Source: Flavobacteriaceae bacterium
GTDB lineage: Bacteria; Bacteroidota; Bacteroidia; Flavobacteriales; Flavobacteriaceae
Assembly (NCBI GenBank): GCA_013373635.1
Contig: JABXHN010000009.1
Span: 1 to 39,807 of the forward strand
Length of the DNA: 39,807 nt
Reading direction: 5' to 3'
Positions 1 to 39,807 of the stretch are shown in pieces. The position numbers and the translations under genes are program-made. Below the pieces are notes generated by a model. The model was not told the DNA's origin, did no database searches, and saw nothing but the letters and a program-made list of their open reading frames with translations. Position 1 is the first letter of the stretch; each line of letters starts with the position of its first letter.

Positions 1-21
1 TCCCAACTGAGCTATTCGCCC
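1..21 (-). tRNA. tRNA, 5' part only (cut by window edge)
   Basis: On the minus strand the sequence from 21 down to 1 reads as the 5' half of a tRNA: acceptor strand GGGCGAA, the TA of positions 8-9, the D stem GCTC and the D loop AGTTGGGA. The anticodon lies outside the window, so the identity is unknown; tRNA-Val is a guess from the acceptor and D-arm sequence only. It follows tRNA-Asp by 16 bases on the same strand and is probably co-transcribed with it. Confidence 0.75.
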
Positions 22-37
22 AAAACGTTTTAGCAAG

Positions 38-114
38 TGGCGGAATGGACGGGACTCGAACCCGCGCCCCCCTGCGTGACAGGCAGGTATTCTAACCAAC
101 TGAACTACCAGACC
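38..114 (-). tRNA. tRNA-Asp (anticodon GTC)
   Basis: A full 77-nt cloverleaf with encoded CCA (38-40). The anticodon stem CCTGC/GCAGG encloses loop CTGTCAC, giving anticodon GTC for aspartate. The T arm is GCGGG/CCCGT around TTCGAGT. The acceptor strands are GGTCTGG and CCATTCC, which mismatch at pairs 3-70 (T/T) and 4-69 (C/T); this is unusual and is treated as a separate finding. It is the first gene of a tRNA pair read to the left. Confidence 0.93.
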
Positions 115-129
115 TCGCTATTGCGGATG

Positions 130-160
130 CAAATATACATTCCTTATTTAATTGTGCAAA
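130..160 (-). promoter_or_regulatory. Bacteroidota-type promoter for the tRNA-Asp operon
   Basis: On the minus strand TTTG (160-157) is followed after exactly 19 bases by TATATTTG (137-130). This is the Bacteroidota -33/-7 consensus TTTG-N19-TAnnTTTG with no mismatch. The predicted transcript start is near 125, about 11 bases before the tRNA-Asp 5' end at 114. Confidence 0.85.
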
Positions 161-280
161 TAAAAAATTGAGAAAAATTGCACTTTTTTTAAAAATCAGT
201 TTTTGAATAAAATTCTAATAGGAAAACATATTCAAAATGGTTAATTTCACTGACCATACAACTAAACTAAACTTAAACAA

Positions 281-1777
281 ATGGTTACAAAACAAAAGAG
301 AAGACTTGGTTTCTGGGAAATCTGGAATATGAGTTTTGGATTTCTAGGAATTCAATTCGGATTTGCACTTCAAAACGCCAACACTTCTAGGATATTTGAA
401 ACTTTAGGAGCTAATGTAGATGAAATTCCAATTCTTTGGATAGCTGCTCCTGCAACGGGATTAATCGTTCAACCCATTATTGGATATTACAGTGATCGAA
501 CTTGGACTAAACTAGGAAGAAGGCGTCCGTATTTTCTAGTAGGTGCCATACTAGCTTCTATAGCACTCTGTATGATGCCTAATTCACCTGCGTTATGGGT
601 AGCAGCTGGAATGCTTTGGATGATGGATGCTTCTATCAATGTTTCCATGGAGCCATTTAGAGCCTTTGTAGCTGATTTACTTCCTATGGATCAACGAACT
701 CTCGGGTTTTCTATGCAGAGTTTCTTTATTGGAATAGGAGCGGTTGTAGGGTCTGCTTTGCCTTATATGTTCACCAATTGGATTGGACTTAGCAATACAG
801 CACCTGAAGGTGTCATTCCCGACTCGGTAAAATGGTCGTTCTATATCGGTGCTTTTGTGTTCTTAGCTGCTGTCCTTTGGACTGTATTTAGATCTTTCGA
901 ATATTCACCCCAGGAAATGGAAGAATTTGAAGAGGAAGAGGTTGAAGGGCATACGGAAGTCGTTTTTGACAATGGCAATAAAAAGAAACTTAGAGGGACT
1001 GGATTGTTCTTGTTTGGATTTGGAGCCGTATTGAGTTTATTGGTTTTAAATTTCGACCTAGACAAAACACTGTACATACTGACGATAGGTCTGACCCTAG
1101 TAGGGATTTTATTTGTGCTTTCTTCTATTGCTCAAAAAGATGAAAACAACGGTGGTTTTGTAGTCATTATGAGTGATTTGCTCAATATGCCAAAAACCAT
1201 GGTACAATTAGCCTATGTTCAATTCTTTTCTTGGTTTGCACTGTTCTCAATGTGGATTTATACGACTTCTGCGGTTACCGAACACGTCTATGGAACCACC
1301 GATAGCACCTCTCAATTGTATAATGATGGAGCAGACTGGGTTACAGTCCTCTTTGCAGAATACAGTGGAGTAGCGGCTTTAGTTGCGTTTTTATTACCTG
1401 TTTTAGCTAAGTATACCTCTAGGAGAATGACACACCTCATTGCTTTAGTGTTGGGTGGATTGGGACTTATTTCAATTTACTTTATTACAGATCCAGATTA
1501 CCTCATGCTATCTATGGTAGGAGTAGGGGTTGCTTGGGCGAGTATTTTAAGTATTCCCTACGCGATACTATCCGGTTCATTGCCTGCTAAAAAGATGGGC
1601 TATTATATGGGAGTCTTTAACTTCTTTATTGTAATTCCTCAATTAGTTGCTTCGAGTATCTTAGGGTTTATCGTGGTATATTTCTTTGATTCTAAACCGA
1701 TTTATGCATTAATAATTGGTGGGGTTGCTATGATCATTAGTGGACTCCTAACCCTTAGAGTTAACGATTCAGATTAA
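281..1777 (+). CDS. MFS sugar transporter, SLC45/GPH-like
   Basis: A 498-residue inner-membrane protein with about 12 predicted membrane segments, probably a sugar:cation symporter. Near residues 68-82 it has the loop-2/3 signature of SLC45-like and GPH-like carriers: GYYSDR, then a basic stretch GRRRPYF. An acidic run (FEEEEVEG) and a KKK cluster lie in the central cytoplasmic loop around residues 210-236, as expected between the two six-helix halves. Family members carry maltose or sucrose, but the substrate cannot be read here and no maltose-use genes are adjacent. The ATG follows an A-rich stretch without a Shine-Dalgarno site. It converges with the LpxR-like gene, 7 bases away. No clear promoter was found in the 166 bases upstream. 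Confidence 0.85.
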   Translation: MVTKQKRRLGFWEIWNMSFGFLGIQFGFALQNANTSRIFETLGANVDEIPILWIAAPATGLIVQPIIGYYSDRTWTKLGRRRPYFLVGAILASIALCMMPNSPALWVAAGMLWMMDASINVSMEPFRAFVADLLPMDQRTLGFSMQSFFIGIGAVVGSALPYMFTNWIGLSNTAPEGVIPDSVKWSFYIGAFVFLAAVLWTVFRSFEYSPQEMEEFEEEEVEGHTEVVFDNGNKKKLRGTGLFLFGFGAVLSLLVLNFDLDKTLYILTIGLTLVGILFVLSSIAQKDENNGGFVVIMSDLLNMPKTMVQLAYVQFFSWFALFSMWIYTTSAVTEHVYGTTDSTSQLYNDGADWVTVLFAEYSGVAALVAFLLPVLAKYTSRRMTHLIALVLGGLGLISIYFITDPDYLMLSMVGVGVAWASILSIPYAILSGSLPAKKMGYYMGVFNFFIVIPQLVASSILGFIVVYFFDSKPIYALIIGGVAMIISGLLTLRVNDSD

Positions 1778-1784
1778 ATAAGTA

Positions 1785-2669
1785 TTACAGCATCAATTTG
1801 GTAATCCCTATACTCATATAGGGATGCCAAGGATGTCTTTGAGAACTATTGTCTTTAGATCGGTAGTTCCAAATCGCTTTTACAGCCCAATTGTTTATAT
1901 AAAACACGGGCCCTGCCATAAAAGTAATTCGGTAGGGTTTCAGTTCACGCTCAAAGGTGTTTGAGTGATCCAAAGGACCTTGAATCATAAAGTCGTGAAA
2001 AAAGTATTGTTGTTGAACTCCAATTAAAAATCCAGATTGTCTGTTTTGGTATGTAGGATTGTTAACTGATAAAATACTCAACCCATTTAATAGCAAAAAT
2101 GCACGATGTTGAAGGTAGGTCTTTACCAATCCTAATTGAGCTCCAGTCTCCATTGCAAATTTTAAATCCTTTTCTAAGGTCCATTCTCTTGTGAAAGAGT
2201 AGGATAAATCGATTAAAAGTTTCTGAGGCATGGCATCAACCCAAGCGAGATTGTCAAGTCCTAAAAAGGTGTTGTGATACCAATTTTGAAGTTGCTTGGC
2301 TAAGGACGCATTTCCACTGATTCCAATACTTAGGGATAATTCACTCGAACGATCTAATTGAGTTTTTATGCGCTTAGATTTCAAATACAAATACCCTGAA
2401 TAAGGATAATCATAACTTTTTGTATCGGTGAGATATCGAAAAGAAGGATTGTAAATTTCCTGTCCTAGCTCAAAGTGATAGCTCAGGTTTTTGTCGTTTT
2501 TAGAGACTGATCCAAAATTTAAAAACAATCCATTGGAGTAGTAATAGTCCTTGCTAAAATAGAGGTCGTTGTCGTTTTGAAAATGCCAGTACGATTGCCC
2601 AAAAGAGCAAAAACTTAGAAAAAAGATGAATGTTAAACTAAGGGAATACTTGAAAATTCTTTGATGCAT
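1785..2669 (-). CDS. LpxR-like lipid A deacylase family outer-membrane protein (DUF2219)
   Basis: A 294-residue protein with a signal peptide (residues 1-24, ending SFG before Q25) and an alternating aromatic pattern typical of a small outer-membrane beta barrel. It carries the hallmarks of the LpxR/DUF2219 family: an N-terminal ND pair (N32-D33, within FQNDNDLYF), the YYYSNG segment with S45, and a histidine in QNWYH (H132). These match in type the Asn-Asp, Ser/Thr and His active-site residues of Salmonella LpxR, which removes the 3'-acyloxyacyl chain of lipid A. Activity on flavobacterial lipid A is inferred only. The start overlaps the end of the upstream kinase-like gene by 37 bases; a later start would remove the signal peptide, so this start is kept. 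Confidence 0.75.
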   Translation of the reverse strand: MHQRIFKYSLSLTFIFFLSFCSFGQSYWHFQNDNDLYFSKDYYYSNGLFLNFGSVSKNDKNLSYHFELGQEIYNPSFRYLTDTKSYDYPYSGYLYLKSKRIKTQLDRSSELSLSIGISGNASLAKQLQNWYHNTFLGLDNLAWVDAMPQKLLIDLSYSFTREWTLEKDLKFAMETGAQLGLVKTYLQHRAFLLLNGLSILSVNNPTYQNRQSGFLIGVQQQYFFHDFMIQGPLDHSNTFERELKPYRITFMAGPVFYINNWAVKAIWNYRSKDNSSQRHPWHPYMSIGITKLML

Positions 2670-3697
2670 TTATCGATAAAGGCATTGTTTTTATGAGCCT
2701 CTTTAGCAAATCTAAACAAACTTTTGGCACGGTCTAAATTTTCAGTTGGATTGTTGACCTTGTAGTATTGGTCGTTTAAAAAATAATCAGTGAGTGCTCT
2801 TAGACCATGTATAAAAGGCATATATACTGCTCCTAAGGATAAGGATTTAAGTTCTTCTTTGGAAGTGTTTTCAATAGTGGAACAAAACCCTTGAATCAAA
2901 CTTTTAGTATAGTCTTTGTTGAGTTTGATTTGATCGAGATTGAGTTCTCCCTCTTTGGCTGAAAATGCAGCAGTTCTAAAGAGATCTCCAAAATCGTAAA
3001 AGAGATATCCCGGCATTAGGGTATCCAAATCGATTAAACAAATGGCCTTTTCATTTGAAAACAACATATTGTTGAGCTTGGTGTCGTTGTGACAGACTCT
3101 TAATGGAATGTTGAAATTGTGATGGAGTAGTAGTGGTTTTAGGAGATCGACTAAGGCGAGCTCTTCATCCGCTTCTTGAATACGTTCTTTAGAGCCTAAA
3201 TGAAATGCCTTATCAAATTCTTCAAAGCGAAATTCCAAATCGTTAAACTTGGGAAGGTGAGTTTGATAATCCTCTAGATTTTCATTTTTTAGTGAATTGT
3301 GAAATTCAGCTAAAAGTTTACCAGCTTCATAGGCCATTGAGCTGTCTTTACTGGAATCATAAGCCTTGGAATTTTTGACAAAGTCTGTCAATCTCCAATA
3401 ATGCTGATCTTGATCCTGTAAAAAGGACTGATGGTCGACTGTGCTTTTAAGCTCAGGATAATTGGAATTACTTTTTCTTAAAACACTTAAGGCTCGCTGC
3501 TGGTTATTGAGAATGGCATCTGCATTCTTAAAAACAGCCGTGTTAATTCGTTGAAGTAAATAAACAGGAGTGTTGTCTTCTAAAAGCACATAAGTATCGT
3601 TAATCAATCCTTGAGACAGCTCTTCGATTGTGAGCTTCTTCGAATCTAAACCATAATCCTCTAAAAGGGATTGATATGTACTGGGGTTTATCCCCAT
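2633..3697 (-). CDS. Aminoglycoside-phosphotransferase-fold sugar kinase, N-acetylhexosamine 1-kinase-like
   Basis: A 354-residue soluble kinase of the APH/choline-kinase fold. The catalytic loop is VCHNDTKLNN (H203, D205, N209/N210), followed by the metal-binding LIDLDT (D223/D225) and then YDFGDLFR near residue 235. The form HNDTKLNN with DLDTxxPG is typical of the NahK branch, which phosphorylates GlcNAc or GalNAc at C1 using ATP. Other anomeric sugar kinases, including AmgK of peptidoglycan recycling, share the fold, so the substrate is not certain. The start overlaps the nucleotidyltransferase gene by 10 bases, so the two are almost surely co-translated: kinase product to nucleotide sugar. 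It also overlaps the LpxR-like gene at its 3' end. Confidence 0.8.
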   Translation of the reverse strand: MGINPSTYQSLLEDYGLDSKKLTIEELSQGLINDTYVLLEDNTPVYLLQRINTAVFKNADAILNNQQRALSVLRKSNSNYPELKSTVDHQSFLQDQDQHYWRLTDFVKNSKAYDSSKDSSMAYEAGKLLAEFHNSLKNENLEDYQTHLPKFNDLEFRFEEFDKAFHLGSKERIQEADEELALVDLLKPLLLHHNFNIPLRVCHNDTKLNNMLFSNEKAICLIDLDTLMPGYLFYDFGDLFRTAAFSAKEGELNLDQIKLNKDYTKSLIQGFCSTIENTSKEELKSLSLGAVYMPFIHGLRALTDYFLNDQYYKVNNPTENLDRAKSLFRFAKEAHKNNAFIDKCIKEFSSIPLV

Positions 3698-4569
3698 AAT
3701 TGTTCTGGATACGCTCCTTGCTTGTGAAATTTAGCTAGGGTATCGATCGCAATTTGTTTATCCTCTGCATAAGTCACTCCAAACCAATTCGATTTGGATT
3801 TGATCAGTCTGATTTTTATCTTCTCTTCATGCATCATATTGGACATTACTTTTGGTATAAAAACCTCTGAGCTTAGTGCATTTCCTTCTTCAAAGAACGA
3901 GTTGATTTCTTTTTCAATTTCTTCAAAAACAATTGGAGTATTGATCCAAAAGTTCATACTCACAGGGGTGTCTAAATCAAAGTATTGCTCAGTAGCGTGA
4001 TCGATCACACGATCTTGATCAGCTTGTAATTTAAGTGTTTCAGTAATCTCAGTAAGATATTCATCATTGCTTTGACAAACTCCCCTTGAAACCGTACCAA
4101 AGTCAGATAGGGTATTTCCTAATTCATAAGCTACTAGAGCAAATTCATTCAGTTCTTCACTTGAATTAATAAAGTTAGCTGCCTCCTGATAGGCTAAGTT
4201 TCCGTAAAAATCATCCGCATTGATAATTACAAATGGATCGTCGATGACGTGTCTTGCAGCCCAAACAGCATGAGCAGTTCCCCATGGCTTAACTCTTTCT
4301 TTTGGAAATTCAATTCCATCAGGTAAATCAGAAAGTTCTTGTGCAACCACATCCAATCTAATTTTTCCATTGAGTTTTGGAGCTAGGTAATCTGTTAAAG
4401 TATCGACATTCTCTTTTTTGGTGATAACTACTACTTGAGAAAATCCAGCTTGAATTGCATCGTAAATACTGTATTCCATTAAAAATGATCCATCTGGACC
4501 AAGAGAATCAAATTGTTTTAAACCTCCATATCTACTGCCATTCCCAGCAGCCATAATCAACAATGTCAT
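3688..4569 (-). CDS. Sugar-1-phosphate nucleotidyltransferase
   Basis: A 293-residue nucleotidyltransferase of the NTP_transferase fold. The nucleotide-binding loop MAAGNGSRYGGLKQ lies at residues 6-19, and the metal-binding INADDFYG near residues 116-123 (D119/D120); KPWGTAHAV near 94-102 matches the sugar/nucleotide-site loop. Such enzymes make UDP-, dTDP- or GDP-sugars from sugar 1-phosphates. Partnered with the overlapping NahK-like kinase, a UDP-N-acetylhexosamine product is the simplest inference. A longer reading would begin at a TTG at 4593, but the likely -7 element at 4591-4598 puts the transcript start near 4586, inside that extension, so the ATG at 4569 is chosen. Confidence 0.82.
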   Translation of the reverse strand: MTLLIMAAGNGSRYGGLKQFDSLGPDGSFLMEYSIYDAIQAGFSQVVVITKKENVDTLTDYLAPKLNGKIRLDVVAQELSDLPDGIEFPKERVKPWGTAHAVWAARHVIDDPFVIINADDFYGNLAYQEAANFINSSEELNEFALVAYELGNTLSDFGTVSRGVCQSNDEYLTEITETLKLQADQDRVIDHATEQYFDLDTPVSMNFWINTPIVFEEIEKEINSFFEEGNALSSEVFIPKVMSNMMHEEKIKIRLIKSKSNWFGVTYAEDKQIAIDTLAKFHKQGAYPEQLWG

Positions 4570-4590
4570 ATCGATAATTTTAAGTTGGCC

Positions 4591-4598
4591 CAAAGGTA
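4591..4598 (-). promoter_or_regulatory. -7 promoter element for the nucleotidyltransferase-kinase genes
   Basis: The minus strand reads TACCTTTG, a full match to TAnnTTTG. The expected start is near 4586, leaving a leader of about 17 bases before the ATG at 4569. No good -33 TTG lies 19 bases upstream. Confidence 0.55.
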
Positions 4599-4640
4599 AG
4601 ATTATCTAAATAAAATATAAAGCTAGTTTCTTATAAACTA

Positions 4641-4648
4641 TACTTTTA
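4641..4648 (+). promoter_or_regulatory. Possible -7 element for the GH109-like gene
   Basis: TACTTTTA matches TAnnTTTG except at the last base. It lies 31 bases before the start codon at 4680. No -33 box is evident, so this is tentative. Confidence 0.35.
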
Positions 4649-4679
4649 ATATATTCACATAATTATTATACCCTCAATC

Positions 4680-6035
4680 ATGAATAAAAGAAGAAATTTT
4701 ATAAAAACAACAGCTGCCTTTGGTGCAGCATCAATGGTCGTGCCTCAAATGAGTTTTGGTAGTGTATTATCGGCTAATGAAAAAGTCAATGTAGCTCTGA
4801 TTGGAGTTGGACTAAGAGGAACCAATCATCTCAACAATTTATTAAAGCGCTCTGATGTCAATATCGTTGCCATCTGTGATGTGGACCCTAAACGTATTGA
4901 AATAGCCTTAGATCTGATTCAAAAAGCTTCATTTAAAAAACCAAAGGTCTTTACCAATGGAGATTACGCTTATAGAGATTTGTTGGAACTAAAAGAAGTA
5001 GATGCAGTAGTGATTTCAACGCCTTGGCTATGGCATACCAGAATGACCGTCGATGCGATGAAAGCTGGAGTTTTTGCAGGAGTAGAAGTTTCTGCTGCTA
5101 ATACAATTGAAGAGTGCTGGGATTTAGTTAATACCCATGAAGAAACAGGAACTCATATGATGCTTTTGGAGAATGTCAATTATCGCAGAGATATTATGGC
5201 TGTACTCAATATGGTGAAGCAAAATGTATTTGGAGAACTAGTGCACTTCAGATGTGGATACCAACACGATTTGCGTTTTGTGAAGTTTAACGATGGTAAA
5301 ACACCTTATGGAAATGGCGTGGAATTCGGGGAAAATGCCATTTCAGAAGCCAAATGGAGAACCCTTCACTCAGTAAAGAGAAATGCCGATGTATATCCAA
5401 CTCATGGATTAGGTCCAATAGCAGCAATGGCTGATATCAATAGAGGAAATCGATTCACATCATTAACTTCAACGGCTACCAAAGCAATAGGATTACATAA
5501 TTATATTGTTGAAAAAGGAGGTGGGGATCATCCCAATGCTAAGGTTAAATTTAAACAAGGTGATGTGATCACCACCACTGTAGAAACAGCGATGGGAGAA
5601 AGTATCATCATTACTCATGATTGTAATCTACCAAGACCCTATTCACTCGGATTTAGAGTTCAAGGAGCTAATGGGCTTTGGGAAGTCGATGGTAATCGAA
5701 TCTATATCGAAGGAACATCTGAACCACACCGTTGGGATCAAGCAAATGAGTGGTTGGAGAAATACGATCACCCACTGTGGCAAAAATACGGTGAATACGC
5801 AACAGGAGCAGGACATGGAGGAATGGATTTCTTTGTGATGAATGCCTTTATTGAATCTGCAAAGCGCAACATCGCTCCACCAATCGACGCCTATGATGCT
5901 GCTGCTTGGAGTGCTGTGACACCGCTTTCAGAAGTATCTATTGAAAATAATGGTGCTCCTCAAATGTTTCCAGATTTTACCAGAGGACTATGGGAAAAGA
6001 GAACGCCCTACAACTGGATGAAAGACACTTGGTAA
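4680..6035 (+). CDS. Gfo/Idh/MocA-family protein, GH109-like (alpha-N-acetylgalactosaminidase family), Tat-exported
   Basis: A 451-residue protein with a twin-arginine signal (KRRNFIK, residues 3-9, then an Ala-rich hydrophobic stretch to about 30). A Rossmann NAD-binding site follows (GVGLRG, 42-47; ICDVDP near 65-70). The features resemble glycoside hydrolase family 109, which uses tightly bound NAD+ and transient oxidation to cleave alpha-GalNAc: LLENVNYRRD (E164), YPTHGLGP (H242), a C-terminal GHGGMDF, DAYDAAAWSA and DFTRG. The location would be periplasmic or exported. It lies divergent from the kinase and nucleotidyltransferase genes, which fits a GalNAc-use group. Ordinary sugar oxidoreductases share the fold, so the hydrolase role needs testing. 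Confidence 0.82.
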   Translation: MNKRRNFIKTTAAFGAASMVVPQMSFGSVLSANEKVNVALIGVGLRGTNHLNNLLKRSDVNIVAICDVDPKRIEIALDLIQKASFKKPKVFTNGDYAYRDLLELKEVDAVVISTPWLWHTRMTVDAMKAGVFAGVEVSAANTIEECWDLVNTHEETGTHMMLLENVNYRRDIMAVLNMVKQNVFGELVHFRCGYQHDLRFVKFNDGKTPYGNGVEFGENAISEAKWRTLHSVKRNADVYPTHGLGPIAAMADINRGNRFTSLTSTATKAIGLHNYIVEKGGGDHPNAKVKFKQGDVITTTVETAMGESIIITHDCNLPRPYSLGFRVQGANGLWEVDGNRIYIEGTSEPHRWDQANEWLEKYDHPLWQKYGEYATGAGHGGMDFFVMNAFIESAKRNIAPPIDAYDAAAWSAVTPLSEVSIENNGAPQMFPDFTRGLWEKRTPYNWMKDTW

Positions 6036-6042
6036 AATCAAC

Positions 6043-6054
6043 TGATAATTATCA
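6043..6054 (+). promoter_or_regulatory. FNR-like operator before hemN
   Basis: TGATAATTATCA is a perfect 12-bp palindrome of FNR type (TGAT-N4-ATCA). Its centre (6048.5) lies 29.5 bp upstream of the first base of the -7 element at 6078, which puts it near -41.5 of a start at about 6090. The same geometry occurs at three other sites in the window. Confidence 0.72.
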
Positions 6055-6077
6055 TATAGAATGGGATGTGCTTGAGC

Positions 6078-6085
6078 TATTTTTG
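6078..6085 (+). promoter_or_regulatory. -7 promoter element of hemN
   Basis: TATTTTTG matches TAnnTTTG. The expected start near 6090 would leave only about 4 bases before the ATG at 6094, so the transcript would be nearly leaderless. No clear -33 TTG is present, as is common at activator-dependent promoters. Confidence 0.65.
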
Positions 6086-6093
6086 CTCAGAGT

Positions 6094-7455
6094 ATGTCCC
6101 ATTTAATTGAAAAATACAATGTGCCCGGTCCTCGTTATACGAGTTACCCAACGGTACCCTATTGGGATCTAGAGTCTTTTTCGATTGAACAATGGCTGGA
6201 AAGCGTCAAAGATAGCTTTCAAATCAGCAATCAATCCGAAGGGATTAGTATTTATATTCACCTGCCTTTTTGTGAAAACCTATGTACCTTTTGTGGGTGT
6301 CATAAACGCATTACCAAGAGACACGAGCAAGAAGCACCTTATGTGGATACCTTACTCGCAGAATGGGATCTGTACTGTGATCTATTAGAAGATCGCCCTT
6401 TGATCAAAGAATTGCACTTAGGAGGAGGTACACCAACCTTTTTTTCAATAGAAGAACTCCAGCGACTTATTACTGGTCTTTTTAAAAGAGCTGAGCGAGC
6501 TAAAGGATATGAATACAGTTTTGAAGGTCATCCCAATAACACTACAGAAGAACATCTAAAATGCTTATATGATTTAGGATTTAGTCGTGTGAGTTTTGGA
6601 GTTCAGGATTACGATCCCAAAGTTCAGTTGGCAATTCATAGAATTCAGCCTTATGAAGCCGTAAAAAAAGTAACTGAACTCGCTACAGCTGTAGGTTATT
6701 ATTCCGTTGGTCATGATTTGATTTACGGACTGCCCTTACAATCCAAGAATGCGATTCTCAACACCGTTGAAAAGACATTAAAACTTAGACCTGATCGAAT
6801 CGCACTCTATTCTTATGCCCATGTCCCTTGGATTAAAGGAAATGGTCAACGAGGGTTTTCAGAAGAGGATTTACCATCTGCGGATGAGAAACGAATGCTT
6901 TATGAACTGGCTAAGAACGCCCTTCTCTCAGCTGGATATATCGAGATTGGAATGGATCACTTTGCTGTGGAATCCGATTCGCTTTACAGGGCAACGCTTG
7001 AAGGAACAATACACAGAAACTTTATGGGATACACTCAATCGAAGACTCGATTGATGATTGGACTTGGAATGTCTAGTATCAGTGATAGCTGGACTTCATT
7101 TGCACAAAATGAAAAGGATTTAGAGGCGTATACAGCTTTAGTTCACAAGGGAATTATCCCCGTAGTTAAAGGGCATCATTTAAACCAGGAAGACCTAGTG
7201 ATTCGAAAACATATTCTGAACTTAATGACTCAATTTGAAACGAGTTGGGATACTAGTCAGGGAATGTTTCCAGAAATAGAAGATTGTTTGAACTCACTCA
7301 AGACTTTTGAAGAGGATGAGCTCTTAAAAGTTCACGATCATTCGATCGAGGTTTTTGAAAAAGGAAAGCCTTTTATCAGAAATATCTGTATGGCATTTGA
7401 TTTAAAGCTCCTTCGAACTGCTCCCGATCGTCAACTCTTCTCCATGACTATTTGA
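6094..7455 (+). CDS. hemN: Oxygen-independent coproporphyrinogen III oxidase (radical SAM)
   Basis: A 453-residue cytoplasmic enzyme that decarboxylates coproporphyrinogen III to protoporphyrinogen IX without oxygen, using S-adenosylmethionine. The Fe-S motif C60-x3-C64-x2-C67 is followed by G-C69, the CGC form seen in true HemN. The N-terminal PGPRYTSYPT (residues 11-20) separates it from HemW. The SAM-binding GGGTPTFF lies near residue 111, and the HemN C-terminal domain follows. An FNR-like operator lies just upstream, as suits haem synthesis at low oxygen next to a cbb3 oxidase cluster. Its last 54 bases overlap the convergent SafE-like gene. Confidence 0.95.
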   Translation: MSHLIEKYNVPGPRYTSYPTVPYWDLESFSIEQWLESVKDSFQISNQSEGISIYIHLPFCENLCTFCGCHKRITKRHEQEAPYVDTLLAEWDLYCDLLEDRPLIKELHLGGGTPTFFSIEELQRLITGLFKRAERAKGYEYSFEGHPNNTTEEHLKCLYDLGFSRVSFGVQDYDPKVQLAIHRIQPYEAVKKVTELATAVGYYSVGHDLIYGLPLQSKNAILNTVEKTLKLRPDRIALYSYAHVPWIKGNGQRGFSEEDLPSADEKRMLYELAKNALLSAGYIEIGMDHFAVESDSLYRATLEGTIHRNFMGYTQSKTRLMIGLGMSSISDSWTSFAQNEKDLEAYTALVHKGIIPVVKGHHLNQEDLVIRKHILNLMTQFETSWDTSQGMFPEIEDCLNSLKTFEEDELLKVHDHSIEVFEKGKPFIRNICMAFDLKLLRTAPDRQLFSMTI

Positions 7456-8169
7456 GTTGGAGGTATCGTGACACTCAATGGAATTTTCACCAGCCATTTG
7501 GTGATTTTGTTTTGGTGAAATGTATGGAATCCCCAACCCCAACCCTCTAAGTATAAATAGTATTCCCAAAAGAATCACAAAGAAAGGAATCAACTTTTTG
7601 ATGTTTTGAACATACTTCTTTTGAATCAGTGATGCCGAATAAACCAATATCGTTAACAAAGGAACGGTTCCCAATCCAAAAAAGATCATATAGAGAACCC
7701 CTGTCGTGATACTTCCATTGGCTAGAGCACCCATCATGGCCATATACACAAGACCACAGGGGAGAAACCCGTTTAAAAATCCAATCGTTAATAAGGTATC
7801 TGCCTTATTCTTTTTAAGTGCTTTTCCAAGGGAGGATTTTATTTTGCTAATCGGCTTGTAAATCCAATTTGCTTTAAAAAAGGAATTGTGACTAAGTGCT
7901 GGAAACAATGCAAATAGGATGATGATCACACCAGTACCAATACTGAGTTGCTGTTGGTAACCAAAAAGAGAAACTCCCATTCCCAAAGAGCCTAAAACAA
8001 GCCCAATGAGTCCATAACTGATCATTTTTCCTAAATGATAACTGCTAATTAGAAATAATTTTTTTAAGCCTTTGCTGTCCCCTAATGGAAGCATCATCGC
8101 AATTGGACCACACATGCCAACGCAGTGGAGTGAACCCAATAGTCCGATAATAAAGGCAGAAAGAAGCAA
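7402..8169 (-). CDS. SafE/DsbD_2-type membrane protein of the cbb3 cluster
   Basis: A 255-residue protein with about six membrane segments, of the sulphite exporter TauE/SafE-like group (DsbD_2, related to CcdA/DsbD). Two matched motifs begin the two halves: HCVGMCGP (C16, C20) and NGFLPCGL (C138), which suggest thiol chemistry or copper handling rather than sulphite export. It directly follows ccoH, so a role in copper delivery or cytochrome assembly is likely. The start is a TTG 3 bases after the ccoH stop; that stop is in frame, so no upstream start is possible. The hydrophilic tail (residues 219-255) has three His (H223, H234, H242) and one Cys (C233), and its last 17 codons overlap hemN. 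Confidence 0.8.
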   Translation of the reverse strand: MLLSAFIIGLLGSLHCVGMCGPIAMMLPLGDSKGLKKLFLISSYHLGKMISYGLIGLVLGSLGMGVSLFGYQQQLSIGTGVIIILFALFPALSHNSFFKANWIYKPISKIKSSLGKALKKNKADTLLTIGFLNGFLPCGLVYMAMMGALANGSITTGVLYMIFFGLGTVPLLTILVYSASLIQKKYVQNIKKLIPFFVILLGILFILRGLGLGIPYISPKQNHQMAGENSIECHDTSNSNSHGEELTIGSSSKEL

Positions 8170-8172
8170 AGT

Positions 8173-8619
8173 TTAAATGATTATAGCTGTTTTATATAAG
8201 TATCGCTGATTGTTATACGTCCAATCGATTGTAATATTCCATCTTCCTGATTCCAACTGTTCTCTGCTGATTATAATTTCAGATTGTTTGATGTCAATAG
8301 GAATAGAAGTGTCTAAGTTTATGTTTGATGGTCGGTATAATTGAATAACACCACTGATGGCATCGGGTTGTTGATTATTTGGAAAAACAATCAAGACTCC
8401 TTCTTGTATGACTTTAATAGAGAGAGGAAACTCCAAGTCTTTGGCTGCTTGCTGGGCATCGATCACCTCTTGATAAGCTAGTTCTTCAACATAATAGGAA
8501 TCACTTACCAAACTGTGATTGGCTTTATCATCTGTGATCATACGAAATACGAAAAAAAGAATAAAGCTAATAAAGCCGATAAATGCTAAAACAATTCCTG
8601 TTCCCCAGTTAAATTTCAT
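8173..8619 (-). CDS. ccoH: FixH/CcoH-family cbb3 assembly protein
   Basis: A 148-residue protein with one N-terminal membrane helix (about residues 8-28) and a periplasmic domain rich in beta strands. The size, topology and place between ccoG and the SafE-like gene fit FixH/CcoH, an assembly factor that stays attached to the cbb3 oxidase. YYVEELAYQEVIDAQQAA just after the helix is typical of the Bacteroidota form. The gene starts 16 bases after ccoG and ends 3 bases before the next start. Confidence 0.85.
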   Translation of the reverse strand: MKFNWGTGIVLAFIGFISFILFFVFRMITDDKANHSLVSDSYYVEELAYQEVIDAQQAAKDLEFPLSIKVIQEGVLIVFPNNQQPDAISGVIQLYRPSNINLDTSIPIDIKQSEIIISREQLESGRWNITIDWTYNNQRYLYKTAIII

Positions 8620-8635
8620 AAGTGATTTTTAGTAA

Positions 8636-10048
8636 TTAATAAAAGGAGCGAGGTCCTAAAAAGTTTGCCTCCGTCGTATCGATGAGTTCATCATTCGAAT
8701 ATACACCAATTTTCAATTCTGTTTTAGCTTTTTTGATAAGGGCTGATTCAATTTCAATAAACAGCGTTCCTTCAGCATAATTTGTTGGCTCAATTGTAAA
8801 GGAATCCCCACTGACTACTTTAACACTTCCATCAATTGAAAGTACTTTAAAATGAACGTTTTCAATTTCCTTATCGGTTTTGTTGATGATCTTGTAAGTA
8901 AATACATTGCTGAGTCTAGTGTCCTTGTGTTCAAAAAGCTGACCAGGGAGTCTTAAGATACTAGCTTCCACTGAATTTCTTAAAAACAACATCGCAGTAA
9001 GTACTGCTATTAAAGCGAGAAGGACTCCAGTATATCCTTTCATTCTCAAATTGAACTCGAAAGCTTTGTTTTTAGCGATATTATCCTCACTTGCATAGCG
9101 AATAAGTCCCCTAGGCTTATCGATTTTATCCATCACTGTATCACATTCATCGATACAGGCGGTACAGTTAATACACTCTAATTGAGTGCCGTTTCGAATA
9201 TCGATTCCGGTAGGGCAGACTTGCACACATTGATCACAGTCGATACAATCTCCATAACCATTCGCTTTTCTGTCCTCACCTTTTTTGAATTTCTTACGAC
9301 CCTTTGTTCCTTCACCTCTAACATGGTCATAGGCGACAATGATGGATTTATTGTCTAAGAGGACACCTTGTAATCTTCCATAAGGGCATGCGATGATACA
9401 TACCTGCTCTCTAAACCAGCTAAACACCCAGTAAAAAACTACAGTAAAAATTGATAAGGCAATAAAGGTTCCAGAGTTTTCACTTATCCCTTCACGGATA
9501 TGTTCAATAAGAAGATCACCCGATATTAGATAAGCTAAAAAGACATTGGAGATTACAAATGAAATAAGTGCGAAAACAAACCATTTTAAGAGACGTTTAA
9601 AGATCTTTTCAGTATCCCAAGCTTGCTCTTTAAGTTTCATTTGTTTGAAACGATTTCCTTCGATTAGGAATTCAATTCGTCTAAAAACCATTTCCATAAA
9701 AATAGTTTGTGGACAAATCCATCCACAGAAAATACGACCAAAGGAAACGGTAAATAAAGCGATAAAGACCACTCCAATTATCATAGAGATCACAAAGAGG
9801 TGGAAATCTTGAGGCCAAAATGGAAAACCAAAGATATTGAAGCGACGCTCCAATACGTTGATCATAATAAACTGGTTTCCGTTTATTTTGACAAATGGAG
9901 CGGCCAGAAGAAAGATTAAAAAGAAGTAACTTAATAACTTTCTTCTGTTGTAATACCTTCCATTAGGTTTTTTTGGGAATACCCATTTTCTTTTACCGTC
10001 TTCACGGATCGTATTAATGGAATCTCTAAAGTTTTCTTGTTCTTGCAT
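8636..10048 (-). CDS. ccoG: Cytochrome c oxidase accessory protein CcoG (FixG/RdxA)
   Basis: A 470-residue polyferredoxin-like membrane protein needed for cbb3 maturation; in other bacteria CcoG reduces copper(II) for the CuB site. It has FCGWICPQ (C108, C112) and ACPYGRLQG (C221, with C217 four residues before), then two ferredoxin clusters: C268/C271/C274/C278-P and C292/C295/C298/C302. Membrane helices lie near residues 40-60, 85-105, 155-175, 195-212 and 335-352, and an Ig-like C-terminal domain (about 375-470) follows. It is followed by ccoH at 16 bases, in the operon starting at ccoS. Confidence 0.95.
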   Translation of the reverse strand: MQEQENFRDSINTIREDGKRKWVFPKKPNGRYYNRRKLLSYFFLIFLLAAPFVKINGNQFIMINVLERRFNIFGFPFWPQDFHLFVISMIIGVVFIALFTVSFGRIFCGWICPQTIFMEMVFRRIEFLIEGNRFKQMKLKEQAWDTEKIFKRLLKWFVFALISFVISNVFLAYLISGDLLIEHIREGISENSGTFIALSIFTVVFYWVFSWFREQVCIIACPYGRLQGVLLDNKSIIVAYDHVRGEGTKGRKKFKKGEDRKANGYGDCIDCDQCVQVCPTGIDIRNGTQLECINCTACIDECDTVMDKIDKPRGLIRYASEDNIAKNKAFEFNLRMKGYTGVLLALIAVLTAMLFLRNSVEASILRLPGQLFEHKDTRLSNVFTYKIINKTDKEIENVHFKVLSIDGSVKVVSGDSFTIEPTNYAEGTLFIEIESALIKKAKTELKIGVYSNDELIDTTEANFLGPRSFY

Positions 10049-10112
10049 ACCGAATTAATCGAGTTTAAGGTTAAATGTAATTTGTTTTGATCAATTGGTA
10101 CTTAATCACAAA

Positions 10113-10988
10113 TTATTCTTCCCAAAGTTCTCCTTCTGCTTCTTTTGGATTAGCTGGACTTGTTCCACCAAGAGAAATCACATAGCTAGCTACTTGAGCG
10201 ATTTCAGCTGGTTTGAGTATTTGTTTCCAAGCTACCATACCTTTACCGTCTCGACCACCTTCAGAAACAGTACTAAATACATTTTTAATACCACCACCTA
10301 ATATCCAGTGTTGATCTGTAAGGTTAGGTCCAATACCACCTCCACCATCAGCCATATGACAGGCTACACAATTGGTGTCGAATATCTGTTTACCTGCAGC
10401 TAAATCAGCAGCATCAGTCATTAGTTCAACAGTGGAAGCATCTACTAAATCCTTTGCAGTTTTCTTGTATTCTGCAATGGCAATTTCTGCAGCAGCAACT
10501 TCCATTTCATATTCTTCAGCTTGAGTGTATTTCTTGATAAAATCAAAACGAATATGATAGATGATTGCAAAAACGATTGTAGCGTAGAACAGATAAATCC
10601 ACCATGGTGGTAAGTTGTTATCTAGCTCTTTAATTCCGTCAAAATCGTGATCGATAATAATAGTTTCTTCGGTAACTCCTTCTTTTTTCTTTCCGATAAA
10701 GAAGATCCAAATTGCTTTTAACCACTTAAATTCAGGAAGTTTATCTTTCTCTGCCATATAGCGTTCTTTTGCTTTCTCATCTAAGGAGTGAAGCATAATG
10801 TTTTCTACAGCAGTTACGATAATTTCAATAGCGATTAAAATTAAAAGTACAATACCCAAGAATAATTGAATCATAGGTATAGCTATAAATGCCGGTTGTT
10901 CACCTGAATCGATTGCCCATTCTGTTGCGGCAAAAATGATAAAAAATAAAGCTGGAATTCTAATCCACCAAGGTAATAGGTTTTTCAT
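10113..10988 (-). CDS. ccoP: cbb3 cytochrome oxidase subunit III CcoP, single-haem form
   Basis: A 291-residue membrane-bound c-type cytochrome that passes electrons to the CcoNO core. It has three membrane helices (about 10-26, 36-60, 129-148), the CcoP N-terminal motif HDFDGIKELDNNLPPWW (114-130), an amphipathic linker, and one haem c site C207-V-A-C210-H211 with the probable axial ligand M251 (GKGMVAW). Proteobacterial CcoP has two haem c motifs; only one is present here. An extra N-terminal membrane pair precedes the CcoP domain. It begins 2 bases after ccoQ ends. Confidence 0.93.
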   Translation of the reverse strand: MKNLLPWWIRIPALFFIIFAATEWAIDSGEQPAFIAIPMIQLFLGIVLLILIAIEIIVTAVENIMLHSLDEKAKERYMAEKDKLPEFKWLKAIWIFFIGKKKEGVTEETIIIDHDFDGIKELDNNLPPWWIYLFYATIVFAIIYHIRFDFIKKYTQAEEYEMEVAAAEIAIAEYKKTAKDLVDASTVELMTDAADLAAGKQIFDTNCVACHMADGGGGIGPNLTDQHWILGGGIKNVFSTVSEGGRDGKGMVAWKQILKPAEIAQVASYVISLGGTSPANPKEAEGELWEE

Positions 10989-10990
10989 GG

Positions 10991-11182
10991 TTATTGTTCT
11001 TTATAATTTTGTTGGTTGTCTTCAAAAGGTAATTGGCTCATTTCTGTAACGTGATCTTTAGTCGCGGTAGCTACCCACCAAAATAAAGCTACAAAGAAGG
11101 CGAAAAAGATGACAAGAGATATCATGGGATAGGTTGCTATCCCTTCGATATCTTCCATATATGGTTTAATAAATTTCAGCAT
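10991..11182 (-). CDS. ccoQ: cbb3 oxidase small subunit CcoQ/FixQ
   Basis: A 63-residue protein with one membrane helix (about residues 17-38, ending FFVALFWWVAT) and an acidic polar tail, which fits CcoQ/FixQ, a stabilising subunit of cbb3 oxidase. It lies 1 base after ccoNO and 2 bases before ccoP, so it is translated within the same operon. The sequence is too short for strong motif proof; position is the main argument. Confidence 0.85.
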   Translation of the reverse strand: MLKFIKPYMEDIEGIATYPMISLVIFFAFFVALFWWVATATKDHVTEMSQLPFEDNQQNYKEQ

Positions 11183-11183
11183 A

Positions 11184-13358
11184 TTACTTAACTTTAATAT
11201 CAGTTCCTAATCGTTGTAAGTAGGCAATCATTGCAGTAATTTCACGGTCTTTCATCGGTACGAATTCCATACCAGCATCCTGAGCGTATTTTTTGTCTGC
11301 TTCATAACTTTTTACAAAGTCAGGATCTGCGTGAAGATTTTCTTCTATTTGAGCAGCTTGTGCATCCATTAATTCAAAAGCATTGGCAATTTCTTCATCT
11401 GTGTATGGTACGCCCAGAGTCACCATAGCTTTCATTTTATCTTGAATAGAAGAACGATCGTGTTTGTTTCTAATCATCCATGAATAGGATGGCATAATAG
11501 ATCCTGAAGAGGTCGATTGTGGATCGTACATATGGTTAAAATGCCAGTTATCTGAGTATTTTCCACCAACTCTAAGTAAATCTGGACCAGTTCTCTTAGA
11601 TCCCCATAAGAATGGATGATCATATACGTATTCTCCAGCCTTAGAATAAGGACCATAACGTTCTACTTCAGATCTAAACGGACGAATCATTTGAGAGTGA
11701 CATCCGACACATCCTTCTCTGATATAAAGGTCTCTTCCTTCTAATTCAAGAGGTGTATAAGGTTTTACACTGCTGATAGTTGGAATATTAGACTTAACAA
11801 CCAGAGTTGGAATAATCTGTGCAATACCACCAATTAAGATGGTTACTGTAGCTAATAATGTTAACTGAACAGGTTTGCGCTCCAACCATTGGTGGAAGGT
11901 TTCACCCATGGTTCTTTTGCTCGAAACTTTCTCTAATGCTGGAGCTTCAGCTGCTTCATCGGTAACTGATTCACCTGCTAGAATTGTTTTAGCAATATTG
12001 TAAATGAGAACGAGAAGTCCAATAAGGAATAAAGTTCCTCCAATAGCTCTCATCCAGTACATTGGCATAATTTGTTGAACGGTTTCAAGGAAGTTACCGT
12101 AAACTAAACTACCATCAGGATTAAAGTCTTTCCACATTAACGCTTGAGTAAAACCAGCCACATACATCGGTAGTGCATAGAGAACAATACCTAAGGTTCC
12201 AATCCAGAAGTGGAAGTTTGCTAATGCATCAGAATATAATTTTGTTTTAAAAAGTCTAGGGACTAACCAGTAGACAATGGCAAAGGTCATCATGCCATTC
12301 CAGGCTAATGCACCAACGTGAACGTGTCCAATAATCCAATCAGAGAAGTGGGCAATAGCATTGACGTTTTTAAGTGAAAGCATTGGTCCTTCGAAGGTTG
12401 CCATACCGTATCCAGTAATGGCAACTACCATGAATTTTAAAACAGCAGATTGTCTTACTTTATCCCATACACCTCTTAGGGTTAATAATCCATTGATCAT
12501 ACCTCCCCAAGATGGAGCGATCAACATTACTGAGAATGCTACACCTAAGTTCTGTGCCCAGTCTGGAAGTGCTGAGTACAATAAATGGTGAGGACCAGCC
12601 CAGATATAAATAAAAATCAATGACCAGAAGTGGACAATGGATAGTCGATAAGAATAGATTGGACGATCAGCAGCTTTAGGAACAAAGTAATACATCAATC
12701 CTAAGAATGGAGTAGTTAGGAAGAATGCTACCGCATTGTGACCATACCACCATTGAACTAAGGCATCTTGTACTCCTGCATAAACAGAATACGATTTTAA
12801 GGCACTAATCGGTAATTCAAGTGAATTGAAAATGTGTAAAACGGCAACTGTTACGAATGTAGCCAAATAGAACCAAATTGCAACGTATAAATGACGCTGT
12901 CTTCTCTTGATAATGGTTCCAATCAAGTTAACACCGAAAACTACCCAAACAAGAGCAATAGCAATATCAATTGGCCATTCGAGTTCTGCGTATTCTTTTG
13001 AAGTAGTGATTCCTAAAGGAAGAGTAATGGCGGCGGCAACAATGATGAGCTGCCATCCCCAAAAATTGATTTTACTGAGTAAATCACTAAACATTCTCGC
13101 CTTAAGCAATCTCTGTGTTGAATAGTAAATCCCAGCAAAAATGGCATTACCAACAAAAGCAAAGATGACGGCGTTGGTGTGTAGTGGTCGCAAACGACCA
13201 AAACTCAACCAAGAAATACCATCAGTAAGCTTTGGAAACATAAACATAAAGGCAAGTAGAAGCCCTACTAACATTCCTACGAGTCCAAAAATGACGGACG
13301 CATAAAGGAAGTTTCTGACAATCTTATTGTCGTATTGAAATTTTTGAATTTCTCCCAT
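11184..13358 (-). CDS. ccoNO: cbb3 cytochrome oxidase subunits I and II fused (CcoN-CcoO)
   Basis: A 724-residue fusion. Residues 1-460 are CcoN: haem b ligand H60 (RPLHTN), CuB ligands H207 (WWYGHNAV) and H257/H258 (AGPHH), the candidate cross-linked Y251, and haem ligands H345/H347 (IGHVHVG). A cytoplasmic linker (about 460-495) leads to a helix (500-520) and the CcoO part, with haem c site C550-VG-C553-H554 followed by QMIRPF and a later PSYSWM for the axial Met. It reduces oxygen to water with high affinity and pumps protons. The separate ccoN and ccoO of proteobacteria are joined here, as is usual in Bacteroidota. The gene starts 3 bases after ccoS ends. Confidence 0.96.
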   Translation of the reverse strand: MGEIQKFQYDNKIVRNFLYASVIFGLVGMLVGLLLAFMFMFPKLTDGISWLSFGRLRPLHTNAVIFAFVGNAIFAGIYYSTQRLLKARMFSDLLSKINFWGWQLIIVAAAITLPLGITTSKEYAELEWPIDIAIALVWVVFGVNLIGTIIKRRQRHLYVAIWFYLATFVTVAVLHIFNSLELPISALKSYSVYAGVQDALVQWWYGHNAVAFFLTTPFLGLMYYFVPKAADRPIYSYRLSIVHFWSLIFIYIWAGPHHLLYSALPDWAQNLGVAFSVMLIAPSWGGMINGLLTLRGVWDKVRQSAVLKFMVVAITGYGMATFEGPMLSLKNVNAIAHFSDWIIGHVHVGALAWNGMMTFAIVYWLVPRLFKTKLYSDALANFHFWIGTLGIVLYALPMYVAGFTQALMWKDFNPDGSLVYGNFLETVQQIMPMYWMRAIGGTLFLIGLLVLIYNIAKTILAGESVTDEAAEAPALEKVSSKRTMGETFHQWLERKPVQLTLLATVTILIGGIAQIIPTLVVKSNIPTISSVKPYTPLELEGRDLYIREGCVGCHSQMIRPFRSEVERYGPYSKAGEYVYDHPFLWGSKRTGPDLLRVGGKYSDNWHFNHMYDPQSTSSGSIMPSYSWMIRNKHDRSSIQDKMKAMVTLGVPYTDEEIANAFELMDAQAAQIEENLHADPDFVKSYEADKKYAQDAGMEFVPMKDREITAMIAYLQRLGTDIKVK

Positions 13359-13361
13359 GGT

Positions 13362-13556
13362 TTATTTAATATCGGTTTGGTTAGTATTTTTTGTTTTAGT
13401 TTTTTCTGTTTCAATTAACTCATCTTCGAATAACATTCGAACAGAGGGAGTGTACCCATCATCAAATTGACCTTTTCGTACAGCTGTTATAAAAGCGATA
13501 AAAAAGCCAATAGCGACAGTAACACTAATTGAAAGCAATAAATAGATTACAGACAA
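13362..13556 (-). CDS. ccoS: cbb3 oxidase maturation protein CcoS
   Basis: A 64-residue protein with one helix (SVIYLLLSISVTVAIGFF, residues 2-19) followed by RKGQFDD, the conserved CcoS pattern; the tail is rich in Lys and Thr. CcoS is needed to insert haem b and copper into CcoN. The start is TTG at 13556; there is no ATG in the stretch upstream, and the family normally begins at this point. It is the first gene of the cco operon. The predicted transcript start near 13568 would give a 12-base leader. Confidence 0.9.
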   Translation of the reverse strand: MSVIYLLLSISVTVAIGFFIAFITAVRKGQFDDGYTPSVRMLFEDELIETEKTKTKNTNQTDIK

Positions 13557-13572
13557 ATTGTTGAAATTTTTG

Positions 13573-13580
13573 TAAAAATA
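13573..13580 (-). promoter_or_regulatory. -7 promoter element of the ccoS-ccoNO operon
   Basis: The minus strand reads TATTTTTA, matching TAnnTTTG apart from the last base. It lies exactly 29.5 bp from the centre of the FNR-like dyad, as at hemN, ccoI and the universal stress gene. Confidence 0.62.
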
Positions 13581-13594
13581 GATTTACAGTGGTT

Positions 13595-13624
13595 GATATC
13601 ATATGATAATTGTCATTTGATATC
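13595..13624. promoter_or_regulatory. 30-bp nested dyad containing an FNR-like operator, before ccoS
   Basis: The core TGATAATTGTCA (13604-13615) is an FNR-type site with one imperfect pair. Around it lie the arms GATATCA (13595-13601) and TGATATC (13618-13624), a perfect inverted repeat with the same centre, 13609.5. Together 13 of 15 base pairs of the 30-bp dyad match. The core would lie near -41.5 of the cco promoter; the outer arms suggest extended or double binding. Confidence 0.72.
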
Positions 13625-13662
13625 TTTAATTTAAACAAAATACTGTTGATAAATAGGGCTGA

Positions 13663-16047
13663 TTAAAGTTTTCTGCTGATCCATTTAGAAGCAATTGTTG
13701 TAAAGATTACAACAGATATGGAACTAATAGGCATGAGGATTGCGGCATATACCGGTTTTAAGATTCCCATCACAGCAATACTAATTCCGATGAGATTGTA
13801 AAAAAGTGAAATTAATAAGCTTGTTCGAATGACTTTAATTCCTCTTTTGGATATCGAAATAAACTGATCGAGTTTTTCAAATACTGAGGCGTCTAATATC
13901 GCATCTGATGCCGGAGTAAATACCGCAATATCTTCGGTGACAGCAATCCCGACAGTAGACTCTTTTAGTGCTCCAGCGTCGTTGAGACCATCGCCAACCA
14001 TAACAACTGACTGTCCCCGTTTTTTTAGATTTTTAATATAATCTAATTTGTCTTGGGGTTGTTGTTTAAACAACATCTTAGTCATCTTAGGACTCAGTGC
14101 TTCTAAATTGGATTTTTCTCCTTCATTGTCTCCTGTGAGTATGTGAATTGAAGCGAAACGACTCAATCTGATCAATAATTCTTTTAATCCTTTTCTATAG
14201 GTTGTCTTAAATATAAATCGACCCTTGTTGACTCCATCGATACTGCAAAAAACAGAAGTTTCATGTGTAGAAATTTGTTCTTTGTTGTTGGTGAATTCAC
14301 TGTTCCCCAATCGAATTTCGATTCCGTCATAATATGCTTTGATACCTTGACCCACCACATTTTCAAAATCTTGTGGTTGTAATATTTCTGTTTTGTCCAT
14401 CAATTCATAAAGGCTTCGACTCAATGGGTGATGCGATGCTCTTAGGGTACTGGCGATAAATATTTTTTCACGATCAGTTAAAGGAGTCCCTGTATAATGG
14501 TAATCCATATCCTTGGCAGCACTCAAGGTTCCTGTTTTATCTAATACGACTGCATCTGTATGTGATAGTTTTTCTAAAGTAATTCCATCTTTGATATAGA
14601 ATTTATGGGTTCCAAAAATGCGTAAAAGATTTCCCTGAGTAAAGGGTGCAGCTAATGCTAATGCGCATGGACAGGCCACAATTAGGACTGCGGTGAGTAC
14701 CTGCAGACTCTGCTGAGCATCTATGAAATACCAAATCAAACTTGCAGATAATGCGATGCTTAAAATAACGACGGTAAAGTATTTGCTAATACGATCAGTT
14801 AAGTTTTGGTATTGTCCCTGGGCTAAGGGGTCAAAACTATCATTGGACCACAGTTGTGTTAAATAAGATTGAGACACCGATTTGGTGGTCAATAGTTCGA
14901 TAGCCCCACCAATTTGTCTTCCTCCAGCATAGATGCGATCACCGATATACTTTGTAACGGCTTTTGATTCACCAGTCACATAAGCGTAGTCAATTTCACC
15001 CTCGCCTTTTAAAAGTCTACCATCAGTTGGTATAATTTCACCATTTCTGATGAGTATGCGTTTGCCTTCTTCTAATTCGTGAATAGGAATGATACGTTCT
15101 TGTTCATCTTCTTCGATTAAGGTGACGGCTATTGGAAAATAAGAGTTGAAGTCACGTTCAAAAGAGAGGTGTTTATAGGTCTTGTCTTGAAAATATTTTC
15201 CAATTAGTAAAAAGAAAACAAGCCCCGTTAAACTGTCAAAAAATCCAGGGCCCCAATCTAAAAGCACTTCAACAGTTGATCGAATAAATAAAACCGATAT
15301 TCCTAAGGCAATGGGGACATCGATATTTAAAAACTTGGAACGAATCCCTTGATAGGCTTTTTTGAAATAATCAGAGGCCGCATAAAAAACAACAGGTAAG
15401 CTAAAAAACAACATCAAAGCTCTAAAAAAGTGCTTGTACTCTTCGATCCAAATATCATTGTAATTGAAATATTCAGGAAAGGATAAGAACATTACATTTC
15501 CAAAGGCAAAACCAGCAACTCCAAGTTTGTAATACATGGTTCTGTCAATTTTCGATTCCTTTTTGTTGTAATCAGCTAAAGAGATATAGGGCTCATAGCC
15601 AATCGAGGTGAGTAATAAAACAACTTCTTTTAAAGAAATTCGATCCGATTTGTAATTGACGGTTACTTTTTTATTTGGAAAATCTACCAAACTCGACAAA
15701 ATATTGGAACTGAGTTTGTTCAAATTTTCTAAAACCCAAATACAAGAACTACAGTGGATGTGAGGAATGTATAAATTGACAATCTCTGTACCTTCCGAGG
15801 AAAAACTCAGCAGTTTCTCCTTGATGTCCGAGTGGTCTAAATATTCGTATTCAGTAGTGATTTCCTTTGGGGTAGCTCCAGCAGCTTGTTGAATGCTGTA
15901 ATAGTTTTCTAAGTTGTTCTCTTTGAAAATGCTATAGACTGTTTTGCATCCATGACAACAGAAATTTTTGTCATCGTATACTACTGTCTGATCCACACAC
16001 GCATCACCACAGTGATAACAGTTGAGTTGTTCTTTTTGAGCTGTCAT
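13663..16047 (-). CDS. ccoI: Copper-exporting P1B-type ATPase CcoI of the cbb3 assembly pathway
   Basis: A 794-residue heavy-metal P-type ATPase. The N terminus has a Cys-rich metal site (C10, C13, C17, then C30-C31-x2-C34, in FCCHGC) and an HMA-like domain with H98-C99-SS-C102. The membrane CPC motif (VACPCALALA) is near residue 461, the phosphorylation motif DKTGTL near 500, and GDGLNDA near 685. The FCCxGC N-terminal domain is typical of CcoI/FixI, which supplies copper for the CuB site of cbb3 oxidase. It has its own FNR-like site, and ccoS starts about 100 bases downstream. The transcript is predicted to begin near 16054, leaving a leader of about 7 bases. Confidence 0.93.
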   Translation of the reverse strand: MTAQKEQLNCYHCGDACVDQTVVYDDKNFCCHGCKTVYSIFKENNLENYYSIQQAAGATPKEITTEYEYLDHSDIKEKLLSFSSEGTEIVNLYIPHIHCSSCIWVLENLNKLSSNILSSLVDFPNKKVTVNYKSDRISLKEVVLLLTSIGYEPYISLADYNKKESKIDRTMYYKLGVAGFAFGNVMFLSFPEYFNYNDIWIEEYKHFFRALMLFFSLPVVFYAASDYFKKAYQGIRSKFLNIDVPIALGISVLFIRSTVEVLLDWGPGFFDSLTGLVFFLLIGKYFQDKTYKHLSFERDFNSYFPIAVTLIEEDEQERIIPIHELEEGKRILIRNGEIIPTDGRLLKGEGEIDYAYVTGESKAVTKYIGDRIYAGGRQIGGAIELLTTKSVSQSYLTQLWSNDSFDPLAQGQYQNLTDRISKYFTVVILSIALSASLIWYFIDAQQSLQVLTAVLIVACPCALALAAPFTQGNLLRIFGTHKFYIKDGITLEKLSHTDAVVLDKTGTLSAAKDMDYHYTGTPLTDREKIFIASTLRASHHPLSRSLYELMDKTEILQPQDFENVVGQGIKAYYDGIEIRLGNSEFTNNKEQISTHETSVFCSIDGVNKGRFIFKTTYRKGLKELLIRLSRFASIHILTGDNEGEKSNLEALSPKMTKMLFKQQPQDKLDYIKNLKKRGQSVVMVGDGLNDAGALKESTVGIAVTEDIAVFTPASDAILDASVFEKLDQFISISKRGIKVIRTSLLISLFYNLIGISIAVMGILKPVYAAILMPISSISVVIFTTIASKWISRKL

Positions 16048-16058
16048 ATTTGAATATG

Positions 16059-16066
16059 CAAAGGTC
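16059..16066 (-). promoter_or_regulatory. -7 promoter element of ccoI
   Basis: The minus strand reads GACCTTTG: the TTTG half of TAnnTTTG is exact but TA is replaced by GA. It lies 29.5 bp from the centre of the FNR-like dyad at 16090-16101, the same spacing as at the other three sites, which is the main reason to accept it. Confidence 0.5.
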
Positions 16067-16089
16067 TAATTCTTTTCCATACAAATTTA

Positions 16090-16101
16090 TGATTTCTGTC
16101 A
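16090..16101. promoter_or_regulatory. FNR-like operator between ccoI and the FNR-like gene
   Basis: TGATTTCTGTCA fits TGAT-N4-(A/G)TCA, a weaker dyad than the hemN site. Its centre (16095.5) is near -41.5 of the inferred ccoI promoter. Relative to the regulator's own promoter (start near 16145) it lies near -49.5, so it could also affect the regulator. Confidence 0.6.
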
Positions 16102-16110
16102 GTCTTTTTT

Positions 16111-16140
16111 TTGTTCAAATGAGATAAAGAATTAACTTTA
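16111..16140 (+). promoter_or_regulatory. Promoter of the FNR-like regulator gene
   Basis: TTG (16111-16113) is separated by exactly 19 bases from TAACTTTA (16133-16140), matching TTG-N19-TAnnTTTG except for the final base. The predicted start near 16145 lies 12 bases before the ATG at 16157. Unlike the four operator-linked promoters this one has a good -33 box, so it may be active without the activator. Confidence 0.6.
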
Positions 16141-16156
16141 TGATTGATTTAATATT

Positions 16157-16852
16157 ATGAACGAGAGAGCAAAAAGTAAATGCGAACAATGCATCATTAG
16201 ACAGTTTAATTCCATGAGAGCGATGACTCATGAAGAATTGTCTAAGGTTTCTCAGTGCAAAGAAGTTAGAACCATTAAAAAAGGGGAGATCATCTTTAAA
16301 GAAGGCGATGCTCTTAACGGTGTTTTTTGTGTTAATAGCGGTATTTCAAAACTCTCTAAACTTTCTGAAAACGGAAAAAGTCAGATTGTTAAATTAGCTG
16401 GGAAAGGTGAAATCTTAGGGCAACGTTCTTTGATTGCAAGAGAAGAAGCTAACCTTACTGCTGAGGCTATCGATGATATGGAAGTTTGTTTTATCTCTAA
16501 AGAGCATATCTTAGAGCCTCTTGATCGAAACAACGAATATTCTACTGAAATGTTACGTCATTTGGCCAATGAGTTAAAAGAGGCGGATGATGTTATTGTC
16601 AATATGTCTCATAAATCAGTAAAACAACGTATGGCTGCCTGTATTCTCTATATGAACGATATGTATGGTTCAGATAGTGAAGGCTTCTTGAATCTTGTAT
16701 TATCGAGAGAGGATATTGCTGATATTGTTGGAACTGCTACTGAATCAGCTATACGTATGATTTCTGATTTCAAAAAACAAGGACTCATCAATACCATGGG
16801 TAAGCGAATTAAAATTGTTGATTTTCGCAAACTCCAATCCATGGCTCAATAG
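16157..16852 (+). CDS. FNR-like transcription regulator (Crp/Fnr family)
   Basis: A 231-residue regulator with a cyclic-nucleotide-binding-type beta roll (about 25-125), a dimer helix (about 125-155) and a winged HTH (about 175-225). The recognition helix TESAIRMISDF has E196 and R200, the pair that in E. coli FNR contacts the TGA half-site. Cysteines C9-x2-C12 at the N terminus and C111, in EVCFI aligning with C122 of E. coli FNR, suggest an oxygen-labile [4Fe-4S] cluster; the fourth ligand could be C34 or C58. It sits between ccoI and the universal stress gene, and TGAT-N4-(A/G)TCA sites flank it. Function: probable activator of low-oxygen genes. Confidence 0.9.
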   Translation: MNERAKSKCEQCIIRQFNSMRAMTHEELSKVSQCKEVRTIKKGEIIFKEGDALNGVFCVNSGISKLSKLSENGKSQIVKLAGKGEILGQRSLIAREEANLTAEAIDDMEVCFISKEHILEPLDRNNEYSTEMLRHLANELKEADDVIVNMSHKSVKQRMAACILYMNDMYGSDSEGFLNLVLSREDIADIVGTATESAIRMISDFKKQGLINTMGKRIKIVDFRKLQSMAQ

Positions 16853-16861
16853 TTTTACTAC

Positions 16862-16873
16862 TGATATTTATCA
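16862..16873 (+). promoter_or_regulatory. FNR-like operator before the universal stress protein gene
   Basis: TGATATTTATCA is a TGAT-N4-ATCA dyad with perfect arms. Its centre (16867.5) is 29.5 bp upstream of the first base of TACTTTTA at 16897, the same geometry as at hemN and ccoS. Confidence 0.7.
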
Positions 16874-16896
16874 TTGTTAGCTCCTAAGAGTTGATT

Positions 16897-16904
16897 TACT
16901 TTTA
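16897..16904 (+). promoter_or_regulatory. -7 promoter element of the universal stress protein gene
   Basis: TACTTTTA matches TAnnTTTG except at the last base. The expected start is near 16909, giving a leader of about 22 bases to the TTG start at 16931. Confidence 0.6.
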
Positions 16905-16930
16905 CCATGTAAATTATAAACTCTTTCGAC

Positions 16931-17845
16931 TTGATTGATCAACCCTATAAAGTGTTAATTCCCACAGATTTTTCAGAACATTCGTGGAACGCTGTTCAAA
17001 AAGCAATTCATTTGTTTTGGGATAAGCCTACAGTTTTTCATTTTATACACGCTTATAAACCTCATATTGCTAGGAGAAGATTTTCTGCAAGTGCCTTGTC
17101 TTTAGATGATTTACAAGAGGAACCTAAACGAATTGCAATTGAAAAATTAGACCTTCGAATCGAGAAAATAAAAGCCGAGCTTCACAACGAAAAGCACAGC
17201 TATTATACCCACACATCTTTTGAAACACTTAAAAATGCAGTCCTTCAAAAGCTTAATGAAAACGACATCGATTTAATTGTCATGGGAACTAAAGGAGCCA
17301 GTGCTATTGAGTATTCGTTGATGGGATCCAACACTCATAAATTGATTCAAGCCAATGCTTCATGTCCACTACTAGCCATTCCTAGACAGTGTCAATTGGA
17401 AAAAATTAATACGATTGGATTTGCATTAGATATCAAGCGTTCCATTAGCCCTCAACAGCTAAAACCGCTGATCGATGTTGCATCCTTACTCAATGCGAAA
17501 ATAAAAGTGGTTTATGTAAAAAAACCAAATGATTCATTTACAGAAAGCCAATTTGTGAATCTCAAAAAGTTAAAGAGCGCCTATAAGGATATTGCATTTG
17601 ATTTTAAAGGAGTGTTAGAGGTGAAATCCGTATCAAAGACTTTGGAACTTTATGCTGAAAAGGAAAAGATTGATGTGATGGCACTGATGAATTACAACTA
17701 TGGATTTGTTGAAAAAATGACAAAAGAAGAGGTGGTTAAAAAAACATTATTTGAATCGTTTATTCCACTTTTAGTGGTATCGGATCAAATTGAAAATAGT
17801 GCTAAAAAATTAAATTCGAATAAAGAGCTGACAACTCATGCTTAA
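16931..17845 (+). CDS. Double-domain universal stress protein (UspA family)
   Basis: A 304-residue cytoplasmic protein with two Usp domains. The first opens with YKVLIPTDFSEHSWNAV (residues 6-22) and has the ATP-binding pattern G119-x2-G122-x9-G132-S133. The second (about 150-290) is degenerate and lacks that motif. Such proteins aid survival under oxygen or energy limitation. The start is a TTG: the only nearby ATG (16907) is directly followed by an in-frame stop, and homologues begin close to the K-V-L-I strand. It lies 78 bases after the FNR-like gene and carries its own FNR-like operator, so it is probably part of the same low-oxygen response. Confidence 0.85.
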   Translation: MIDQPYKVLIPTDFSEHSWNAVQKAIHLFWDKPTVFHFIHAYKPHIARRRFSASALSLDDLQEEPKRIAIEKLDLRIEKIKAELHNEKHSYYTHTSFETLKNAVLQKLNENDIDLIVMGTKGASAIEYSLMGSNTHKLIQANASCPLLAIPRQCQLEKINTIGFALDIKRSISPQQLKPLIDVASLLNAKIKVVYVKKPNDSFTESQFVNLKKLKSAYKDIAFDFKGVLEVKSVSKTLELYAEKEKIDVMALMNYNYGFVEKMTKEEVVKKTLFESFIPLLVVSDQIENSAKKLNSNKELTTHA

Positions 17846-17885
17846 GTTTTAAAGCTAAAAGGAAGCTAAAATCAGTCAAATATTG

Positions 17886-17893
17886 TATATTTG
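17886..17893 (+). promoter_or_regulatory. -7 promoter element of a candidate small RNA
   Basis: TATATTTG is a full TAnnTTTG match, identical to the element before tRNA-Asp and tRNA-Leu. A transcript would start near 17899. No TTG lies at the ideal distance upstream, so the -33 part is weak. Confidence 0.55.
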
Positions 17894-17898
17894 CCACG

Positions 17899-17988
17899 TT
17901 GTGTTGCGTCTTGACTAGTAGTCGAGACCGTGTTCGAGTAGAAAACTACTCAACTAATGAAAGGCTTTCCAGTTGGAAGGCTTTTTTT
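17899..17988 (+). ncRNA. Candidate small structured RNA with three hairpins
   Basis: About 90 bases between a TATATTTG promoter element and a strong terminator, with no ORF. Hairpin 1 is GTCTTGACT/AGTCGAGAC (17908-17916 with 17920-17928), nine pairs including one G-U. Hairpin 2 is GTT-c-GAGTAG, loop AAAA, CTACTCAAC (17932-17954), nine pairs with a bulged C. Hairpin 3 is the terminator. It lies between the universal stress gene and the convergent 3' end of hutG, and its T-tract runs into the hutG stop codon. The family is not recognised; the possible roles (trans-acting RNA, or antisense effect on hutG) cannot be told apart from sequence. Confidence 0.6.
17960..17988 (+). terminator. Rho-independent terminator of the candidate small RNA
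   Basis: AAAGGCTTTCC, loop AGTT, GGAAGGCTTTT form an 11-pair stem (two G-U pairs) followed by an unbroken T run to 17988. On the opposite strand no T run follows, so it serves the plus strand only. Confidence 0.85.
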
Positions 17989-18925
17989 ATTTCCAAGAAT
18001 CGATGATATGATACGTCAGTGCAGCGGCTAGTTTAGATGTTCTAGAGTCGATATCAAAGGCAGGGTTGAGTTCTGCAAGATCAACACTGATGACTTTACC
18101 CTTACTCATTAGGTGCTTTACACAGGCTAGAGAAAAATCAACATCAAATCCTAAAGGAGATGGAGCACTTACTCCAGGAGCATAACAATCAGCAAAACCG
18201 TCTAGATCTATAGTAATATAAAGCAAATCTACTTTTTTTGAGAACGAATTAAGGGACTTAAAAACCTGACTTAAATGTTGAGTTGTTGAATATTCTCGTT
18301 CGATTAATTCAACTTGAAGTTCACGAGCTCTTTTTATGAGATAAGGTGGATTGGCATTTTTTCGATAGCCAATACAGAGGTAATGAAAATCATCCACTTC
18401 AGAGGCAATTTGATTAAAAGGAGATCCCGAGTGAGCTCCCTGTTCAAATGGCCTTAGATCTAAATGAGCATCAAAGTTTACGATCCCTATACTCTTATTG
18501 GGATAGGCCTTTTGAATGCCTTTGAAATGTCCATAGGCTATATCGTGTCCACCTCCAATGATAACAGGTTTAATTCCTTTACTCAAGATGCTGTACACTG
18601 TTTCAGCTAAATATTCTTGAGTCTGTTCTAGGTTTTGATCAATACATTGGATTTCTCCTAGATCGAGCAATTGAACTGAAGCGTCAAAGTGATTGGCGAG
18701 TTTGCCAAAACTTGTTCTAAACGATTGAGGTCCTTCAGAGGCACCGACTCTACCTTGATTTCGACGAACACCTTCATCTACAGCATAGCCTACTATTCCA
18801 AAGGTGGGGTGAATTACTTCTTTTAAATTGTTGAGATTTAAACACTCTATTCGCTGATAGAGGTAGTCGTGTTGACTGCTTGGTCTTCCCTTCCAATCCT
18901 CAGTATTTGGAGCTTTGTAATTCAT
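17987..18925 (-). CDS. hutG: Formimidoylglutamase
   Basis: A 312-residue manganese enzyme of the arginase/ureohydrolase fold, last step of histidine breakdown: formimidoylglutamate to glutamate plus formamide. The metal motifs are GGGHD (H127), FDAHLD (D152, H154, D156) and IDLDGFAD (D240, D242), followed by PGVSAPSP. Its place at the end of a hut operon decides between formimidoylglutamase and arginase or agmatinase. It starts 1 base after hutU and is the last gene of the operon, facing the candidate small RNA. Confidence 0.93.
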   Translation of the reverse strand: MNYKAPNTEDWKGRPSSQHDYLYQRIECLNLNNLKEVIHPTFGIVGYAVDEGVRRNQGRVGASEGPQSFRTSFGKLANHFDASVQLLDLGEIQCIDQNLEQTQEYLAETVYSILSKGIKPVIIGGGHDIAYGHFKGIQKAYPNKSIGIVNFDAHLDLRPFEQGAHSGSPFNQIASEVDDFHYLCIGYRKNANPPYLIKRARELQVELIEREYSTTQHLSQVFKSLNSFSKKVDLLYITIDLDGFADCYAPGVSAPSPLGFDVDFSLACVKHLMSKGKVISVDLAELNPAFDIDSRTSKLAAALTYHIIDSWK

Positions 18926-18926
18926 C

Positions 18927-20939
18927 TTAAAACAAATCTTTTAAATCGTCATCTGAAACAGTGATGGCAGGAGTCACTTTTAAGTTAGGGTAGTTCTCTT
19001 GTATGCGTTCTATAGTGAATACTGCATTTTCATTTCTAGCCCATGAGCGTCTTGAAAGTCCGTTGGTCACATCGTAAAAAAGCATTGACTCTAATCGTTT
19101 TTGAGCTTGATCACTTCCGTCGAGTACCATTCCAAACCCTCCGTTGATGACTTCGCCCCATCCAACGCCTCCACCGTTGTGGATCGATACCCAACTCGCC
19201 CCTCTAAAACTGTCTCCGATCACATTGTGAATGGCCATATCGGCCGTGAATTTACTTCCGTCGTAAATATTGGAGGTTTCTCTAAATGGAGAATCGGTTC
19301 CCGATACATCGTGATGATCCCTACCGAGAACTACAGGAGCACTAAGTTCTCCATAAGCAATAGCCTTGTTAAAAGCTTTAGCAATTTCCATACGACCGTA
19401 AGTGTCGGCGTAAAGGATACGTGCTTTGGAACCGACAACTAACTTGTTTTTTTTAGCGTTTTCAATCCAGTGAATATTATCGCTGAGTTGTTGTTGAATA
19501 CGTTCTGGTGCTTGCTCTTTTAGTTCTTTCATAACGCGAAGCGCTATGGCATCGGTTGTGTCTAAGTCTTCCCAGTCTCCAGAGCTGCATACCCATCTAA
19601 AGGGTCCAAACCCATAGTCAAAACAGAGGGGTCCAAGGATGTCTTGAACATAGGATGGATACTTAAAATCAATTCCGTTTTCGGCCATCACATCGGCTTT
19701 TGCTTTAGAGGCTTCCAATAAAAAGGCGTTTCCATAATCAAAGAAATAGGTTCCTTTTGCACTATGACTATTAATGGCATTGATCTGTCGAATTAAACTT
19801 TTATGGACTGCTTCTTGAAACGCTTTAGGATCAGATACCATCAGATGATTGGATTCTTCATAGCTCAATCCAACAGGATAATAACCACCTGCCCAGGGAT
19901 TGTGAAGTGAGGTTTGATCGGATCCTAAATCCACATAAATATTTTCTTTGTCAAAGGCTTCCCATAGGTCAACGATATTACCGATATAGGCGATTGAAGT
20001 TGTTTCTTCCTTTTCTTGTGCTGTCTTAATTCGAGTGATCAATTGATCGAGATCCTCAATAAGTTCTTTGACCCAACCTTGCTCATGTCTTTTATGTGCA
20101 GCCTTGGAGTTAATTTCTGCACAGACAGTAATACATCCAACGATATCACCTGCCTTTGGTTGTGCACCACTCATTCCTCCTAATCCAGAAGTTAAAAACA
20201 ACTTTCCTTTTGGATTGGTATTGGGATCAATACGTCTAAAGGCATTCATCACTGTGATGGTGGTTCCGTGAACAATTCCCTGAGGTCCAATATACATATA
20301 GGACCCAGCAGTCATTTGACCGTATTGAGTGACCCCGAGTGCGTTATAGCGTTCCCAGTCATCAGGTTTGGAATAATTTGGAATCATCATACCGTTAGTG
20401 ATAACCACTCTTGGAGCCGATTTTGATGATGGAAATAATCCCATGGGATGTCCAGAATACATATGTAGTGTTTGCTCCTCTGTCATCTGAGAGAGGTAGT
20501 GCATACAAAGACGGTATTGGATCCAATTTTGGAAGACCGCTCCATTTCCACCATAAGTGATGAGTTCTTCAGGATGTTGAGCTACTTTTGGATCTAAATT
20601 GTTGTCGATCATCATCATAATCGCTGCTGCCTCTTTGCATTTAGCTGGGTAGTGATCAATAGGTCTTGCAAAAATCTCATAGCTAGGTTTAAATCGAAAC
20701 ATATAGATTCTACCGTAGTCTTTGAGTTCCTGAGCAAATTCCTTAGAGAGTTCATGATGCCATTTTTGAGGTACATATCTCAACGCATTGCGAACTGCCA
20801 ACTTTTTTTCTTCAATCGACAAGAGGTTCTTTCGTTTTGGAGCTCTGTTAACTTCAGTTGAAGGAGTATATAAAGGAGGTAATTCAGTTGGAATTCCTTG
20901 GCTAATTTCTTTTTGAAAATGTGCTAATTCTAGATTCAT
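18927..20939 (-). CDS. hutU: Urocanate hydratase, long form
   Basis: A 670-residue enzyme using tightly bound NAD+ to convert urocanate to imidazolone propionate, the second step of histidine breakdown. The NAD loop GLGGMSGAQ is at 252-260 and the active-site cysteine lies in FRWVCSSGD (C451, equivalent in type to C410 of Pseudomonas HutU). HNGGGVGWGEVINGGFG lies near the C terminus. It is about 110 residues longer than the Pseudomonas enzyme, mostly as an N-terminal extension and an insert around 290-335, a size also seen in eukaryotic urocanases. It begins 2 bases after hutI. Confidence 0.96.
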   Translation of the reverse strand: MNLELAHFQKEISQGIPTELPPLYTPSTEVNRAPKRKNLLSIEEKKLAVRNALRYVPQKWHHELSKEFAQELKDYGRIYMFRFKPSYEIFARPIDHYPAKCKEAAAIMMMIDNNLDPKVAQHPEELITYGGNGAVFQNWIQYRLCMHYLSQMTEEQTLHMYSGHPMGLFPSSKSAPRVVITNGMMIPNYSKPDDWERYNALGVTQYGQMTAGSYMYIGPQGIVHGTTITVMNAFRRIDPNTNPKGKLFLTSGLGGMSGAQPKAGDIVGCITVCAEINSKAAHKRHEQGWVKELIEDLDQLITRIKTAQEKEETTSIAYIGNIVDLWEAFDKENIYVDLGSDQTSLHNPWAGGYYPVGLSYEESNHLMVSDPKAFQEAVHKSLIRQINAINSHSAKGTYFFDYGNAFLLEASKAKADVMAENGIDFKYPSYVQDILGPLCFDYGFGPFRWVCSSGDWEDLDTTDAIALRVMKELKEQAPERIQQQLSDNIHWIENAKKNKLVVGSKARILYADTYGRMEIAKAFNKAIAYGELSAPVVLGRDHHDVSGTDSPFRETSNIYDGSKFTADMAIHNVIGDSFRGASWVSIHNGGGVGWGEVINGGFGMVLDGSDQAQKRLESMLFYDVTNGLSRRSWARNENAVFTIERIQENYPNLKVTPAITVSDDDLKDLF

Positions 20940-20941
20940 TC

Positions 20942-22183
20942 TTAAGGTATTAATGTTCCAGATTTTATGATGTGGGATGGATTTAATCGTCCTTGAGTAT
21001 AAAATATCCTTCGGTAATCATCAGTTGGAAATACGATCATATCCGCTTTTAATCCTGCTCTGAGTATTCCTCTATCCTTTAAATTTAAAGCAAATGCCGC
21101 TCTAAAAGTTATTCCCGCAAGGAGTTCAGCATTAGATAGTTTCTCATAACTTCCTAAGATTGAAGCTTGAGTGAGTAAGTGTCCCATTGGCGCAGAACCC
21201 GGATTCCAATCCGTTGCGATGGCTAAGCAGGCTCCTGCATCGAGAAGTTTTCTAGCTGGGGTAAACTGTACGCCTAATCCTATCGAAGCACCAGGAAGTG
21301 CCACGGCTACCGTATCGCTCTTAGCAAGTAAGTCAATTTCTAAATGACCACTAGCCTCTAAATGGTCAGCACTGAGTGATTCCATCTCCACCGCAAAAGA
21401 ACTTCCTCCAACTGAGAACTGATCAGCGTGAATACAGCTGTCAAAACCCAATTCTTTTGCCTTTTCAATATAGGGTTTCAGTGTAGAAGCGTTAAAAGCT
21501 TCCTGCTCTAAAAAGGCATCAACTCGATGACATAAATCTTCCACTTTTAAAACAGGAAGTAGCTTCTGAGCAATTTCATCGAGGTAATCACTTGGACTTC
21601 CATCGTAATCTTTTGGAAATATATGAGCGGCAAGACAGGTGGCAATTAGGTCAGCTTGAGTTTGAGTATTAGCCGAGTCGATAGCTCGCATTATTTTAAG
21701 TTCTTCTTCTACTGAAAGCCCATATCCTGATTTGACTTCAATGGTCGTGATTCCTTGTTGTAATAGTTGATTTGCTCTTTGCTTAGTAAGCTCAACAAGG
21801 GTTTGTAAACTTGCGGCTCTTGTTTGAGTTACCGTATCCCAAATACCTCCTCCTTGAGCAGCTATTTCTAAATAACTCACTCCAGCATTTCGAAGGGCGT
21901 AATCTCGTTCTCTTGAACCAGCCCAACAAATATGCGTGTGTGCGTCGATCATTCCCGGGATCACTACTGAGTTTTTTGGAATGTCAATTCGTTTAGCATC
22001 GATCTCACTAGCAAAGGTTTCAATTTCTTTGAAAGGAGCAATTTTTACAATCTTTCCATCTTGCATGAGAATTCCGTATTGACTTTTGGGATTTAATAGC
22101 TCGTCGCTAAGCGCTCCTTTTAAAGGAAGCTCATCCATGCATATCAACTGATTTATGGGCCCTATATAGCTTGCTTGTTTCAT
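20942..22183 (-). CDS. hutI: Imidazolonepropionase
   Basis: A 413-residue metal-dependent amidohydrolase opening the imidazolone ring to give formimidoylglutamate, third step of histidine breakdown. Motifs: GMIDAHTHICWAGSRERD (H82, H84, R91), EVKSGYGLS near 160-168, IHADQFSVGG near 253, and ATDWNPGSAP near 325. These residues, including the substrate-binding arginine and the DWNPGS segment, are specific for HutI within the amidohydrolase family. It directly abuts hutH with no gap. Confidence 0.95.
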   Translation of the reverse strand: MKQASYIGPINQLICMDELPLKGALSDELLNPKSQYGILMQDGKIVKIAPFKEIETFASEIDAKRIDIPKNSVVIPGMIDAHTHICWAGSRERDYALRNAGVSYLEIAAQGGGIWDTVTQTRAASLQTLVELTKQRANQLLQQGITTIEVKSGYGLSVEEELKIMRAIDSANTQTQADLIATCLAAHIFPKDYDGSPSDYLDEIAQKLLPVLKVEDLCHRVDAFLEQEAFNASTLKPYIEKAKELGFDSCIHADQFSVGGSSFAVEMESLSADHLEASGHLEIDLLAKSDTVAVALPGASIGLGVQFTPARKLLDAGACLAIATDWNPGSAPMGHLLTQASILGSYEKLSNAELLAGITFRAAFALNLKDRGILRAGLKADMIVFPTDDYRRIFYTQGRLNPSHIIKSGTLIP

Positions 22184-23761
22184 TTAAAATTGTTCAAATT
22201 CATCTTCAAAAATACAGGGATCATCATCAATTTTATCGCTGAGATCATCGTGAATGGATTGAATAATCCGATCGGATTGTATGAGTTCAATCGCTTTTTC
22301 AATATCCTTGTGAAAGATACGATCAACCTTTGCAAAGGGCACTTCTTCTCTTAGTGTCTGATGAACTTTTTCGAGTAGTTTACCGGATTTTAAAGGTCTC
22401 CTAAAACTGAGTGCTTGAGCAGCAGTCAGAAGTTCTATCGCTAATATTTTTTGAGTGTTATAGGCGACCGTTAATGCTTTTCTACCACTGATGGATCCCA
22501 TACTCACATGGTCTTCCTGTCCGAGCGATGTAGAGATACTATCAGCGCTAGACGGAAAGCAAAGTCCTTTGTTTTCACTTGCTAAAGCAGCCGAAGTATA
22601 TTGCAAAATCATATAACCTGAATTGATTCCCGTGTCTTCCATCAGTAATTTTGGAACCCCATGAGAGAGTCCCATAAGGGCCAAATAGATTCTTCGATCA
22701 GAGATGTTCCCAAGTTCTGAGGCTGCTAAACAAGCATAGTCCAATGCCATGGCCAGCGGTTGTCCGTGAAAATTACCACCGCTGATGGTGTGGTCCTTGT
22801 CAAATACAATTGGGTTGTCGGTCACCGAATTGAGCTCTGTTTCTACGAGTTCTTTTAGATGTAACCAAGCATTTCTGGATGCTCCGTGAACCTGAGGAAT
22901 ACATCGTAGTGAATAGGGATCTTGAACACGATCACAATCCTGGTGATCTTTCATAATCTCAGAATCTCTGAGCATATTGTAGATTCTATTCGCGACATAG
23001 GAATTCCCTTTAAATGGTCGAAGCTCGTGAAGTTCTTTTTCGAAGGGTTTTGCAGATCCTTGAAGGGCCTCAATCATCAAAGCTCCAATGATATCAGCAT
23101 GGTTTAAACAGCGATAGAGTTCTTCGACTGTTTTTACCCCATGTGCTAAGATAAATTGAGTTCCATTAATTAAGGCAAGACCTTCTTTTGGTCCTAATAC
23201 TAGTGGTTGAAGTCCTGTTTGTTGATAGACTTTATCAATAGATAATCGTTCTCCTTTAAACAATACATCTCCCTCTCCAATCAGTGGTAAAAACAAATGA
23301 GATAGGGGAGCGAGATCTCCAGAGGCCCCAACAGAACCCTGCTCAGGTACAATCGGTAATACGTCGTTTTCAATCATCCAAATGATGCGCTCCACAGTGG
23401 GAAGTGCAATTCCAGAATAACCTCTTGAGAGGGCGTGAACTTTACAAATCATCATGAGTTTCACCAGTTCACTATCGATTGGTTTCCCAACACCGACACA
23501 GTGACTCTTGAGTAAGTTTACTTGTAATTTGGCGGTTTCTTCTTTGGATATTTTAGTGGTGCACAAAGGACCAAATCCTGTATTGATACCGTAAACAGTT
23601 CGATCGTCTTTAACAATGGATTGTACAGATGCTCTAGACTTTTCAATCGCTTTTCGAGCTTGATCATTCAATTCGGCTTTGAGTTCACCCCTGGCAATAG
23701 CCAAGGCTGATCCAGTTGTAAGAGCATCGACGCCATAGTTGAATAATAGAGGGTTTTTCAT
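22184..23761 (-). CDS. hutH: Histidine ammonia-lyase
   Basis: A 525-residue enzyme that removes ammonia from histidine to give urocanate, first step of the pathway. The self-formed MIO cofactor comes from A146-S147-G148 in GSVGASGDLAPLSHL. YGINTGFGP (Y57) is the conserved lid tyrosine segment, and NPxxF in VTDNPIVF and FHGQPLAMALD also match the family. It starts 9 bases after the DUF456 gene. No hut repressor or transporter gene is in the cluster. Confidence 0.96.
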   Translation of the reverse strand: MKNPLLFNYGVDALTTGSALAIARGELKAELNDQARKAIEKSRASVQSIVKDDRTVYGINTGFGPLCTTKISKEETAKLQVNLLKSHCVGVGKPIDSELVKLMMICKVHALSRGYSGIALPTVERIIWMIENDVLPIVPEQGSVGASGDLAPLSHLFLPLIGEGDVLFKGERLSIDKVYQQTGLQPLVLGPKEGLALINGTQFILAHGVKTVEELYRCLNHADIIGALMIEALQGSAKPFEKELHELRPFKGNSYVANRIYNMLRDSEIMKDHQDCDRVQDPYSLRCIPQVHGASRNAWLHLKELVETELNSVTDNPIVFDKDHTISGGNFHGQPLAMALDYACLAASELGNISDRRIYLALMGLSHGVPKLLMEDTGINSGYMILQYTSAALASENKGLCFPSSADSISTSLGQEDHVSMGSISGRKALTVAYNTQKILAIELLTAAQALSFRRPLKSGKLLEKVHQTLREEVPFAKVDRIFHKDIEKAIELIQSDRIIQSIHDDLSDKIDDDPCIFEDEFEQF

Positions 23762-23770
23762 GGCTTTTAA

Positions 23771-24274
23771 TTAAAATATGTCTGACTTAAATTCCCAAGT
23801 ATATTGGACAAAGTAAACCAAATATACAATACTTAAAACGAGTTTAAGCAAAGTTCCAGCTAGAAATCCTATCAGCGATCCAAAGGCGGATTTGAGCTTA
23901 TTTTTAGAGCTTTTATTGTAGATAAGTTCTCCTATATAGGATCCTAGAAAAGGAAAAATCAAGAAACCGAATGGCCCGAAAATTGGAATGAGTATCGCTG
24001 CAACAACACCAATGATTGCCCCATAAGAACCCTGTTTTGATCCCCCGAATTTCTTAGTACCCCACGCAGGCATAAATAAATCGATGAGATATACTCCAAG
24101 AGCAATTAAACAAGTGATGATTAAAAAACTCATACTCATCTCAACAGCCTTTGTTAAATACAATAGCAATAGGCCTAACCAACTAAGAGGAGGTCCAGGA
24201 AGTGCAGGAATCACAGCTCCTAAAACACCTAAAAGAACCATTAATAATCCCAATCCAAAAAAGAGTAGTTCCAT
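23771..24274 (-). CDS. DUF456 family membrane protein
   Basis: A 167-residue protein with about four membrane segments (near 1-22, 33-65, 80-110, 130-157), rich in Gly and Pro (AVIPALPGPPLSWLG), the DUF456 pattern; FGPFGFLIFPFLGSYIGE marks the second half. The function of the family is not established. It is the first gene of the transcription unit, 9 bases before hutH, so it is likely co-expressed with histidine breakdown; this could reflect function or only promoter sharing. Confidence 0.8.
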   Translation of the reverse strand: MELLFFGLGLLMVLLGVLGAVIPALPGPPLSWLGLLLLYLTKAVEMSMSFLIITCLIALGVYLIDLFMPAWGTKKFGGSKQGSYGAIIGVVAAILIPIFGPFGFLIFPFLGSYIGELIYNKSSKNKLKSAFGSLIGFLAGTLLKLVLSIVYLVYFVQYTWEFKSDIF

Positions 24275-24347
24275 AGTGTATTTGATTTTAATAACTTAAG
24301 CATTACAGAGCTTTATGCTCTACAAAAAAATTGTATTTTCGAACATT

Positions 24348-24833
24348 ATGAGTAGATTCATTTTAAAGGTACTTATAGTCTTGTTGATTTTTGGGTTCAA
24401 CTCCTGTAAGTGGTTTGATTCTAAAGAGGCCATAACGGAACGAATTATTAAACAAGATATGCAAACTATCGATTGGAATCAAATTGATCGTTACCCTCTT
24501 TTTGCAAATTGCGATGAAAGCGCATCTAAGGTTAGCCAAGAACGCTGCTTTGTTTTAGAACTTCAGGAACGTTTTAAAACTATTATCGAAACTCTAAAGA
24601 CGGATCATTCTAAAGAGCTAATTGAATTAGAATCGGTGGTATTTCAAGTAGACGCAAAAGGAGCTCTGACTATTGTTAAGGTTGCCTACAAAGATCAAAT
24701 GGAACGAACTACCCTCGATAGCTTAATGCAAAATGGATTGAATCATCTGCCGCCATTATATCCAGCGATCAAAAGAGGAGTCCCTGTTAAAGTAACTTAT
24801 AAAATGCCTTTCAAGGTGGCCGTAAAACACTGA
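24348..24833 (+). CDS. Lipoprotein with TonB-C-like domain
   Basis: A 161-residue predicted lipoprotein: signal peptide MSRFILKVLIVLLIFGFNSC with lipidated C20. The C-terminal half has the pattern of a TonB C-terminal-type fold (VVFQVDAKGALTIVKV, then LPPLYPAIKRGVPVKVTY, ending in MPFKV), common in Bacteroidota proteins of unknown role. Two central cysteines lie in FANCDESASKVSQERCF. A longer reading would start at 24315, but the signal peptide fits the ATG at 24348 and a -7-like TATTTTCG at 24334-24341 would start transcription near 24346. It is followed by ruvC after 1 base. No specific function is claimed. Confidence 0.75.
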   Translation: MSRFILKVLIVLLIFGFNSCKWFDSKEAITERIIKQDMQTIDWNQIDRYPLFANCDESASKVSQERCFVLELQERFKTIIETLKTDHSKELIELESVVFQVDAKGALTIVKVAYKDQMERTTLDSLMQNGLNHLPPLYPAIKRGVPVKVTYKMPFKVAVKH

Positions 24834-24834
24834 G

Positions 24835-25389
24835 ATGACCAAAGAGAAAATCATATTAGGTATTGACCCTGGAACGACCATCATGGGATTTGGACTCATT
24901 AAAGTAGTGGGGAAAAAGATGGAGTTCTTACAGATGAATGAACTCCTACTTCAAAAGTACAAGGACCCCTATGTCAAACTCAAATTGATTTACGAGCGTA
25001 CCATAGCACTGATCGATGAATACCATCCAGATGAAATCGCAATTGAAGCACCCTTTTTTGGAAAAAACGTTCAATCGATGCTCAAGCTCGGAAGAGCTCA
25101 AGGGGTAGCCATGGCTGCTGGATTATCGAGGGAGATCGCCATTACGGAATACCTTCCCAAGAAGATAAAGATGGCTATAACGGGTAATGGTAATGCCTCT
25201 AAAGAACAGGTGGCGAAAATGTTGCAATCCATTCTTAAACTCGAGAGTTTGCCAAAAAACTTAGATGCAACAGACGGACTTGCGGCAGCAGTATGCCACT
25301 TTTATAACGAGGGGAAGATCGATTCTGGAAAAAGTTATTCTTCTTGGGCCTCTTTTGTGAGTCAAAACAGCGATAAAATCAAAAAATAA
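24835..25389 (+). CDS. ruvC: Holliday junction endonuclease RuvC
   Basis: A 184-residue nuclease that cuts four-way DNA junctions during recombination, acting with RuvAB. The four acidic catalytic residues are present: D11 (GIDPGT), E71 (IEAPFFGKN), D144 and D147 (LDATDGLAAAVCH). The length is normal. The stop codon overlaps the hemW start by one base (TAATG), so translation is coupled. Confidence 0.96.
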   Translation: MTKEKIILGIDPGTTIMGFGLIKVVGKKMEFLQMNELLLQKYKDPYVKLKLIYERTIALIDEYHPDEIAIEAPFFGKNVQSMLKLGRAQGVAMAAGLSREIAITEYLPKKIKMAITGNGNASKEQVAKMLQSILKLESLPKNLDATDGLAAAVCHFYNEGKIDSGKSYSSWASFVSQNSDKIKK

Positions 25390-26513
25390 TGGCAGGAATA
25401 TACCTCCATATTCCCTTTTGCAGACAAGCCTGTTCCTATTGTGATTTTCACTTTTCAACTTCTTTAAAACACAAAGATGAATTGCTCGATGCAATGAAAC
25501 GCGAACTGCTAATGCGAAATCAGGAGCTGAAAATACCATTGCAATCGATTTATTTTGGAGGGGGGACGCCTTCAGTATTATCCACTGTTGAAATCGAAGA
25601 ATTGATCGACTTAATCAAATCTAATTTCATATTGGATACAGAAGTTGAAATTACCCTAGAAGCCAATCCTGATGATTTGACAAAAGAGAAGGTTGAAGAA
25701 CTTGCGAAAAGTTCAATCAATCGATTGTCAGTAGGAATACAATCTTTTAGAGATGCGGATTTACAACTCATGAATCGGGCTCATAATGCTTTAGAGGCTG
25801 AAGAGTCCCTTGAGTTAATTTCCAAAAACTTTGAATTGTTTACGCTCGATTTAATCTACGGTATACCTGGACTGACAGATGAAGACTGGGAACGCAATAT
25901 CAGAAAAGCTCTTTCATACAATCCCAAGCACATTTCAGCTTATGCATTAACAGTAGAGGAGAAGACTGCCTTGGAATATCAGATCAGAAAAAAGAAAGTG
26001 GCTCCAATTGATGAAAACCTAGCGCAAGAGCAGTTTTTTATTCTAAAATCAATTCTGGAAGAGGAAGGTTTTGAGCATTATGAGATTTCTAATTTCGCCA
26101 AAGATGGATCTTACGCCATTAATAATACCGCCTATTGGAAAGGGGAGCCCTATCTTGGAATAGGGCCTTCTGCACATTCCTTTGATCAAAAAAATAGGTC
26201 TTGGAATATTTCAAATAATGCTAAGTATATCAAATCAATTAGGCAGGGAGTATTGCCATTGGAGCAAGAGCAGTTGTCTGTGTGGGAATCCTATAATGAA
26301 TATGTGATGACAGGTCTTAGAACCATGTGGGGGATTCGTTTAGAGGAGCTCAAAAGCAAGTTTTCAGAAGAACTATTCAATTACTTTATAAAGAGTAGTG
26401 CAGCTAAAATAGAATTGAATATTTTAATAAAAGAAAAGGGCAGCATTTACATCCACCCTTCCAAATTATTCTTTGCTGATGGCATAGCATCAGATCTGTT
26501 TTTTGTTCCCTAG
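25389..26513 (+). CDS. hemW: Radical SAM haem chaperone HemW
   Basis: A 374-residue HemN-like radical SAM protein. It has C11-x3-C15-x2-C18 followed by DFHF rather than the GC of true HemN, lacks the PGPRYTSYP N terminus, and starts close to GIYLHIPFC, all typical of HemW, which binds haem and delivers it to respiratory enzymes. FGGGTPS, GIQSF and the HemN C-terminal domain (WGIRLEEL near 310) follow. It is distinct from the hemN at 6094 in this window. Its 3' end overlaps the convergent dipeptidase by 4 bases. Confidence 0.9.
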   Translation: MAGIYLHIPFCRQACSYCDFHFSTSLKHKDELLDAMKRELLMRNQELKIPLQSIYFGGGTPSVLSTVEIEELIDLIKSNFILDTEVEITLEANPDDLTKEKVEELAKSSINRLSVGIQSFRDADLQLMNRAHNALEAEESLELISKNFELFTLDLIYGIPGLTDEDWERNIRKALSYNPKHISAYALTVEEKTALEYQIRKKKVAPIDENLAQEQFFILKSILEEEGFEHYEISNFAKDGSYAINNTAYWKGEPYLGIGPSAHSFDQKNRSWNISNNAKYIKSIRQGVLPLEQEQLSVWESYNEYVMTGLRTMWGIRLEELKSKFSEELFNYFIKSSAAKIELNILIKEKGSIYIHPSKLFFADGIASDLFFVP

Positions 26514-27907
26514 TTTTCTTCCTTGTACAGCTCAGTGTAGTATTTGTAGAAGTAAGGAATAGTTTCAATTCCTTTGAGGTAATTCCAAACACCGTAATGT
26601 TCGTTAGGGGAGTGAATGGCATCGGAGTCCAGTCCAAACCCCATTAATACCGATTTACTTTTTAATTCTTTTTCAAATAGTGCTACAATCGGAATGGATC
26701 CTCCTCCGCGTTGAGGAACTGGTTTTTTTCCAAAAGTTTTTTCGATTGCTGCAGCTGCAGCCTTATAGCCTATATGTTTGGTTGGAATTACATAAGGCAT
26801 ACCACCGTGATGAGGTGTTACCTTCACCTTTACTGATTTAGGAGCTATGTTTTCAAAGTGTTTCGTAAACAATTCGGTGATTTCATGCCAATCTTGATTG
26901 GGAACCAGTCTCATAGAGATTTTAGCATAGGCCTTTGAAGGAAGTACTGTTTTAGATCCTTCACCAATGTAACCACCCCAAATTCCATTGACATCAAATG
27001 TTGGGCGAATCGAATTGCGTTCAGAGGTTGCATATCCTTTTTCACCTTGAACATCTTCGATGTCCAAACTCTTTTTATAAGCATCTAAATCAAAAGGAGC
27101 CTCAGCGAGTTCAGCTCGTTCGTCTTCTGTTAGCGGAATCACTTTATCGTAAAATCCAGGAATGGTAATGTGTTTATTTTCATCCATCGATGCTGAAATC
27201 ATATCACAGAGCACATTAATAGGGTTCGCTACAGCACCTCCATAGACTCCAGAATGCAGGTCGATATTTGGTCCTGTTACCTCCACTTCAACATAACTCA
27301 AGCCTCTAAGCCCTGTATCGATTGATGGTATCGAATTATCGATCATCGAGGTATCGGAGATCAAGATGATATCGTTTTTAAGGAGTTCTCCTTGCTCTTT
27401 GATGAAAATCTCAAGGTTAGGACTTCCCACTTCTTCTTCTCCCTCAATCATAAATTTGACATTGCAGGGAAGTAGGTCATTTTGAATCATCGCTTCTACC
27501 GCTTTGACGTGCATAAACATCTGTCCTTTGTCGTCACAGGCTCCTCTAGCAAATATGGCTCCATCAGGGTGTTTTTCAGTCTTTTTGATGACTGGCTCAA
27601 AGGGTTCGGTATCCCATAATTCAACAGGATCCGCTGGTTGAACGTCATAGTGACCGTAAACTAATACAGTTGGAAGACTCTCGTCGATTATTTTTTCAGC
27701 ATAGACAATAGGATGCCCAGCAGTTGGGTACATTGTGACATTGTCACAACCTGCCTTTTCCAACGATTGTTTAACCGCTTCAGCAGTTTTTGCAACCTCT
27801 TGGTTAAAGGCTGAATCGGCACTAACTGAAGGGATTCTTAATAAATCAAAAAGCTCATTTAATAGCTGTTCTTTGTGTTCTTGACTGTAGTTTGAGAGTT
27901 GTTCCAT
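26510..27907 (-). CDS. M20 family dipeptidase
   Basis: A 465-residue di-zinc peptidase of the M20 family, similar to carnosinase-type dipeptidases. Metal and catalytic motifs: GHYDVQP (H86, D88), CDDKGQ (D125), IEGEEEVGS (E157 as base, E158 as ligand), and a late DAIHSPNE histidine near 442. The dimerisation domain lies between about 200 and 330. There is no signal peptide, so it is cytoplasmic, acting on dipeptides. The gene is monocistronic. Confidence 0.9.
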   Translation of the reverse strand: MEQLSNYSQEHKEQLLNELFDLLRIPSVSADSAFNQEVAKTAEAVKQSLEKAGCDNVTMYPTAGHPIVYAEKIIDESLPTVLVYGHYDVQPADPVELWDTEPFEPVIKKTEKHPDGAIFARGACDDKGQMFMHVKAVEAMIQNDLLPCNVKFMIEGEEEVGSPNLEIFIKEQGELLKNDIILISDTSMIDNSIPSIDTGLRGLSYVEVEVTGPNIDLHSGVYGGAVANPINVLCDMISASMDENKHITIPGFYDKVIPLTEDERAELAEAPFDLDAYKKSLDIEDVQGEKGYATSERNSIRPTFDVNGIWGGYIGEGSKTVLPSKAYAKISMRLVPNQDWHEITELFTKHFENIAPKSVKVKVTPHHGGMPYVIPTKHIGYKAAAAAIEKTFGKKPVPQRGGGSIPIVALFEKELKSKSVLMGFGLDSDAIHSPNEHYGVWNYLKGIETIPYFYKYYTELYKEEN

Positions 27908-27926
27908 AGAGCGTTTAATTTGAATT

Positions 27927-27934
27927 CAAACTTA
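27927..27934 (-). promoter_or_regulatory. -7 promoter element of the dipeptidase gene
   Basis: The minus strand reads TAAGTTTG, a full TAnnTTTG match, 20 bases before the start codon. No matching -33 box is evident. Confidence 0.5.
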
Positions 27935-27983
27935 CAAAAGAACTTTTTTATAAAACAGTTCTTTTTAAAATGAATTTTTCATT

Positions 27984-27991
27984 TATATTTG
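27984..27991 (+). promoter_or_regulatory. -7 promoter element of tRNA-Leu
   Basis: TATATTTG, a full TAnnTTTG match, ends 10 bases before the tRNA 5' end. It is the same octamer as before tRNA-Asp and the candidate small RNA. Confidence 0.65.
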
Positions 27992-28001
27992 CAGCTCTTT
28001 T

Positions 28002-28083
28002 GCAGGCGTGGTGGAATTGGTAGACACGCTAGACTTAGGATCTAGTGCCGCAAGGTGTGAGAGTTCGAGTCTCTCCGCCTGTA
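28002..28083 (+). tRNA. tRNA-Leu (anticodon TAG)
   Basis: A class II tRNA with a full acceptor stem (GCAGGCG with CGCCTGT, first pair G-U), anticodon stem CTAGA/TCTAG around CTTAGGA (anticodon TAG), a long variable arm (GTGCCGCAAGGTGTG region) and T stem GAGAG/CTCTC. CCA is not encoded and must be added after transcription, unlike tRNA-Asp in this window. Confidence 0.95.
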
Positions 28084-28090
28084 CAAAGTA

Positions 28091-28121
28091 AAAAGCCAGA
28101 ATAATAGTTCTGGCTTTTTTT
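28091..28121 (+). terminator. Rho-independent terminator after tRNA-Leu
   Basis: AAAAGCCAGAA, loop TAATAG, TTCTGGCTTTT: an 11-pair perfect stem followed by T residues, 8 bases after the tRNA. On the other strand the A run gives a T run as well, so it can also end the convergent sugar transporter transcript. Confidence 0.9.
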
Positions 28122-28138
28122 ATGCACAATAATCAAGT

Positions 28139-29458
28139 TTATTTTTCTGTCAAGCTCTTGGAAAGCGATTCCAAATCAACTCCTTTCGTTTCAGGCATCA
28201 TATAGCGAACAAAAGCGAGTTGTAGCACCATCATAAAAGCAAAGAACCCGAAGACAGGTGCTGTTCCAATTGAAGAGAATAAAACGGGAACCAAGGATGG
28301 AATTATGGCTGCTAAGACCCAGTGTGTCGAGACTCCAAAGGATTGTCCTTGACTTCTGAGGTGATTCGGAAACACCTCAGAGATGTACACCCATATAACG
28401 GTGCCTTGACCGATGGCGTGTGAGGCAATAAACAAGAATAAAAACCCAGGTACGGCCATTCCACCCCAATTGAATTGAAAGGCACAGGCTACAAGGCTTA
28501 GTGAAATAATGTACCCAAAAGATCCCCAATACATCAATGTTTTTCTTCCAAGACGGTCGATGAGGTTGATCCCAACAAGGGTAAAAATTAGATTGGTGAC
28601 TCCAATTCCAATACTACTCAGTAAGGCTGTACTCTGTCCAAGTCCTGCAGATTCAAAGATTCTGGGAGCGTAGTACAAAAAGGCATTGATTCCTGAAAAT
28701 TGATTGAAAAAAGCAAGCAACACCGCAAGTAGTAATGGGAAACGATACTTTTTTGATAGTACGGATTCTGATTGAGATTCAGAATTTTGATCTTTTTCGT
28801 GATCTGCGATTAAGACTTCAATAGAGACATCCGAATTTAGTTCATTTAATACTTCTTTGGCTTCCTCATTTCGATACTTAGATACCAACCATCTAGGAGA
28901 AAATGGAATTTTGATTACCATAAACGTATAGATAAAAGCAGGTAAGGCTTCTGTGCCCATCATCCATCTCCAGTCGTTTTCTCCAAAATTTCCAGCGATT
29001 AAGTAGTTGGATAGATAAGCTATTAAAATTCCAAAGACTATATTAAATTGATACATGCCAACTAAGCGTCCGCGATCTTTTGCAGGAGCAATCTCTGAAA
29101 TATATGCTGGAGCCGCTATGGTTGAAGCTCCAACTCCTAAACCTCCAATAAATCGGAAGATGGCAAATACGATCGGATCATTTGCAAGTGCAGAACCCAC
29201 TGCAGAAATGGTATAGAAGATTCCAATCCACAAAAGGGTCTTCTTTCGACCAATGCGATTGGTAGGAAATCCTCCAAAAATGGCACCGATCACCGTTCCC
29301 CAAAGCGCCATTCCCATGACTACGATACCGTGAAATCCATCAGAAGAATTCCAAAGTGCTTGAAGTTGTTGATCTGCTCCAGATATGACTACAGTGTCAA
29401 ATCCAAATAAAAAGCCTGCAAGGGCTGCTACTAGAGAAAGCTTGGTGATTTTGTTCAT
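28139..29458 (-). CDS. MFS sugar porter family transporter
   Basis: A 439-residue inner-membrane sugar:proton symporter of the sugar porter family, with 12 predicted helices. Family marks: GFDTVVISGA in helix 1, NRIGRKKTL between helices 2 and 3, RGRLVGMYQ after helix 4, SPRWLV at the start of the middle loop, QFSGINAFLYYAP in helix 7, DRLGRKTLMY between 8 and 9, and a final PETKG. The substrate cannot be read from this. The gene is monocistronic and unrelated to the SLC45-like carrier at 281. Confidence 0.9.
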   Translation of the reverse strand: MNKITKLSLVAALAGFLFGFDTVVISGADQQLQALWNSSDGFHGIVVMGMALWGTVIGAIFGGFPTNRIGRKKTLLWIGIFYTISAVGSALANDPIVFAIFRFIGGLGVGASTIAAPAYISEIAPAKDRGRLVGMYQFNIVFGILIAYLSNYLIAGNFGENDWRWMMGTEALPAFIYTFMVIKIPFSPRWLVSKYRNEEAKEVLNELNSDVSIEVLIADHEKDQNSESQSESVLSKKYRFPLLLAVLLAFFNQFSGINAFLYYAPRIFESAGLGQSTALLSSIGIGVTNLIFTLVGINLIDRLGRKTLMYWGSFGYIISLSLVACAFQFNWGGMAVPGFLFLFIASHAIGQGTVIWVYISEVFPNHLRSQGQSFGVSTHWVLAAIIPSLVPVLFSSIGTAPVFGFFAFMMVLQLAFVRYMMPETKGVDLESLSKSLTEK

Positions 29459-29521
29459 CAGTTGAAGTGTGTTTGTTTAGTTTGGTGGATGAATATACTA
29501 AAAAAACAAACTCAAAATGAA

Positions 29522-30760
29522 CTAAGAGAATAAATCATCGATAAGCTTCATGGCTTTATCTGCAGCACCAGTGTGCTGTTCAACATATGATTTATTTATA
29601 TGAGATCGTTCGTTGTACTGATCTTGATGGTCTAATAAATAATCAATTCCGTGAGCAAATTCAGTTTTAGTCTGAACCACATCAATTCCACCGAGTTTCA
29701 CTAAATCAACTGCCTCTTTGAATTTAGAGTATTGAGGTCCAATTAGAATTGGAATCCCGAATACTGCAGCTTCTAAAGTATTGTGAAGCCCTGTTTTAAA
29801 TCCACCACCAATATAGGCGATATCTGCATGGGCATATGCTTTAGTGAGAAGTCCAATAGTGTCTAATATAAACACATCAGCGTCAAGATTTTTAGCCAGG
29901 TGCATTTTCGAAAATCGAATACACTTCTTTTTGATTTGACGCTCTAATTCTTCAATTTGAACTTGATCGATTTTATGAGGAGCGATAATGTATTTGAGGT
30001 CGCGTTTCGATTCGTTTATGTATGGGATATAAATGGCTTCATCTTCTGGCCAAGAACTTCCAAAAATGAGGCATTTAGAATCTTTTTTGAATTGGTCCAA
30101 ATAGGAGAGGTGATTTGAGGTCGCGAGAATTCTTTGAACTCGATCAAACCTTGTGTCTCCTCCAATACTACAAGAGGTGTAATTTATGTTTTGTAATAAT
30201 TTGATGCTTTGCTCATCTTGAGTAAAGATGTGATTAAACTTTTTTAGGGTATTTCTAAAGTAGCTGCCATACCATTTAAAATAAACTTGAGATGGTCTAA
30301 AGATAGCAGAAACCAATAGAGATGGAATTGAATTTTTTTCAATTTCGTTTAAGAAATTAGGCCAAATTTCATATTTGATGAATACCACTGCTGTAGGTTT
30401 TGCTGCAGCGATAAATCGTTTGGCATTTTGTTTAGTGTCAATTGGAAGATAAACCAAGATATCCGCTTTCTTCTTCGATTTAATCACCTGATAGGCAGAG
30501 GGAGAAAAAACACTCAAAAGTACCTGAGCCTCAGGATGAATTCTTTTAAAAGCTTTGATGACAGGTCTCCCTTGTTCGTATTCTCCCAGGGATGCAACGT
30601 GAACCCAAAGTAGTTTTTTTTGAGGATCTCTCAGTTGATTTATCTGTGAAATGACTTCTTTTCTGCCTTTTACAAATAATTGGAGTTTGGAGTTCCACAA
30701 GGCTGATATATGGATTCCTAATTTTCCGAGATGTACAAAAAAGTTATATAAGAAATTCAA
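29522..30760 (-). CDS. waaA: 3-deoxy-D-manno-octulosonic acid (Kdo) transferase
   Basis: A 412-residue GT-B glycosyltransferase that adds Kdo from CMP-Kdo to lipid A precursor at the inner membrane. The membrane-proximal N terminus is followed by WVHVASLGEYEQGRP with the catalytic base E60, FIKYEIWPN near 127, and the C-terminal AYIGGGFKTGLHNTLEAAVFG typical of CMP-Kdo binding. It is divergent from a sugar aminotransferase gene across an 81-base region with a promoter on each strand. Confidence 0.94.
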   Translation of the reverse strand: MNFLYNFFVHLGKLGIHISALWNSKLQLFVKGRKEVISQINQLRDPQKKLLWVHVASLGEYEQGRPVIKAFKRIHPEAQVLLSVFSPSAYQVIKSKKKADILVYLPIDTKQNAKRFIAAAKPTAVVFIKYEIWPNFLNEIEKNSIPSLLVSAIFRPSQVYFKWYGSYFRNTLKKFNHIFTQDEQSIKLLQNINYTSCSIGGDTRFDRVQRILATSNHLSYLDQFKKDSKCLIFGSSWPEDEAIYIPYINESKRDLKYIIAPHKIDQVQIEELERQIKKKCIRFSKMHLAKNLDADVFILDTIGLLTKAYAHADIAYIGGGFKTGLHNTLEAAVFGIPILIGPQYSKFKEAVDLVKLGGIDVVQTKTEFAHGIDYLLDHQDQYNERSHINKSYVEQHTGAADKAMKLIDDLFS

Positions 30761-30776
30761 AGTATTTTCTTTTGAG

Positions 30777-30784
30777 CAAAATTA
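30777..30784 (-). promoter_or_regulatory. -7 promoter element of waaA
   Basis: The minus strand reads TAATTTTG, a full TAnnTTTG match, 17 bases before the waaA start. No clear -33 box. Confidence 0.55.
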
Positions 30785-30816
30785 CACTTCTTTGAGTAAT
30801 TGCCTCCTATTTTTCT

Positions 30817-30824
30817 TAATTTTG
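30817..30824 (+). promoter_or_regulatory. -7 promoter element of the aminotransferase gene
   Basis: TAATTTTG, a full TAnnTTTG match, 18 bases before the ATG. A TTTG lies upstream at 30791-30794, with a 22-base spacer. Confidence 0.6.
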
Positions 30825-30841
30825 TGCTTTAAAATAGACCA

Positions 30842-31993
30842 ATGAAAAAGATTCAGATGGTTGACCTACAAGGTCAGTATCAAGAAATTAAGAATGAAAT
30901 TAACGACTCCTTTGATGGTGTTCTAAGTAGTGCGACTTTTATTAATGGACCTGAAGTTCAGCGTTTTACTGTTAATCTACAGCAGTATTTAGGAGTTAAA
31001 CACGTCATTCCTTGCGCCAACGGTACTGATGCACTTCAAATCGCGATGATGGGACTCGGGCTTCAGCCAGGTGATGAAATTATTACTGCTGATTTCACTT
31101 TCGCAGCCACTGTGGAGGTGATTGCTCTTTTAAATCTCACCCCTGTACTTGTCGATGTTTTAGAAGGCAGTTTTACCATTGACCCTAAAGCGGTAGAAGC
31201 TGCCATTACAGAGAAAACCAAAGCGATTGTCCCAGTTCATTTATTTGGACAATGTGCTGATATGGAAGCTTTAGAAGCGATTGCAAAAAAACACAATCTC
31301 TATATTATTGAAGATAATGCACAGGCTATTGGGGCTAATTATACCTATAGTGACGGTACTAAAAAAATGGCAGGAACCATGGGAGCTGTCGGTTGCACTT
31401 CTTTTTTTCCATCTAAAAATTTAGGTTGTTATGGTGATGGAGGTGCTCTTTTTACAAATTGTGATGAATTGGCACATACCCTTAGAGGAATTGTCAATCA
31501 CGGAATGTACACCAGGTATTATCACGATGTAGTAGGAGTTAATTCGAGATTGGATTCTCTTCAAGCGGCAGTACTCAATGCCAAACTTCCAAGGCTAGAC
31601 TCTTATAATGAAAAGCGAAGAGCTGCAGCTATCTCCTATAACAGTGCATTGGGTGGACATGCAGATATTGCCTTGCCAGTAATGGCATCTCACTGTGGTG
31701 AATTGGATGTTAAAAATCAAGGACATGTATTTCATCAGTATACTTTGAGAATATTAAACGGTAAACGCGATGCCTTAGCTCAGCATCTTCAAGAAGCAGG
31801 TATTCCTTTTGGAATCTATTATCCAGTTCCACTTCACTTACAGAAAGCATATACGGATTCTAGATATAAAGAGGATAATTTTAAGGTGACCAATCAACTT
31901 TGCGAAGAAGTTCTCTCACTACCAATGCATACGGAACTCGACTCAGAACAAATAAATTTTATAAGCGATACTGTTTTGAAATTCTTATCTTAG
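30842..31993 (+). CDS. DegT/DnrJ/EryC1-family sugar aminotransferase (WbpE-like)
   Basis: A 383-residue PLP enzyme that transfers an amino group from glutamate to a keto sugar nucleotide for surface polysaccharide. PLP lysine K192 is in FFPSKNLGCYGDGGAL; D158 (IIEDNAQ) contacts the pyridine nitrogen; NGTDALQIA (60-68) binds phosphate; VNSRLDSLQAA follows. The FFPSKNLGCYGDGGA form and overall pattern are close to WbpE-type enzymes, which act on UDP-3-keto-GlcNAc uronate; that substrate is not proven here. It is divergent from waaA, suggesting envelope synthesis. Confidence 0.9.
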   Translation: MKKIQMVDLQGQYQEIKNEINDSFDGVLSSATFINGPEVQRFTVNLQQYLGVKHVIPCANGTDALQIAMMGLGLQPGDEIITADFTFAATVEVIALLNLTPVLVDVLEGSFTIDPKAVEAAITEKTKAIVPVHLFGQCADMEALEAIAKKHNLYIIEDNAQAIGANYTYSDGTKKMAGTMGAVGCTSFFPSKNLGCYGDGGALFTNCDELAHTLRGIVNHGMYTRYYHDVVGVNSRLDSLQAAVLNAKLPRLDSYNEKRRAAAISYNSALGGHADIALPVMASHCGELDVKNQGHVFHQYTLRILNGKRDALAQHLQEAGIPFGIYYPVPLHLQKAYTDSRYKEDNFKVTNQLCEEVLSLPMHTELDSEQINFISDTVLKFLS

Positions 31994-32026
31994 GTCTTCT
32001 AAACCAATAGAAAAGAATTTTTAACT

Positions 32027-33328
32027 ATGAGAACTCCTTTACTTTTACTGATGTTCGCTTTTTTTGCGACTCAGCTTCAAGCACAAAAAACCTATCTGCA
32101 CTGTGGTCAACTAATTGATGTTGCCAAAGAAAAAACCTATAGTGAACGAACTGTAGTGATTGAAGGCGCTAAAATTGTTGAAGTTTTAAATGGATATGTT
32201 AGTGGTACGGATCTAGATCGAGTAATCGATTTAAAGAATCAAGTAGTGATGCCTGGGTTTATCGATATGCATGTGCATATTGAACACGAATCCAATCCAA
32301 AGACCTATATGAATCGATTCACTAATAACCCAGCAGATGACGCTTTTGAATCGACAATTTACGCCAAGCGTACTCTTCTTGCTGGATTCACTTCAGTAAG
32401 AGATTTAGGAGGATCGGGTGTTAATATCGCCTTGAGAAAAGCGATTGCCAAAGGATATGTTGTGGGTCCTCGTATTTTTACAGCAGGAAAATCAATTGCT
32501 ACAACTGGAGGTCATGCGGATCCTACTAATGGAGTAAGAGCTGATCTGATGGGTGATCCAGGCCCAAAAGAAGGGGTGGTAAATTCTCCAGAAGATGCTC
32601 GAAAAGCAGTAAGACAACGCTATAAAGACGGTTCAGATGTGATTAAAATTACGGCAACAGGAGGAGTGTTGTCGATGGCCAAAAATGGTCAAAACCCACA
32701 ATTCACCATGGAAGAGTTAAAGTCAATTGTCGCTACAGCTAAGGATTACAATATGTTGACTGCAGCACATGCTCATGGAGACGCCGGTGCAAGACGTGCA
32801 GTACTTGCAGGAATTAAAACCATTGAACACGGGACCCTGATCAGTGAAGAGACCATGAAGTTGATGAAGGAGCACAATACTTATTTAGTGCCGACGATTT
32901 CAGCTGGAAACGCAGCCTATGAAAACGCTAAAATTCCAGGATATTTTCCGGAGATCATCGTTCCTAAAGCCCTGGAAATTGGACCTAAGAGTCAGTCCAA
33001 TTTTGCTAAGGCCTATAAATTAGGAGTGCCAATTGTATTTGGAACTGATGCAGGTGTTTCTCCTCATGGAGCAAATGCAAAAGAATTTCGTTTTATGCAC
33101 GAAGCTGGAATGCCTGTTATGGAAGCTTTATATGTCGCTACAGTGGTGCCGGCCATGTTATTGGATAGAGCAGATGACTTAGGACAAATAAAGAAGGGCT
33201 ATTTTGCAGATATCGTGGCAGTTGATGTTCATCCAAACGATGACGTTAGCAGTCTTGAAGACGTGAGTTTTGTTATGAAAGAAGGGGTGATCTACAAACA
33301 AAATCACAAAGAACAAATTATCGATTGA
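32027..33328 (+). CDS. Secreted metal-dependent amidohydrolase (imidazolonepropionase/Xaa-Pro dipeptidase-like)
   Basis: A 433-residue protein with a signal peptide (residues 1-19, LQAQ cleavage region) and an amidohydrolase barrel. Metal ligands: H82/H84 (DMHVHIE), probable carboxylated K207 (VIKITATGG), H248 (TAAHAHGD), H268 (TIEHGT) and D341 (FGTDAGVSPHG). This pattern fits the group that includes bacterial Xaa-Pro peptidases. It is distinct from hutI in this window, and its export argues against a hut role. It overlaps the next small gene at TGATG. Confidence 0.88.
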   Translation: MRTPLLLLMFAFFATQLQAQKTYLHCGQLIDVAKEKTYSERTVVIEGAKIVEVLNGYVSGTDLDRVIDLKNQVVMPGFIDMHVHIEHESNPKTYMNRFTNNPADDAFESTIYAKRTLLAGFTSVRDLGGSGVNIALRKAIAKGYVVGPRIFTAGKSIATTGGHADPTNGVRADLMGDPGPKEGVVNSPEDARKAVRQRYKDGSDVIKITATGGVLSMAKNGQNPQFTMEELKSIVATAKDYNMLTAAHAHGDAGARRAVLAGIKTIEHGTLISEETMKLMKEHNTYLVPTISAGNAAYENAKIPGYFPEIIVPKALEIGPKSQSNFAKAYKLGVPIVFGTDAGVSPHGANAKEFRFMHEAGMPVMEALYVATVVPAMLLDRADDLGQIKKGYFADIVAVDVHPNDDVSSLEDVSFVMKEGVIYKQNHKEQIID

Positions 33329-33678
33329 TGAGTTTCAACCTCAGTGTTCATGAATTGGTTTCCCAGTTCGACAAAGAATCGATCAAAAGTCAAGTTTTTG
33401 ATCAATTGATTAAAGACTTTTCTCGATCAGGAATTCAATTAAATGTCGATTCAAATTCTAAAACACAGCAATGGATTGAAGAATTGATAATTGTATTAAA
33501 CAAGCTTTATCATAACAATTCTAATCAATTACATCAGTTGCTCTATTTGATCGATGTACCTCAAGAATACTACTCTAAAACTCAAGAGCTTCAAAAGGAT
33601 GAAATTGGTATGTTTTTTGCTGAGTTAATCCTAATGAGAACTTTAAAAAAAATAGCCTACCGCAATCAATATTCTTAA
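33328..33678 (+). CDS. Conserved small protein of unknown function
   Basis: A 116-residue protein, mostly helical, with no signal peptide or membrane helix. It is rich in Gln, Leu and Asn (LNKLYHNNSNQLHQLLYLIDVPQ is split by acidic patches). The start ATG overlaps the stop of the amidohydrolase (TGATG), which implies coupled translation. A reading one codon longer would use TTG and is not preferred. I do not recognise the family. The gene could still serve the next locus: sucA starts 126 bases on but has its own promoter. Confidence 0.6.
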   Translation: MSFNLSVHELVSQFDKESIKSQVFDQLIKDFSRSGIQLNVDSNSKTQQWIEELIIVLNKLYHNNSNQLHQLLYLIDVPQEYYSKTQELQKDEIGMFFAELILMRTLKKIAYRNQYS

Positions 33679-33735
33679 GCAATTGATATATTTTTTGTTT
33701 TTTGTTAAAAAAGCTGAAATTAAGCACTTAAAAGT

Positions 33736-33764
33736 TTTGAGGTAATCGAAATATTGTACTTTTG
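33736..33764 (+). promoter_or_regulatory. Promoter of sucA-sucB
   Basis: TTTG (33736-33739) is followed after 17 bases by TACTTTTG (33757-33764), a full TAnnTTTG. The predicted start near 33769 gives a leader of about 36 bases, longer than most in this window. Confidence 0.7.
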
Positions 33765-33804
33765 CTAGAATTTATTTTTAAACACACGAACAGCTAGTTA
33801 TTAA

Positions 33805-36576
33805 ATGGATAAGTATTCTTTCTTGAACGCAGCACATACCAGTTTTTTCTCTGATTTATACGAGAAATACTTGAAGTCACCCGATGAAGTAGAGCCGAGT
33901 TGGAGAGCTTTTTTTCAAGGATTTGATTTTGGCCAAGAAATGGCAGATGTGGATGAGCATATTCAAGCTGCATTAGAGTCGGATTCACCAGCAATTCCTG
34001 AGAAAATTCTCAAGGAATTCAATGTGGTAAAATTAATTAATGCCTACCGATCAAGAGGCCACTTGTTCACCAAGACCAATCCAGTTCGATCGAGAAGAAC
34101 CTACAGCCCAACTTTGGATATTGCTAATTTTGATTTGAATGAATCCGATTTGGATTCGGTATTCGATGCAGGTGATATACTTGGTTTAGGAGCTGCAAGT
34201 CTTCGTGAGATTATCCAAAAACTGGAAACGATCTACTGCGAGGCTATTGGAGTTGAGTACATGTACATCAGAAATCCAGAACAAGTTAGGTGGATTCAAA
34301 ATTGGTTGAATAAGAACTTAAACCATCCTATACTTAGTTCGGATCAAAAAAAACACATTCTTAAAAAGTTAACTCAAGCAGTATCTTTTGAGTCTTTTTT
34401 ACATACTAAATACGTAGGTCAAAAGCGTTTTTCTTTAGAAGGTAATGAGTCGTTGATTCCTGCTATTGATGCTATTGTAGAGCGTGCTTCAGAGATTGGA
34501 GTTAAAGAATTTGTTATGGGTATGGCTCATAGAGGACGCTTGAATGTGTTGACTAATATATTTGGGAAATCAGCTCAATCGATTTTCGGTGAATTTGACG
34601 GTAAGGATTACGAGGAAGCTGTTTTTGATGGTGATGTAAAGTATCACTTAGGGTGGACTTCAGAGCGTCAATCAGATTCAGGTGCTGAAATAACCATGAA
34701 TATTGCTCCAAACCCTTCTCACTTAGAGACTGTTGGAGCTGTAGTAGAAGGAATTACAAGATCGAAACAAGATCAATTTCCAAAAGGTGAAGAGCATAAG
34801 GTGTTACCGATTGTAATACACGGTGATGCTGCTATTGCTGGTCAAGGAATTGTTTATGAGATTGTTCAAATGGCCCAATTAGATGGTTATAAGACAGGAG
34901 GTACTATTCACATGGTGGTTAACAACCAAATAGGTTTTACAACCAATTATTTGGACGCTCGTTCTTCTACCTATTGTACGGATGTTGGAAAAGTTACACT
35001 TTCTCCAGTATTACATGTGAATGCTGATGATGCTGAGGCTGTAGTTCACGCTGCTCTATTTGCTTTAGAATACCGAATGCAATTTAAGTCGGATGTATTT
35101 ATCGACTTATTAGGATATCGAAAATACGGGCATAACGAAGGTGATGAACCTCGTTTTACACAGCCGATTTTATATAAAGAAATCTCTAGGCACAACAATC
35201 CAAAAGAGATCTATTTTCAAAAACTACTAGCAGAAGGTATTGTAGATAAGGCTTATGCAGATCAATTAGAAGAAGAGTACAAGCAGAGTTTGGAGGTTCA
35301 ATTAGAGGATTCTAGAAAGGAATCTACAACTGTGATTACACCTTTTATGCAAAATGTGTGGAAGGATTTTTCTGTGGCGCTTGAAGATGATATGCTAAAA
35401 ACAGTTGATACTGCCTATCCACTTGATGGTCTTAAAGCAATTGCAGAAAAAATAACTAAGTTGCCTGAGGGTAAAAAGTTTATTCGAAAAATTCAACGAC
35501 TAGTCGAAGATCGAAGAAAAATGGTGTTTGAGAATAACAGAATTGATTGGGCTATGGGTGAATTATTGGCTTATGGTTCATTACTTAAAGAAGGAAATGA
35601 CGTACGTATATCTGGACAAGATGTTGAGCGTGGTACCTTTTCGCATCGACACGCAGTAATTAAAGTAGAAGATTCTGAAGAAGAAGTAGTGCTTTTAGAT
35701 CATATTGATGAACAACAAGGTGATTTTCACATATTCAATTCTCTTTTATCAGAATATGGTGTTTTAGGATTTGATTATGGATATGCTATGGCTAATCCAA
35801 ATTCATTGACGATATGGGAAGCGCAATTTGGGGATTTTAGTAATGGTGCTCAAATTATGATAGATCAGTATATTTCTGCTGCAGAAGACAAGTGGAAATT
35901 GCAAAATGGATTGGTGATGCTATTGCCTCATGGGTATGAAGGACAAGGTGCAGAGCACTCATCGGCTCGAATGGAGCGTTACTTACAATTATGTGCAAAG
36001 GACAATATGTTTATAGCTGATTGTACAACTCCTGCGAATATGTTCCACTTGCTAAGAAGGCAATTGAAGGCAAATTACAGAAAACCCTTAGTGGTGTTTA
36101 CTCCTAAGAGTTTGCTAAGACATCCACTAGCAATGTCCTCAATGGAAGAATTATCAAATGGTTCGTTTCAGGAACTGATTGATGATCATTCAGTAGATGC
36201 AGAAAATGTAAAACAAGTGGTTTTCTGTACTGGTAAATTTTATTACGATCTTTATGCAGAACGTGAAAATCTCGGAAAAGAAAAAGAGGTTGCATTGGTT
36301 CGTTTAGAACAATTATTCCCATTGCCAGAAGAGCAGATGGATGCAGTTATCAAGAAGTATTCAAATGCAACTGATCTTGTTTGGGCTCAAGAAGAACCAA
36401 AAAACATGGGGGCTTGGGGCCATTTATTGATGCATTACGATCCAATTATGAAGTTTAGATTGGCATCACGTAGAGTGTATGCAGCTCCTGCTGCAGGTAG
36501 CCCGACTCGATCTAAAAGAAGACATCAAGAAGTGATCGATTATGTGTTCGATCCAACAAAAAACAATAACAAATAA
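33805..36576 (+). CDS. sucA: 2-oxoglutarate dehydrogenase E1 subunit
   Basis: A 923-residue thiamine-diphosphate enzyme, the first component of the citric-acid-cycle 2-oxoglutarate dehydrogenase. It starts with the E2-binding segment FLNAAHTSFFSDLYEKYLKSP, then MAHRGRLNVL near residue 240, a conserved NPSHLE segment near 310, GDAAIAGQG near 340 and NNQIGFTT near 374 (cofactor and Mg binding). The transketolase-like C-terminal part includes GYEGQGAEHSSAR. It is followed by sucB after 18 bases. Confidence 0.96.
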   Translation: MDKYSFLNAAHTSFFSDLYEKYLKSPDEVEPSWRAFFQGFDFGQEMADVDEHIQAALESDSPAIPEKILKEFNVVKLINAYRSRGHLFTKTNPVRSRRTYSPTLDIANFDLNESDLDSVFDAGDILGLGAASLREIIQKLETIYCEAIGVEYMYIRNPEQVRWIQNWLNKNLNHPILSSDQKKHILKKLTQAVSFESFLHTKYVGQKRFSLEGNESLIPAIDAIVERASEIGVKEFVMGMAHRGRLNVLTNIFGKSAQSIFGEFDGKDYEEAVFDGDVKYHLGWTSERQSDSGAEITMNIAPNPSHLETVGAVVEGITRSKQDQFPKGEEHKVLPIVIHGDAAIAGQGIVYEIVQMAQLDGYKTGGTIHMVVNNQIGFTTNYLDARSSTYCTDVGKVTLSPVLHVNADDAEAVVHAALFALEYRMQFKSDVFIDLLGYRKYGHNEGDEPRFTQPILYKEISRHNNPKEIYFQKLLAEGIVDKAYADQLEEEYKQSLEVQLEDSRKESTTVITPFMQNVWKDFSVALEDDMLKTVDTAYPLDGLKAIAEKITKLPEGKKFIRKIQRLVEDRRKMVFENNRIDWAMGELLAYGSLLKEGNDVRISGQDVERGTFSHRHAVIKVEDSEEEVVLLDHIDEQQGDFHIFNSLLSEYGVLGFDYGYAMANPNSLTIWEAQFGDFSNGAQIMIDQYISAAEDKWKLQNGLVMLLPHGYEGQGAEHSSARMERYLQLCAKDNMFIADCTTPANMFHLLRRQLKANYRKPLVVFTPKSLLRHPLAMSSMEELSNGSFQELIDDHSVDAENVKQVVFCTGKFYYDLYAERENLGKEKEVALVRLEQLFPLPEEQMDAVIKKYSNATDLVWAQEEPKNMGAWGHLLMHYDPIMKFRLASRRVYAAPAAGSPTRSKRRHQEVIDYVFDPTKNNNK

Positions 36577-36594
36577 GGCAAATAAATATTAAGC

Positions 36595-37800
36595 ATGATT
36601 TTAGAAATGAAAGTTCCCTCTCCTGGGGAATCCATTACGGAAGTAGAAATCGCAACTTGGCTCGTTGAAGACGGTGATTATGTTGAAAAAGACCAAGCCA
36701 TAGCTGAAGTAGATTCGGACAAAGCAACTCTTGAATTACCAGCTGAAGAAAGTGGTGTCATCACTTTAAAAGCTGAAGAAGGAGACGCTGTTGCAGTAGG
36801 TCAAGTAGTGTGTTTAATTGATACTGCTGCTCAAAAACCTGAAGGAAGCCCTGCGGCTCCCGTAAAAGAAGTTTCAGCTCCAAAAGCAGCTCCAGCTCCT
36901 GTGGTAGAACAGCAAACCTATGCAACAGGGTCGGCATCTCCAGCTGCTAAGAAAATTTTATCTGAAAAAGGAATAGAGGCTTCACAAATTAAAGGAACTG
37001 GTAAAGATGGTAGAGTTACCAAAGAAGATGCTATACAGGCAGTGCCTTCTATGGGAACCATGCCTGAAGGTGGACAGCGCGGTGTTTCTAGAACAAAGCT
37101 TTCAATGCTCAGAAGAAAAGTAGCAGAACGCTTAGTCGCTGCTAAAAATGAAACTGCAATGCTTACTACTTTTAACGAGGTAGATATGAGTGCAGTATTT
37201 AACCTTAGAAAAGAATACAAGGAAGCTTTTGCTCAGAAACACGGTGTTAATTTAGGTTTTATGTCCTTTTTTACACTTGCAGTGATTCGTGCCCTTAAAA
37301 TGTATCCTGCTGTCAATTCAATGATTGATGGAAAGGAAATGATTACCTATGACTTTTGCGATATATCCATTGCAGTATCAGGTCCAAAAGGACTTATGGT
37401 TCCTGTCATCAGAAATGCTGAAAAGCTTTCATTTGCAGGTGTTGAAAATGAAGTTAAAAGATTAGCGATCAGAGCCAGAGAAGGGGAGATCACTGTTGAT
37501 GAAATGACTGGAGGAACCTTTACAATTACAAATGGTGGAGTATTTGGATCGATGCTATCAACTCCAATTATCAACCCTCCTCAATCAGGTATTTTAGGGA
37601 TGCACAATATTGTTGAGCGCCCAATTGCCAAAAATGGAGAAGTTGTTATTGCTCCAGTTATGTACTTGGCACTATCTTACGATCACAGAATTATTGATGG
37701 TAAAGAATCTGTAGGATTCCTTGTAGCAATTAAAGAAGCCATTGAAAATCCACAGGAATTCTTAATGGATGGAGATATCAATAAAGCTTTAGAACTTTAA
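36595..37800 (+). CDS. sucB: Dihydrolipoyl succinyltransferase (E2 of 2-oxoglutarate dehydrogenase)
   Basis: A 401-residue E2 with one lipoyl domain (lipoylated K43 in VDSDKATLE), an Ala/Pro linker (about 80-105), a peripheral-subunit-binding domain ([14 protein letters not shown], about 110-145) and a catalytic acyltransferase domain ending [10 protein letters not shown] (H364, D368). It moves succinyl groups to CoA. It is co-transcribed with sucA; no E3 gene follows, so lipoamide dehydrogenase is encoded elsewhere. A terminator lies 20 bases downstream. Confidence 0.96.
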
Positions 37801-37820
37801 ACAGTTGTAGTCAGTTTAAT

Positions 37821-37846
37821 AAAGGTCAGCATTGCTGGCCTTTTTT
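37821..37846 (+). terminator. Rho-independent terminator of sucA-sucB
   Basis: AAAGGTCAGC, loop ATT, GCTGGCCTTT form a 10-pair stem with one G-U, followed by a T run. Confidence 0.88.
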
Positions 37847-37869
37847 ATTGATACTCATCGGTGAAATAG

Positions 37870-37898
37870 TTGCTGATTTCAAATTTCCATTACCTTTG
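37870..37898 (+). promoter_or_regulatory. Promoter of the tatD-like gene
   Basis: TTG (37870-37872), an 18-base spacer, then TACCTTTG (37891-37898). The expected start is about 37903, the A of the ATG itself, so the transcript may be leaderless. Confidence 0.62.
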
Positions 37899-37902
37899 TG
37901 AT

Positions 37903-38667
37903 ATGTTTTTAACTGACACTCATACCCATTTGTATTCAGAGGCTTTTGATGAAGATCGAACCCTTGAAATTCAAAAAGCAATTGATGCTGGCATTCAACA
38001 ATTTTTTCTTCCTGCAATTGATTCAACCTATTATTCAGGCATGAAAGCATTGAAGGAAGAGTTTCCAAATAATGTACATTTAATGGCGGGTTTGCATCCT
38101 ACTCATGTCAAAGAAAATGTAGAGGAGGAACTCTTGGTGGTGCAAAATGAATTAAAATCAGGTAATTATTGTGCTGTTGGAGAAATAGGAATTGATCTGT
38201 ATTGGGATAAAACCTTTTTAAAGCAGCAACAAAACGCCTTTGCTATTCAAATCAAATGGGCTCAAGATTACGATCTTCCTTTTGCGATTCACTGTAGAGA
38301 TGCCTTTGATGAGGTTTTTGAAGTATTAGAAACCCTTCAAGGACCCTATAAAGGAATCTTTCACTGTTTTACAGGAACCTATCAGCAGGCTGAGCGTGCT
38401 ATTGATTTTGGATTAAAACTTGGAATAGGAGGAGTGGTTACTTTTAAAAACGGAAAGATCGATCAGTTTTTAAAAGAAATCCCATTGGAACATATCGTAT
38501 TAGAAACCGATGCTCCCTATTTGGCTCCGGTACCTTATAGAGGCAAGCGAAACAATCCTGAGTACCTCAAGCTCATCGCTCAAAAACTAGCACTGTTATA
38601 TGAGGTGCCTCTTGAAGAAATAGCTAGAATCACTAGTGAAAACTCAAAAAAACTCTTTAAGCTTTAA
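37903..38667 (+). CDS. TatD-family metal-dependent deoxyribonuclease
   Basis: A 254-residue TIM-barrel nuclease with metal ligands H7/H9 (DTHTHLY), E94 (GEIGIDLYWD), H130 (AIHCRDA), H154 (FHCFTG) and D203 (ETDAPYLAPV). TatD enzymes act as 3'-5' exonucleases in DNA repair and RNA turnover. A reading beginning at 37870 would use a TTG that looks like the -33 box, so the ATG at 37903 is chosen. The asparaginase gene follows after 5 bases and is probably in the same unit. Confidence 0.93.
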   Translation: MFLTDTHTHLYSEAFDEDRTLEIQKAIDAGIQQFFLPAIDSTYYSGMKALKEEFPNNVHLMAGLHPTHVKENVEEELLVVQNELKSGNYCAVGEIGIDLYWDKTFLKQQQNAFAIQIKWAQDYDLPFAIHCRDAFDEVFEVLETLQGPYKGIFHCFTGTYQQAERAIDFGLKLGIGGVVTFKNGKIDQFLKEIPLEHIVLETDAPYLAPVPYRGKRNNPEYLKLIAQKLALLYEVPLEEIARITSENSKKLFKL

Positions 38668-38672
38668 TCGCT

Positions 38673-39704
38673 ATGAAAGACACAAAACCCTCTATTTTGT
38701 TAATCTACACTGGTGGTACCATTGGAATGGTTAAGGATTATGATTCAGGAGCCTTAAAAGCTTTTGATTTTTCAAATCTCGAAAAACAAATACCAGAGCT
38801 TAAGCAGATTGACTGTCAAATATCCAGCTTGTCATTTGATTATCCTATCGATTCGAGTAATATTACTCCAGATCATTGGATTGCTTTGGTGGAGCTTATT
38901 GAAAAGAATTATCACTCTTATGATGGTTTTGTGGTATTACACGGCTCCGATACCATGAGCTATACTGCTTCGGCAATCAGCTTTATGATTGATCATTTAC
39001 ACAAGCCCATCATATTTACTGGTTCACAATTACCGATAGGGGATCTAAGAACAGATGCCAAAGAAAATTTGATTACAGCAATTGAGATTGCAGCATTACA
39101 AGAGGATGGAGAGGCTGTTGTTCAAGAAGTGGGACTGTATTTTGAATACAAACTCTACAGGGCTAACCGAACCACAAAGATTAGCGCCGCTCACTTTAAC
39201 GCCTTTACTTCTCCAAATTATCCAGCGCTTATTGAATCTGGAGTATCTTTAGAAGTGAATAATGCTGCTTTGTATCGAGCCGATAAAACAAAAGCTACTG
39301 AGTTTAGTAAGTGTATTGACAGTTCCGTCCTTATATTAAAGTTATTTCCTGGTTTAAGTGAACCAATATTGAGATCAATTGTTCAAACTAAGGGGCTTAA
39401 AGGTATTATTGTTGAGAGCTTTGGATCTGGAAATGCTCCTATGTTTGACTGGTTTAAAAAGCTCATCGACGAATTAGTTGAACAAGGAGTGCTCATTGTT
39501 AATATAACACAGTGTTTTGGAGGCAGTGTCTTACCTTCTCACTACGAAACTTCACTCGCTAGAATAAATAAACAAATTATCAACGGAAAAGACCTCACTA
39601 CAGAGGCTGCTTTAGCTAAAATGATGCTGCTTTTAGGGAATAAAACTCCGTATTCTACTTATAAAGAGAGCTTTGAAAAAGAAATTAGGGGTGAAATGAA
39701 ATAA
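38673..39704 (+). CDS. ansA: Type I L-asparaginase
   Basis: A 343-residue amidohydrolase converting asparagine to aspartate and ammonia. The two catalytic threonines are T16 (YTGGTIG) and T94 (LHGSDTMSYTA, with D93); the helper lysine is K130 (RTDAKEN). There is no signal peptide, so it is the cytoplasmic type I form. It follows the tatD-like gene by 5 bases. Confidence 0.93.
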   Translation: MKDTKPSILLIYTGGTIGMVKDYDSGALKAFDFSNLEKQIPELKQIDCQISSLSFDYPIDSSNITPDHWIALVELIEKNYHSYDGFVVLHGSDTMSYTASAISFMIDHLHKPIIFTGSQLPIGDLRTDAKENLITAIEIAALQEDGEAVVQEVGLYFEYKLYRANRTTKISAAHFNAFTSPNYPALIESGVSLEVNNAALYRADKTKATEFSKCIDSSVLILKLFPGLSEPILRSIVQTKGLKGIIVESFGSGNAPMFDWFKKLIDELVEQGVLIVNITQCFGGSVLPSHYETSLARINKQIINGKDLTTEAALAKMMLLLGNKTPYSTYKESFEKEIRGEMK

Positions 39705-39769
39705 AAGCGTGACTTTGTTTTATTTTTTATCTTTTTTTTTGTTATTTGGAGCCCCAAAACGAAACTAAT

Positions 39770-39807
39770 AGAGAGGTGGCCGAGTGGTCGAAGGCGCACG
39801 CCTGGAA
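39770..39807 (+). tRNA. tRNA-Ser (anticodon GGA), 5' part, cut by window end
   Basis: From 39770 the sequence reads acceptor strand AGAGAGG, T8-G9, D arm GCCGAGTGGTCGAAGGC, then anticodon stem CACGC and loop CTGGAA with anticodon GGA. The rest is beyond the window. The class II D arm (GTGGTCGAAGGC) and anticodon fit serine. The first base would be A rather than the usual G, so the exact 5' end is uncertain by one base. Confidence 0.88.

Follow-up and report, generated by a model that had tools for sequence, protein, structure and literature searches.

The closest described system is FNR of E. coli and Aliivibrio fischeri. Its cluster ligands are C20-x2-C23-x5-C29 plus C122, its recognition helix carries E209, S212 and R213, and it activates class II promoters from a site centred at -41.5. 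CRP class III promoters carry two dimer sites in tandem upstream, and the one nearer the start occupies the class II position. In heme-PAS sensors, the His/Arg pairs are numbered His77/Arg97 and His200/Arg220. For Bacteroidota, the -7 box has the form TAnnTTTG, and PMC9723704 places it at -12 to -5. Among the titles and abstract openings found in the open-access literature (subscription journals lay outside the search), none described an oxygen regulator for a Bacteroidota cbb3 oxidase.

We analysed a window of 39,807 nucleotides from a Flavobacteriaceae bacterium, which carries four dyads near cbb3 oxidase and haem synthesis genes (Table 1). We consider it likely, at a probability of roughly 83%, that the dyads serve as operators for a low-oxygen regulon whose reader is the FNR-like product of the gene at 16157-16852, acting through class II activation at -41.5. 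As a prediction, this class II regulon is well supported by sequence, which shows the dyads, their spacing, the conservation of that spacing and the regulator's DNA-reading residues. HMM results agreed with the gene assignments (hemN, ccoNO, ccoP, ccoG, FixH-type ccoH, a heavy-metal P-type ATPase where ccoI is expected, Usp and a CRP/FNR protein), with ccoP reaching 123.6 bits against TIGR00782, under the cut-off of 179.95. The name ccoS comes from position and conservation in relatives, not from an HMM.

Table 1. Promoter elements and genes of the predicted low-oxygen regulon, by position in the window.
Feature	Position	Strand	Basis or remark
hemN, candidate operator dyad TGATAATTATCA	6043..6054	+	centre at predicted -41.5
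hemN, predicted -7 element TATTTTTG	6078..6085	+	predicted start about 6090
hemN, oxygen-independent coproporphyrinogen III oxidase	6094..7455	+	TIGR00538, 413 bits, above cut-off
FixH-type ccoH	8173..8619	-	PF05751
ccoG	8636..10048	-	TIGR02745
ccoP, cbb3 subunit III	10113..10988	-	Pfam FixP_N above cut-off
ccoNO, fused cbb3 oxidase subunits I/II	11184..13358	-	NF011053, 1335 bits
ccoS, 64 aa, TTG start	13362..13556	-	ORF conserved among relatives
ccoS-ccoNO-P-G-H operon, predicted -7 element TATTTTTA	13573..13580	-	predicted start about 13568
ccoS-ccoNO-P-G-H operon, candidate dyad TGACAATTATCA (read on -)	13604..13615	-	pattern scan
ccoI-type heavy-metal P-type ATPase	13663..16047	-	TIGR01525, 335 bits (cut-off 346.25 narrowly missed); position
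ccoI, predicted -7 element GACCTTTG, first T missing	16059..16066	-	predicted start about 16054
ccoI/fnr intergenic candidate dyad TGACAGAAATCA (read on -)	16090..16101	-	predicted -41.5 for ccoI
FNR-like regulator, putative dyad reader	16157..16852	+	Pfam cNMP_binding, HTH_Crp_2, Crp
usp, candidate operator dyad TGATATTTATCA	16862..16873	+	pattern scan
usp, predicted -7 element TACTTTTA	16897..16904	+	predicted start about 16909
Universal stress protein gene, TTG start	16931..17845	+	PF00582, 77.8 bits

The pattern TGAY-N4-RTCA occurs four times in the whole window, each time where the first-pass annotation had placed a dyad. In an AT-rich genome, where the words TGAT and ATCA are common, chance could supply such sites, and their number is what chance would give (4 dyads, where simulations average 4.0; 6 strand-matches, where shuffled sequence averages 4.8). 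Dyad number was therefore dropped as evidence for a regulon. The spacing speaks against chance: at 4/4 dyads an nAnnTTTR begins 23 bp past the dyad in the direction of the gene (first bases at 6078 +, 13580 -, 16066 - and 16897 +), whereas 300 first-order simulated windows held this combination 0.027 times on average and once at most. A looser pattern, TTGAT-N4-ATCAA with 2 mismatches, matched 80 times at scattered places in the window, where shuffling gave 53 on average, and was discarded as unspecific. Each dyad centre lies 29.5 bp before the first base of the -7 element, which is -12 by the placement in PMC9723704; the 23-bp gap thus puts all four dyads at a predicted -41.5, the class II position, as had been proposed. 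The first-pass annotation had also described a TAnnTTT(G/A)-like element at a fixed distance from each dyad. The distance stands at all four, but TAnnTTTR itself is found at 3/4, and the description is loose for ccoI because its element is GACCTTTG.

A genome-wide scan and a comparison with relatives had been suggested as well, and the outcome in the organism's own genome, 40 relatives and orthologous promoters was favourable. In the own genome, TGAYNNNNRTCA-N10..36-TAnnTTTR gave 20 matches, 5 of them at gap 23 (0.7 expected); three of these five are the window's own sites, and the independent support from this genome is small, at two sites. Allowing one mismatch yielded 28 matches, twice the 14 that the reversed pattern gave. 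Roughly half of the 23 non-exact matches may therefore be chance, and these were not accepted as regulon members, with the exception of ccoI. Across the 40 relatives, gap 23 accounts for 54/150 of the matches listed, with other gaps averaging 4.8 each. With the own genome left out it accounts for 52/147 of the matches listed (p = 4e-31, a value that treats related genomes as independent, which they are not). In 60 family genomes, the motif was matched 377 times in total, compared with 3 for the reversed pattern. The strict motif is present in 52 of the 54 family genomes whose CRP/FNR match reaches E<=1e-20 and in 1 of the 6 without, a co-occurrence that is confounded by CcoNO: five of these 6 gave no match to it at E<=1e-50, and the other one gave a match of 34% only. 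Exceptions are G049, which has a regulator orthologue and 0 strict motif matches, and G046, with one strict motif and no regulator match.

The layout is also conserved at orthologous promoters, for which rows required an identity of at least 35% (29% for usp) and were excluded if the alignment started past query residue 60 or the gene started <100 bases from the locus end. The dyad lies upstream of hemN in 21/32 rows and of ccoS in 58/74, with nAnnTTTR at gap 23 in 20/32 and 51/74, respectively; at ccoS the element has the form TAnnTTTR. Both elements are present at that gap for ccoI in 37/65 and for usp in 5/5 promoters compared. For operon-internal genes the corresponding counts are 0/54 (ccoP) and 1/77 (ccoG), and alternative half-site spacers (N2, N3, N5-N10) each gave 0-3 rows per gene. 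Considering the spacing in the window, the gap-23 peak in relatives (subject to their kinship) and this conservation, chance is hardly credible, in line with the earlier judgement that identical spacing would be difficult to obtain by accident. Where ccoI promoters have nAnnTTTR at this gap of 23, its first base is other than T in 33/36, and GACCTTTG is, by this comparison, a conserved -7 variant lacking the first T. In divergent fnr/ccoI loci of relatives (fnr identity >=40%, <400 bp between the genes), exactly one dyad was found in 32/32, overruling an initial impression of two dyads between fnr and ccoI. Relative to fnr, this dyad sits at a repressor-like position in 19/32.

The regulator has the CRP fold, as PF00027, PF13545 and PF00325 (beta roll plus HTH_Crp) all score above their cut-offs, and it matches the solved relative 5cvr/5e44 at E about 1e-19. 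It scores 97.1 bits against the NCBIfam Fnr model, below the cut-off of 228. Like FNR of E. coli and A. fischeri, it has an N-terminal C-x2-C and a C122-equivalent: of its cysteines (9, 12, 58 and 111), C9, C12 and C111 align with FNR C20, C23 and C122. Unlike FNR, it has N18 at the C29 place, so that the canonical ligand pattern is broken by an Asn in place of the third N-terminal cysteine. Position 18 is N in 28/29 and S in 1/29 (protein was obtained from 28/29 loci in this survey). C58 is invariant among the orthologues read and aligns with an Ala of the A. fischeri chain. The first-pass label of FNR-like gene holds for the CRP/FNR family and for its location between its putative targets, but by its cysteines the protein differs from canonical FNR. 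The annotated E..R pair that would read TGA is present, with E196 and R200 of the recognition helix invariant in 39/39 aligned orthologues. The operator shares the TGAT....ATCA core and, as predicted here, the class II position with FNR. It departs from FNR in its outer bases, as TGAY-N4-RTCA is retained while the outer TT/AA of TTGAT-N4-ATCAA is lost and the consensus flanks differ. Ile occupies the S212 place, and the -7 element is of the Bacteroidota type. The position of fnr amid the genes it may control also fits a regulon.

In the mechanism we propose, a dimer of the FNR-like protein would bind TGAY-N4-RTCA centred at -41.5 and would activate, rather than repress, the class II promoters of hemN, ccoS-ccoNOPGH, ccoI and usp, with the fixed spacing imposed by the Bacteroidota -7 element (TAnnTTTG, -12 to -5). 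The signal would be low oxygen, possibly sensed by an oxygen-labile iron-sulfur cluster on Cys 9, 12 and 111, with Cys 58 probably replacing the third N-terminal cysteine. In Flavobacterium psychrophilum, cbb3 oxidase and haem synthesis genes are up under oxygen limitation (PMC9723704). A single regulon whose reader senses carbon or another signal, in a role like that of MalR or CRP, is unlikely. A Flavobacteriales CRP/FNR homologue has been grouped near MalR with carbon sensing proposed (PMC8510549), though that homologue may be another paralogue. The invariant cysteines among the orthologues read also argue against a carbon signal, as do the predicted targets, which comprise a cbb3 oxidase, the pump that probably supplies its copper and haem synthesis of the oxygen-independent kind. 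The predicted leaders count against our low-oxygen model, being as short as 4 nt for hemN (start about 4 nt ahead of the ATG at 6094) and 7 nt for ccoI; in F. psychrophilum, leaders have a median of 24 and 5.5% are leaderless (PMC9723704). The missing first T in the -7 element of ccoI and the departure from canonical cysteine spacing also count against the model. If the low-oxygen reading is correct, a dyad followed after 23 bp by TAnnTTTR would be a simple rule for predicting low-oxygen regulons in this Bacteroidota class, and it would become testable how a cluster is held by FNR-like proteins that lack the usual third cysteine.

In some relatives the reader is probably of another type. In 13 family genomes with CcoNO and no regulator orthologue, a receiver-CRP fusion lies beside a PAS kinase instead, and ccoS keeps the same operator in 12/13 of these. 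The fusions are the likely readers there. That such a fusion, or a short CRP-like protein, reads the sites in the present organism is also unlikely. Its genome, 99.89% complete, gave 8 matches to the fusion at E<=1, 0 of them spanning both halves, and no other strong CRP/FNR match was found in it. It does encode a 191-aa CRP-like protein with a PETLTR helix (L245), a point in favour of another reader, but matches to the short CRP-like proteins are weak (E 1e-5 and 7e-4), and their contigs are not that of the window.

The fusions keep E..R in 24/24, and the order 'regulator - dyad - usp' is retained in 15/18 fusion loci. By a strict pattern, 18/23 of the PAS kinases of relatives' fusion loci have His and Arg at the spacing of the heme-ligating His and distal Arg of heme-PAS domains, and 5 do not. 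The PAS domain of one kinase (L187), the only one aligned to DosP at the heme site, matches heme-PAS DosP (E 3e-15) and FixL (E 2e-12). These loci resemble rhizobial FixL-FixJ-FixK in combining a heme-PAS-like kinase, a CRP/FNR-type DNA reader and a cbb3 operon target, but they differ in joining a receiver and a CRP-type DNA-binding domain in one protein in place of FixJ plus FixK. Seven weaker 'fnr' matches near cco loci, taken as short paralogues, proved to be receiver-CRP fusions when full frames were considered, and the assignment of L008 as a DoxX protein was abandoned, as Pfam assigned it no family.

We lean slightly towards a broader reading, in which one promoter code (dyad at -41.5 plus -7 element, joined in other orders of the class by another dyad at -63.5) would be served by two oxygen sensors of unrelated kinds, which would either substitute for one another or occur together. 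One would be an FNR whose fourth cysteine is relocated, the other a heme-PAS kinase paired with a receiver-CRP fusion, the 'regulator - dyad - usp' arrangement being kept as the regulator changes. If so, it would become testable how a promoter set survives the swap between an iron-sulfur sensor and a heme-kinase sensor. In other orders of the class, the second dyad lies 22 bp upstream of the first. Such tandem dyads, seen here in relatives only, were found in 17/79 ccoNO upstream regions examined (of 80, with L052 dropped), a set in which 8 have no -7 candidate and the scoring favours tandem sites. They resemble CRP class III promoters in having two dimer sites, of which the one closer to the gene occupies the class II position. 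They differ in the 22-bp placement of the second dyad and in the often weak outer half (TAAT) of the closer site.

The window carries hemN and the cco operon, together with genes for a ccoI-type ATPase, an FNR/CRP-type protein (fnr) and a universal stress protein (usp). The best-ranked named relative of its CcoNO comes from Maribacter sedimenticola (84% identity), which makes the organism a probable member of the Flavobacteriaceae. The first-pass annotation had placed four operator-like dyads here, and all were found there: TGAY-N4-RTCA occurs four times, each time before or between the hemN, cco, ccoI, fnr and usp genes. The number of dyads in the window is no excess over chance expectation. 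The spacing, which had been claimed to be identical beyond chance, does hold as such, as an nAnnTTTR element facing the gene lies exactly 23 bp after the dyad (gap 23) in 4/4 cases vs 0.027 expected. Placing the -7 box at -12 to -5, the position reported in F. psychrophilum (PMC9723704), puts the dyad centre at -41.5, the class II position. Judged by sequence, the proposed four-dyad, low-oxygen regulon is real, and it is a Bacteroidota version of a known arrangement in which cbb3 oxidase and hemN are under class II control by FNR/CRP. Three points are unusual: the altered cysteine set of the FNR-like regulator, its apparent replacement at the same operators by a heme-kinase/receiver-CRP system in some relatives, and a lineage-specific second dyad.

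The genome-wide and comparative motif scan that the annotation had suggested gave a peak at gap 23. In 40 relatives, the pattern TGATNNNNATCA, 13–33 bp, TAnnTTTG returned at least 150 matches from 31 genomes; gap 23 accounted for 54/150 among the matches listed, any other gap for a mean of 4.8 and a maximum of 9. Leaving out the organism's own genome, it accounted for 52/147 among the matches listed (p = 4e-31, related genomes not being independent). Across 60 family genomes, the strict pattern (dyad plus gap 23) matched 377 times vs 3 for the reversed control. One genome (G049) has a four-cysteine orthologue with a dyad near it (locus L193), yet 0 strict matches genome-wide.

Promoters of orthologous genes were compared in 80 relatives' loci and the window, sorted by gene (Table). 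For hemN, ccoS, ccoI, fnr and usp, each other half-site spacer (2, 3 or 5–10 bp) occurred in 0–3 rows, and upstream of ccoP the dyad was found in 0/54 rows. On these per-gene counts, a good part of the promoters lack the strict form (e.g. no strict dyad in 11/32 hemN rows).

Table. Dyads in the window, their occurrence at orthologous promoters, and related loci elsewhere
Feature	Location	Rows with dyad	nAnnTTTR at gap 23	Remark
hemN promoter	window 6043-6054	21/32	20	
ccoS promoter	window 13604-13615	58/74	51	
ccoI promoter	window 16090-16101	50/65	37	
fnr promoter	window 16090-16101	34/39	5	
usp promoter	window 16862-16873	5/5	5	
ccoG upstream		2/77	1	
L001	own genome C13:51885-51927			exact dyad and gap-23 -7 element before PEP carboxykinase gene (PF01293)
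L008/L009	own genome C70:142155-142232			single dyad, -7-like element either side (gap 23 and gap 27)
Receiver-CRP fusion and PAS kinase loci, same operators in genome	L183-L190, L192, L194, L195, L212-L217, L032, L070, L074, L079, L080, L082, L089			

At ccoI the -7 consensus is.AccTTTG, then ta..AgGtA. Since its first base is not T in 33/36 promoters, GACCTTTG in the window follows the rule for ccoI, whose promoter is perhaps weaker. Predicted leaders in the window are very short (hemN 4 nt, 6085-6094; ccoI 7 nt, 16047-16059); for ccoI in relatives, a median of 42 bases from dyad end to estimated start codon implies a leader of ~6 nt.

Exactly one dyad separates the genes in all 32 divergent fnr/ccoI loci of relatives; there and at window 16090-16101, a single dyad lies between two divergent promoters, in an activator position for ccoI and a usually repressor-like one for fnr. 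An fnr-facing TAnnTTTR box lies 9–11 bp from the dyad in 19/32 loci; this puts the dyad centre at about -27.5 to -29.5, so that a bound regulator would presumably obstruct the fnr promoter. The box lies at 23 bp in 4/32 (L016, L018, L019 and L020, with Maribacter and Arenibacter both represented); in the remaining 9/32 it is elsewhere or missing. The fnr side of the window's dyad has no TAnnTTTR box at 9–11 or 23 bp; TAACTTTA stands at 31 bp. As box positions differ across loci, the sign of fnr autoregulation may therefore differ within the family.

The fnr product is a CRP/FNR protein by Pfam, scoring below the curated Fnr cut-off. C9, C12, C58 and C111 are invariant in 39 aligned orthologues, as are E196 and R200, the E..R pair that the annotation had reported as kept. 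A second, overlapping set (28 plus the window) again showed the four cysteines invariant; at position 18, the counterpart of the usual third N-terminal cysteine, 28 sequences have N and 1 has S. Against A. fischeri FNR, C9 and C12 align with the first two cluster cysteines and C111 with the last, whereas C58 aligns with Ala. We infer an iron-sulfur-type cluster with an altered ligand set. Another CRP/FNR protein (L218:2019-2768), with C-x2-C-x4-C near its N-terminus and encoded just downstream of a 405-aa frame, may represent a second FNR type within the Flavobacteriaceae.

Among the 60 family genomes (orthologue, ≥140 bits; match, E<=1e-20), 40 carried an fnr orthologue, 14 weaker CRP/FNR matches only and 6 no match; the strict motif was present in 39/40, 13/14 and 1/6, respectively. 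CcoNO at 78–84% identity was found in 13/14 weaker-match genomes, and all 13 carry a receiver-CRP fusion (sequences read; five confirmed by Pfam). Two of them, G058 and G088, have an additional weaker FNR-like match (~127 and ~110 bits) and may thus encode an FNR as well. The ccoS promoter has the dyad and TAnnTTTR at gap 23 in 12 of the 13, the exception being G062 (L204). Among solved structures, the PAS domain of the kinase beside the fusion (L187 tested) is most similar to the oxygen sensors DosP and FixL, and 18/23 kinases have His and Arg 20 residues apart, the spacing of the heme site. In the DNA-reading helix, all 24 fusions read carry E-[ST]-x-[IS]-R. At 15/18 fusion loci the gene that follows is homologous to the window's usp and preceded by a dyad (14 with TAnnTTTR at gap 23), the same regulator–dyad–usp order as the window's fnr–dyad–usp. 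A fusion-sized match (by open-frame size) occurs in 15/40 orthologue genomes; because the four that were read there (L190, L215, L216 and L217) are fusions, the two regulator types can coexist. Our search found no receiver-CRP fusion in the organism's own genome.

Of 79 ccoNO upstream regions, 17 have another dyad exactly 22 bp upstream of the proximal dyad, by a scoring that favours tandem sites; these comprise 16/24 scored rows below 73% CcoNO identity and 1/47 above. The strict tandem pattern gave 19 matches in 9/118 phylum genomes, vs 0 for the control; 8 of these 9 genomes belong to the window organism's class but to another order. In 15 such class genomes, a dyad–dyad centre distance of 22 occurred at 29/96 places vs ~3 expected (p = 1e-19).

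In the organism's own genome, the pattern TGAYNNNNRTCA, 10–36 bp, TAnnTTTR gave 13 + 7 matches, five of them at gap 23. Three are the window's hemN, ccoS and usp sites; the other two precede the PEP carboxykinase gene and a short frame (138–139 codons, without Pfam family) on the gap-23 side of the L008/L009 dyad. Allowing one mismatch gave 28 matches, ccoI among them, vs 14 for the reversed pattern; intergenic sites before enolase, peroxiredoxin, CBS protein and YceI-like protein genes are candidate regulon members only. Adjoining the regulon genes in the window, on the strand opposite to usp, are an arginase-family gene and a urocanase gene (17987-20939).
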